Source: Apostichopus japonicus
Taxonomy: Eukaryota > Echinodermata > Holothuroidea > Aspidochirotida > Stichopodidae
Length of the DNA stretch: 64,000 nucleotides
NCBI RefSeq assembly: GCF_037975245.1
Contig: NC_092563.1
Coordinates: 19,610,094 to 19,674,093 of the forward strand
Direction: 5' to 3'
Position 1 is the first letter of the stretch. Each line of letters starts with the position of its first letter. Below are positions 1-64,000 of this stretch, piece by piece. Both the position numbers and the translations under genes were made by a program. The notes beneath the pieces are model-generated. The model saw only the letters and a list, made by a program, of their open reading frames with translations, had not been told where the DNA came from and did not search any database.

Positions 1-98
1 ACCTCAGAATGTCTTTAACTTCTTTATGAATTCTTCTTCTGTAGACATCTCATCCATGGAGACAGTGTTAGAGTGAATATTTTGTTGATATTTTACAG

Positions 99-232
99 AG
101 TATGCCGGAAGTATTGGAGATGCCAACAGCGAGGAAGAAGGGGAACAAGAAAGAGTCAATTTGATGGAACTCGTGGAGAAGGCTCAAGAACTGGTCGGAC
201 TCTTCGTTCAAAGCATGTTCCATAAAAGATGA
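99..232 (+). CDS. Terminal coding exon of an unidentified gene
   Basis: A good splice acceptor (polypyrimidine then TTTTACAG at 91-98) is followed by an open frame: AG, then TAT GCC GGA..., ending at TGA 230-232. It encodes about 43 residues, beginning YAGSIGDANSEEEGEQE and ending in an amphipathic stretch with LMELVEKAQELVGLFVQSMF and a final HKR. The segment is acidic and then predicted helical, as is common at protein C-termini. The rest of the gene lies left of the window. I do not recognise the family. The next gene (GSS) is on the opposite strand, so the two genes converge. In human the GSS neighbourhood includes ACSS2, MYH7B and TRPC4AP (from memory), so a search should test those first. 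The exon call rests only on the acceptor, the open frame and the non-repetitive composition. Confidence 0.5.
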
Positions 233-3200
233 TCCTTTTGTTTTTCCTCATTTTTTTTTGCTCGTTGCTCCAATCCCATTTTGCATCGCAGGGTACGGGA
301 TCTCTTGTATGCAAATGGGAATGCATCATGTTTGATATATCTGTGACAGGGACATTTGAGATTTGAAGAGAGAGAGGGAAACTCTTGATGAGCAGAATTT
401 TAACATTGCGGTGAACATTGACAGTGTAGACTCACCATGTTATATGGTGATGAGATTCATCAGCTAGATTCTGGAAGTAAAACAGAAGAAACATCCGTAG
501 AAGTGATTTGCTAACAACGATCCATATTATTGATTCTTTTGCAACAAGTGCAGTCTAGTTAACCTGTTAATTGTGTGTCAAACTGTGCCACTGGTGTTCA
601 CAGAGCCATGAAATGCTGTGTTGGAATGAAGGACTTGTGACCATTAAGAAATACATCACGGTTCTAAAAACCACTCCTAAAACAGATTTCCATGGAGAAC
701 ATGGAGATCAAAGAAGCAGCCAAGATGCCTATGGGTGGGGGGGGGGTGGGGGGTTACTATACAGAAAAGAGTGATTTAAGTCTTTTGTACCATTGATTTA
801 ACATCTCAAATTGATGAGGAGAGGAGAGGAGAGGGATCAATTAAAATGGGAAAATCAGAGTGTCTGTACACTGAATATTCCATTTATAAATGGATACCAT
901 AGGTAGGAATGTTCCAACAGGTAAAGTAGGGAGAGATATAATTTTCTCTCAACCCTGTGTAAGTCATATGTATCTGCAAGTAAATACTTTGTATGTATGT
1001 GACATGTGTATATAAAAAGTACAAACTTGAACATGGATGCTTTCATTGTGTTTTCAGTTAGTCTTGTTACTCCCTCCCATCCCCCCTCCCTCCTCTTCCA
1101 AAACTTAACAATGCATACAGAGACATGTGTTGCAGATTTTAAAGCTCATCGGTATTGTCCTCAAAATATGCTAGAGATTCATATAACGGTCATTCATATG
1201 CAACCAGTATAATACAGCCGTTCTGAAATCAATTTCCTACACTAAGACAGTTTAAACACTATTCAGTGCATAGGAAAGTAATGGAGTACCAGAATATTAA
1301 GTACTTTTCAAAATCTCTTCAAGAAACTTTTACCATGCCACGAAACTTATTGACAGTGCTGGTAGCCTTTAGGGATGCAAATGTCCCCCCTGACATCGAT
1401 GTACTATCAAAGGATCTTGTTCTACTCAGCAGCAGGGTGAGTGAGTGACTGGGTGCAGTTACCTCATAAAACCTTTTTACCGCAGGGCGGTCAGGGCCGA
1501 AAGAGAAGGGGATAAGTTGAGTGAAGGTCAGACTGGTTTAACATGACCTACAAAGCTAACAATATCACACTAGTTTGAAAAACAAAAAGAAACAAAAGTT
1601 TTTTCGCAATGGAAACGTCTTTCATTTCATGGCAGATTGAAATTTGTGAAATACCTTCGGGATGAAAGAATAAGAAACCGAGAATTATTTGCTTTTTCAT
1701 GACTCATGTTTGGATGAAACAAGTTCACTTAACTCAGGGCTCAGGCAACTACATGTAATCAAACTTAAAGGTGTTATGAGTTGAGACTGATTAATTCTTA
1801 ATAATGTAACCCATACCCATACAAACAAAAGAATAAAACCGGTCATCGCGTATTAATTAAGAGTAAGAAATTAGAATGTATCTACTGATGACCTTGTATA
1901 TAATAGCAGACTTTACAGCAATGGAAGAAAATTGTCTTAGAGTACATAATTGTCCGGTATTGGAATGACACATAAACTGATATATATAGATATATATATA
2001 TATAGATATATATAGATATTAATAATACTGTATATATAAGCAGACAAAAAAAAAATAAATCCACTATATAGTATCGAATGAGATTAATATTACTAAACAA
2101 GAAACGTACTTTCGATAATCAAGTGCATCTCTGCTACATTCGTCCATAAACTATTAGCACAAAATGTTAACAACTGGGGACAATTAAGATAGTACAAAAC
2201 TAGCTATATTGCAAAGTCCTGATTTCCTAAAAGTTTAACAAAAGTTGACAAAAGATTATCACATTAAAACCGTTTTGTTTTGTAATCATGGAACTTTTAG
2301 TCTAAAGTGTCTTATTTTGGTGATGACAAAATCTAACCATAGAGAAAGATAACCCTTTCATTGCCCCTACCCATCCATAAAAGAAATTAAAGGCAGCTTG
2401 AATAACTCTTGAAATCAGAGAACACCTGAAGGGAATAAAAGGTAAAGCATTAAACCAAACGTAACATAATCATGCACAGAAATGAATTATCCTTCATTGG
2501 AAGTCTGTTATTCTCAAAGTAATTTGCTAATAAGGCACATGATAGAGAGAAGTCTCTGAATATTCTGTTTTCTCAACTTTTTACAAGCTTTTGGAAACAT
2601 ACAATCTGGATGTTAATGATTTTGTGACCTGTTTTATATTTTTCATCTCTTTTTTTGGTAAAAGCTTAAATTTCTCATGCACGCTGTGCTTTACACAGTG
2701 CTTGGATATGTATATAGGCTAACCTAAGTATAGTATGATGTTTTTTTCTTGAAGAAGGACCAACACCAGTTTTAACCCTCTCAAATCTCTTATTAAATGA
2801 AGAGGCTTACATTAAACAATGAAAGACACTTCAACGAGGAAATGAGTTGATTGGTGCAGCAGAAGGAAGCCTATATCTGGCTTTGCTTGCATAGCTCGGA
2901 TAAAGAATTAGCTGATTCTTTTGGCCAGGTAAATGAATCAATGTAGGATACCCGAAAAGATAGGTAAATATTCATTAACAGCCCTATACTAGTGATACAT
3001 GATGATACCAACTACATGCATAGGCCTACTACACCAGCATTCCACAAATTTTAGGCTCACAACTCTGTATTTTCTATGAGGCCTTGGCCACGACTCACCA
3101 GACACTTGACATATATATATATACATTCTCAGAGGCATGAAAGCTAGCTTGAAGTATGGACTTGATGTGACAAACTTAAATTCATCAATCTTTATTTGTA

Positions 3201-4014
3201 AGTTGTCTACACTATAGATAAATTTTCTGACTTTTGGTTCCTACTATATATTGTTTTCTCAATGATGTGTAAAGTAGGAAACCAGGTGGGCATTTTTTCG
3301 TTATCTTGAGAACTGTTCAAGACTCCAACAAACCTCACAATGTCAGAAGTAATGCAATTTGATAGAAGCTACATGATACATGGAATAACTTATTTGCAGA
3401 CTTAGTGCAATGGGGATGTTATGTATTGATCCTATTTATTTAGTACCTGGCTACAAAATAATTAAATCTAATTAATAGGTATAATTGGCAACGTTGCACT
3501 TCTCTGACTGACACTGATTGGCAAACTACCTGCACATTCCCATATGTCACACATAGTGTGACATATTCGAACTAACATACATATTTTTACCACTCATAAC
3601 TAGCAAATTTTACCAACGCAATGTCACCCACTGCTTGTTTGGCACCTTACTATACACATGTCTGGTCGTCATTCAACTTGCATTTTTGAGGTATTTTCAA
3701 TCACCAATGTTAAGCTGAGTTTCAGCTTTCAGCAGTCTATAAAATTGTATCCAAGTCACCAAAATGGAAAGTACTGGACATATACCTGCTATTCTTCTCG
3801 TAACTATTGAAGAGAACATCTTTATAAACATATTTTCACAACTAGTACATAGATTGAGATATGTTACAGTGCTATATAAAATCTTTGGAGTTCTGTAAAT
3901 GGTATCTACGGCAGATATGAAAGCGCCCTCCTTAAAAATACTATAACCTGCTAAAACCTTATTAATGTTACCAGTAACATGATGTTTTCTGCAGAGCAAT
4001 TCACATAACCTTTA
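233..4014. other. Intergenic region between two convergent genes
   Basis: AT-rich sequence without a supportable gene. The left part should include the 3' UTR of the gene ending at 232. Only short chance open frames are present. It includes a run of G around 737-750, a (TA)n/(GATA)n microsatellite near 1980-2020 and a short TA run near 3111-3122. I see nothing else of note. Confidence 0.6.
1980..2020. repeat. TA/GATA microsatellite
   Basis: Alternating TATATA with interspersed GATA (tatagatatatata pattern) over about 40 bp. Confidence 0.8.
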
Positions 4015-4016
4015 TT
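4011..4016 (-). promoter_or_regulatory. GSS poly(A) signal overlapping the stop codon
   Basis: On the minus strand the end of the gene reads CTG GTT TAA TAAAGG. The AATAAA hexamer starts in the stop codon. If it is used, the 3' UTR would be only about 15-30 nt long. Use is inferred. Confidence 0.5.
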
Positions 4017-7000
4017 AAACCAGAAATGGACTATTCAAGCTGGACACTCCGACCGCCACTCCACCTTCATCTTGGTTCTTTTGCTTTGTCCTCACTTGAT
4101 GACCGGCAGCTTTGTTGAGCAGGACCTTGTCATCAAGGCTAGAAGTAAGAAAGGTGAGCAACAATTAGCATATTCATACATAATGGTGGCTACAAACATG
4201 AACAGATAGTTTGAACTTGATCAGACTTACGGTGTGGGAGGAATCTGTGACACCCTTTTTCACACAATTTTAGGCCATATTGACCTTTGACCACAACTAA
4301 CTTTGTCCTTAACCCTAAACACCAAAATCTACATTACTTTAAAATTTGTCTCATCATTCTTTACATATTGTGTGGTTTAATGCCTTTTGCGAATATGCTG
4401 ACAAGCAGAAAATGGCTAAACCAAATTTTATAATTTTTCACCTTAGACCTATGACGTCATTAATCATGCAGGCACAACTTTACATTGTCAGGCATTGACC
4501 TTTCCCTTCGACCCTTAACAGCCACATAGGAACTATTTTCAAATTCTTCTCAATATTCTTTATATCTTGTGGTTTAATGACTTTTTCTAACATACCGACA
4601 AGCAGGTAATGGCTAAAACATTTGACTTTCGGTCTAGGAGAAGTTTGCAACACACTTTTTCACAGAAGTTAGGCCAATTTGACTTTTGAACTCGACCTTT
4701 AACATCTAAATCTGTCCTATTTCAAAATTTGTCTCATGATTCTCTACAAACCATGTGGTTTAATGCCATATTCCTACATGTTGACAACCAGAAAATGGCT
4801 AAAAGCCAACTTTTAGGTTTCATGACCTTTGACATTGTTAATCACGCAGGAACAAGTTTACATGGTCGGGCACCTACCCACCAACTTTGAACATGATTGA
4901 CCTTACGGTTAGGAGTTTGCGACTCACTCTCCCACTGACACACACACAGACTCACAAGCATCCTTACATTTCTGATGTAGGGTGAAAAGAGATAATTACA
5001 CATTTACATATAGCCAAATACATGTTGAATACTCATCCCCACTAATAACTATAACCAGAACCATCCTGATCTTAACCTGTCTCCACACCTGTTCATCTGT
5101 ATGTGTTATAAATATGCAACTACAGTACGCCTAGTAATTAATACAATCTTTAGAATGGCAGGTCCACCCTGCTTACATAGTTTCAGGTTTTACCTTACAA
5201 AGGAGCCATAAAATCCAAACTCGCTAACATAGTCTGCTGTTTCTGTATGGGAATATCCTGGACGTATTACATAGTTCTTAACGGAATGAGGGATGATTCT
5301 GTCCATGAGGATGTATTTACTTCGATCTGCTGTTCCAGCCGTCTTTTGCAGTGTTGTTCTGATCTCTTCTTTATAAATATTATTTCCTGATTTCAAATAA
5401 AAACAAACAAGAAACACATCTGAGGTTAATAACAAGCCAAATATCCAGGACATTGCTAGATACATTGGCTCATTTACGGTTACCCATAGTTTATCTGAAG
5501 AATGGAGGCTAGTTGTAACGACCTGGGTCCCTGGGGTCTGAGTTTAAGGGTACCCCTTAATATAGATGACTTTTAAGAGTACCAACAGGAAAATATTTAC
5601 TTTGAGGATGCATATCATAAATTTGTAAATATACTAAGGTTCTGTGCATAAAAAACTGATATAATGATTTGCAATTTTGAACCAATTTGGCTCATGTTTC
5701 ATACTTTTTTGCAATGATTATCCGATGAACAATTTCCTGTTTTGTATATACCATGTCATGGATCACTCCCATTCTTCATTTTGGTTTTGCCACAAACAGT
5801 TTCCCCACTAAAACAAATGAGAGACCAACTCCATGATTTGACAATATCGTAAAATGCTGAGGACACCTGAGGTGAAAATACTTTATTCAACTGCACTTTA
5901 TTGAACAATTTCGTTACCCGATTGCTGACCTAACAGGCAATCATCTCCACATAGAAAATTACTTACTTACATTTGGGAATATAACTGTTACAGTAACACT
6001 AAGAGTTATCATGCTCAATTATTGATAGTAATTTCTTGGCCTTTGTATTTATCTGACACTGTGTAAGACTGCCACCATTCGTTTATTCAACAGTGCACTA
6101 CAGAATGATTTTCCCGAATGATTCTTTAAAGGGAAAGGTCACTAGCTTTGTTAAACAATTTTTATTTTGCTAGTGAAGTTCATATGCAATTTTGTATTTT
6201 TTCCAAAATTTTATTAAATATTTTCTCTATAACTTGCATATGAGAAATCAATTTTGAACTAAATTGTCTTGAACTTAAGATTTCTTATGACAAATTACAA
6301 CATACTGATCTGCACATACTAATCAAGAGCTTGTTCATAACTCACAGGACAGAACAACTTGAAAAAAAGAAGAAACATATATCTCTCTCTCTTACCACCA
6401 CCCTCTAATTGAGGTTTCATGACAAACTTGTCTGGGTTAGCAATGGCCTTCTCAGCAGCTGCATCACCTTCTGCATCCTGTTATACAAAAAATAAAAAAA
6501 TAAAGTAATTTAGAAAGATTGAAGAAATCTTTTGGCTAGAACTGGTTTAACACCAATATTCCTCCGACATACCAAGAAGTTCTGCCGATAGAGTTATCCA
6601 ACCATTAGGTGGCAATTCCTATGTGTCTTTCCTGTGGGGGGGGGGGGGGGAACATTCATATGCCTGGATATATAGTTTGCATGCTCTGTAACCAGGAATC
6701 ACACGGCAATTTCATTTGACCACAACCCAGAAAGCAGCAAGGAAGGTATTTTTAGTGCAAGTATGTATAAGTGTAATTCAACATGTCAATGGGAAATCGA
6801 CTAGGATATTTTGTGCTATAAAGGCAGTGAAATCGGCTAGGATAATTTGTGCTATAAGGCATAAACACCTAAATTTGCATACTTTGGTAGCTTCAACATG
6901 GATACCTTTCATTTCTTACATCATAATTCAAGAAACTTTATAAACCAAAAGAGTCTGAGCATAACAGATCTTGTAACTAGGAGCAAAGCTATCAAAACAA

Positions 7001-10000
7001 AGACTTGCCAAACATTTCTTTGACATTACAGGGTGAATCAACTGACAGAAAAACTAATTCACAAAGCTCTTACCAATGCCAATGAGTAAAGGCCAGTAAA
7101 TGTTGATCGCATAGCTGCTATTTTCTCGGGGTCAGACATGAATTTCTCTAGGACACCAGGTTGAGCTAATTCCTGTTGAACCTTTTTACTTCCAGCTAGA
7201 TGCCAGCCTATGGATGGGCACACCGCAGCTTTTGATAATTCTGCTAATAATTTGCTTTTCCAAGCCTTCATATCAAGGAGAAAAGAAAGCTTAGCAAAAT
7301 AGTAAACAAATTTACACAATGTAATGAATGTAAATGATCAGTTGGATATCAAAATCCCTTACAAGTGGTTGAATAATAAATTGTTTGTATTTTTCATCTT
7401 ACAGTAAGTATTCATCTCACATACACATGTGTTGACAAACCCTTATAGAACACACATCATACCCATGGGAGAAGAAGGTATATTGTTTAATCTGCTGGAA
7501 AGGTTAAAATCAGATGCCACCATTTTCCATTAGCACCTTCAACCTGTGAAAATTTTGCGATGGAACAAAGACCCTCTCCCTTGGGCTGTAAATTCAACGA
7601 CACGGCACAAATCTGGACTCTTTACCTATCGGTTCTGGCTAAGTCCTTGCTTCGGAAGAATTCACAGAGAGGTGTTTCTTCTCTTTCCAGTTTTTTCCAC
7701 TTTTGGTGAGTGATTTGCTTGACCTGTATTACCTACAACCAATCTATCTGTGACCTTCAAGTCATTTACTTCCAATATTTCATTAATTACTAGAGAATCA
7801 GTCCAAAGCATGTTGTTTATGGACGTTTGGAAACATGACATGGTTAATTTGCTGTCCCAATCGGCGTCCCAAATTTCTTGCAGCTCTTGAGCATTCCTGG
7901 ACATGCTCACTAGTTGCTTTATTGTCTGTTGAGGCACAATGTTTGGTTGCATAGATGAATCATTTCAAAGTTTCAATGAAAGAATATCACCACATAAGGG
8001 TGCAAACAAATTAGGGCCTCACCAAATCTGACTTAAACTGGGTGGGCACATATCCTGTCCTATAGTAAAAAACAGCAACTTCTTCATTATCCCTGGAGAA
8101 GCAAGCAAGAAGAGAGAAGTAAATGAAACGAATGACACTGTTACAAGTTTAAGGTACAACCTTTGACAAAACACAATTATACTTAAAGTTGAAAAGATCG
8201 ATTTGTGAAGTTCAACACATTTTATGTTATATTTTGCAGACTTTCTCAACCAACTATTAAACATTGGGGGGACTTAAATCATATTTTTCCTATAACATAA
8301 ATTTGCATGAAAGTTGAACATTATCCTGCAAAGACAACCAACTAATTTATCTTGGGCAACAGTGACTATTCTACATAGTAACTGACAGCTGTAGCATATT
8401 ACAAACATTTCCACTATTTTTTTATTTTCTGACTTTCAAGTATATACAACATGACCAAAATCAATGCCTTAAAGGCATTGAAGACTCGCCCCAAACCGCC
8501 TGCCGCGCTCTGAAAACGTTAACTTTCCGTTGCTTGCAAGTGAAGTTTTCTTCTTGTCTCTACAAAATGCAGACAGTAATGAAACTTGATACCTTGTTAT
8601 CTTTTATGTAGACCTGAGATGTCCATCGCTGCTATGTACACTGTGTTGTGGGTAGTGACCGTAGCTGTATATATTGACTGTACACTAGTGTCTAATTATC
8701 GCAAGCTGTGTGTGTGTATTTTCTGTGATCGAAGGTGGTGTCAAACACTTCTGTTACACCTCATTTGAAACTAGGTTAGATTACCAGCATGAGACTTTTT
8801 TTTGTGCGCGAGTCTTCACACCCTTTAATAAGGGAAAATGAAGAACTGCATTTACCAAACCTCTGCTTGTAAACTGATCGACACATGTAACATAAATCAG
8901 ATTATTCAATACACTCTTGGGGGTGAATACTATAGTTTTAATTGAGCACGCTGATCTTAAGAAATTTATAACCTTGGTTTTTGAAGAGACAAAGCTCTTC
9001 CTAACAGTACATGTATCGTCAATATATATTACTATTATTACTCACTGTTGAAGAGAGTGAATACTCACAATGTTATTCTATCATCCTCGGTCAAGTTGGC
9101 ATTGGCACCTACATACTCCATTGACCTCCTCCATACCTTAATTGTAGGATCAAAATCTGTTATTGCAACTTCTTGACACCTCTGGTCAAAGATGTTCCTT
9201 TCATCCTCATCAACGAAAACTACTACCACAGCTCTGAAATTAAGATAAATATGCATAAATATATGTATTTTAGATCCTCCTGCAAGCCAGGAACTGGCGA
9301 AGAAGCCTCATTGGCTTATCAAAGCCGCAAGCTGACCGAAGTCAATCTCTTACATTTATATTTAACGTCCATGATTATGAATTGTCAATTGTCAACAACT
9401 CTGTAACTGTACCACATACATTAATCTTGGAGTGACTCGAGCCGGGGACCTTATGATTGAAAGGCACCGGCGTTAACCACTGAGTGAGCTAACACTCCGC
9501 AACATAAAAAATAAGAAAGAAAGAAAAATAGTAGTTACTTGAAAAAACAGTAGTTACTTGAACCAAGTTTGCTCATGGCAATTGTATTCATAAGAAGTCA
9601 ACGGAAAAGTAAAACCCAAAGAACTTGCCGTAGAGACATAAATGTCAAACGTTTGATATTTAAGGTGGCAAATTTTTTGAACTAAACAAGATGTTACTCA
9701 TCTTGCGGTCACTTTTATTTAGTATCTCCATTTCTTCTGCAACAATGAGAGGGGAAAAAGACATTCTCAACATTGAAAGGATAGTCCACAGCTAAATTTG
9801 AATAAAAACAAACGTTTCTATTTTGGAAGTGTGCATCTATGACATCACACCTGCTTACTCCAAGTTCAATTGTGGTACATACTGCGACACTTAAACCAGC
9901 AATATCTGGAGACAGCATTGAGGGATTGTATAAAAGTTTAACCAAGATACTTAAAGGTATTGAAGACTCGCCCCAAACCGCATGCGGCCATCTGAAAAAG

Positions 10001-13000
10001 TTAACTTTCTGTTGCTTCCAAGTGAAGTTTTCTTCTTGTCTCTACAAAATGCAGACAGTAATGAAACGTGATACCTTGTTATCTTTAGCTGGACCTGAGA
10101 TGTCCATCGCTGTATTGTTTGTATACTGTGCTGTGGGTATTGACCGCAGCTGTATGTACTGACTGTATACTAGTGTCTAATTACTGACGGTAGCAAGCTG
10201 TGTGTGTATTTTCTGGGATCAATGGTGGTGTTTAACACTTCTGTTACACCTCATTCGAAACTAGGTCAAATTACCGGCATTAGACGTTTCTTTTTGCGCG
10301 AGTCTTCACAACCTTTAAATTAAGATCCTGTATCTCTGAACTATTCCTTTAAGGGTGTCAACAGATAATCTTGCAGAGTCCAGTTTACTTCACATTGAGA
10401 GTATGTAAATTTGACTTACTGGGGGTTTCCATATGCCTTCCAGGCTAAATATAGGGCTTCTGAAAGGCCAGAGCAGGCATTGTTTAAAGGCACTTTAGAC
10501 ACATCTGTTTCTGGACTCAGCTGACGAATGATTAACCTTGAAATGGATGAGAAATATTAAGTATGTTAATCATTGTAATGATTACAGATTTGAAATGGGT
10601 CCACCTTATAATGCAGCTGCTAGCACTCCATCACTTATACTGATCGTAAAAATATAAAAATATAACTTTTAAATATACACTTTTCCAGAGAAGTATGTCA
10701 TCAAGCGGGTAAAGTTACAATTCCTTGTGATGGCATATCATTTTTTAACTCAGACATTCAGTTTTTAACGATGAGAGCATTCTGCAGATAGGCAAAAACT
10801 TTCATCACAATTTTCATACAAAAATTAAATAAGAATTTAAGCTAAAGAGTTTCAATATCCATAATATCGAAAAATGGAGTAAACTGCAAAAAAATCGTGA
10901 TCATGCTGATCTGCACATTCTCAAAATTAAACGTTTTGCTCTCAACCATTTATGGTCGACACTTTTATCCCAAATTAATGACTATTAATTGTTCAAAATA
11001 TGATTGTAATTGATCGAGCTAATAATCACCATGTACTATCATCAAACTATTTTCCATTTGATGACTCATATTGTGACTTCCCAAGGCTGGTCAGTACTCA
11101 TAAATTTCTAAGGCCTAACATCACTCAACATACAGAGGAGCTGTAGAAGAAATAAAATACCTGTGGGTTGGAGCAATTTTTGAGGCTAGACCAGCGAATG
11201 AGGCAGCTATTGTGTTAACTTCAACTTGGGACAAGGATAGATCATCACTCTTAGCAGTGTCTAGCATGTAGTCTGAACGAAGCATTCCAACCTGAAGACT
11301 CTGAAAGCAAATAGAAAAGTAGCCGAAAGCTGTAGTTTGCATAGGGTCATAATTTTCCCCACAATGGAGCAAATCACATAATGTTTACATAAAATTGAAT
11401 ATTCTTCAATCTAACAAAGAGATCTAAGTGGTCTATATTCCGTGCTTGGATTGTTTCTGGCCGCAGTAAGAGAGTTTTGAAAAAGACTCAACAGATGCTT
11501 CAATTTAGCCCACAGGCCAATTACCTTTCATGCCTGTGGTCTAGACAAGCTGTCCACCAACTTTTTGGCCCATGACTGTTACGTCTTGGGTTCAATTTGA
11601 CCGATTGAGAAGGATAATAACACAACAGTTTTTGATCGCTTTGTGCTTCATTGCTTATAGACTCAAGACGTCACTTTCAGGTCAATACAAGGTGTACACA
11701 TATAAATTATCACCCAATACGATTCCATACAGTACGTAAACAAGGGTACAAGTGAACACTACGATTACCAATTCAATACATTACAGTACAGCGACCAAGG
11801 GTGTAACATTAGGTGACGGAACCAAGACCCAACATACCCCACCACTCAGAATCCATGCTCAAAATGAATGAAAACTAGCTTGGAATGCACTATGGACTTG
11901 TGAAAAGAAACTTGCTTTTATAACACATCTTCATTAATTGGCAAATTTTGAAAACTGGACGAATAATGCAGGTAACTGGAAATATCCCACCACCCACCAA
12001 ATATATTTTGTGACCCATTTCTGGGTCGCACCCCATACATTAGTTTGCAGACCATCTGTTTGGACCTATGCCAGATCTTCATATAAAGCATACCATTCTA
12101 TACCATTCTACAGTAAATCACTGTATAACATTACATCAGTTGGAAGAATGACTAAGCAGTTTTTCTGCATTATTTGCAACACATGTCTCACATACTTAGC
12201 ATGGAACACTGAATACTGTCTGTCCTTTTCCAAGAATATTTTGTGATTCAAATTAGTCCTGAATATATGCAGGTCAAAAAGTTATAGTAGAACTGATTTC
12301 AGTGTGTTGTAACCATTCCGGTCAGGTGATCCCCTAATAATTGCTTGAGAAAAAGATATTTTTAAAGTGCGTGGGTACTGTAGATAGTGTTCAGGGTCAA
12401 TTTCTCAGATTTATGCTTAAAATATACCAGCTTATTTGCCAGAGCTGTAGTCTATATATAAACTTACATATGTAGCGACTGTACAGTGTATATACAGTAT
12501 GTCTTACCTCCCAAATTTAAGGTGATCGTACTTTAATTAAAAAGGGAAATACTGCTTGGCTATGCATCATTTTATACCAGTCAATGCATACAGAGAGAGA
12601 TCATATCATTAATATCTCAGTTCTCCCTAGTGTACTAAGTACAGGTACCTATTATAGTATTTAAAACGAATAATAAATGTGACATTTTACAGGCTGGTGA
12701 ATACTGTATACACCATTTCCTCTTCATTATGTTTGGTCACCATGATGATGATTCACAAGTTTTAATACTTTAAGGGGAATATGGATGTTACATACATGTG
12801 GTAAATCTCAAATGCCCAACATTTTAAATCAACATGTTACGTATTATTATGAAAATTATATTCCCTGCCTTACAGGTACCTGTAAGGCAAAGTGTACATG
12901 TATGCAGTAACTTTACAAAAAGTAATTAAATCTATTTGACAAACCTTCTTTTTGCCAGACGTTTGAACTTGCTTCATTATCTCCCACTGTTTGGCTGTAA

Positions 13001-14523
13001 ATTCATCCACGTTAATTGTCCTAGCAAAGTAAACAGATTTAAATTGATTGTTTCAGTATAATGTGGATACATACATGTGCATCCTATTAACTACAGAAGA
13101 TATGTATGCACTCAATTATCCCCACTTTCTCCCATCCACTGGCAATGCTCATGTTTGTGATAGATATGAGAAGGATGTATGTACATATAACTGCCACTTC
13201 ATCAATTTATGTACGTATGTGCTATGACTGCTATCTTCATATCTAAATGGCAACTTGATGAATCCACCCCAAAAAAGGGTAAATTGTTGACAACAAATTT
13301 GTCGCTTACTTCTTACTGTTCAGTCTATTATTTCTTTCCACAATGTTATGTATTGAAAAAGACAAATGTAACTGCTCAAGATAAGGGCAAGAGAAATGAC
13401 AGCGAAAGTGACATAAATTTGCTTCTCTTTGGAATCACAAGTTTACCCAACATTGACCAGACCTTACAAATGTTGGTAGACCGTGCAGTATATATGATGT
13501 AGTACATGTGTGCTTTTACTTAAAGGGTGTGAAGACTCGCGCAAACAGAAATGTCTTATGTCGGTAATTTGACCTAGTTTCGAATGAGGTGTAACAGAAG
13601 TGTTAAACACCACCATCGATCCCAGAAGATACACACACAGCTTGCTACCGTCGGTAATTAGACACTAGTGTACAGTCAGTACATACAGCTGAGGTCAATA
13701 CCCACAGCACAGTGTATAAACGATACAGCGATGGACATCTCAGGTCCAGCTAAAGATAACAATTAAGGTATCACGTTTCATTACTGTCTGCATTTTGTTG
13801 CAACACGAACAAAACGTCACTTGCAAGCAACAGAAAGTTAACTTTTTCAGATGGCCACACGCGGTTTCGGGGCGAGTCTTCAATGCCTTTAATGGTCATA
13901 TGATGCAAATTTGATATCTAGCTGGCAAAACATTTCACATTGAAGATAATTCAAGATATGGTAGCCATGTTGAAGCTTTCACACTTGGATTGCACACCAA
14001 CTAACGTCCCTTAAAATTTTTCTACAATCAAATTTCCACCCAAAACAATCTAAAACTGAAACATTTATCAAGATGATGACACTGTCTAGTCACTCTAGTG
14101 TTTAATTGACTCAACAATTATCAATTCTGTCTGTAACTTTTCACAAGTGCAGGTCTTAAAGTAAACAAGTGGTAGACTAGTACAGAATGGGAAACATTCT
14201 CTGTTAACTACAACTCTCTAGAGGGTCTATGATACATACCCTTCAAGTGTCTTCCATAGAAAGTCATAATCATTGGCCACTTTGAAGTACAGCTCATTTA
14301 TGGAAGGCTGGATACTTAGAGCAGTCTGAAACAAATGTTTGGGTATTGACGATGGTAGAAGCATGAACGGCGCAGGAGAAACCACATCGGATGAGTCAGG
14401 ATTTTCTTTTGTCCTCATCAAGAACCCATTTAAACAAGCAAGATCTTTGGCATCTTTAACTGTCTGATTCAATTTGCTTAACAGTACTGGAACTTCTACA
14501 CAACTGGGTAAAGGTGGCGACAT
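4015..14523 (-). CDS. GSS: Glutathione synthetase, complete, 10 coding exons
   Basis: Joins gamma-glutamylcysteine and glycine with ATP to make glutathione in the cytosol. Coding exons (minus strand): 14523-14240, 13020-12945, 11300-11161, 10536-10420, 9233-9069, 8092-8023, 7265-7074, 6477-6396, 5386-5194, 4138-4015. All have GT/AG borders, the phases agree at every junction, and the total is about 480 aa against 474 in human. Recognisable family blocks in order: VVSPAPFMLLPS (N-terminal), LRSDYML, QVEVNTIAASFAGLAS, ERNIFDQR, YYRTGYVPTQ, the HLAGSKKVQQELAQPG block, FTGLYSLAL, KPQLEGGGNN (glycine-rich ATP loop), NYVIRPGY, EFGFYGSFVR and the C-terminal DEGGVAVGVSSLNSPF (alanine-rich lid loop). 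The start is ATG 14523 (AAAGATGTCG). An acceptor-like TATTTCAG just upstream (14533-14532) suggests a separate 5' UTR exon that I cannot place. The introns hold three related MITEs and a SINE. Confidence 0.95.
4240..4935. repeat. Decayed ~190-bp tandem repeat in the last GSS intron
   Basis: The block 'tgtggtttaatg... gacaagcag.. aatggctaaa' recurs near 4372, 4568 and 4754 (spacing about 186-196 bp). Each copy is followed by a TGACCTTTGACC-like segment. The copies are diverged (roughly three to four units). Confidence 0.7.
8469..8828 (+). mobile_element. TTAA-flanked MITE, copy 1 (GSS intron between exons 5 and 6)
   Basis: About 360 bp. It begins TTAAAGGCATTGAAGACTCG and ends GCGCGAGTCTTCACACCCTTTAA, so the ends are inverted repeats of about 20 bp, and a TTAA occurs at each end. 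It is non-coding and homologous over its length to 9951-10318 and to the inverted copy at 13520-13892. TTAA targets are typical of the piggyBac and Kolobok superfamilies. The AGG start after TTAA fits Kolobok better than the CCY start of piggyBac, but the superfamily is not certain. Confidence 0.85.
9275..9500 (-). mobile_element. tRNA-derived SINE
   Basis: On the minus strand the head reads TTAGCTCACTCAGTGG (A-box-like), then about 30 nt later CCCGGCTCGAGTCACTCC (B-box-like). This is the layout of a tRNA gene 5' half with internal RNA polymerase III promoter boxes. A tRNA-unrelated body runs to about 9275 and contains GTCCATGATTATGAATTG and a terminal GCAGGAGGATCTAAAAT. It lies in the GSS intron between exons 4 and 5. 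The ends are approximate and I did not identify a target duplication. Confidence 0.7.
9951..10318 (+). mobile_element. TTAA-flanked MITE, copy 2 (GSS intron between exons 4 and 5)
   Basis: About 368 bp, same family and orientation as 8469-8828. It starts TTAAAGGTATTGAAGACTCG and ends GCGCGAGTCTTCACAACCTTTAA. Internal blocks such as GAGATGTCCATCGCTG and ACACTTCTGTTACACCTCAT are shared by all three copies. Confidence 0.85.
13520..13892 (-). mobile_element. TTAA-flanked MITE, copy 3, inverted (GSS intron 1)
   Basis: About 373 bp. It reads as the reverse complement of the other two copies: it begins TTAAAGGGTGTGAAGACTCGC and ends GGCGAGTCTTCAATGCCTTTAA. Confidence 0.85.
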
Positions 14524-14829
14524 CTTTGCTGCTGAAATAGTGTAAGCTGAAATATAAAAACTATGATGTAAGATATGACATTGGACATGTAACACAAACA
14601 ATAAGTATTTGCTAAGCACAATTTAGCCTTTTTTTGTAAGGTGTGAGCTTGATGAGCAATATTGTGACAATATTGCGGTCCTTGCATTAATTGCAATTCA
14701 ACTGTGCATTCCTCGCAAGATCAATACTGTACATGTAGAGTACCCTACCCTGAATATTATACGATTTTCAGGTTGATTTTGATTAGGTATATACCTGCGC
14801 TATTAGAGCATACAATTTACGTTGACCTA

Positions 14830-15405
14830 ATTAGCCATTAAGCAGTCTCACCCTCACATATATTAACATTTCTTTTAATTTCTCCTTTAAAAACTCAAAA
14901 TACCTTAACCATATTTCCAAAATTAATCTTTTTAACACTACAATCACTGCCTCTCCCAATGCAACCTTCGGTATCACTTTTGATAGTAAATTATCCTTTA
15001 ACCTACACTGTAATAGAACTGCAGGACGCTGCTGGTCCCACCTTAAATACATCCAAATCCTCTCACACAAGTATAATTTCCCTCCGAAAACCACTATCCA
15101 AATCTACAAATCCAAAGTAAAACCAATTCTCAGTTACGGAAGCATCTCCTTGCCTACCATTTGAAATTCCAATAAACAAATTTTAAATAGAATCCACACC
15201 ACAGCTTATCGACTTGCCCTAAAAATCCCTTCATATATAGCTACCTCTCACATTCTCCTTGCAGGAAACACAAAATCTTTATTCACCCTACTCGTAGAAT
15301 TTAACACCAAACTATATAAAAACAACCTAGAGAATGATCCATTGATCGAAAAACGCCTATTGAAATACAATGTATTATGTAGCATTAACTTTCTACCCAA
15401 ATAAC
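14830..15405 (+). pseudogene. Non-LTR retrotransposon reverse transcriptase, C-terminal fragment
   Basis: One forward frame reads FGITFDSKLSFNLHC, then RTAGRCWSHLKYI, then YKSKVKPILSYGS, then after an in-frame TGA continues NRIHTTAYRLALKIPS and later LYKNNLENDPLIEKRL. The order 'GI.FD..LSF..H', 'KP.LSYG' and 'I....R..L..P' is typical of the thumb and post-RT region of jockey/CR1-like non-LTR elements. The copy lacks the catalytic palm, has at least one stop and is not functional. It lies just upstream of the GSS start, possibly within a GSS 5' UTR intron. Confidence 0.7.
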
Positions 15406-16314
15406 CAAAACCTTTCTGTATTCAAAACTGTAACTTAAAACCTCATCCCAATAGAAAATCCTTTTTCTAAGTGGGTCTAGCCCCCCCTCCCCCCCCCCCT
15501 CCGACTCCAGGTGTACTTATACATTAAGAACAAATCAAAAATTCCGACAAAGAATCAACCACTTACGACCCAATTAATAGAAACGGCTCTGTCTCCAAAT
15601 CCCATTTAATTAGAAATTCCTCCCCTTTAGTAATCCCTACCTAATTGGCTCTTCAGTTCCGACCTCTTGTTTATTTATGGCTTCTACACAATGTTATTGC
15701 ATAATAGTTAATACTTCACTTCTCAGCATCTCCCTGACTGAATAATAGACAACTTTCCCTAGAAAAAAAAAAGGTGTCTATTCTACAAAACTATAATATT
15801 ATCCCCCGTACGACCTCTTGCGAGGTCGAGCAGGGGTAAACTCCTTTTTTCGTTGTTGATATATTAACATACGTACAGTACTTGACGCCAGTGGGGCCAA
15901 CTGGCATTAGGCTAGGCAATGAATGGTAGATATTGTTACTACAATCCTAATGCTACAATCACAACTCCCGCGGTGATTAGCGTGAAACGTGTTACATAGG
16001 CCTAACTAATGTATGAGAATACTTACTGTGCGTAACACGGTCTAGGATGAATCGTGGAATTACTCTTTTCAAATTGTGGGTGCTGTTGTTAATCAGAAGA
16101 CAGTTTTCTCAGTATAACATGCTAAACCGTGCGATGTAGAATGATAACACAGTGGTTATCTAAACACTGTGTGTAGTGAGGAGTGTGAGTACAAAATGCA
16201 CAGTCATTACTGGTGCTTTCCACTTTTCGAAGTAAACACGTTAATCTGTCAGCTGAGTAGTCGTCTGTAAGTGTGTCGTCTGCTGTTGATCTTGTGTATG
16301 AACGCCGTTACAAA
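15406..16314. other. Gene-free stretch between the RT fragment and the transposon
   Basis: No supportable gene. It contains a C-rich run near 15480-15500, a short A-run at 15762-15771 that might be a retroposon tail, and a small inverted motif GACCTCTTGCGAGGTC near 15809-15824. GSS promoter elements may lie here or be separated by the transposon, but I cannot identify them. Confidence 0.5.
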
Positions 16315-16322
16315 GTCTGACC
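16315..16322 (+). repeat. Left target-site duplication of the 12-kb transposon
   Basis: GTCTGACC directly abuts the left terminal inverted repeat, and the same octamer follows the right end at 28364-28371. It matches the reverse complement of the Drosophila P-element preferred target (GGCCAGAC, from memory) at 7 of 8 bases. One base is shared with the inverted repeat, so the cut could be placed one base either way. Confidence 0.85.
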
Positions 16323-16354
16323 AGGGAGTTGTTATGGAATGGAGTTCTGTCTTC
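16321..16354 (+). repeat. Left terminal inverted repeat of the transposon
   Basis: 34 bp beginning CCAGGGAGTTGTTATGG and ending TTCTGTCTTC. It is the exact reverse complement of 28331-28364. Confidence 0.92.
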
Positions 16355-16359
16355 AGTGA

Positions 16360-19090
16360 TTTTATCACCATGTCCTTAAAACCACCTCAGGATACACTAC
16401 GCAGCCTATGTTAACCCTATGACTAAACACGAAGGTCAGGCCTCCCCAGAGAGCGATCAGATTTCCTTTGAACCATATGAAGTTGCCGACTCAGGAGACT
16501 TGTTCAAAACGCCCTCTATCGTTTGACCGTATCTAGCCGATTACTTCATGGGGCTTTCCCTGATACTTACCGCATGCGCAGTAGTTATTCTCTTTGGTGT
16601 CATGGCCGAAACTTATGTGCAGTTGAAGAAGAAACAGTTACCTTTTTTTTCGTGAAAACCCGAAATTCGGCCGATTTTTTTTCGGTAAGTTATGCCAAAT
16701 TATTCTTCATTGTTTTGTCGTAAATCGTACGGAATATTGGGAAATTTAGGCTAGAAAGAAGGGACTTTTTAGTCAATTTGCGCATCGTTTCGGCGATTTT
16801 TTACTATAGTGTAGTGTTCATTAATCTCTTAGCTCACCAAAATTGGATCGCAAAGTTGTGGCACTCACTGCCAATTTGGAGAAAAAATGGATAGTTTGAT
16901 GTCAAAATATTCATTTCGACGTCCGTTACCATGGTAATTAAACGATTGGTAAAATTTTGGCGCCATTTGTTGGCAATAACGGCGAAACCAGTATAGACTA
17001 TTTAGTGTAGGAATCGGTTTCACGATGCAATTATAAACTGTGGTATTACTAGTGGTAATGTGGTAAGCCCATGACTAACGTTAGTTGTCAATTTTAAGTT
17101 TTAACAACATTTCATTCGTTGTTTTTGGAAATTTAGTGATTTTACCGGGTATTATAACCCGGAAAGTTTCAATCGAGAGAACGGGTTACTGCTTGGTTCC
17201 CAAGTCAAGACTTAGGCTAAGTGGAAACGTAGCAAGGTCTATCCTTATACTAGATTTATACAAATAGCTCTAGGCCTAACCTACATAAAATTAGCCAAAT
17301 AAATAGCCTACTGTATTCTGAATACTTAAGCTTAGGCCTGCAGATAGTCCCTATAATATTTTGGTCTATTAGTCGTGCAAGTGAGCAATGAGAGTGATTC
17401 TACTTCCCCATTACACTTCACTACGGAACTACTTGAGATTGTATAATTGAGGATTAGCTTCAGTGTGTGATTTGGAGAGAGTAGATGTATTTTGCTGCTC
17501 TCTCTCCTTTGCATGGTTTACCATATGTTATGATTGTTTGCCCAATGCTTCTGAATGATATAATATATATTTCTCAGGCTACAGGTAATGACTTGTCAAA
17601 ATTTTGTAGATTATTTTCACTATGTCCACTCCAAATAAATTTTATTCACCACAGTTTCAAAATATTTACAGACCTGCAAATGGCACCTTTCTTTGTATGT
17701 AGCAGCATTTCATCCTTCAACAAATCCAAATAAATGTTGATGCATGTGTACATAGCAAGAACATAAAGCTTTCCTATACACTAGGCAAAAAGAATATTTC
17801 ATACCAAACAAATAAGTAAACTTATTTGTTCTTGGTGATTTTAGCAGACTTAAGGAATAAGTCTAAATCCAGCCTGTATGCAATTTATCATAAAAAAATT
17901 TGATCTATCTTTAGTGTTCCTCAGGCACTTTATCATGGGAACTGTCATGTTGAAATGATACATATTTGCAGGTTACGTTGGCCTTCTTACCAGGTGTCCA
18001 CAGGGCAAATGATGGGATGCATGAAATCATGGGATGGAAAAATTAGGGGGTGTGCTATACACCTAGGATTACCAATAACCTCTGATTTGCAGAGAAACAC
18101 ACAGTGTATGAACTACTGCATGAAATAAAAAGGTAAACTTTAAATGAGTTTGGAGTCCTGTCCACTCATACATTGTTGTTTTCTTGAGAAATGTATCCTT
18201 CGAAAACCCAACCTACATTGTTTGCAATACCCACGAAACTTAGCTACTGAAACCTCATATCAATAGTCTATAAAAAATATAATATATGCTTAATCCCTTT
18301 CATGCCCAAGTATAAAACTGTTAACTCTGTTATAACTTAATGAGTTGAGTTTATTAATTGAATTGGCTGGAATTTGTTCAAATATTACCTCAATAAGATA
18401 CAGATTTTGTAATTATACCAGCTTGGCTAAGTTTTAGTAACATCATAAATACTGTAAGTCATTCTTAATTTGAATATTAAGATGGGTTCATGTAAGCATT
18501 CAACCAACCAAAACAATATTGAAGCAGGGAGTTGTTCCATCACAACTCCTTGCTTGAAGTTGTAACCCAATTTGAGTTTTAAAAAAAAATATATATCTGT
18601 ATAAGTTTGAGCTCGTAAATCCTAGTATAGTCTTAGAAAAGGTACTGACTTCCATGCCTCCATATTCAGGAAGTCACTCAGTAAGAAGCTCTGTGTGAAG
18701 TTCAAATGCATTGTCCAGTTGAAGGAAACAGCCTTCTGTTTATCAAAAAATCAATAGTTTTTTTATCAAGAATCAACAGCTTAAGTATTTTTGAGTTTGA
18801 AGCAGGATGTTGTGGTAAGAAGATGCTGCTATTCAAGCTCAACAATGGTCCTAATTGCATTGTACATAGGGCAGGTATTGTATTTTGTGCAGAAGTTGTT
18901 AACACTGGCCAAATAATGTGGTCAAAGATGTTAAACAGGATCCAGGCATTGCAAGCAGCAATTTCTTCTCACAATGCTTCAGTCACTATAAAAAACAGCT
19001 GCATGAGTGGAATGGATACACATTGCAAGTGGGTCTGTTATTATCAACATTGGAATTGCTTTAAAGATGTGTGTTTTGTGAAATTTTGTT
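16360..19090 (+). other. 5' region of the transposon, possible leader exon
   Basis: No confident coding exon. A well-placed ATG at 16601 (GTCATGGCC) opens a short frame (MAETYVQLKKKQLPFF...). It stops in a T8 run and is followed at 16685 by a consensus donor, CG|GTAAGT. This looks like a first exon, either untranslated or carrying a one-base slip in the T-run. From there to 19090 is AT-rich, intron-like DNA with chance open frames only. Confidence 0.4.
16465..16490 (+). repeat. Left subterminal inverted repeat of the transposon
   Basis: CCTTTGAAC, 2-3 variable bases, then ATGAAGTTGCCGAC. It is matched in inverted orientation at 28300-28324. P elements carry subterminal inverted repeats that act in transposition, so this is a plausible transposase-binding or enhancer site. 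Confidence 0.75.
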
Positions 19091-22000
19091 ATGGCATTTC
19101 ATATGTGTATTTTGAAATCCTTGTGCAGATTATGTGGAGCAAAGCAAAGGGAAGGTTCTACATATTTTCAGAAAGAAATTTATGGGAAGGATATTTTAAA
19201 ATTTATGCAAGTGGACATTAATCAAGACATTCCAGGTGTCCATCCTAGTTCCATTTGTGACACTTGTCGAAGGAAACTATCACGCTGTAAGACTGCATCC
19301 AGAAAGTCAAAGAAAAACGAACAGTGTACTTCTAATGTACAGCTTCATAAATTCTCCGAACATTCAGAGGACAATTGCGCCATTTGTACAACCAATCAAT
19401 TGGACAAGAAAATACTTTTAGATTTTTGTAGAGAGACAGGATTTCTGTCATGGATGTCGAAAGATGGCAAAGTGATTGCAGTAGTAATGCATGACCTAGG
19501 AGAAGTAGTTTTGAAGAGAATTATAATTGGTGATAACTCAGTCACTGCCTTCATTCTTGGAAAAGTTGTTAACTTATCCCACAGTAGTCCATTTAAAGCC
19601 ATCACTGAAATTTGGGATTCAGAAATCTGTGTGGGAAACCATGATTTTGACACTTTAGCTGAGGCTTACCGTGAAGAAGGATTGAAAGGAACTGTTGGTC
19701 AGACTGTGGCTCAGGTAGAAACTCTTCGAACAGGGGACCAGTTAGAAGGCAAACTAACAATACGCCATAATAAATGCCATCTGATAATTTCAAATGAGGA
19801 TGTACAGCAGTCCAACCGAGCCATCAGTAAGTGCTGTGCTGTTTGTAAATTCTATAGGGCAAATTTACATCAAAAGCTGATAATACATCAGCAAAGAGGA
19901 CAAAAGAAGAAAACCAAAAACATTCTCTTGTCAAAACCAGAACTTATCAACAAAGTCAGTCATTTACAGACAGAGATCCAACTATCAAGGAACAGACAAG
20001 AAAGGTTGAAGAGCACCATTAGGGATCTGGTTGAAAAGGAAAGTGTGACTATTGATTCTGAAGAACTCCTGAAAGTTATCAAATGCAATGAAAAGGAATT
20101 GGAGTCTATTTTACCAGCTAACACACATTGTGCTTTACTTTGGGAGCAGCAAAAAAAGGCATTGCAAAGCAAATCCTCCAAAGGTATGAGATGGCATCCA
20201 GCAATAATCAAGTGGGCAATTGCATTGCATTCAAAATCATCATCTGCATATGACATCCTTAGAGATTCTGGATTTCTCATTCTCCCTCATCCAAGTACTC
20301 TTCATATGTACACACATTTTACACCGCCATCATCTGGACTTAATGTTGGTTTGCTACAGAGGTTTTTCGACAGTTTGAAGCTGAGCTCTCTTGAACCTCA
20401 TCAAAAGCTTGTAAACTTGATTTTTGATGAAATGAAAATTAAGGCAGGACTTGTGTTTTCCAAAACAAATGGCAAGTTAGTGGGATTTATTGATGTTGGA
20501 GATGTCAGTAAAGACATGGAACGTTTTGAAGCCAGATGCACTGAATCAAAATCTGAAATCCCAAATGTGGCCTCGCATGTGCTTCTCTTCATGGTTAGAG
20601 GCTTAACTTCAAGCATTAAGTTTCCGGTGGCTTTTTTTTTCACTAACAGTGCACCAGGCCATCAGCTGTATGAGATGGCAATGAATTGCATTAAAGCCCT
20701 CAAGCTGCTAGGACTTACAGTTATCTGTTTGACTTCAGATGGTGCAAGCTGCAACAGAAAACTGTATGAGATTTTGTCAGGAAGCTCCTCTTCACCACTT
20801 ACTCCTCATTACAAGACGAAAAATGTTTATGAAGAGAACCAGTACATATATTTTAATTCCGACGCACCACATTTATTAAAGACACTTCGGAACAATTTTG
20901 AAAATTCCAATTGGAACCGGAAGACAAGAAATCTTGTGGTAAATGACTGTTTTTATTGTCAAGTTTAATAAAATAAAAAAATTGAAGTAGGGTTATTCAG
21001 TGAAAGTTATATGTGTATGTGTATACATTTTGTATAAGGAGAAATGGTATAAGAATGTAAACTACTTTATTGGTCAAAATTTCTATTTCTATAACCACCT
21101 TGGAGGAATTTACCTCATTGGGACATTCAGTCATCTTGCATGTTTAACAAGAATGTCTGATAAGAACTGGAAGAGTAAAGACCTCCAGTAAAGTACTTTT
21201 TATTTGCCTCTCAGTAAATATTTACTGTTCTTTTCTTTCTTTTTACCCCTCATGCTCAGTATAATGGAAAGCCAATCCAATGGATCCACCTTCTGCAGCT
21301 TCAGGAATGGGATAAAGGGTGCAAAAGACAAACGCCTGGTTTGGTCCTCCTCCCGAAGCTCTCATATGAGCACCTCCATTTGAACCCGGGTTTGCGAATG
21401 AAGGTCAGCTTAGCTGCTCAGGTATGTTTTATATTATACCTTCAGTTATCAGTAAAAACAGTACTTGTTGAATACTTTGTTTCTTGAAGAGTCCCTTCAG
21501 TCTCTATGGTGGGACCGTCAATAACACTACTGTAGAATTAGTGTTGCAATTTTTTACGGAGAAGAAAAAAACTGTATACAAATGTGGATATGTCATCAGT
21601 ATTCAGTACCACACTACAGGGATTATGCAATTTATTACAGTGGATAACAGTAGAAGGCAAGGTTGTGCACCTTACAGTGTTTTACTGTTGTAACACTTGT
21701 GCTGTAATGTAATGGTTACCAAAGAAATTCTCAGTAAAGGACACTAGAGAAGGCAGGAATTTGTCATGAATGATTACCTTCTGATTTAATTAGCTGCAAC
21801 AATTGTTAGTGGTTTGTGATTTTGCAAAGAAATGACAACCAAGAAACTAGTCTAACATGAAACTAAAGAAGTTCCTGACATGCAGTATGGATATATTTAA
21901 AAACCTACTACAATATTTGATGACAAAATGTTACTTTTGTTAAGAATTGATTTCAGCACAAATTTGGTTACTTTGTCCATTGCAGGTGATGTCCAAGACA

Positions 22001-23395
22001 GTGGCCAATGCTCTACAATTGAAGGACAGTTTAGTGTATTCATCGACCATCAAATTTATTTTGATGGTCAACAAGTTTTTTGACTGCCTTAATGTTGGCT
22101 CTACATCACTGTGGCTGAAAAAGAAGAATACAGACATCAAACCATACACATCTGTTGATGATGAAAGACTTGTGGTCAGTACTTAAAACATTCAATCTCT
22201 CATAGTTTACTTCACATGTGCATAATATGTGTGATAAAGACACTAATTAGTGTGTCAAAGTAAAAATGTCTTATTGCAAAGGTAATACAGCATACACCTA
22301 TATTGTCCTACTTGCAATTTACATAACCAATTGTAAAGTACTGTAAAGCACACGTATGAATGGTATTCAAAGAGAAAAAAAATATGCTTGTATCTCTAAA
22401 AAACCTTCTTCTTAAGCTTTAAAATGGAGAATAACAAACTACACTTTTACCACCACAATGTCTCATGAATTTTTCTTTTGTTTTCAAACAGTGGCTTACA
22501 GAAGAATTTTTGGGTTTCTTGAAAGAGTGGACTGAAGAAGGTGAGCACCTTCCAGGGTTAACACCGAAGCAAAAGCAGGCATTGCATCTTAGTGTACCCA
22601 CATTGGCTGGATGTCACATAGCAGGTATGTTTTGTCTTATTTATTGTTTCTTTATGTTAATCGTTACATATTGTGAAATATTCTTTAATGACTTTATGAC
22701 TATTTGTAATTCAATTCTAACATAAATCTTTGCAATCAAACAACTGCTGTCACAACTTCTTGATGTAAAAAAGACACAAATGAAAAATATGTGAAATTGT
22801 TTCAGTACAGTAGTAGGGATAAACTCATGTACAAAATATATATCCATGTTTGAAGTCCAAATATGACATGTGTGTCTATAGAATTGTTGTTGAGAATGGA
22901 GAAGTGACCTTAACATATATGCGTACCTACATCAAAACTCTTCAAATGAGGCAGACTTGTCAAGCTTCCACCCTAATCCTCATTTTTTTATCAGAGGTGC
23001 CAGAAATTATGTTTATTTGCTCTTTAAGATCCTACATAGATTTAATAAATCTTGAAAGACTATGTAATGTCTATGAATATTCACTTCAATTTGTTTTCTC
23101 TGTCCTTTTTACAGTTCACTCTTTCACTGAGATTACAAAGCTTCTTCTGGCCATGGATGGAGTCAACTTCTTCCTCAGTGACAAACTTAACCAGGATCCT
23201 GTGGAAGAATTTTTTTCCAAACAACGGTCAGCTGGTGGTCATCATGACAATCCATCAGCTGAACAATTTGGCCATCACTTGATGAAAAATATCGCTGCAG
23301 GTAGTCATGCTGCAGCATCCAGGAGAGCCAATGTTCGCCGTGAGCAGCCCTCAAAGGATATAAGTGATGAGCCCTTGCCCAAAAAAAAGCGCTAA
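19091..23395 (+). CDS. P-superfamily transposase with RAG1-like N-terminal zinc region
   Basis: Cut-and-paste transposase. Exons: 19091-20938, 21260-21421, 21986-22174, 22492-22624, 23115-23395, with GT/AG borders and matching phases, giving about 870 aa. N-terminus: C12-x2-C15, H51-P-x3-C56-x2-C59, then H91-x4-C96-x2-C99. This is the spacing and wording of the RAG1 non-core zinc region (IHPxxFCxxC in RAG1, VHPSSICDTC here). ZAD domains also share the CRLCG...ICxxC theme. Next come a CxxC...H...H motif (C249-H266) and a coiled coil at about 285-330. The catalytic domain has FDEMKIK (D446), TSDGASCNRK (D550), DAPHLLKTLRNN (D591) and LNQDPVEEFF (E808), as in P element/THAP9. The C-terminus is a PLPKKKR nuclear signal. 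ATG 19091 has G at -3 and an in-frame stop just upstream. An acceptor-like GTGCAG at 19123-19128 leaves an upstream leader exon possible. Confidence 0.88.
20939..21259 (+). promoter_or_regulatory. Transposase intron with in-frame stop and AATAAA signals
   Basis: The donor GTAAAT at 20939 continues in frame for nine residues to TAA 20966-20968. AATAAA hexamers at 20967-20972 and 20972-20977 overlap or follow that stop. Retention or early polyadenylation would give a 625-aa protein that keeps the zinc region, coiled coil and first two Asp motifs but lacks the Glu motif and nuclear signal. The Drosophila P element makes a repressor by intron retention, so a similar control is plausible but unproven. 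Confidence 0.5.
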
Positions 23396-23520
23396 CTTTG
23401 GTATAATGAATTGGGTTCACAGGGGGAGGGGGGTGAGGGCATGATAAGCAGCGAGAGAAAAAAATATATACATTTTCATTTTGAGGTGAGAAATTCATTG
23501 AAAGTTATATACATTTGCAA

Positions 23521-24515
23521 TTTTTTGCATTGAGTATCAATAATTCAATACATCAATATTTAAGATCCACATTGTAACTGATATTGTAAGTGAACCTTCT
23601 TGTGTAGTATACTTCATTACATTTGAAATGCCTGTTAAACCCATGTTATGTGAAAGGGTTAACTGTAGCCAAGCGTTGCTATGGGACTAAGTATTTTTGT
23701 TATGACTACTGTCAATCATATTTTTTTTTTTGGGGGGGGGGGGCTCTGATAAGTTCCATTATTTTATGATTTTATTTATTTACTGCTTGATGGCACTAGA
23801 CTTAAATATGTTCTAATGCACTTTCTTTGAAAAAAAAATGTCCAGCTGTTATGATCTAATGCATTGAAATCAGGTGAATGGCATGACTTCCACCTAGTCT
23901 GTCAATTTTTTGCATTGAGTATCAATAATTCAATACATCAATATTTAAGATCCAAATTGTAACTGATATTGTAAGTGAACCTTCTTGTGTAGTATACTTC
24001 ATTACATTTGAAATGCCTGTTAAACCCATGTTATGTGAAAGGGTTAACTGTAGCCAAGCGTTGCTATGGGACTAAGTATTTTTGTTATGACTACTGTCAA
24101 TCATATTTTTTTTTGGGGGGGGGGGCTCTGATAAGTTCCATTATTTTATGATTTTATTTATTTACTGCTTGATGGCACTAGACTTAAATATGTTCTAATG
24201 CACTTTCTTTGAAAAAAAAATGTCCAGCTGTTATGATCTAATGCATTGAAATCAGGTGAATGGCATGACTTCCACCTAGTCTGTCAATTTTTTGCATTGA
24301 GTATCAATAATTCAATACATCAATATTTAAGATCCAAATTGTAACTGATATTGTAAGTGAACCTTCTTGTGAAGTATACTTCATTACATTTGAAATGCCT
24401 ATTAATCCCATGAAGGGTAACCGTAACAAAGCGTTGCTATAGGACTAAGTATTTTTTGTTATGACTACTGCCGATCATAATTGGGGTAGAGGGGGGGGGG
24501 TCTCTGATATATTTG
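23521..24515 (+). repeat. ~385-bp tandem repeat between the convergent transposon genes
   Basis: The block starting TTTTTTGCATTGAGTATCAA occurs at 23521, 23906 and 24288 (periods 385 and 382 bp). Copies 1 and 2 are nearly identical, including a T-run/G-run junction before CTCTGATAAGTTCC. Copy 3 is more diverged and incomplete. It lies in the shared 3' region of the two genes. Confidence 0.9.
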
Positions 24516-25040
24516 TTGCTATATTTTCATTGTGTGTTAATAGTTAAAAGTGTTAATAGTGAATGCATCTAACAGTGATACCAATGCATGCTCCATGCTG
24601 GCTTTGAACTAGAGCATTAAGTGGTTAAATGAAAAGAAAGTACACCAAACAAGAATGTGATTTTGTTGTCAAGTCTTCATTGTTAACTTAAAACTTGTAC
24701 AAAAACTTTACAAAGACGGAAATAAATTAAAAGAATATATTTACATTATATGGAATAGATGAACTATGGGTTAGTTATCCCCAAGGTTTGTTAACCTAAG
24801 ACCCTGCCTCCCCCCACCCCCTCTTGTCCCTTTTTATCAGACCTTGACAATTAAAACCACATACTCAATCTTAAAAAGAGGGGTAAACCTTCAAAATAGA
24901 GTGTTAAATTATCATTAGGGGTTTAACTCTTTGTAGTGTAAGTTTCAGCTTTACAAACACAACTTGATGTAAAATGTTAAGCATTATGCACCCATCCTGC
25001 CTCCCTTCATGCTCTAGGGCTATTCATATCAATGGTATCT

Positions 25041-28000
25041 TCACATCCCTAAACTTTTTCTAAGTCCTTTGTCAGATTTTTTTGATATTTTGTCTGTTAT
25101 TTGCTTATTTATATTTATATATACTTTCATAAAGGATTCACATCTCATTTTGATAAAACATTTAATAACCTCAGAACGAAGCAGAGAACTAGCTTCCTGA
25201 GAAAGAATGTCACAAACAGCACTCCATGTAGACAACAGTTGCTGATTACCTTCCATTTTTTTAATTAATAAATCTTGCAGGTTAACATCTTGTAAGCTCA
25301 CAATATTTTTAGTTTGTACAGTTGTCCTTACAATTTCTTCCATACATTTGAAGAAAATAAATACACTATCATTGACTAGAAATAAGCCGCCTCTATTCTG
25401 TATTTCAATCCACTCATTTGAATAAGCAAGAAATGAGTCTGCAGCTGGGCTTTCATCCTGACACCACTTAGATAAGATTTTGACATATTGAGCAGCAACC
25501 TCATTGCTTTGCATTTTATTGTATTTTTTTATTAATTTATATGGTACATAACCAGCACAGTACCGCAATGCCTGGTCCTCTGTCTGAGTCATTGCTTCAG
25601 GGGTCACGTCTAAGGTTGTTGCTGGCATGTCACTTTCCAGCAAGGTTGCTAAGAGGGAGGAAAACATCTTTTCCAGGGCATGCTGTAGAAAGAATACTTC
25701 TTCTTCTGCTTCCCTTTCAATATCCACCTCATTCAGTACTTTCTGCCATCTTCTTAATGTTTTATCCATAGACCTATACTTGTGGAAATCATGCCACATT
25801 TCGCTCTTCACTTTATCAGAAAATGTGGTCCCTCTTATGTTCTTGGTTATGGACCATAACTGTTCTACTGTTTCTGCAGCAAACTTGCCAAATTTTTCAT
25901 CTTTTGTATGAGGCATCACTCTTCTTGCTAATTGTACGACACTTGATGTTAGTGGGGTCTTCAGTTTGAAGAGGTCGTCTTCAAAAATGTTATTGATGGC
26001 AGCTTCAAAAAAATCCATCGCAAGCACTGAAGCATCAGCCTTCCTAAAGGTCTTTGCTGGATACTGCATTCCTGTAAATGAAAGAGTTATGACAGTTTTC
26101 AAGGAACAGGCTATTTTTAAAGAAACACCAGTCATAAATTACATGTCTTGTAACTGGTGAGGATTATTTTCCATCCCTTTAAAAAAAAATGATTCTGCAG
26201 CATGTTTCAACTTTGAAAGAGAATTCATATTCACGAGAATCCATTTCTTAGTCCTTGGGTTCTAAGTAGAACTTCCTCCTTATGGGTCGGGTGATATTAG
26301 CTAAAATATCAATAATCAAGATATATGCCTCATTATAGCAACAATTGTAGAGAACAATGATTCACTTAAAATTGAGCTTCTAATTTCATAGTAGAATCAA
26401 AGAAATTACATCACTCTATATTCCGTGCTGGACGTTGTGACCTATGGATATTGCTTCAAATAATTTCTTAACGTATGATAATAAAAATGATGTAAATAAT
26501 AAAACAAATATTCTTCAAAGGAAGTTACATTCCACCCCCAGATATTTTGTTAACAGGTGAGTGTCCAAATGCTACCTTGTTACCTCTCCATACGCATCCA
26601 CCAAAGAATATCAATATTCCTTCAAATCATTCTTAAAAGTTACTTCCTGCTTCTGAACTCCACCAATATGTAAAGTTTGGAAACTTCAACAAAGAAATTT
26701 AAACTTACTTAAGTTGGTGGTAGGGCCAGATGTGGCTTCTTTTGAGGGTCCACTCTCTATTCCAGTCCTCTCTGATGTTTGAGAAGAAGTTTCTACAAGA
26801 AAAATTAAATGAAAGATAAATAGATTTTTAAAGAGTCCATTTTCCAACTGAATGTAACATTGATGAAAATTTCTCATTGATATATAACTAGGAAACCTGT
26901 ACCTCATGTATACAGTATGTTGGCTTAGAAAACCTTTTTTGAAGTTCAATGAATACCACACTAAGGCTTAACTGTCAATAACCATGATGTAGAGCAGATG
27001 TATAGATAAAGTAACACAGTAAAATAAATAGGTTTCACTACTTGGAGGTGAGATAAGTATTGTGCTATTTTTGGGATCGTGTAATGCTAAGGTTAGGATG
27101 AAAAGCAGTTATTTTTGACAGTGAGACTAGCATCCTTATTGCTCTAGCAATAGGAGATCCTGAGACTGTGGAACTTGGATCGGTCCCTAGTCTACATTGT
27201 CATATTGACAACTTCAGTTAGGAGCTTAACTTTTGTTATATATAGTAATCGTTTGTTATTGTTACACCTTCAAATATGACTAAATTTTAACAGCGCAAGG
27301 ACAAAGCGGGCAACCAAAACTATTTGCAGCAGAGCACGGTTAAAATACAAGCCTACCACGTACACAATTAACTGTCTTGTAACATATGTTTTCTACAGAT
27401 TTTTCGATGGCACAGCAGGCCTATCCAATATGGAAACCATATTTCCAATTCCAAGTGAACTGACAGGGTCTAGGCCTCAGTGAATAAAAAGGCCACGCAC
27501 ACACTTTAAGAGTAGGCTAGTCTATAACAATGCATAGCCTAACTTCGGATTTCGCTAAATTTAGGAACAACAGGACTAAAGAGTAACATTTCATCCTACG
27601 CCAAACAACATACTGTATTGTGGTGTATAGGCCTAGCCTAGTACAGTAGATTTTATTTAGTAACATTAACAATGAATGAGGCAAGGAAATAGGCAGAATG
27701 GGACACTTGTGCCTAGGATAAGCCTAGGATATAAAGGCGAATGATTCATGCTGGATCTTATCAATAGCAGTTACAAATACTTTGCCAATGCCTGGTTTCT
27801 ACTCGTACCTTTGCAAGAGGGACAAATCCACTCCTCCAGCGTTTTCTGTGCGCAGTCCACAAGCCTAGCCTTCAGCATACATGTTGTGTGAAACCATATA
27901 GTTTGGCAAGTTTCACGGTTGCACTTAAACAAATTTTCAGTCGACGGAAGTTTACACTTGCAAACCGAAAATACTGTCTCGCTATTGGTGTCATCCTTGG

Positions 28001-28079
28001 TCTCAGACAACGTCTCAAACTCTTCCCAATCGAAGAATTCCGTTAAATCTAATGATTCTAGTGTTTCGTTGGCGTCCAT
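25041..28079 (-). CDS. PHD-finger protein encoded by the transposon, 3 exons
   Basis: Exons (minus strand): 28079-27809, 26792-26709, 26071-25041. All junctions are phase 1 with GT/AG borders, giving about 461 aa. Residues 1-40 are acidic (DLTEFFDWEEFETL). Residues 40-90 form a C4HC3 PHD finger: VCKCK, FKCNRETC, IWFHTTC, then EEWICPSCK. Exon 2 is a Ser/Thr/Gly-rich linker. Exon 3 holds an alpha-helical domain with DDLFKLKTPLT, ALRYCAGYVPYKLIKKY and WIEIQNRGGLFLVND, which I do not recognise, and a basic C-terminus. The start is ATG 28079 (AAAATGG); no ATG lies upstream in the same frame. The gene faces the transposase. PHD fingers usually read histone H3 tails (K4 state), so a chromatin-targeting partner role is inferred. 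The identity of the C-terminal domain is unknown. Confidence 0.82.
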
Positions 28080-28176
28080 TTTGGTAAGTAAAGATGTATA
28101 GTACTGTGTCTGTATAGGAGTTTCCACAACAAATCCCTGGCTGTACGTAAGCGTGTGTATATGAGGCTTTTGTTTA

Positions 28177-28188
28177 CAACTCCCTGGT
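28177..28188 (-). repeat. Extra copy of the terminal motif inside the right end
   Basis: ACAACTCCCTGG repeats the outermost bases of the right inverted repeat about 175 bp inside it, and a weaker AATCCCTGG lies near 28132. Repeated terminal motifs are often transposase-binding sites. Confidence 0.55.
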
Positions 28189-28299
28189 TACCCGAAGTGG
28201 CTTTACCGAGGTCACGAACGTTGCCGAGTTATGCAAACTACGCCTGCAGGCGATGTCCACCTGCTGTGCTGCAGTGACGGGTTTTATTTGTATGGCCTT

Positions 28300-28324
28300 G
28301 TCGGCAACTTCATCAGTTCAAAGG
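28300..28324 (-). repeat. Right subterminal inverted repeat of the transposon
   Basis: Reverse complement of the CCTTTGAAC..ATGAAGTTGCCGAC motif at 16465-16490. Confidence 0.75.
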
Positions 28325-28330
28325 AGGTTG

Positions 28331-28364
28331 GAAGACAGAACTCCATTCCATAACAACTCCCTGG
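28331..28364 (-). repeat. Right terminal inverted repeat of the transposon
   Basis: 34 bp ending AACAACTCCCTGG, the exact reverse complement of 16321-16354. Confidence 0.92.
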
Positions 28365-28371
28365 TCTGACC
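28364..28371 (+). repeat. Right target-site duplication of the 12-kb transposon
   Basis: GTCTGACC follows the right inverted repeat and repeats 16315-16322 exactly. Confidence 0.85.
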
Positions 28372-28616
28372 GGTTTGCGGATTGTACTACTGCAGCAAGC
28401 AACCGAACAAAACCATCGATTTATACAAGGGTGATATCAGGATGGTGTACGAATGATTGAACCGAGAACTTTGAATCCGTAACGCTGTGACAATGATCAT
28501 TACAAAATAAGAAACGGTATATAAATTTGGGAAAATGGCAAAAAGACAATTACGAAAAACATATACAAGTGTGTATATGTTATAGACCGTCAAACACCCC
28601 ATCTGTCCATGTTATA

Positions 28617-28765
28617 CAGGCGCGTATCCAGGATTTTCTAACCCGGGGGGCGCGAATTACTATCTAAGCGGAGCGCCACCATCGGTTGGCGCGGAGCGTA
28701 CAAGAAAATTTCTGGTTTTGATACCCCCCAGATCACCGGAAATGGCACTTCTCGGGCTTGAAAAT
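28617..28765 (+). mobile_element. hAT-like MITE fragment, left end
   Basis: It starts CAGGCGCGTATCCAGGATTT and carries the family core: ACTATCTAAGCGGAGCGCCA, then a TTGGCGCGGAGCGTACAAG hairpin partner, then CCAGATCACCGGAAATGGCA. The right end is not evident nearby. A right-end-like CCTGGATACGCACCTG lies at 32400-32421 but the flanks do not match. Confidence 0.65.
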
Positions 28766-29277
28766 GACCAACCAGATGTACACTTTTGCCTGAGAACCAA
28801 GTATTTCCCAATAGTTTTTTTTTCCATCCATAACATTTTTGAAGATTGTCACCAGTCACACATCATGTTCGACCTCATTGCATGTCCTGTGGATCATTGC
28901 TTTTGTAGGTGATTCTACGTCACGGCCCACAATATCCGAAAGCCCCACATTTCATGGTTTTAAGCCCATTATTTGTTCAGAATTTGAAAATTCACATTTC
29001 TCGTGAATAAAATCACTTCAAAACATACCCATAATGTTGCACAAAATTCAATCTATGGACAACCAATATAGAAAACCCCCTTCAACCACTAACAGACAGG
29101 TCAAAATTGCACGAGTAGAGGGAAGTATGATGAAGAATGTTGGTGAGGAATTTTGGAAAATTCAGACACAGTTAATTTATTGGTGTAGTAATATTAAAAC
29201 CTCTTATAACGGCTATTATAAAACTTTGTTGAAGGAAATGAAAAATAGCAGATATTCCCGATATCAGATAACCGAAC

Positions 29278-29763
29278 ACTACACACATAGGCGTAGGAGG
29301 CAGGGCTGCAGCCCCCCCCCCCCCCACCAGATTTTTTCCCCTGAAAATTCGGGCAATATGCTGAGAATTTTTCGGGCACCTACGGTACTGAAAGAAAAAT
29401 TAATAGCAATGGTGTAGCTTAAGGAAATGAATAGTTTAAAAATGATCTCCTTGGTAATTAAAATAAAGTTGTAAGCTTGGCCGACTAATTCGCCATTACC
29501 ACTGTAAAAGAGAGTTTTGACATAATTTGACCTGTATGCTTCGTCTCCATAAGACATTTCGTTGTTTACATTAGCATTCCGCGGTATACTGCGCAACTTT
29601 CACGGACCGTACGGTGCACGATGCGATGTAATGACCGATGCTTGCCTATACGATATTGACATTAACATGTTGAATGCGCGCTTCGCTCGCGAAAAATTTT
29701 GGTTATATTTTTCGGGCAAGTCGTTACAGCCCCCAAGTCCAATTGGGCTCCTACTACACACAT
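29278..29763. mobile_element. Possible inverted-repeat element with 11-bp flanking repeat
   Basis: ACTACACACAT occurs at 29278-29288 and again at 29753-29763. Just inside, GCGTAGGAGGC...GGGCTGCAGCC is partly matched in inverted form by CAGCCCCC...GGGCTCCTAC. Both ends share the motif TTTTCGGGCA/ATTCGGGCAA. The termini do not align perfectly, so this may be a composite. Confidence 0.35.
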
Positions 29764-29842
29764 AGACAGTTTTGAGGCTGTTCACCCTGGAACATGCATT
29801 TTCATGCTCACTGATATGATGTGATATCTGCTCCTTGCTTTG

Positions 29843-30262
29843 CCAAGGGAGGGGCGAAGCCTGTAGGCAAACTATCTAAGCGTAGCGACACCATGAGTTG
29901 GCGCGAAGCGTACAAGAAAATTTTGGCCGAAAATGCAGGGGCGGATCCAGGGGGGGGGGGGCCGGGGGGCCCGGCCCCCCCTTTTTGAAAATCCTGATTT
30001 TTTTTTTTTTTTTTTTACCGCGTTCGAGGGAAAGTGCCCCATGCGTTATCAGTGGCGTAGCTACGGGGGGCCTGAAATTGCAGACATGAGATCCATATTT
30101 TCAGGCTAGGTACATGCTGCTTAGAATACTCGGGAAGTGCCGTTTCCGGCCATCTGGGGGGTTTGTAAAGCCAAAAATTTTCTTGTACGCTCCGCGCCAA
30201 CCGATGATGGCGCTCCGCTTAGATAGTCTTACGTTCAGGCGCGGCTGCATCCGCCCCTGATA
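29843..30262. mobile_element. Clustered hAT-like MITE fragments, both orientations
   Basis: A forward core (AACTATCTAAGCGTAGCGAC...GCGAAGCGTACAAGAAAATT) lies at about 29866-29920. A CAGGGGCGGATCCAGG end lies at about 29937, followed by long G, C and T runs. A reverse core (TTCTTGTACGCTCCGCGCCA...CGCTCCGCTTAGATAGT) lies at about 30178-30229 and ends in GCATCCGCCCCTG. A CAGTGGCGTAGC end at 30050 lies between. The fragments look nested or abutting. Confidence 0.6.
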
Positions 30263-30540
30263 TGTCATTGAATATTCCACAAAACAACTTTTTATGTCCA
30301 CGAAACTGTCGAAACATGATTTTCACTACTGGTAGAGATATAAAATATTGGGAATTCTGAATTTCCTGCAAACATGAGGCTGTGCCTGTTCAATACTCAC
30401 TACTGTATCGCCTTAAAAAATGATGAGTGGAAATAGTTTCTCCAGGACCGTATCGTATCGTGGGTATCGAGTGCGTCTGATATACGAACGTACGTAGTAC
30501 GTACGTACGTCTATGATGATATGCACTGTACTGTACTGAT

Positions 30541-30758
30541 AAAAACATAGGTGAATTTCACTCCATGGGAGTGATCACTGAGCACATTCCGGTATAAGAG
30601 TGAATTTCCACTCCATTGGAGTAAATCTTAACTCCTAATAGAGTTATATTCACTCATATTAGGAGTGAGGGTTAACTCCAATAGAGTTAAATTTTACTCT
30701 TAATTTGAAGTGCGCCGAGTGATCACTCCAATGGAATGAAATCCACTCATTTGTTTTT
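30541..30758. mobile_element. Foldback (palindromic) MITE
   Basis: The left arm (AAAAACATAGGTGAATTTCA, then CTCCATGGGAGTGATCACT) is matched by an inverted right arm at 30718-30758. Between them the motif ACTCC(A/T)AT(A/G)GAGT and TTAACTCC..GAGTTAA recur in both orientations, so nearly the whole 218 bp could fold into one hairpin. Confidence 0.75.
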
Positions 30759-31185
30759 AGAGTGTTGCTAGATATATGAAGAAGAAATTTACATATACCA
30801 ATACATGTTATCGGTCATCGATTGGCACAAAAAGCCAGATTCTGATGACAGCTGCCTCAAGAAACCCAATAAATGGCCTAATAAGCACCGAGCCATCAAT
30901 GTGGACCATTACCGAAACATCGATTCGTGTTAGTCTTCCACCCCCTTCCTCTAATGCTATTTAAGTCCACATGTGGGCATATCCTGCAAATCTACCGGTA
31001 GCCCACAGGGGTTTGAGTTGGGAGAAAGGCCTTGACAGCTTGAAACGACAAATGATGCCAACTTCCCTCAAGTTAAAAGTCTGGCTGAGTTGGCAAGGCC
31101 AGTCAGCATGAAAGAGAAATAACTTTTTTTGCATTTCTGTCACCAAAGTTGCACATCTTTTTGGTTGCTATTTTGCCTCACAGGT

Positions 31186-31346
31186 GCCATCTCCTGCGAT
31201 CTGGGGGGTGCTGAAATCTCAAATTTTCTCTGTACGCTCCGCGCCAACCAAGGTGGCGCTCCGCTTAGATAGTAAACTCCGCCCCCCCCACAAGAAAGAA
31301 CAGCCCCCCATGCCCCCCCACTCAAAAAATCCTAGCTACGCCACTG
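31186..31346 (-). mobile_element. hAT-like MITE fragment, inverted
   Basis: GCGATCTGGGGGGTGC, then TGTACGCTCCGCGCCAACC, then GGCGCTCCGCTTAGATAGT, then C-rich sequence ending CTAGCTACGCCACTG, a typical family terminus. Confidence 0.6.
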
Positions 31347-31639
31347 TGCGTGTAATTTTTTGTAAAATAAATTTGCAAAAAGAGTACATCATCATTCTGA
31401 TAAAGTGAAGGTGAGAGGGGCACTCTGACTGCATCAATAGTCTCCATCTGGAAGGGGCATCCAAGATGAAATGGCCTGGAGTAGCCTGGTAAAAAGTAGT
31501 TTGCATCACCACCTACTCCCCAAAGACGTAAATCCCAGCTCATTGCTCGAAATTGCAAATATATGCCCGGCAAACCATGAATACATGATTTATTGGAAAA
31601 AAATTTTACTCCAAACTTTCACGAAAAGTAGCACCAGAT

Positions 31640-31905
31640 TGCACCGAGGACCTCCATATTTTGTGAAATTTTCCCAAAGGGGAGGGGGGCACCCACTCCC
31701 CTTAGACCCCTCCCCCAGGACGACGATTAGGCATTTCCCATCTGGGCCCCCCCTTCGGCGAAATCCTGGATCCGCCACTGAAATGCCTCCCAGATCGCTG
31801 GAAATGACACTTCCCAGGCCTTGTAAGTTGCATCTAAGCATTGTCTTTTTTTGAAATTACTAGCGATATCATAAAGAAAATTTGCTCGGGGGGGGGGGGG
31901 GGCGG
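31640..31905. mobile_element. hAT-like MITE fragments with C/G tracts
   Basis: CCAAAGGGGAGGGGGGCACC, then CTCCCCTTAGACCCCTCCCC as in the full copy at 33292-33660. After this come GAAATCCTGGATCCGCCACTG (a terminus), AATGCCTCCCAGATCGCTGG as in the copy at 42943-43225, and a 14-G run near 31890. Confidence 0.55.
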
Positions 31906-32199
31906 TCGCCCCTTCCCGAAGTGCGTCATGTTCCCCGACGACTCGGTTGAGTTCAAGACCAGCCACAGTTGGTTCCATAGCACAATTGTACAATTGTTTA
32001 AGGCGTCCATACACACACACGCGTTATGATAGACCATATATTGTATATATATAGATACATTAGTGAAAGAGGAAAAATGGAAACGTCAAAAATGGAGTTG
32101 TCGGTGTAAGGGGTAGGGTGAGGCGCACGTCACCTCCGTAATCCTCGATCTGTCACTGGCTACCCTGTGTACATTATAGGGGTCAACGCTGTAATTATG

Positions 32200-32362
32200 A
32201 CTGTTCCTCTTTCTCTTCCCGAGGTCTTGGCGTTTATCTTCTACTCCCTCCTTTTCTCCTTTTTCTCTTTCTTCTTTTTCTTTTCCCTTCCTTCCTCTCC
32301 TCCTTTTCTTTTTTCCCCCTCCTTTTCCCTTTTTTCTTCTCTTTTTTCTCTCCTCCTTTCCT
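32200..32362 (+). repeat. Long polypyrimidine tract
   Basis: About 160 bp of almost pure C/T (TTTCTCTTTCTTCTTTTTC and similar). It is followed by a G/C-rich MITE right end (GGGGGGCGCGCGCCCCC...CCTGGATACGCACCTG, to about 32421). Confidence 0.8.
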
Positions 32363-32421
32363 TATCCGGGGGGCGCGCGCCCCCAACGCCCCCCCCCCCT
32401 GGATACGCACCTGTTATATTA

Positions 32422-33283
32422 TGATACTTATTTTTCTATTGAAAATATTATCTTGTAAACATCGAAAGCTCATCAATCAGAATGGCTTGACTTCCTATAT
32501 ATTTCATTCTGTCGTAAAAATGGACCGCCTCATACGACACTAAAAAATTACTGTTAAAGGAAAACTTGACCTCCTTAGGCTCCTTGCAGTTCATACAGTT
32601 TGTTTACAATGCGCAGCTGCTGTCAAATATCTTCCATGCATGTGTGAGATGTTGTTCTTGCAAAACTGAAGAATGTTTGGTTGGGTTCAATAGTTTTACC
32701 GAAAGCCATCCTAAATTATAACCCATTAAACAACGCTATGAGAATTAACAGTTGAGAGAAAATTAAGGCCCAGTCATCTTGAATTGCAGGATGGAACAAT
32801 TCTACACAGGCTGATATAATTTGTCTTGCAGTTTACTTTCCCCGCCCCCGGGCCAGTATTGTTTCAACAAGTTAACAACCGAATAATTTCAGAAGGAAAA
32901 ATCCGACCATCAAATCGTTAAGTTTTCTTATATAAATACATGAATAATTAACAAATGACTGACTGACTATATATAGGGATCAGCCCAAATCAAGGTCCAT
33001 TCATGATATAAATTTCGTTGCTCTTTTCCACAATGTAATTATTATTACATTACTGACAAGGCAATGTGACAATGAAAATCAATTTTTTTTTCAGACTTAA
33101 ACCTCTGCGGACCGATGAACCTCATCAATTGCAGTATTGTACTTACCAAGGTTGGGGCGGGGCAGGGGGGTTCCACATTCTACAAGCTTTCCTTTTGCAG
33201 TGACCATGTTTACAAGGTTGTCAGACCTTGAATGGCATTTCACCTCCACCAATTTTCAATTGGGTTCTTAGTTTAATTACTAC
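32422..33283. other. Gene-free unique sequence
   Basis: AT-rich, no supportable open frame and no clear repeat. I see nothing functional here. Confidence 0.5.
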
Positions 33284-33668
33284 GGTGGGACCAAGGGCGT
33301 AGGAACCGGGGGGGCTGGGGGGGCGCCAGCCCCCCAGTGAAAAATGTGGAGGGGCGGAAGTATCATTCCGCCCCCCCCCCCGCTCCGCAAGTCAGAAAAC
33401 CCCTTTTTCATTGCCAATGAGAAAAAAAATCTCATTTGGAGCACCAAATTGCATCTAAGGCCAGGTGAAAATACAAAATTAAGTTTACAAAATGGAGTGG
33501 GTGTTGAAGTGTGCTATATTGCACCAAATTGCATCTGAGGCCACCTGGAAATGCAAAAAATTCCAAAGGGGAGGGAGACACCCCCTCCCCTTAGACCCCT
33601 CCCCCAGGCCAGCCATCAGTCTGTAGCCCCCCCATTCAGAAGTACCTTCCTACGCCACTGGGTGGGAC
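33284..33668. mobile_element. Complete hAT-like MITE with 8-bp target duplication
   Basis: The element at 33292-33660 starts CAAGGGCGTAGGAACC and ends ACCTTCCTACGCCACTG (inverted repeats of about 14 bp with two mismatches). It is flanked by GGTGGGAC at 33284-33291 and at 33661-33668. The interior is rich in G/C runs and contains two copies of ACCAAATTGCATCT. It is non-coding. The 8-bp duplication and CA...TG ends point to hAT. Confidence 0.85.
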
Positions 33669-34918
33669 TACATACCACATATAAAACTCATCCAAGCTGT
33701 ACTTACAGAGTTAAATTTAAACAGGGCTGTTTACAAAGTATAAGCATCACATACATGGACACACACACACACATATGCACTTCTTATACACCCTACAATG
33801 ATGCAATCACCATGGCATCTAATCTGTTTGCCTTTTGCAAGGGATCAAAACAAATGCATTAAGTTCCAGACATTTCACTGATCTTGAAGGAGAAACTTTT
33901 CAAAGCCAAGGCAGCCATAGAAGTTTTTTCTTGATATTATATGCCAGAAAATTATACCAAACAAGAAAATAGAGAAAGTTAGAAGTCAAATTTTCTTTTC
34001 TTTGTATTTTTATTGTAAAGCTGATCATCATGGGATAGTGAATAATGTTATATCCATTGCAAAATAGTCAAAGTAATACCCTTACTGAATATGTGCACAG
34101 ATAGTTTCATTATCTTGTGATAGATACGTCTAAAATAGTAACAACGTTATTCAAATTGCAAACAGTAATTTCTTCCCTGTATTCACTTCCAACGTAGATA
34201 ATAAATATTGGTTAAATCTACACTGAAAATGTTAAAATGCAGGATTGATAGAATATTGTATTGAATGAGGGAAAATTGCAGAGAACAGATTGCTTGAACA
34301 ATGAATTTTATAATCCATAAAGTACTACCATCTATTCCACCAAACTTACATCAAGTTTAACTACTGTAATTCTTACCATGACTTTTTCATGACGGGAAAA
34401 TAAAAGGAAGAGAAAATTATTGTTAAAATATCGAAAAATTGTAATACATGATCAAAACAAGGAATTAAATACTTTTAAAGCACAATTGGCTGTGCTATTA
34501 GTAAAAAATAAAAATTCAGAAACTGACCATGATTGCAAAGCAATATTGAAAGTATTAAGTACTTCTTGTATAATATCAATTAAGATGACTTCTTATAGGT
34601 ACTGTAATGTGGAAGTAATTATGACTTATAATAAATCAGAATGGATTCCCCAAACTTTTGATGAATGTAAGATTTGACATTACAAACACACAAAAAGCTA
34701 TCCTGTCAGTCAATATAATATCTTACTTGACTGTAGACTGTTTTCACATTAACAACACTGCATTAGCATAAAACATGTTTATATTTCTTACAGCTACCTT
34801 TTTTGCATTGCAAGTGTGTTTTGTCTTTTGACAAAGGTAGCCAAAAAGCACTTACAAGTTCATAATCTTTGGCATAACTTTAAAAAGCTAATTCTTTGCA
34901 AGAAAATACTAAATTGGT
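33669..34918. other. Gene-free AT-rich stretch
   Basis: No supportable gene. Open frames near 34420-34677 have no recognisable features and look like chance. Confidence 0.5.
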
Positions 34919-35331
34919 GGACAAGAGATAAATTTGTATAAAACCCAGTTGGGGTAAATATGATAGAATGTGCACGAGGTCATCTAAGTTGTTAATAATA
35001 GGTTATGACCAAAATTTAAAAGAGTGTTAAATATGTTTAACAGTTGTATGAGTTCACACCACGCTACTGTATGCCCATTAAGACTGACTTTATATGCTTC
35101 ATTATGATTGATCATTAATGCCCTGGACAAGAGATAAATTTGTATAAAACCCAGTTGGGGTAAATATGATAGAATGTGCACGAGGTCATCTAAGTTGTTA
35201 ATAACAGGTTACGACCAAAATTTAAAAGAGTATTAAATATGTTTAACAGTTGTATGAGTTCACACCACACTACTGTATGCCCATTAAGACTGACTTTATA
35301 TGCTTCATTATGATTGATCATTAATGCCCTG
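34919..35331. repeat. 206-bp direct tandem duplication
   Basis: The block beginning GGACAAGAGATAAATTTGTA at 34919 is repeated from 35125, almost identically (a few substitutions such as ATAATAGG against ATAACAGG), and ends before GGACGTAGC at 35331. It lies about 350 bp downstream of the minus-strand F-box gene. Confidence 0.92.
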
Positions 35332-35678
35332 GACGTAGCTTTGGACAGTTAATACCAAACATCTTGTTTTTTCATTTACTATGACTTTTTCTTACTAATT
35401 TAAAGAAAGAAAGTGCATTATAAAACTAATAATATCGAATATCTCTTAATACGTTTTGTATCAAAAGTGCAAGCAATTTAAAATTCTGAAATGCAGCGAT
35501 GTGGGAACCGCAAAGAGAAAGAACTTCATTTACTAAATATTGCATTAAATATTTCTAAAATCTTTACAATATGTGCTTTGGTTTACATATAACTTGCACC
35601 TATAGATGGCTTATGCTCATATCACTGAAAATATTCAGTTCTAACAACCGAACCAGTCATCTCTAACACGCCAGTCCA

Positions 35679-36896
35679 TCATACATCGTTATCTCGTCTG
35701 ATGTCCAAATAGTTGCTCACATCCATTACAGATGCACGAGCCTCTCGGCCAATCACGATTCCTTCTACATCCTCCTCCGTGTGAAGGGTGCAATCAAGTA
35801 AATTTGGCTTCATTGCTTTAATTTTTTCAATGACATCTTCTTGCAGACCACAGTGGCAATGTAATGCCTTCAGATGGACAGCATGTTCCACAAGATTCAG
35901 CAAAGCTTCCTCTAGGGCTTTTGAACCTTTTGTTGTTATGGTCAACTTTTCCAATGACTGGCTGAAGTACGAGTCCACAAGAGCCACCTCTCTGTGGAGT
36001 TCACTCATTGTCCTCAGGCTGAGTTCGACGAGAGGTATCTGATGGTGTAAGATGCTGTGAATCAGGAGCCGCTCTATGGTATGATCGAAATTAACGATCA
36101 CTCGCAACTTAGGGAGGGCCTTGGTGATCTTGTCCCACGATTCGATGGACACATGCTTGTGGAACTTGTCCTCTCTCTGACAGCTAAAAGAAAGGACCTC
36201 TAGAGGGCTCCTGTCCTTCTCTGTGAAGGCTTCCATCAGTTTGTCGCACATGGACGAGTAAAAACAGGACAACCGTCTGAGTTTGCGACACTTCTCCACC
36301 AGGTTGAATAGGGCCACGGCAGACACTTGACAAGATAGCGAAGTATTCTGAATGTTCAACACTTCCAAATTTGGATGGTTTGATGATAGCAGATTAAATA
36401 AGATGTCAGTGTACGAAATATTGAGACCACTTAAATCGACATCTACCAATGTACCAGTTAGGATTATCTTAGGATTAGGCGGACCAAATAATTCGGCGAC
36501 ACTGCTTAGAATGTCATTACCTTGAAAGAAGAGAGGATTCTCCGTTGTGAAGTAAATACCTATCCTCTCTAACTTCCTTTCTTCATGTCTTGCCAAACCT
36601 GTTATGACCCTGCACAGGTTTTCACAATTGAAGGGTCCTTGAGGGTCTACGAATACAAAGACTGACTTGAGATGGCCTCCGTGCTTCTCTAAACATTTCA
36701 GCTGTTTGGCATCGGCTCTGGAATGAAAGTTGAAAGAAAAGTGGCGCCATAGTACTGCTTTATCAAACACCTCTGCCCAATGCTGACAAGAGAGAGAAGC
36801 AGAGTAACGATCTCCAACATCAAGCATAGAGAATATGAGCAGAATTACGTGGTCGGGCAAATTCTCCCATTTGGCAATTCCATGTGCATCTGTCAT
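35679..36896 (-). CDS. FBXL8-like: FBXL8-like F-box protein, paralogue A
   Basis: Predicted substrate adaptor of an SCF (SKP1-CUL1-F-box) ubiquitin ligase, 405 aa in one coding exon. F-box at about 10-55: WENLPDHVILLIFSMLDVGD, then RYSASLSCQHWAEVF and LWRHFSFNF. The rest is a leucine-rich-repeat-like array. It matches human FBXL8 (from memory) in ENPLFFQGNDILSSVAELFG, VDLSGLNISYTD, NTSLSCQVSAVAL, LVEKCRKLRRL, EAFTEKDRSPLEVLSFSC and LHCHCGLQEDVIE. The start is ATG 36896. A CTGTTTTCAAAG acceptor lies about 30 nt upstream, so a 5' UTR intron is likely, as in paralogue B. It lies head to head with paralogue B, about 4.3 kb away. The substrate is unknown. Confidence 0.88.
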   Translation of the reverse strand: MTDAHGIAKWENLPDHVILLIFSMLDVGDRYSASLSCQHWAEVFDKAVLWRHFSFNFHSRADAKQLKCLEKHGGHLKSVFVFVDPQGPFNCENLCRVITGLARHEERKLERIGIYFTTENPLFFQGNDILSSVAELFGPPNPKIILTGTLVDVDLSGLNISYTDILFNLLSSNHPNLEVLNIQNTSLSCQVSAVALFNLVEKCRKLRRLSCFYSSMCDKLMEAFTEKDRSPLEVLSFSCQREDKFHKHVSIESWDKITKALPKLRVIVNFDHTIERLLIHSILHHQIPLVELSLRTMSELHREVALVDSYFSQSLEKLTITTKGSKALEEALLNLVEHAVHLKALHCHCGLQEDVIEKIKAMKPNLLDCTLHTEEDVEGIVIGREARASVMDVSNYLDIRRDNDV

Positions 36897-39800
36897 GGTG
36901 AAGTCCAGCTGAACGTCACAGTAATCTTTGAAAACAGACAACAGGATTACATCTCAAACCTGATAAAACAAAAAAAAAGAGCAAAAAATATGATGGGCCG
37001 TGGATGAAGTTAGAAAAGCGGCTTCATATAGGGAAACATTTATCTTTACAATGTTGAACAGACAAGAAACTCAATTTTCTTATCTACTATGCTTGCAGAT
37101 CATGAATGAAAACATGATCCTCCTTGTTTTCAATAGAACCATATTGTAGAGAGAAACTTCAAAGTAAAGATAAATTGCATACATGTTAGAAATTGCACAC
37201 ACTGACAATGTACAAAGTTCTCTAAAAAAAGATGCAGAAAGTGTGACATGTTTTACTTTGAAAGATCTTAGAACAACTTCTAAGTTTGAACTTGAAAACA
37301 ATAGATTGCAGATAATAGGACATTCTGGAGATGCATGTGATCTGGTACTGACTAAATGACTTGAAATTTGATGAAGATTTACAGCACTTGGCTGCATGCT
37401 GACATTAACAGCATGACTTATATCTTATCATTACTTTTCTCTACATATGCACTTGGACAGAAACTTTTAAACTGATTTCTTACTTCTAAATCGCAGAAGA
37501 TAATTTGTTTGCAAAAGAAACCAAGGTTTCAGATCAACACTTATATACCAACAAATTTCTGCACAAGAAGAAACAAGTCACAAGCAGCTTGAACAATCTC
37601 AAAAGTGAATAATTAAGTAACACTATGAAAAGCAGCTGGGTATGGAGACTTCACCGTTCATGGGTACGTACTGACAGAGGTCAGATGCAAGTGTACCAAT
37701 TCTTTGTTCCATTTCAGTTGACAATGTTTGTGTTTTTGTTGAAAATATATGGAAAGTGCAGCTTAAGTGAGATGGGATGTGTGCATGTGATGAAAGATTT
37801 ACTGTAGATTGGCTTCTCTATTACTGGCATGCACAGACTCAACATTTTCATTATTTCGAGAAATTTCAATGTGTTCTGAAAATAGGCACAACATCACACA
37901 AATTATCTGATCAAAAACCGGACTCCTAATGGGCTATATTAATCATTTATCACATAGTAGGTCTACCAACATGCAGTATAAATATGTGATCTGCATTCAG
38001 TAATTATATTGGTGCTGTAAATTTCTAATCAGCCACAGCATGACAACTTTATCAGTAACAGTATACTAGTTTATATATTGCAATGTAATCAGGGTAGATA
38101 CTGAAATATAATTATGAAATATGACAGAAAATATCCTCTTGCAATTAGAAAAATGTCCATACACAATTGTTATTGCCTTATTCCGGTGGCATTGCATGCC
38201 CTAGTGAAAATAGGGCTACTGTAGCAGTAACATTACCGATACACTCACGACACATCATGTATATGAACAGCCTAACAAAGTAATAGAAAGTCAAGATAGC
38301 GGTGCAGTACTTGGCACTGAGCTATAGCCTTGGCTAACATTTATAGTTATTCCTTAGTACTACTAGTACTAGTAGTAGGTATTACTTATTTAGTAAGTTT
38401 CTGTAGCTAGCCTAACTAAGGCTTAGTCCTACTTCAAGTTCAATTGAATTTACTTTTACGTGCAACAACCACAACACTGTTTTCGTTAGCTGGCGAAGAG
38501 GCATGGGCTTTCGGAAATGAGCTTTATAAATACCTAAGCTAGTCATTAATGCAACGTTGATGATCCTTTGGACTCATCTTTCATGACCGGTACCGCTGCG
38601 ACATGACTCATCTAACCTGTTAATTCAATTCACCGGTGTATAACCTATTTTCGGAAGATCAGCAACACTCGTGTCTATGTAAAGTAGTTATGGATGTCTC
38701 AATTTGTGTCAAGCGTTTGTAACTCTAAATATATGTTTTAGATTCTGGGGCTAGATTATACTAAGAAAGTTAACCTAGCCCATCGTATTATTGCTATTTA
38801 AATTAACAGTAATTTCACACATTGGATCAAAAGGCTTGTGATAATTTTGCATATTAACTTGATCCAACCAAACTGTATTATGGTCTGTAATTACTACTGT
38901 ATTGTTTGTAGACACGCCCATCTGTTCAAAACCGGAAGAGAATTTGAAGAATGTAAACAGTGCAAGGCTCTACAGTTGTACACGGTATACCTTACATTCG
39001 TACACATCCAACAACTACCCGTCGTTCTGACTTTTTCGTAATTTGTTGGGTTTGTATCGACGCATCTTCAAGGTAATGTGAACGTGTAAGTTTAAAATTG
39101 TGTCCGTTGTACATTTCGGATCGTCTGGAAAAAGTATAACACTTTGAACGATAAAGTCTTCTCGAATATCGGTCAGCCGAACTATGTAGGAGTTACGGTT
39201 AGCAGTGTCGCACATTTGATACCTTGCACACTATCGCTGTGAATGGTTGTACATCAAGCTGCCTGTCGTTAGTAGGCCTATATTACAACTATGTAGTATG
39301 TTGCAGAACCATACCCCACCCCACCCCCACCCCAGCGTTTGCCACACAGTTATTCAGATGTAAAAGAAAATGCAATAGGACCTAAGCCTGTTAGTCTCAC
39401 CGACGCAGTTGATACTTCAGCAAAATTGACATTTGAACTTCAGATGTAGGCCTACAGTAATTCAGTTGCATAGCCAAAGGGTGCAGGGGGGGGGGGAAGG
39501 GGGCGACCACTAGAAATTTCAAAATAGAAAATTCCTAATAAGTGCCATTTCCAGCGGTCTGGGAGGCATTTTCGGCCAAAATTTTCTTGTACGCTTCGCG
39601 GCAATCCATCATCTGCAATGCTCAGAATGTGGTCAGGCGCATAGCAAGGAATTTGCCAAGGGAGGGGCAAAGCCTCTAGGCAAACTATCTAAGCGTAGCG
39701 CCACCATGGATATCAGATGGATATCAGATTGGCCAATGTGCTGGCAATTAGCATAAGTTTTAATATATGATGTTATCCAACCAGCTTTACGTATCATCCA

Positions 39801-41199
39801 AGTAAAAACAAAAGATGATCTTTGCTCCAGCTATGGTATGGCAGACATGGGTGTCAATACTTTAAATCTGGACACTAAGCTTTGCCGATAACCGGCTATA
39901 GTTGGGAATTTACTATAAAATCTTCTTGCCTTTATGAATGCTGTGTGGCATTTGTTGGGAGTAATGTTTGCATCTGGGTACCTGCTGGCCCACTACCATT
40001 AGTACCTAGTTCCAGAAGTTTTGTTTAATTTTTTTAGAAATTTATTTAGGCCTACAGGGTGATTGTGAAAGTGAGTTTCACCGTGTAAGTATTACAGTTC
40101 AGGTTGAACTATACAGCATATTGAATGAGCCCTACATGGTAAAGGACTGCCTAAGAATAGATAATTATGAGAAAGAAGGCTTGTCTTCATGTTCACCCAA
40201 AGAGGATAAAGAAAATATCACTGTGGTCCCAAAGAAGAACTTTCTATTTTATCTTTCATTTATTTTGTTACCAACTTACCATTATTTCTCTTCCTTCTTT
40301 TTATAAATGTATTTTTTTGCACATGTTCAGGCTTTCTAATGAATAAGTAGTTGGTAATTAACGATAATGTTCTATTCACAAAAAAATAGGGTGGTGGTTA
40401 AAGGTGGCACCGGCATTAGGAGAAATGGAATGTAGCATTTGAGTCATTGCTGGTTGAGCCTTGGCTGGTTTAAATATTTAGGAACTATATAGATTTTTTG
40501 TGCCATCCAGGGCTTCATATATTCAAACTGTATAATTATGGTCTTCTCAGTTTGGGAGAAAAATCCAAAACTTGTAAGCAAAAATTGTGTATTTTATAGA
40601 CACTTGAAGTGAATTGGAACCTATATGAATCATATGGTGTTCCCTGTTCCATGCATGCATATTAGTTGTTGCTCTTGTAACGTAACTTTACCCACTTCAG
40701 ACCAGACTATAAATGACTCTTATGCAAAGGCCATTACCACAGTGCTACGATAGACATATCAAAGGAAACATTAAGCTGGCATTCGCTAGTTCTGTGTTTG
40801 CCTTTTGAAGTATTTGCCAGTTCTTGAAATCAGGTTTAGATGCCAATATTGGCATTTGCCTGTTCGGGAAGCTGACATTTGCTGTGATGCTGTCGCAAAG
40901 AATTGACCCAAATATCATGTATTCTTTACTCATGTATATATTTGTGTGGTGCAGTACGTACCCAAGTTTGCCCATCTTCAAAGATCCATGGAAAAGATTC
41001 TTAAAAATGATATGCAAAGTACTGTAAATGCATTTGTTTGTTTTTGGAAATACTTATTACTTTGGATATACAGTACCCTTAAATTTATGCCAAACTTTGA
41101 TGATCATACTGTGTAAGTTGGGTAAGAATGCAATCAACTATATTTAAAGTTGGGTCTTTCAAAATGCTTATCATCCACAGGTTGATACATATCATCGAA
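36897..41199. other. Shared upstream region of the two F-box genes
   Basis: About 4.3 kb between two divergent start codons. It should contain both 5' UTR exons and one or two promoters. Both starts sit just after acceptor-like sequences (CTGTTTTCAAAG on -, TTATCATCCACAG on +). No other gene is supportable. A MITE cluster lies at 39463-39712. I could not place donors or transcription starts. Confidence 0.5.
39463..39712. mobile_element. Two abutting hAT-like MITE fragments
   Basis: An inverted fragment at about 39463-39605 starts CAGTTGCATAGCC, has a long G run, and contains CCAGCGGTCTGGGAGGCATT and TTCTTGTACGCTTCGCGG. A forward fragment starts CAGGCGCATAGCAAGGAATT at 39634 and has AACTATCTAAGCGTAGCGCC before stopping. 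Confidence 0.6.
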
Positions 41200-42438
41200 A
41201 TGTCCAACAGTGATCAGAAAGGAGGATTTGGTAATCTACCTAATCATGTTATTCTCATCATCTACTCCTGGCTAGATCTAGGTGATCGTTTTACAGCCTC
41301 ACTGACCTGCAAGAAGTGGGCTGCAGCTTTCCAAAGTGCCTCCCTTTGGCGGCATTTCTCGTTCGCCTTCAGGTCCAAGGCCCATTCAAAGCTGTTAAAG
41401 TGCATCGAGGATCATGCCAATGACTTGAAGTCAGTCCGCATTTACATCGACCCCCAGATTCGTGTCAACTGCGACAACCTCTGCAGGGTGGTGACCAGCC
41501 TCTCTAGGGCAGACGAGAGACGACTTGAAAGGCTCGGAATTTTCTTCATTGCAGATAATCCTTTGATGTTCCAAGGAAATGACATTCTCAGCAGCTTGGC
41601 CGAGTTGTTCGGTCCTCCTGATCCCAAGCTTAGTGTGATGACCTCCTTAATTGAGGTTGATCTGAGTGGATTAAATGTAGCATTCACTGATATAACCATT
41701 AATCTCCTAGCTTCAAACCATCCTTCTTTGGAAATCCTCAATATTCAGAATACGTCACTGATCTGCAAAGTCAGCCCTGCTGGGCTTCTGAATCTGGTTC
41801 AGAAATGTCGTAAATTGACGAAATTGTTCTGTTACCACGTGTCTGTTACCGATGAGGTGATGCTTGCATTTACCGAGAAGAAACGGGAGTCACTGGGGTA
41901 TTTGTCCTTGCAGTGTCTAAGGCATGATAGGTTTCGTCCTCCAATATCTCCAAGTGTGTGGGACAGAGTCACCAAGTCTCTCCCCAAGTTACGGGTCGCT
42001 CTCCATTTTGATCATACCATCGAGAAGGAGACCATCAGGGAGATTATGCACCACCAGATACCAGTAGTACAGATAAATCTTAATGTTATGGCAGAACTGG
42101 AGACAGAACTAGCCCTGATCGACTCCTATTACAGTGGTACCATTGAAAAGTTGACCATTTTTACAAAAGGTTCCAAAGAATTTCAAAGATTGTTACTGGC
42201 CTTTGTTGAGAAGGCAAGTAAATTAAAAGTGTTGCATTGCTACTGCGGTTTGAGTCAAGAAACCATTCAAAAGATATTTGAGATTAAGCCCTTCTTTGAT
42301 CAATTTACACTTCTCACCGAAGAGACTTTTAGGGCCCACACACCACAGGTATATGTAGGGCAGGATGCTAGATCGACTGTCTTAGACAGTTGTAATTACC
42401 CTGTTTTGGAGGAAAGTATGGAAAATTTGTCTCTCTAA
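41200..42438 (+). CDS. FBXL8-like: FBXL8-like F-box protein, paralogue B
   Basis: 412 aa, single coding exon, closely similar to paralogue A throughout. F-box: FGNLPNHVILIIYSWLDLGD, then TASLTCKKWAAAF and LWRHFSFAF. LRR-like region: ADNPLMFQGNDILSSLAELF, VDLSGLNVAFTD, NTSLICKVSPAGLLNLV, LHCYCGLSQETIQKI. The C-terminal motif YVGQDARSTVLD parallels VIGREARASVMD in A. ATG 41200 (GAAATGTCC) follows an acceptor (ATCCACAG at 41180), so the upstream in-frame ATG at 41128 is probably intronic. AATAAA lies at 42498-42503. Predicted SCF ubiquitin-ligase adaptor. Duplication by inversion is inferred from the head-to-head arrangement. Confidence 0.9.
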   Translation: MSNSDQKGGFGNLPNHVILIIYSWLDLGDRFTASLTCKKWAAAFQSASLWRHFSFAFRSKAHSKLLKCIEDHANDLKSVRIYIDPQIRVNCDNLCRVVTSLSRADERRLERLGIFFIADNPLMFQGNDILSSLAELFGPPDPKLSVMTSLIEVDLSGLNVAFTDITINLLASNHPSLEILNIQNTSLICKVSPAGLLNLVQKCRKLTKLFCYHVSVTDEVMLAFTEKKRESLGYLSLQCLRHDRFRPPISPSVWDRVTKSLPKLRVALHFDHTIEKETIREIMHHQIPVVQINLNVMAELETELALIDSYYSGTIEKLTIFTKGSKEFQRLLLAFVEKASKLKVLHCYCGLSQETIQKIFEIKPFFDQFTLLTEETFRAHTPQVYVGQDARSTVLDSCNYPVLEESMENLSL

Positions 42439-42497
42439 TAGAGAAACATATATTTTTTTGCACTGTTAACAGAAATATTCTTAGCGTTATGTTTGTC

Positions 42498-42503
42498 AAT
42501 AAA
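42498..42503 (+). promoter_or_regulatory. Poly(A) signal of F-box paralogue B
   Basis: AATAAA about 60 nt after the stop codon, giving a short 3' UTR if used. Confidence 0.55.
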
Positions 42504-42934
42504 GCAAGTGCAGTTATCTTGTCAGTATAAGTCGGGACATTTTTTTATTGATATTTCCATGAAAAACGATCTTTCGTACATTGTTTTCAATCAAGTGAAC
42601 TGAAAGAGGTGCCTTATAGAATTGTCGATACATTTATCAAGAGAAGAAAAATATTTTTATTGTGGAAGGGAGAGAAAGATGGCATTTGTAGAAACTATTT
42701 AATATATAAGTATCACTTAGCATTTGTTTAATTTTGTTGGCATAGATAAATATGTTTTTAATCCTAAAATGACGATTCACAACACCGTAAGAGATAATAT
42801 CATGGACTTAAACATCAAGAAGCATAACATTTCAGTTTGGCAGCTTATGATTTCTTTTTGTATTTTCAAAGAAATATAGCATTGCTTTTGTATACCATAA
42901 TTCTGCAATCTTAAAGAAACCATATTCTTGAAGG

Positions 42935-43233
42935 CCTTTGTCCAGGCGCGTAGCCAGGAATTTGCCAAGGGAGGGGCGAAACTGTACATTCGGCATTGAA
43001 AACTATCTAAGCGTAGCGCCACCATGTTGGCGCGAAGCGTACAAGAAAATTTTGGCTTAGAATGCCTCCCAGATCGCTGGAAATGGCACTTCCCAGGCCT
43101 TGTAAGTTGCATCTTAGCATTTTCTCATTTGAAAATACTAGCGATATCATAAAAACATTAAAAAAAAATATGCTCAAGGGGGGGGGCGGCTGCCCCATTC
43201 GCCCCCCCCCTTGGCTACGCGCCTGCCTTTGTC
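42935..43233. mobile_element. Complete hAT-like MITE with 8-bp target duplication
   Basis: The element at 42943-43225 (283 bp) starts CAGGCGCGTAGCCAGGAATT and ends CCTTGGCTACGCGCCTG. It is flanked by CCTTTGTC at 42935-42942 and at 43226-43233. It carries the family core (ACTATCTAAGCGTAGCGCC, TTGGCGCGAAGCGTACAAG). This copy defines the ends of the family found in fragments across 28.6-46 kb. Confidence 0.9.
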
Positions 43234-44520
43234 TGTTTATTCACTCGTAGTGTAAAGGGACTGTAACTGCCACTTAATAATCTGACCTGTACCCTTGTAG
43301 AGAAAAAATCTTATTGGGATTGCCTCCTATGTGGTGGATACTTGAGTTGGTATAATAAATCAGAGAATGTATTCCAAAGGTACTAATATAACGTTAGGGA
43401 ATTAAGGTTATTTGAGTGTACCCTCATTAATTGCTATCAACCAAATTGATTGATCTTCTTTGTTTATTGCCGCTTTGATTGATTTATTTGGAAAGAGGGA
43501 TTTTTTGGTGAATTTGATCGAAGTAGAAATCAAGTACATACTTACCATTGTATTTTGCAAAATTAATTGAATAAAGCTGAACATATGTTTGAAACCTACA
43601 AGGCGTAAACCTGTGGACGGACACAGGCGTGTATGCTATAGAGTAATACTAACGATGAACCATAACGATCATGCGGAAATAAAGTAGAAATCTTGCGAAG
43701 AGATAAACAGTCTGTTTAGGCTTATTGTTTCTTCTGTGGACTTTCGTTCTTTTATCACTCTTCTTTCTCGAAACAGTCTGGATAGCTAAACAGATTAGGC
43801 ATAATTTTAGTCAAATTTAATCAAAAAGGAAAGAAAAATGAAGTGCTAGTACTCTCTCAATAGCTTTTCCATTGCTCGAGATTTTCACCTTTAAAATCTG
43901 CTAAATCTGTGGAATAAAAATGTTGTTTTACTTACTTTCTAGTCCTTTTATATTAAAAGAGAGAGTTGTAGAGGGCTTGAATCCCAGAAAGAGTGTTCAA
44001 TCACCTTTCATTGACATCGTATGTTCTCAGAATTGCATTAGGCAGATAATACGGCATCATCGTGGTTTGGTCGGCTTGAAATATGAAATGGCTGTAACCT
44101 TTTGTATGTTTCACATCGACAAAGGGATATAACATAACAGCAGACACCATCCTTGGGCGTAGGCTGGGATATCATGAGGTGGGTCAGAGGGAGGGGGGGG
44201 GGGGGTGGGGCGGTCGCCTTCCGATAAAGAACTGTTTAAGGAAAACATCGACTTATACTACAGTAAAATGGTTATGCAAACATTAAAGAAAGAAAACCAA
44301 AATTATCTCCACTCCTCTCCCTAAGGGTAGACATGCACCACATTCATTGGCCACCTGTGTTACTGAAAACCGTAGCTTTGGAAACCGACATAGTGCAGTA
44401 AGCCATGTGTAGACTTGAATTTGAGTCATTAGATGGACTGACTCGAGTTAAATCATTTTCATTGACAAAATGCATGGATTATTAGCCAAATCACTTTGCC
44501 AAAAAGTAATCTTGCTACTT
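43234..44520. other. Gene-free stretch
   Basis: AT-rich, with a MITE-like G-rich fragment near 44155-44225 (GGGCGTAGGCTGGG, then a 14-G run). No supportable gene. Confidence 0.5.
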
Positions 44521-44524
44521 CTAG

Positions 44525-45505
44525 TGAAGTCACTGCGGTGTTGTAGTTGAGTACTCGTATCAGAGTACCAAGAACTGGAGTACTTCTTAGGGCTCTGAAC
44601 ACTGAGTGTTAGCGCTAAGCATGGCTTTTGCGGGATTCCCTCACTTTCTTGCCGATCCCGTTAAGGAGAATTCGTATGCGGTGAATTTCGCCCTGATTTT
44701 TTTTTTGGGGGGGGGGGGAGGGGGTTGGGGCGTTTCTTAATTTTATCAGCATTTTTTTTATACTACTTAAGCCAAACTGTCATAAAACTAGTACAACTTA
44801 TTTAAATGTTTAAAAGTCCAAATTGATGCTTAATATTGGTATTCGTGATCCCAAGTTCCCCCAAACTCCCCCCCCCCCGAATTTGAAAATCCCCCAAAAT
44901 TTTTGGAAGGAGGGGTTCCACCCATGCAATACTAATTATAATCATAGTGCCAACACTAGCTCTGAGTACTAAGTATCATGATCAGAGTATTAAAGTATTT
45001 TAAGAACCGAATATGAGCTTTATTGTCCGAGTACGATACAGTTGGGTCCGAGCAAATACTTTTTTATCTGAGTACTTTCAAGTACTTGTGGAGTATTTTC
45101 CAATACCGTTGAATAATTTAAATGCAGCATTGCGAGTTGCGACTATGCATTCCCTGGATAATTGATAATATCTACACAGGCTTATACTAGAACACAAAAG
45201 CAGCTCTAGAGACAACTATGTGATAACAAAATATGTACACTATATAGGTGAAGCGGGGATAGTATAATTTGTAGACAAACCAAAATATGACATGAATGGA
45301 AAGAAAGTAATTGAAATAAGTTCAAATCCAGAATATTTGGAAAAGTGTTAGCATATTCTGAGTACTTTTGATACTGAGTGCCATTGCACAAGTATGGGTA
45401 CTTTGTCATCTGATACAGAGTACTTAACATCCAAGTACAAATACTAAACGGTCGAGTACTTGCAAATCAGTACTCCAGTAGTACTTGAGTACCAACTACT
45501 TTCCA
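44525..45505. repeat. GAGTACT-rich dispersed element, interrupted
   Basis: GAGTAC/AAGTACTT motifs recur densely near 44550-44590 and 44960-45500 in both orientations. The middle (44690-44930) is a G-run/C-run MITE-like insert (T-run then G-run, later CCCCCCCCGAATTTG). Ends are not resolved. Confidence 0.4.
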
Positions 45506-45578
45506 AGCATTACAACAATGGTGATGTGCCCACTTGCTTCTTGCAAAGTTATTCAGAAAGTTTGGTAGTCAACAAGTA

Positions 45579-46249
45579 CACTGTAACAAGGGCGGCGGAA
45601 GCACTTTTAATCTGGGGGGCACCGACATCAAAAGGCACTTTGCAGAAATTCGATTGGACTGTTGCAGCCTTATATTTAGTACCCTTCATAACTCTTATTG
45701 TATTATCTTATTTGCGTATACACATCACTCCATCAATGCCCCCCGCCCCCCCCCCCCCCAAGGAAAATATGCATACTAGCACTGCAATATCCAATGTGCA
45801 AATTGGGAAACAAGCAACAAGTTTTCTTTTGAGACAAAATGAGGTGAAATCATGCTAGTTGCTAATGTAGGAATCTATCGAATTAGAGTTTATTTCTTGC
45901 TAATATCGTAACAATTTTTTTCCATTGGAAATAGTTTTGAGTTTGACCCACAGAAATTCATTAAATGTCAGGGGCGTATCCAGGATTTGCAAAGTTGTAT
46001 GCGCGACTATCTGAGCGGAGCGCCACCATCGGTTGGCGCGGAGCGTAGAAGAAAATTTTGGGTTTTACAAACCCCTCAGATGGCCGGAAACGGCCTTCCC
46101 GAGTGTTCATTCTGGTTCCCATGGCCTCTTGCTAACTTGAGACACCTCAATTTTTATGTAGAAAAAGGGCACATTTTTAACCTGAGGAAAAGTGGGGGGG
46201 GGGGCACGTGCCCCCTGTGCCCCCCCGTTCCGCCGCCCTTGCACTGTAA
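45579..46249. mobile_element. Complete hAT-like element, 655 bp, with nested MITE
   Basis: The element at 45587-46241 starts CAAGGGCGGCGGAAGC and ends GTTCCGCCGCCCTTG (14-bp perfect inverted repeat). It is flanked by CACTGTAA at 45579-45586 and 46242-46249. Inside, a second family's left end (CAGGGGCGTATCCAGG) begins at 45969 and carries the core ACTATCTGAGCGGAGCGCC, so a different MITE seems to have inserted within it. The nested right end is not seen. Confidence 0.85.
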
Positions 46250-48140
46250 ATTGAAAGTGTTTAGTTTTGAACACCAAAGTAAACGCCAGGCTGTCACAGC
46301 CTTTGAACACATTGATCTTTTGCCATTTTTGTTTTAGTGTTTAGGCCTTTGCTTCGCAGTGCATCTGTGTATATATTTGTGTATTATTATTTCTTGTATT
46401 GTATTTTTGTTCTCTAAGTGCTGCGATGTGGAAGGAGCAGTACTAAATGTGCCTTATGTATGTGTGTGTCTACTGTGTCTGTATGTATGAATGCAACTTA
46501 AACATTGTGTTTAAATGCAAAAACATATTCGGAAGGTGTTTAAAAATAAACACATGTATGCATTTATAACAGTTCAGCTTTTGTAATACAAATTTAAAAT
46601 GATTAATACAAAGTGTATATTTGTTTCAACTGTCAGTATGTGTATAATAACATATTTTTAAACTGCATTTTACATTAATCTTGATAGAAATATTGGTGCA
46701 TATAGGTAGGTCCTTAATTGATTAAATGCATTTTTAGCTATGATATAAGCTATAACCTAATTTGCATATCATATTCAATATTTTATTGTTTTAGGCTTAT
46801 GGGCCATGTGTTAACACATGACATGCCATAGGTATGCTTCAAGGGTCACATATTTAAACACTGTGTTCATTTACAGGTGGGATGATTAGTCACTGTCAAA
46901 ATAACCAATGAGGTTTAATTAGTTAGGGTTGAAACACCTTGCGTTCATGGTTAAACATGTGACGTGTCACATTACACGTCTCACCTCCTCACAGTATAGA
47001 ACTGTATATCACCATGTTTTAATTATTACATATAAGTATTTTTTATGATATATAAATTATAATTTGTCAATTTATATCTGTTGTTTTGAAAATAAACATA
47101 TAACTGGGAAATTAAGTTATGTACTTTATAAATCATGCTTTTTGTGTTTCTAACCAAACTAATAATATGAATACACGGACCCTATAATATATATTATATA
47201 CTAGGCGATTACCTGCGTTTTGCGGACACCCAGTTTTAGCGCTGGTTATACTCAGTATCGGTGGCAGTTTCCCCGTTTTGGCACCGATTACCCAGCTTTC
47301 GTATCGCCTCGGTTACCTGGTTCTGACGTTGGTTACTTGGTTTTGGCATCGGTTACCCAGTTTTGGCATCCGCTATCATGGGGGTATGCCCCCTATTTTA
47401 ATGGGCGACGATTTAATGGCCATAATGCCCCCCCCCCCCCAATATTGAGGGCAAATTGCTGACCTTGGTGTCGGCTACCTGATATTAGTGGTAGATAGTA
47501 CTCAAGTGGGAGGGGACCCCTATGGAACCCTTCTGTGGGCCAGATCAGAAAAAACAAGATAAACCTTTGCATGACAAATATCTGGCTATGTGCCTGTATA
47601 TATACATAGGCTCAGGGGGCCTGTATTAACATAGGCTAGGGGGTGGGCTGAGCCCCTGCAATAATTTGACTAGGGCCCATTGAATATCCCTATTTACACA
47701 CTAATTTTTGATGAAATCAATCTCAGTGCTCAATGTTGACAAACTTCCTAAGCTACTGATTTGGTTTATGAATAAATAACTGAAAAGGGTCAACATTCTA
47801 TGCATCTCTCAGCTTCTTTTTTGAGAAATTTAATGTCAAATGTGTCAGATTTTATTCCAACTCTACCACTACAGTACATTTGGAATAGGAAATATAAAGT
47901 TGCTCGCAGTTTGTGCCTTTTGAAGCCCTTTTCAAACGGCTACTAGGGCTTTAATAAGAGCAATACAAGTATGCAGTGTATGCACACTCTCTTCTGTTGG
48001 AGTTGAGGTACATAATAAATGTGGGCGGAGCCTAGATTCCTAATAATTAAGGCAATTGTTGCGCAATATTTGTGCTATATTTGCGCTAGCGTTCTAGGAA
48101 AAAAATACTGGTCGCCCGGAGATGCGTAACGTAAACGCCT
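46250..48140. other. AT-rich gene-free region with small repeats
   Basis: No supportable gene. It contains the 20-bp minisatellite at 47220-47370 and a C-run near 47430. Confidence 0.5.
47220..47372. repeat. 20-bp minisatellite
   Basis: Units of the type GGTTACCCAGTTTTGGCATC follow each other (GGTTACCTGGTTCTGACGTT, GGTTACTTGGTTTTGGCATC, GGTTACCCAGTTTTGGCATC). More diverged units lie upstream. Confidence 0.75.
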
Positions 48141-48144
48141 CCGT

Positions 48145-49326
48145 ATATGGTAGGCCATACGGGAAATAATTGCTGATTTAATATCCATACGAATTAAAAT
48201 TATTACCGGTATTAATTCTATTTAGTACCGGCATTAATTCTCAGCCAATCACCATGCAGCTTCAAATGCCGGTATTAAATAATTAATACGGGCATCAAAT
48301 ATAATTACGGGCATTAAATATAATTAATACGGGCATGAAATATAATTAATATGGGTATTAAATAGAATTAATACGGGCATTAAATAGAATTAATACGGGT
48401 ATTACATAGAATTAATACGGGCATTAAATATACCATATTTGTTTAGTTGGCACTGCAACTTGAGTTGCGCTACATGTAATATGCAATGTTATTAACAAGT
48501 TTCCAGCTATTGTGCCGGGCGTAAAAGTTTCCCCGTTAGTTCATCCAGAGATACTGATGCGAAATTGTACTCGTCTTCCTTCAGGATTCTTCCAAGCTTT
48601 GCATAGCGTAATGCTCTTCGAAGATTAACAAACCTGTTCAAAGCATTGCGAACTGGTAAAACAACGGATTGTGTGGGAGTGGGAGTCAACATTTGTCAAT
48701 AACCTACAAGTATCATTCGCTTCTCGACGAAATTCACCCAGTATTGTACTTTGTCTGTAATGCGTGCCATTGCGTTGTACTTTGCTTTCTACACAGGGGG
48801 AAGAAGCTTCCAAAATGTGTGGGGGGGGGGCACAAAATCAGAGGGGCACTCATTCCACAACCACCACTCGTTATGTTATAAACCGATACACACCGGCCAT
48901 ATAACTTAAATACATGTGATGTGTTAGTATGCTTGCTTGAGGGCACATTTGCAATTTTGCAAAAAAATGGGGGAGGGGGGCACGTGTCCCCATAGGCCTC
49001 CGGCTCCCACCCCTGTTCCTACAGCAGAAATAACTGCGCTGCTTTCACGCTACAGCAAGAGGGATTAACACTAGCTCAGAGCATGATAACAGCTTCAAAA
49101 TTCGCTAATGTGATTGGTCTATTTAATGCCGGTATTAATTCTATTTAATGCCCGTATTAATTCAATTTAATGTCCGTATTAATTCTATTTAATACCGGCA
49201 TATGAAGCTACATGGTGATTGGCTGAGAATTAATGCCGGTATTAAATAGAATTAATACCGGTAATAATTTTAATTCGTATGGACATTATATACCAGCAAT
49301 TATTTCCCGTATGGCCTACCATATCC
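48145..49326. mobile_element. 1.2-kb foldback element with long inverted arms
   Basis: The left arm from about 48145 (ATATGGTAGGCCATACGGG, then AAATAATTGCTG, then CCATACGAATTAAAATTATT) is matched in reverse at about 49130-49326 (ending CCCGTATGGCCTACCATAT). The arms are about 150 bp or more and share GAATTAAT-CGGTATTAA units and CAGCCAATCACCATG. The left arm continues into a 22-bp tandem repeat. The middle (48430-49100) has no convincing gene and includes two G-run segments. Confidence 0.8.
48290..48428. repeat. 22-bp tandem repeat in the left foldback arm
   Basis: AATTAATACGGGCATTAAATAG recurs about six times with small changes. Diverged inverse units (TTTAATGCCCGTATTAATTC) lie in the right arm near 49120-49200. 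Confidence 0.8.
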
Positions 49327-49329
49327 GTA

Positions 49330-50385
49330 CATAGCTGGCATGACTGCTGGAGTAGTTTTCCTGTTTGTGTGTATTGTTTTATCTCTGGGGGTCTGTTTGA
49401 TCTATATAATTTCTTTGATGTGTATAGTGAATTGTTGTAGTTGCACATGCTATTTTATTCCTTTGTTTCCGTCTCCCTTTCAACTGTCCAGCTCTCGTGA
49501 CAAAAGTCTGGTTAGCTATGTGGAATGTTCGAGGCACGCGAAGGTCCGAGAATTCGAGTCAGTATTTGTATTAAGTTAGCGCACCCAGAGTGTGTTATGT
49601 TTTTAGTGTTATCCGCTGACCAGTGAGCCTGGTGAGGTCCGTTGGCCAGTTCGTTAAAAGTAAGTTAACTGTTCTTTTATAGTTTAGGCAAGTCCGAGTC
49701 CCTTTTCTTATAATATTGGTGGCGTATTTCCCCGTTTGTCTGAATCCCTTTAAATTATTACTCTAAACCCATTAACAAAATGGGAACAAGGTGTTTGCGT
49801 AGGACGAATTTATCGCTTCACCCTGTGGGATTATTCTTGTATTTGTGGATCTTGGGTGGCTTCGATTCGGGTTGAATTTTCCCCGAGACAACGACTACGT
49901 ATTGTGTAGATTTGGGACTTATGCGTTTTTGCAACGGACTTCGCAGGTACGTCTCCTTATTATTTATATAAATTATAAGCTGAGATTTATGTGGATTTAC
50001 AATGTTATTAATTAAATATTGATACTATAGGGAATATATTAAGGTTGGGCAGTTTATTTCTTTCTATCATAAACTGTGTTAGTGATTTATTGCCTATTGG
50101 TGAAATATTAATTATCACCTTGCTACATTCTAATTGGGGGGTCACTGCGATGACCTCAAGTAATATATAACTTGGCTTGTAGACACCTGCCCACGAGGGC
50201 AGCGGTTTTGTATTAAATTTATTGGTAGTGCAAAACTTAATTTATTTGTTCGTGTTTTATTGGTTCAGGTTGTGTTAACTTGTAGTTGTCCCACATTGAT
50301 CTTGACATATAGGGTGGCCGAGAGCGGCCCTATAGAACCAACAGCCGCTCGGCTAGTAACAACCTGTTGGGGGGGGGGGTGGGGG
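49330..50385 (+). other. Gene-free region, weak resemblance to an LTR retroelement leader
   Basis: There are no coding motifs. TATTGGTGGCGTATTTCCCC near 49712-49731 vaguely recalls a primer-binding-site region. A T-rich sequence precedes it, and a short hairpin (GGGTGGCCGAGAGCGGCCC) lies near 50311-50331. The resemblance is weak, and I find no paired LTRs. Confidence 0.2.
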
Positions 50386-50637
50386 GCTACAATAGAACAT
50401 TACATAATAAATATAGTCTACCATTATCATCATTCTGAAAGTCTTCCCCCTCCTGAATCAAGAAAGGGAGAAACATGATTGCACGACAGGTTCTGTAACT
50501 CTTTTCGTGGAAATTTGGTTCATTGGTTGAAGACGGGACATCACCTAAGGAGAGCGGGAGTGGGCGTAGAATATGAAGGAACATTTTGACTCCCTGCTCT
50601 TGTTTGTTTCACTAAGGTTGCACTAGCCTCAGTGTTA

Positions 50638-50740
50638 CAATAATGTCACACAATGTCACACAATGTCACACACACAATGTCACACAATGTCACACAATAA
50701 TGTTACAATAATGTCAACAGTGTCACAATAATGTAACCCC
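50638..50740. repeat. CACAATGT microsatellite
   Basis: ACAATGTCAC and ATAATGTCAC-type units repeat about nine times. Confidence 0.8.
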
Positions 50741-50827
50741 CTCCCCCCCCATGTGGTAAACGCATTAAAATAGCAAATCATTTCGAGTAACTGCGTGAAT
50801 ATACTTTTTACTGATTTTAGCCTAATA

Positions 50828-50905
50828 ACAGACCAAGAGGTCTGGTTACATACCAAGAGGTTACATACCAGACCAAGAGGTCTGGTTACATAACTTTGGT
50901 TACAT
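50828..50905. repeat. Short direct/inverted repeat of GACCAAGAGGTCTGGTTACAT
   Basis: The unit ACCAAGAGGTCTGGTTACAT occurs twice, with a partial copy between. Each unit contains the dyad AGACC..GGTCT. Confidence 0.7.
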
Positions 50906-50909
50906 CTTT

Positions 50910-52640
50910 GGGCTGGAAGATGGGAGGAGTACGACTGAGTTTGGGGTGGGGGGTAGGAGTAAGTGGAGTGTCAAGAACAGTGAGCTCTCAGATAATATGA
51001 TGAAATTTGGCCGTAGAGTCGCGTTTATCCGACCTCCCCGTGACTGAAGTATATTTAGGTAAATTATGAATGTATTTGCTTCATGATTGTTGCTGGTATC
51101 ATACCAAATATGTTTAATAAGCTGTAATTGTCCAATGCAAACAAATTACATTTATATAATCATTCAGGAAGCTCAGCAAAAGAGAACAATTCAATTGAAC
51201 TATAAATATATGAACCAATATAAGTAAAAATGAATGCATGAATGAAATTAAAGAAATAAGTAAATGCTGCAATGAAATATTAAGCATAAGAAATGCAAAA
51301 AATATTCATACTTAGAGAAATTTTAACCCTGCTCGAATTTGATAGGTTGCAATACACTTCTCCAACATAAAAATGTTCAGTTGGACTAAAATAACTACAC
51401 ATGTGGTGAAAATGATCAATTTCACTTTAACTAGAAACCTCTTTCTATACCCATGCATGTGTTAGTTTCAACATTCTACGGATGATTTCATTTGAATAAG
51501 CTTGGAGAAAGCTATTTTTAATTGACTACTGGAAAACCGTGGATCATGATTTCTACACACACATGATTTTTTAGGCATAACTATTTCAACAGATTTTAAT
51601 TCTTGTAGCATACAACTGGACAGGAAGGATTATGGTCTGTAAAAGAGCATATGCCCCGACAGCTATTAAAAAATTAAAACACTGTTGCACCACTATTGCA
51701 GTCTAATGAATATAACAAAGTCACGGTCCAGCTTCCTTCACACTACTAATACACATAGTTTTACATTAGGATTTAAATGATATCAGGACTCAATTGCATG
51801 GAAAACTATCCACCCACATGTACGCACCAACACAAATGTATGCCGGCGAAAAACAAGTTATATTTGGATAATATTGGTAATATAAGTTTAGGAAAATATA
51901 ATAAACTGCACAGAGTTTTTTGAAAATTTCTTATGCACATAGCTCTTTGAAAAAATGAATGCATCAATAAATATATTTAAGAAATGATTTATTAAGCGCA
52001 AAAAAGACCGAATATCAGTTTTGATAACCTATTAAGCCTACAATGATTTAAAATGGATGCAATAATTGCTCCATTATGGCAACGTACTGTTGCTGAAATT
52101 TCTACAGATGTGGTAAAATCATGAAATCCTCCTGGACTAAAAACCCAATCAATTCAATTTAGGGATTTTGTTAGTTCATATACCAGTGGTAAATTGGTTC
52201 CTATTGATTGGGAAAACCATGGAAGGGTTCATGACTTTATTTACGTGAATATACGTGATTTTAATTACATGAACACACTCTATTTTCGTAAATGTTTTTG
52301 GAAATACATATTTTTAACAGATAATAAATACAGGTAATTCAGTTTGTCAAAATTTTGGGTATTATCGTTGCATGCCTGTTCCATCATTTTAGCATACATA
52401 CAATTGCACAGGAGGTATGACGTTCTGTGAAAGAGCATATGCCCCAAGATATATAGTGTAGCAACAAAACACTTATGCAGGTCTATTGTCCGCTGATTGT
52501 CCACCTTTCCCTCTGATACAGCATTACCTCCATCTTCTTTCGTCATCACAGTCATGGCTGTCCTACGTTTTTATTCATCTTCACCTTATTCATTCTTCTA
52601 ATCCTGTCATTTTCTGCCTTTAATTGTTCCGACTTAATCG
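50910..52640. other. AT-rich gene-free region with a diverged duplication
   Basis: Segments near 51607-51660 and 52390-52448 are related (AGCATACAACTGGACAGGA against ACATACAATTGCACAGGAG, both followed by AAAGAGCATATGCCCC). No supportable gene. Confidence 0.5.
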
Positions 52641-53445
52641 CCGTGCAGTCTTTATCAATGAATTTGCTTGCGCAGTCTTCCTCTTTTATCTTTTATCATC
52701 AACGTCCTGCAACCTCATCCACCTTCATCCGACTCAATCATCTTTCATTACTGGACTCCCTTTGTTCTTCTTCAGTCTTCATCCATCTTTTATCATCGTC
52801 GTCCTGCAACCTCATCCATGTTCATCCCACTCTATCATCCTTCACTCGTGGACTCCCCTTGTTCTTCTTCTGGTGACATCGTCAAGCATCTTAATCCACA
52901 TCCTTCCGTCTGCGTCCACCTTCCAAACCCATCATCCTTCTTCTTTTGCATCTGAAAAACAAAACTAGAAAAACAGTTAGAACATATCAAATACATAACC
53001 CACCACTAACCCTGTGACCCCCTCTTCTTCTGGTGGCATCATCCAGCATCTTAATCCACCTCCTTCTGCATCCACCTTCCACAACCATCATCCTTCTACT
53101 GCATCTGACACAACAAGGCTAGAAAAACAGTTAGAACATATCAAATACATAACCCAGCCACTAACTCTGGGACCCCCCCTCCTCTTATTATGGTGGCATC
53201 GTCCAACATCTTAATCCACCTCCTTGCGTCTGCGTCCACCTTCCACACCCACCATCCTTCTTCTGCATCTGAAAAACAAGGCTAGAAAAACAGTTAGAAC
53301 ATATCAAATACATAACCCACCCACTAACCCTGGGACCCACCCCTCCTCTTCTTCTGGTGGCATCGTCCAGCATTTTATTCCACCTCCTTACGTCTGCGTC
53401 CACCTTCCACACCCACCATCCTTCTTCTTCTGCATCTAAAACAAC

Positions 53446-56400
53446 AAGGCTAGAAAAACAGTTAGAACATATCAAATACATAACCCACCCACTAACCCTG
53501 GGACCCCCCTCTTCTTCTGGTGGCATCGTCCTGCGTCTTTATCCCTCTTCTTCTGCATCTGAAACAACAAGGATAGAAAAACAGTTAGAACATATCAAAT
53601 ACATAACTCACCCACTAACCCTGGGACCCTCCTCTTCTTCTGGTGGCATCGTCCTGCGTATTTATCCGTCTTCTTCTGCATCTGAAACAACAAGGCAAGA
53701 AAAACAGTTAGAACATATCAAATACATAACCCACCCACTAACCCTGGGACCCCCCTCTTCTTCTGGTGGCATCGTCCTCGTCTTAATCCGTCTTCTGCAT
53801 CTGAAACAACAAGGCAAGAAAAACAGTTAGAACATACCAAATACATAACCCACCCACTAACCCTGGGACCCCCCTCTTCTTCTGGTGGCATCGTCCTGCG
53901 TCTGTATCCGTCTTCTTCTGCATCTGGAACAACAAGGCAAGAAAAACAGTTAGAACATATCAAATACATAACCCACCCACTAACCCTGGGACCGCCCCCC
54001 TCTTCTTCTGGTGGCATCGTCCTCGTCTTTATCCGTCTTCTTCTGCATCTGAAACAACAAGGCAAGAAAAACAGTTAGCACATATCATATACATAACCCA
54101 CCCACTAACCCTGGGACCCCCTATTCTTCTGGTGGCATCGTCCTGCGTCTGTATCCGTCTTCTTCTGCATCTGGAACAACAAGGCAAGAAAAACAGTTAG
54201 AACATATCAAATACATAACCCACCCACTAACCCTGGGACCGCCCCCTCTTCTTCTGGTGGCATCGTCCTCGTCTTTATCCGTCTTCTTCTGCATCTGAAA
54301 CAACAAGGCAAGAAAAACAGTTAGCACATATCATATACATAACCCACCCACTAACCCTGGGACCCCCTATTCTTCTGGTGGCATCGTCCTGCGTCTGTAT
54401 CCGTCTTCTTCTGCATCTGGAACAACAAGGCAAGAAAAACAGTTAGAACATATCAAATACATAACCCACCCACTAACCCTGGGACCGCCCCCTCTTCTTC
54501 TGGTGGCATCGTCCTCGTCTTTATCCGTCTTCTTCTGCATCTGAAACAACAAGGCAAGAAAAACAGTTAGCACATATCATATACATAACCCACCCACTAA
54601 CCCTGGGACCCCCTATTCTTCTGGTGGCATCGTCCTGCGTATTTATCCCTCTTCTTCTGCATCTGAAACAGCAAGGAAAGAAAAGCAGTTAGAACATATC
54701 AAATACATAACCCACCCACTACCGACCCCCCTCCTCTTCTGGTGGCATCGTCCTGCGTATTTATCCGTCTTCTTCTGCATCTGAAACAACAAGGCAAGAA
54801 AAACAGTTAGAACATATCAAATACATAACCCACCCACTAACCCTGGGACCCCCCTCTTCTTCTGGTGGCATCGTCCTCGTCTTAATCCGTCTTCTGCATC
54901 TGAAACAACAAGGCAAGAAAAACAGTTAGAACATACCAAATACATAACCCACCCACTAACCCTGGGACCCCCCTCTTCTTCTGGTGGCATCGTCCTGCGT
55001 CTGTATCCGTCTTCTTCTGCATCTGGAACAACAAGGCAAGAAAAACAGTTAGAACATATCAAATACATAACCCACCCACTAACCCTGGGACCGCCCCCCT
55101 CTTCTTCTGGTGGCATCGTCCTCGTCTTTATCCGTCTTCTTCTGCATCTGAAACAACAAGGCAAGAAAAACAGTTAGCACATATCATATACATAACCCAC
55201 CCACTAACCCTGGGACCCCCTATTCTTCTGGTGGCATCGTCCTGCGTCTGTATCCGTCTTCTTCTGCATCTGGAACAACAAGGCAAGAAAAACAGTTAGA
55301 ACATATCAAATACATAACCCACCCACTAACCCTGGGACCGCCCCCTCTTCTTCTGGTGGCATCGTCCTCGTCTTTATCCGTCTTCTTCTGCATCTGAAAC
55401 AACAAGGCAAGAAAAACAGTTAGCACATATCATATACATAACCCACCCACTAACCCTGGGACCCCCTATTCTTCTGGTGGCATCGTCCTGCGTCTGTATC
55501 CGTCTTCTTCTGCATCTGGAACAACAAGGCAAGAAAAACAGTTAGAACATATCAAATACATAACCCACCCACTAACCCTGGGACCGCCCCCTCTTCTTCT
55601 GGTGGCATCGTCCTCGTCTTTATCCGTCTTCTTCTGCATCTGAAACAACAAGGCAAGAAAAACAGTTAGCACATATCATATACATAACCCACCCACTAAC
55701 CCTGGGACCCCCTATTCTTCTGGTGGCATCGTCCTGCGTATTTATCCCTCTTCTTCTGCATCTGAAACAGCAAGGAAAGAAAAGCAGTTAGAACATATCA
55801 AATACATAACCCACCCACTACCGACCCCCCTCCTCTTCTGGTGGCATCGTCCTGCGTATTTATCCGTCTTCTTCTGCATCTGAAACAACAAGGCAAGAAA
55901 AACAGTTAGAACATATCAAATACATAACCCACCCACTAACCCTGGGACCCCCCTCTTCTTCTGGTGGCATCGTCCTCGTCTTAATCCGTCTTCTGCATCT
56001 GAAACAACAAGGCAAGAAAAACAGTTAGAACATACCAAATACATAACCCACCCACTAACCCTGGGGACCCCACCCCCTCTTCTTCTGGTGGCATCGTCCT
56101 GCGTCTGTATCCGTCTTCTTCTGCATCTGGAACAACAAGGCAAGAAAAACAGTTAGAACATATCAAATACATAACCCACCCACTAACCCTGGGACCGCCC
56201 CCCTCTTCTTCTGGTGGCATCGTCCTCGTCTTTATCCGTCTTCTTCTGCATCTGAAACAACAAGGCAAGAAAAACAGTTAGCACATATCATATACATAAC
56301 CCACCCACTAACCCTGGGACCCCCTATTCTTCTGGTGGCATCGTCCTGCGTATTTATCCCTCTTCTTCTGCATCTGAAACAGCAAGGAAAGAAAAGCAGT

Positions 56401-56500
56401 TAGAACATATCAAATACATAACCCACCCACTACCGACCCCCCTCCTCTTCTGGTGGCATCGTCCTGCGTATTTATCCGTCTTCTTCTGCATCTGAAACAA
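53446..56500 (+). repeat. Higher-order repeat block 1 (~1.1 kb, nine monomers)
   Basis: Matching variant patterns recur with an offset of 1099 bp (about 53718 to 54817 to 55916), including the unusual short unit with ACTACCGACCCCCCTCC at about 54719, 55819 and 56428. Within it a two-monomer unit of 246 bp is itself repeated (54121 and 54367; 55220 and 55466). Confidence 0.85.
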
Positions 56501-57400
56501 CAAGGCAAGAAAAACAGTTAGAACATATCAAATACATAACCCACCCACTAACCCTGGGACCCCCCTCTTCTTCTGGTGGCATCGTCCTCGTCTTTATCCG
56601 TCTTCTTCTGCATCTGAAACAACAAGGCTAGAAAAACAGTTAGCACATATCAAATACATAACCCACCCACTAACCCTGGGACCCCCCTCTTCATCTGGTG
56701 GCATCGTCCTGCGTATTTATCCGTCTTCTTCTGCATCTGAAACAACAAGGCAATAAAAACAGTTAGAACATATCAAATACATAACCCACCCACTAACCCT
56801 GGGACCCCACCCCCCTCTTCTTCTGGTGGCATCGTCCTGCGTCTTTATCCGTCTTCTTCTGCATCTGAAACAACAAGGCAAGAAAAACAGTTAGCACATA
56901 TCAAATACATAACCCACCCACTAACCCTGGGACCCCCCTCTTCTTCTGGTGGCATCGTCCTGCGTATTTATCCGTATTCTTCTGCATCTGAAACAACAAG
57001 GCAAGAAAAACAGTTAGAACATATCAAATACATAACCCACCCACTAACCCTGGGACCCCCCTCTTCTTCTGGTGGCATCGTCCTCGTCTTTATCCGTCTT
57101 CTTCTGCATCTGAAACAACAAGGCTAGAAAAACAGTTAGCACATATCAAATACATAACCCACCCACTAACCCTGGGACCCCCCTCTTCATCTGGTGGCAT
57201 CGTCCTGCGTATTTATCCGTCTTCTTCTGCATCTGAAACAACAAGGCAATAAAAACAGTTAGAACATATCAAATACATAACCCACCCACTAACCCTGGGA
57301 CCCCACCCCCCACTTCTTCTGGTGGCATCGTCCTGCGTCTTTATCCGTCTTCTTCTGCATCTGAAACAACAAGGCAAGAAAAACAGTTAGCACATATCAA
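56500..57400 (+). repeat. Higher-order repeat block 2 (~0.5 kb, four monomers)
   Basis: The rare variant CAATAAAAAC (for CAAGAAAAAC) occurs at 56751 and 57247, an offset of 496 bp. The preceding GGCTAGAAAA and CTTCATCTGG variants are in register. Confidence 0.8.
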
Positions 57401-58199
57401 ATACATAACCCACCCACTAACCCTGGGACCCCACCCCCCTCTTCTTCTGGTTGCATCGTCCTGCGTCTTTATCCGTCTTCTTCTGCATCTGAAACAACAA
57501 GGCAAGAAAAACAGTTAGCACATATGAAATACATAACCCACCCACTAACCCTGGGACCCCCCTCTTCTTCTGGTGGCATCGTCCTGCGTCTTTATCCGTC
57601 TTCTTCTGCATCTAAAACAACAAGGCAAGAAAAACAGTTAGAACATATCAAATACATAACCCACCCACTAACCCTGGGACCCCCCCCTCTTCTTCTGGTG
57701 GCATCGTCCTCGTCTTTATCCGTCTTCTTCTGCATCTGAAAAAACAAGGCAAGATAAACAGTTAGAACATATCAAATACATAACCCACCCACTAACCCTG
57801 GGAACCCCCTCTTCTTCTGGTCGCATCGTCCTGCGTATTTATCCGTCTTCTTCTGCATCTGAAACAACAAGGCAAGAAAAACAGTTAGAACATATCAAAT
57901 ACATAACCCACCCACTAACCCTGGGACCCCCCTCTTCTTCTGGTCGCATCGTCCTGCGTATTTATCCGTCTTCTTCTGCATCTGAAACAACAAGGCAAGA
58001 AAAACAGTTAGAACATATCAAATACATAACCCACCCACTAACCCTGGGACCCCCCTCTTCTACTGGTCGCATCGTCCTGCGTCTTTATCCGTCTTCTTCT
58101 GCATCTGAAACAACAAGGCAAGAAAAACAGTTAGCACATATCAAATACATAACCCACCCACTAACCCTGGGACCCCCCTCTTCTTCTGGTGGCATCGTC

Positions 58200-61100
58200 C
58201 TGCGTCTTTATCCGTCTTCTTCTGCATCTAAAACAACTAGGCAAGAAAAACAGTTAGAACATATCAAGTACATAACCCACCCACTAACCCTGGGACCCCC
58301 CTCTTCATCTGGTGGCATCGTCCTGCGTATTTATCCGTCTTCTTCTGCATCTGAAACAACAAGGCAAGAAAAACAGTTAGCACATATCAAATACATAACC
58401 CACCAACTAACCCTGGGACCCCACCCCCCTCTTCTTCTGGTGGCATCGTCCTGTGTAATTATCCGTCTTCTTCTGCATCTGAAACAACAAGGCAAGAAAA
58501 ACAGTTAGCAAATATCAAATACATAACCCACCCACTAACCCTGGGACCCCCCTCTTCTTCTGGTGGCATCGTCCTGCGTCTTTATCCGTCTTCTTCTGCA
58601 TCTGAAACAACAAGGCAAGAAAAACAGTTAGCACATATCAAATACATAACCCACCCACTAACCCTGGGAACCCCCTCTTCTTCTGGTCGCATCGTCCTGC
58701 GTATTTATACGTCTTCTTCTGCATCTGAAACAACAAGGCAAGAAAAACAGTTAGAACATATCAAATACATAACCCACCCACTAACCCTGGGACCCCCCTC
58801 TTCTTCTGGTCGCATCGTCCTCGTCTTTATCCGTCTTCTTCTGCATCTGAAACAACAAGGCAAGAAAAACAGTTAGAACATACCAAATACATAACCCACC
58901 CACTAACCCTGGGACCCCCCTCTTCTACTGGTCGCATCGTCCTGCGTATTTATCCGTCTTCTTCTGCATCTTAAACAACAAGGCAAGAAAAACAGTTAGA
59001 ACATATCAAATACATAAACCACCCACTAACCCTGGGACCCCCTCTTCTTCTGGTGGCATCGTCCTGCGTCTTTATCCGTCTTCTTCTGCATCTGAAACAA
59101 CAAGGCAAGAAAAACAGTTAGAACATATCAAATACATAACCCACCCACTAACCCTGGGACCCCCATCTTCTTCTGGTGGCATCGTCCTGGTCTTTATCCG
59201 TCTTCTTCTGCATCTGAAAAAACAAGGCTAGAAAAACAGTTAGCACCTGTCAAATACATAACCCACATACTAACCCTGGGACCCTCCTCTTCTGGTGGCA
59301 TCGTCCTGCGTATTAATCCGTCTTCTTCTGCATCTGAAACAACAAGGCAAGAAAAACAGTTAGCACATATCAAATACATAACCCACCCACTAACCCTGGG
59401 ACCCCACCCCTCTTCTTCTGGTGGCATCGTCCTACGTCTTTATTCGTCTTCTTCTGCATCTGAAACAACAAGGCAAGAAAAACAGTTAGAACATATCAAA
59501 TACATAACCCACCCACTAACCCTGGGAACCCACCCCCCTCTTCTTTTGGTGGCATCGTCCTGCGTCTTTATCCGTCTTCTTCTGCATCTGAAACAACAAG
59601 GCAAGAAAAACAGTTAGCACATATCAAATACATAACCCACCCACTAACCCTGGGACCCCCCTCTTCTTCTGGTGGCATCGTCCTGCGTCTTTATCCGTCT
59701 TCTTCTGCATCTAAAACAACTAGGCAAGAAAAACAGTTAGAACATATCAAGTGCATAACCCACCCACTAACCCTGGGACCCCCCTCTTCATCTGGTGGCA
59801 TCGTCCTGCGTATTTATCCGTCTTCTTCTGCATCTGAAACAACAAGGCAAGAAAAACAGTTAGCACATATCAAATACATAACCCACCAACTAACCCTGGG
59901 ACCCCACCCCCCTCTTCTTCTGGTGGCATCGTCCTGCGTAATTATCCGTCTTCTTCTGCATCTGAAACAACAAGGCAAGAAAAACAGTTAGCACATATCA
60001 AATACATAACCCACCCACTAACCCTGGGACCCCCCTCTTCTTCTGGTGGCATCGTCCTGCGTCTTTATCCGTCTTCTTCTGCATCTGAAACAACAAGGCA
60101 AGAAAAACAGTTAGCACATATCAAATACATAACCCACCCACTAACCCTGGGACCCCCCTCTTCTTCTGGTGGCATCGTCCTGCGTCTTTATCCGTCTTCT
60201 GCATCTAAAACAACAAGGCAAGAAAAACAGTTAGAACATATCAAATACATAACCCACCCACTAACCCTGGGACCCCCCCTCCCCTCTTCTTCTGGTGGCA
60301 TCGTCCTCGTCTTTATCCGTCTTCTTCTGCATCTGAAACAACAAGGCAAGAAAAACAGTTAGAACATATCAAATACATAACCCACCCACTAACCCTGGGA
60401 ACCCCCTCTTCTTCTGGTGGCATCGTCCTGCGTATTTATCCGTCTTCTTCTGCATCTGAAACAACAAGGCAAGAAAAACAGTTAGAACATATCAAATACA
60501 TAACCCACCCACTAACCCTGGGACCCCCCTCTTCATCTGGTGGCATCGTCCTGCGTATTTATCCGTCTTCTTCTGCATCTGAAACAACAAGGCAAGAAAA
60601 ACAGTTAGCACATATCAAATACATAACCCACCCATTAACCCTGGGACCCCACCCCCTCTTCTTCTGGTCGCATCGTCCTGTGTATTTATCCGTCTTCTTC
60701 TGCATCTTAAACAACAAGGCAAGAAAAACAGTTAGAACATATCAAATACATAAACCACCCACTAACCCTGGGACCCCCTCTTCTTCTGGTGGCATCGTCC
60801 TGCGTCTTTATCCGTCTTCTTCTGCATCTGAAACAACAAGGCAAGAAAAACAGTTAGAACATATCAAATACATAACCCACCCACTAACCCTGGGACCCCC
60901 ATCTTCTTCTGGTGGCATCGTCCTCGTCTTTATCCGTCTTCTTCTGCATCTGAAAAAACAAGGCTAGAAAAACAGTTAGCACATGTCAAATACATAACCC
61001 ACCCACTAACCCTGGGACCCTCCTCTTCTGGTGGCATCGTCCTGCGTATTAATCCGTCTTCTTCTGCATCTGAAACAACAAGGCAAGAAAAACAGTTAGC

Positions 61101-62500
61101 ATATATCAAATACATAACCCACCCACTAACCCTGGGACCCCACCCCTCTTCTTCTGGTGGCATCGTCCTACGTCTTTATTCGTCTTCTTCTGCATCTGAA
61201 ACAACAAGGCAAGAAAAACAGTTAGAACATATCAAATACATAACCCACCCACTAACCCTGGGAACCCACCCCCCTCTTCTTTTGGTGGCATCGTCCTGCG
61301 TCTTTATCCGTCTTCTTCTGCATCTGAAACAACAAGGCAAGAAAAACAGTTAGCACATATCAAATACATAACCCACCCACTAACCCTGGGACCCCCCTCT
61401 TCTTCTGGTGGCATCGTCCTGCGTCTTTATCCGTCTTCTTCTGCATCTAAAACAACTAGGCAAGAAAAACAGTTAGAACATATCAAGTGCATAACCCACC
61501 CACTAACCCTGGGACCCCCCTCTTCATCTGGTGGCATCGTCCTGCGTATTTATCCGTCTTCTTCTGCATCTGAAACAACAAGGCAAGAAAAACAGTTAGC
61601 ACATATCAAATACATAACCCACCAACTAACCCTGGGACCCCACCCCCCTCTTCTTCTGGTGGCTTCGTCCTGCGTAATTATCCGTCTTCTTCTGCATCTG
61701 AAACAACAAGGCAAGAAAAACAGTTAGCACATATCAAATACATAACCCACCCACTAACCCTGGGACCCCCCTCTTCTTCTGGTGGCATCGTCCTGCGTCT
61801 TTATCCGTCTTCTTCTGCATCTGAAACAACAAGGCAAGAAAAACAGTTAGCACATATCAAATACATAACCCACCCACTAACCCTGGGACCCCCCTCTTCT
61901 TCTGGTGGCATCGTCCTGCGTCTTTATCCGTCTTCTTCTGCATCTAAAACAACAAGGCAAGAAAAACAGTTAGAACATATCAAATACATAACCCACCCAC
62001 TAACCCTGGGACCCCCCCTCCCCTCTTCTTCTGGTGGCATCGTCCTCGTCTTTATCCGTCTTCTTCTGCATCTGAAACAACAAGGCAAGAAAAACAGTTA
62101 GAACATATCAAATACATAACCCACCCACTAACCCTGGGAACCCCCTCTTCTTCTGGTGGCATCGTCCTGCGTATTTATCCGTCTTCTTCTGCATCTGAAA
62201 CAACAAGGCAAGAAAAACAGTTAGCACATATCAAATACATAACCCACCCACTAACCCTGGGACCCCCCTCTTCTTCTGGTCGTATCGTCCTGCGTCTTTA
62301 TCCGTCTTCTTCTGCATCTAAAACAACAAGGCAAGAAAAACAGTTAGAACATATCAAATACATAACCCACCCACTAACCCTGGGACCCCACCCCCCTCTT
62401 CTTTTAGTGGCATCGTCCTGCGTATTTATCCGTCTTCTTCTGCATCTGAAACAACAAGGCTAGAAAAACAGTTAGCACATATCAAATACATAACCCACCC
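58200..62500 (+). repeat. Higher-order repeat block 3 (~1.74 kb, fourteen monomers)
   Basis: The variant AACAACTAGGCAAG with ATCAAGTGCATAACCC occurs near 59714 and 61450, and a related copy (ATCAAGTACATA) near 58232. Variant runs at 59194-59427 and 60930-61163 are also 1736 bp apart. Confidence 0.8.
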
Positions 62501-64000
62501 ACTAACCCTGGGACCCCCCTCTTCTTCTGGTGGCATCGTCCTGCGTCTTTATCCGTCTTCTTCTGCATCTAAAACAACAAGGCAAGAAAAACAGTTAGAA
62601 CATATCAAATACATAACCCACCCACTAACCCTGGGACCCCCCTCTTCATCTGGTGGCATCGTCCTGCGTTTTTATCTGTCTTCTTCTGCATCTGAAACAA
62701 CAAGGCAAGAAAAACAGTTAGCACATATCAAATACATAACCCACCAACTAACCCTGGGACCCCACCCCCCTCTTCTTCTGGTGGCATCGTCCTGCGTAAT
62801 TATCCGTCTTCCTCTGCATCTGAAACAACAAGGCAAGAAAAACAGTTAGCACATATCAAATACATAACCGACCCACTAACCCTGGGACCCCCCTCTTCTT
62901 CTGGTGGCATCGTCCTGCGTCTTTATCCGTCTTCTTCTGCATCTGAAACAACAAGGCAAGAAAAACAGTTAGCACATATCAAATACATAACCCACCCACT
63001 AACCCTGAGACCCCCCTCTTCTTCTGGTGGCATCGTCCTGCGTCTTTATCCGTCTTCTTCTGCATCTGAAACAACAAGGCAAGAAAAACAGTTAGAACAT
63101 ATCAAATACTTAACCCACCCACTAACCCTGGGACCCCTTCTTCTTCTGGTGGCATCGTCCTGCGTATTTATCCGTCTTCTTCTGCATCTGAAACAACAAG
63201 GCAAGAAAAAATTTAGAACATATCAAATACATAACCCACCCACTAACCCTGGGACCCCCCTCTTCTTCTGGTGGCATCGTCCTCGTCTTTATCCGTCTTC
63301 TTCTGCATCTAAAACAACAAGTCAAGAAAAACAGTTAGAACATATCAAATACATAACCCACCCACTAACCCTGGGACCCCCCCTCTTCTTCTGGTGGCAT
63401 CGTCCTGCGTATTTATCCGTCTTCTTCTGCATCTGAAACAACAAGGCAAGAAAAAATTTAGAACATATCAAATACATAACCCACCCACTAACCCTGGGAC
63501 CCCCCTCTTCTTCTGGTGGCATCGTCCTCGTCTTTATCCGTCTTCTTCTGCATCTGAAACAACAAGGCTAGAAAAACAGTTAGCACATATCAAATACATA
63601 ACCCACCCACTAACCCTGGGACCCCCCTTTTATCTGGTGGCATCGTCCTGCGTATTTATCCGTCTTCTTCTGCATCTTTAACAACAAGGCAAGAAAAACA
63701 GTTAGAACATATCAAATACATAACCCACCCACTAACCCTGGGACCCCCCTCTTCTTCTGGTGGCATCGTCCTGCGTCTTTATCCGTCTTCTTCTGCATCT
63801 GAAACAACAAGGCAAGAAAAACAGTTAGCACATATCAAATACATAACCCACCGACTAACCCTGGGACCCCCCTCTTCTTCTGGTGGCATCGTCCTGCGTC
63901 TTTATCCGTCTTCTTCTGCATCTAAAACAACAAGGCAAGAAAAACAGTTAGAACATATCAAATACATAACCCACCCACTAACCCTGGGACCCCACCCCCC

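Follow-up and report, generated by a model that had tools for sequence, protein, structure and literature searches.

P elements have 31-bp terminal inverted repeats (TIRs), 11-bp subterminal repeats, and 8-bp target site duplications, and their transposase binding sites are described as unequally spaced at the two ends (PMC7776569). The duplications of Galileo, also of the P superfamily, are reported to be mostly 7 bp long and of the GTANTAC type within a palindrome (PMC4168063). We treat an N-terminal THAP domain as usual, not as defining, for this superfamily. Another zinc domain lies in the central non-core region of RAG1 (residues 87-217 in the mouse; RAG1_imp_bd in Pfam; the "Chapa" domain of Kapitonov and Koonin). 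A report on this domain describes binding of double-stranded DNA and of two zinc ions, as well as a contribution to localization in the nucleus; C110/113, C175/178, and C210/213 within it were mutated as potential zinc ligands (PMC3124419). According to a 2015 paper, the Chapa domain is carried by Chapaev, whose transposase is distantly related to that of Transib, and is found in no known transposons outside the Transib/Chapaev group (PMC4411706). The RAG1 N terminus has previously been derived either from a Transib/Chapaev ancestor (PMC4411706) or from N-RAG-TP of Aplysia, in which a RAG1 N-terminus-like protein lies within a mobile element and which is described as consisting entirely of that sequence (PMC8355894). 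RAGL transposons are described as having two convergent genes, RAG1L and RAG2L, one with a zinc module and the other with a PHD finger (PMC7204232); in descriptions of amphioxus ProtoRAG, the PHD is absent. Transib and RAG1/2 are described as producing 5-bp duplications.

Here, we present an analysis of a 64-kb window of contig NC_092563.1 of Apostichopus japonicus, in which a P-type transposase is fused to a RAG1-type zinc module. The element shares with Drosophila P, THAP9, and Galileo the catalytic core, a helix-turn-helix (HTH), the GTP-binding insertion, TIRs of ~31 bp, subterminal repeats, and a duplication of 7 to 8 bp; unlike them, it has a RAG1-type zinc module instead of THAP, and at 12 kb, with a convergent PHD-finger gene, it differs from the 2.9-kb Drosophila P element. 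With the RAG1 non-core domain, the module shares three zinc motifs in the same order, the upstream His, and the D-x4-HP spacing; however, the stretch between motifs 1 and 2 is shorter, and neither a RING/ZDD nor a Transib-type core follows. The two convergent genes resemble the RAGL layout, but the core is of the P and not the Transib type, the PHD finger of the partner is N-terminal with no Kelch detected, and the duplication is 7 bp long. Chapaev and N-RAG-TP were compared by description. ZAD (zf-AD) has the first two CxxC motifs in common with the module, whereas its match is weaker and ends before the third. If the module is the Chapa domain, as its match to RAG1 indicates, then the P elements described here would be a counterexample to the restriction stated in the 2015 paper.

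The transposase gene and its P-type core

The motif-bearing open reading frame (19082-20968, plus strand) contains the first of five exons of a splice model in which every border is GT-AG and the product of 870 aa has no internal stops (Table 1). The A. japonicus NCBI protein P0001 is identical to this model at 825 of 832 residues, in one unbroken block (residues 39-870) that spans all four exon junctions; a second, P0002, is identical at 679 of 685 residues and lacks residues 365-549. An earlier sequence-only reading had described a P-type transposase with a RAG1-like N-terminal zinc region; it was limited to the open reading frame, and the TIR-bounded element and the second gene are absent from it. 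We found the zinc motifs where it had placed them (C12-x2-C15, H51-P52-x3-C56-x2-C59, and H91-x4-C96-x2-C99), and the catalytic motifs FDEMK, SDGASCNR, and DAPHLLKTLRN are present at residues 445, 549, and 591. Its fourth catalytic motif, LNQDPVEEFF, is also present; however, it lies in exon 5, beyond the interval to which it had been assigned (19091-20938), with NQDPVEE starting at residue 803. Based on the alignment with P and on general knowledge, the acids of FDEMK, SDGA, and NQDPVEE are presumably the catalytic ones.

Pfam searches with the 870-aa protein gave TNP-like_RNaseH_N (3.9e-29), GBD (3.2e-14), and RNaseH_C (2.6e-7); the three families (PF21787, PF21788, and PF21789) exceed their cut-offs and together correspond to a split RNase H with a GTP-binding insertion domain. 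The Tnp_P_element HTH (PF12017) was matched with an E value of 4e-5 and 24.4 bits against a cut-off of 23. A profile of 37 proteins (exon 1 of the window and 36 relatives) matched the Drosophila P transposase 6p5a in the PDB at an E value of 4.5e-18. Neither the window protein nor the 37 aligned proteins matched THAP (PF05485; Pfam, E up to 0.1, complete list of 20 families) or the RAG1 core (PF12940; Pfam). THAP was also absent from eight P proteins that are free of the module, while the distant P0083 has it.

Downstream of the zinc module, a second conserved Cys/His-rich region covers window positions 19420-19860. R225, C229, C249, and C252 are invariant in the 37 rows, C180 and H226 are nearly invariant, and the consensus of module-free relatives shows a similar pattern; for this region, the PDB search gave nothing better than an E value of 0.45. 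The P alignment profile found no relative in viral contigs or in genome contigs, and NCBIfam gave no match for the four proteins tested.

Table 1. Positions of the features of the A. japonicus element, numbered within the window
Feature	Position	Strand	Basis or remark
Target site duplication GTCTGAC, 7 bp, left copy	16315..16321		Repeat scan
Left TIR, 33 bp	16322..16354	+	33/33 identical to right TIR
Left subterminal inverted repeat	16465..16490	+	14-bp core ATGAAGTTGCCGAC at 16477-16490
Transposase exon 1	19091..20938	+	Zinc module, second Cys/His-rich region, HTH, RNase H domain part one; followed by GT donor
Zinc module, RAG1 central non-core/Chapa-type (aa 1-105)	19091..19405	+	Pfam, PDB profile, shuffle control, ligand alignment
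Transposase exon 2, inside GTP-binding insertion domain	21260..21421	+	
Transposase exon 3	21986..22174	+	
Transposase exon 4	22492..22624	+	
Transposase exon 5, LNQDPVEEFF (RNaseH_C) and stop	23115..23395	+	
Tandem repeat, 382-bp unit, 2.6 copies	23518..24509		Between the convergent genes
Second gene exon 3, no Pfam match	25041..26071	-	GT-AG model, no transcript
Second gene exon 2	26709..26792	-	GT-AG model, no transcript
Second gene exon 1, PHD finger	27809..28079	-	GT-AG model, no transcript
Right subterminal inverted repeat	28300..28324	-	Core 28300-28313
Right TIR, 33 bp	28331..28363	-	33/33 identical to left TIR
Target site duplication GTCTGAC, 7 bp, right copy	28364..28370		7/7 identical

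The 12-kb element and its second gene

We compared 14000-19090 with 23395-28500, looking for inverted repeats flanked on the outside by direct repeats of 7 to 9 bp. Exactly one mismatch-free pair was found, compared with a mean of 0.05 pairs in 20 shuffled-triplet controls, and it bounds an element of 12,042 bp (16322-28363) that is known from one locus. The 33-mer of the TIR occurs twice in the window and in none of 100 shuffles, and the flanking duplication, GTC-T-GAC, is a palindrome of the GTANTAC type, as in Galileo. The two ends also have a subterminal inverted repeat in common, composed of CCTTTGAAC and ATGAAGTTGCCGAC and lying at different distances from the TIRs. Inside the element, the opening 11-mer of the TIR (CAGGGA[G/T]TTGT) recurs at 18525, 28186, and 28139, and the copy at 18525 resembles part of a short palindrome.

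The second gene is predicted to encode an open product of 461 aa, which we compared with Pfam, NCBIfam, the PDB, and viral contigs. Its N terminus is a PHD finger, based on matches of a PDB profile to BPTF (2fui, 3.3e-5) and to ING proteins (from 1e-4). The finger retains the Trp that precedes the PHD His, and a Val stands just before the first zinc Cys, where BPTF and ING have Tyr. For the rest of the protein, nothing was found in Pfam below an E value of 0.05, and the searches detected no recognised catalytic domain, no Kelch match, and no relative in viral contigs. The RAGL partner has Kelch repeats followed by PHD, an arrangement that the second gene does not show; an identity as RAG2 was rejected because there is no Kelch match and the PHD finger is N-terminal.

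Taken with the transposase, these features lead us to propose, with a probability of roughly three in four, that 16322-28363 represents a complete cut-and-paste transposon with a RAG1-type module, which belongs to the P superfamily and is probably autonomous and of recent insertion. The strongest competing explanation is that the 12-kb TIRs mark another transposon, with the PHD gene as its own gene and the P gene carried along or nested within it. In its favor, the P gene begins 2.7 kb from the left TIR, while the second gene is close to the right TIR; TIR-like 11-mers lie inside the element; and at the loosest setting, the scan gave three extra pairs (13 bases, 3 mismatches; 20 shuffled controls, mean 0.7, maximum 2). 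However, the palindromic 7-bp duplication and the TIRs of ~31 bp are in keeping with the P superfamily, no catalytic domain was recognised in the second gene, and, of the three weak pairs, two have one end each (25155 and 25533) within exon 3 of that gene, the third pair being 16154/27011. We judged these weak pairs to be chance matches and consider it less likely that the P gene by itself is bounded by an inner TIR pair. We regard a foreign origin of the TIRs as improbable, although it deserves more weight than any of the other alternatives considered below.

Elsewhere in the window, open reading frames at 14835-15404, outside the element, presumably resemble the terminal part of a reverse transcriptase of the LINE type, and no reverse transcriptase match was found for them in Pfam. 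Two similar single-ORF F-box proteins lie in opposite orientation at 35679-36953 (minus strand) and 41104-42438 (plus strand), and 53418-63993 consists of more than 10 kb of a 123/374-bp satellite with many repetitive open reading frames of up to 278 aa. Rfam gave no match in the window.

The zinc module in relation to RAG1 and ZAD

Residues 1-110 on their own matched RAG1_imp_bd with 32.4 bits and an E value of 9.7e-8 (curated Pfam cut-off, 23.3), whereas zf-AD reached 20.8 bits, under its cut-off of 28. In the context of the whole 870-aa protein, the RAG1_imp_bd match is 17.9 bits (E value, 0.0025) and under the curated cut-off. We also searched 33 N-terminal pieces, which include that of the window and derive from the 37 rows after removal of the partial P0037, P0041, and P0049 and of P0002, which repeats the window. 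At E values up to 1, RAG1_imp_bd was found in 32 of the 33 (best, 2.4e-13) and zf-AD in 29 (best, 5.6e-8). Among the 37 whole proteins, at E up to 0.1, the corresponding counts were 24 for RAG1_imp_bd, 22 for zf-AD, and 0 for THAP. For 31 other P proteins, RAG1_imp_bd and THAP were absent among the best 25 of 32 families, the remaining 7 having at most one member each. Against the PDB, the 33-row profile matched mouse RAG1 best (21wb, 1.8e-13), followed by RAG1 in 6oem and 9jpu (1.5e-9), and only then ZAD (7po9, 2.8e-4) and the bacterial Fin (0.0016). Mouse RAG1 scored 53.2 bits, while 2,000 shuffles in which C, H, and P were kept fixed had a mean of 10.2 and a maximum of 34.0; the ZAD piece scored 23.9 bits, and shuffles of the same type reached 24.5. 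Because RAG1 lies above and ZAD within the shuffle range, the relation to RAG1 exceeds the zinc ligands, which is not established for ZAD.

Conservation in the 33 rows is complete for C12, R13, C15, and C56, and high for P52 and C99 (32 each), L8, C59, and C96 (31 each), H4 and H91 (27 each), and H51 (24). Mouse RAG1 has the identical residue at all twelve of these positions, and the spacing H-x3-L-x3-CRxC around the upstream His is the same in the two modules. In the ZAD piece (residues 6-74 of a 98-residue chain), the His at H51 is missing, and H4 and the third motif are beyond the piece aligned. All three cysteine pairs that were mutated in mouse RAG1 are contained in the window module. The third motif is missing or incomplete in P0004 of Patiria and in P0036, and the RAG1 alignment past residue 217 resembles filler.

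The sequence-only reading had left room for an insect-type ZAD as the best match with no RAG1 signal at all, in which case the likeness to RAG1 would reflect generic cysteine spacing. This reading can point to the 29 N termini with zf-AD, to the PDB match of ZAD, to P0014, a relative that favors ZAD (zf-AD, 24.0 bits; RAG1_imp_bd, 20.5 bits), and to P0003 and P0038, in which the precomputed domain annotation has zf-AD without RAG1_imp_bd. However, RAG1 gives the higher score for the window and the best values overall, and the zf-AD match stops at residue 77, ahead of the third motif (H91-C96-C99), so that ZAD is a weaker second match that covers the first two motifs only. Based on the Pfam scores, the PDB ranking, and the shuffle control, we rejected a ZAD-only origin of the module, which we consider quite unlikely. 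The comparisons confirm, at the level of sequence, that residues 1-105 are a relative of the non-core zinc domain of RAG1.

Weak matches connect insect ZAD, the non-core domain of RAG1, and the heads of the P-type proteins with one another (mouse RAG1 piece against zf-AD, 0.0054, below the cut-off), and ZAD may be a shortened relative of the RAG1-type module. In a tree of the modules, 5 of 34 inner branches were starred and branches are long; a tree uniting the three RAG1-type modules was rejected with a p-AU of 0.027, in a test that the long branches weaken. A region search with residues 1-115 of P0039 returned only P0039 itself among 29 candidates.

Spread of the module and its possible role

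Searching the profile of 37 proteins in a collection of 5.8 billion proteins led to 7,999 scored candidates and 71 matches, of which all but P0082 have P-type (TNP-like) domains in the precomputed annotation. The module together with a P core occurs in the echinoderms and cnidarians Apostichopus, Holothuria, Patiria, Acanthaster, Strongylocentrotus, Anneissia, Asterias, Amphiura, Clytia, Hydractinia, and Hydra, whereas the module profile did not detect it in the named mollusc matches P0022 and P0067. We scored 83 proteins with this profile, whose members score high by construction. Outside the profile, the partial N termini of P0037 and P0049 scored 43.6 and 63.7, P0041 and P0058 scored 13.6 and 17.0, and module-free rows scored 4.1 or less.

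The catalytic tree has 80 rows (35 with the module, 20 with short and 6 with long module-free N termini, 16 truncated, 2 partial, and 1 with THAP). Rows with the module are spread over most of it, and module-free rows fall mainly into two inner groups; with truncated and partial rows excluded, parsimony gives 4 changes. Because the branch of the THAP row at the root is very long, gain and loss of the module are indistinguishable on this tree, and because many module-free rows are possibly single-exon predictions, the absence of the module from them is not proven. Relatives of the P type without a detectable module exist, arguing that the wider family does not depend on the module.

P0082, a metagenomic protein on a contig of 4,872 bases, links the module to a different core. 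It has a RAG1 core (PF12940, 4.2e-57; ProtoRAG 6b40, 7e-76), a weak match to RING (0.015), and the module in two tandem copies, at residues 4-92 (40.5 bits; hhalign E value, 9.6e-9) and 140-236 (42.2 bits). The second copy matched RAG1_imp_bd at 1.5e-4 and 21.9 bits, under the cut-off, and the first had no RAG1_imp_bd match in Pfam.

The presence of introns, an intact frame, and an NCBI entry labelled as an isoform (P0002) would also be compatible with a domesticated host gene. However, identical TIRs and an identical target duplication point to recent movement, and we consider domestication very unlikely. Automatic gene models of transposons are, as a matter of general knowledge, often chimeric, but an error of gene model or assembly at the junction of module and core can be dismissed, since an intron-free exon spans both, so that splicing is not required to join the zinc region to the first two catalytic Asp, and since the same fusion recurs in 35 of the 80 catalytic-tree rows, including echinoderms and cnidarians; we therefore rejected a splice artefact, and the linkage that the sequence-only reading had made dependent on splicing holds.

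For the transposon that we propose, we infer that the zinc module anchors the transposase at the ends of the element, possibly through the subterminal repeat ATGAAGTTGCCGAC, in the way that THAP uses internal sites in the Drosophila P element. Pairing and cleavage of the ends by the P-type core, with GTP as a cofactor, would then be followed by insertion at a GTC-N-GAC palindrome, with a stagger of 7 bp. For the PHD-finger partner, our guess is that it may guide the element to chromatin or assist the transposase. In this reading, the module would take over DNA binding from THAP.

The idea of the sequence-only reading that a RAG1-type module is shared between transposon superfamilies is supported, with RAG1 as the best match in both Pfam and the PDB. 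The sequence comparisons suggest that the module was passed, in one direction or another, between unrelated transposon families. A more far-reaching scenario, which we find doubtful as a whole, is that the N-terminal domain of RAG1 is an ancient, mobile module for DNA binding which has passed among the unrelated Transib/RAG, Chapaev, and P cores, that the RAG-like two-gene layout arose by convergence or exchange, that the head of RAG1 came from or went to a P-type element, and that ZAD is a trimmed descendant. In the literature searched, which did not include Repbase and most subscription papers, we found no report of a P-type element with a RAG1 module. Of the 68 proteins of the homology search, 10 are flagged with RAG1_imp_bd (PF12560) in the precomputed annotation of public databases, so the combination of P core and module is machine-visible.

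The source of the RAG1 N terminus is among the unsettled points in how V(D)J recombination arose. With the module present on a third, unrelated transposase core, carried by echinoderms and cnidarians, its exchange between superfamilies becomes testable, and an apparently intact element permits the job of the module to be assayed outside the immune system.
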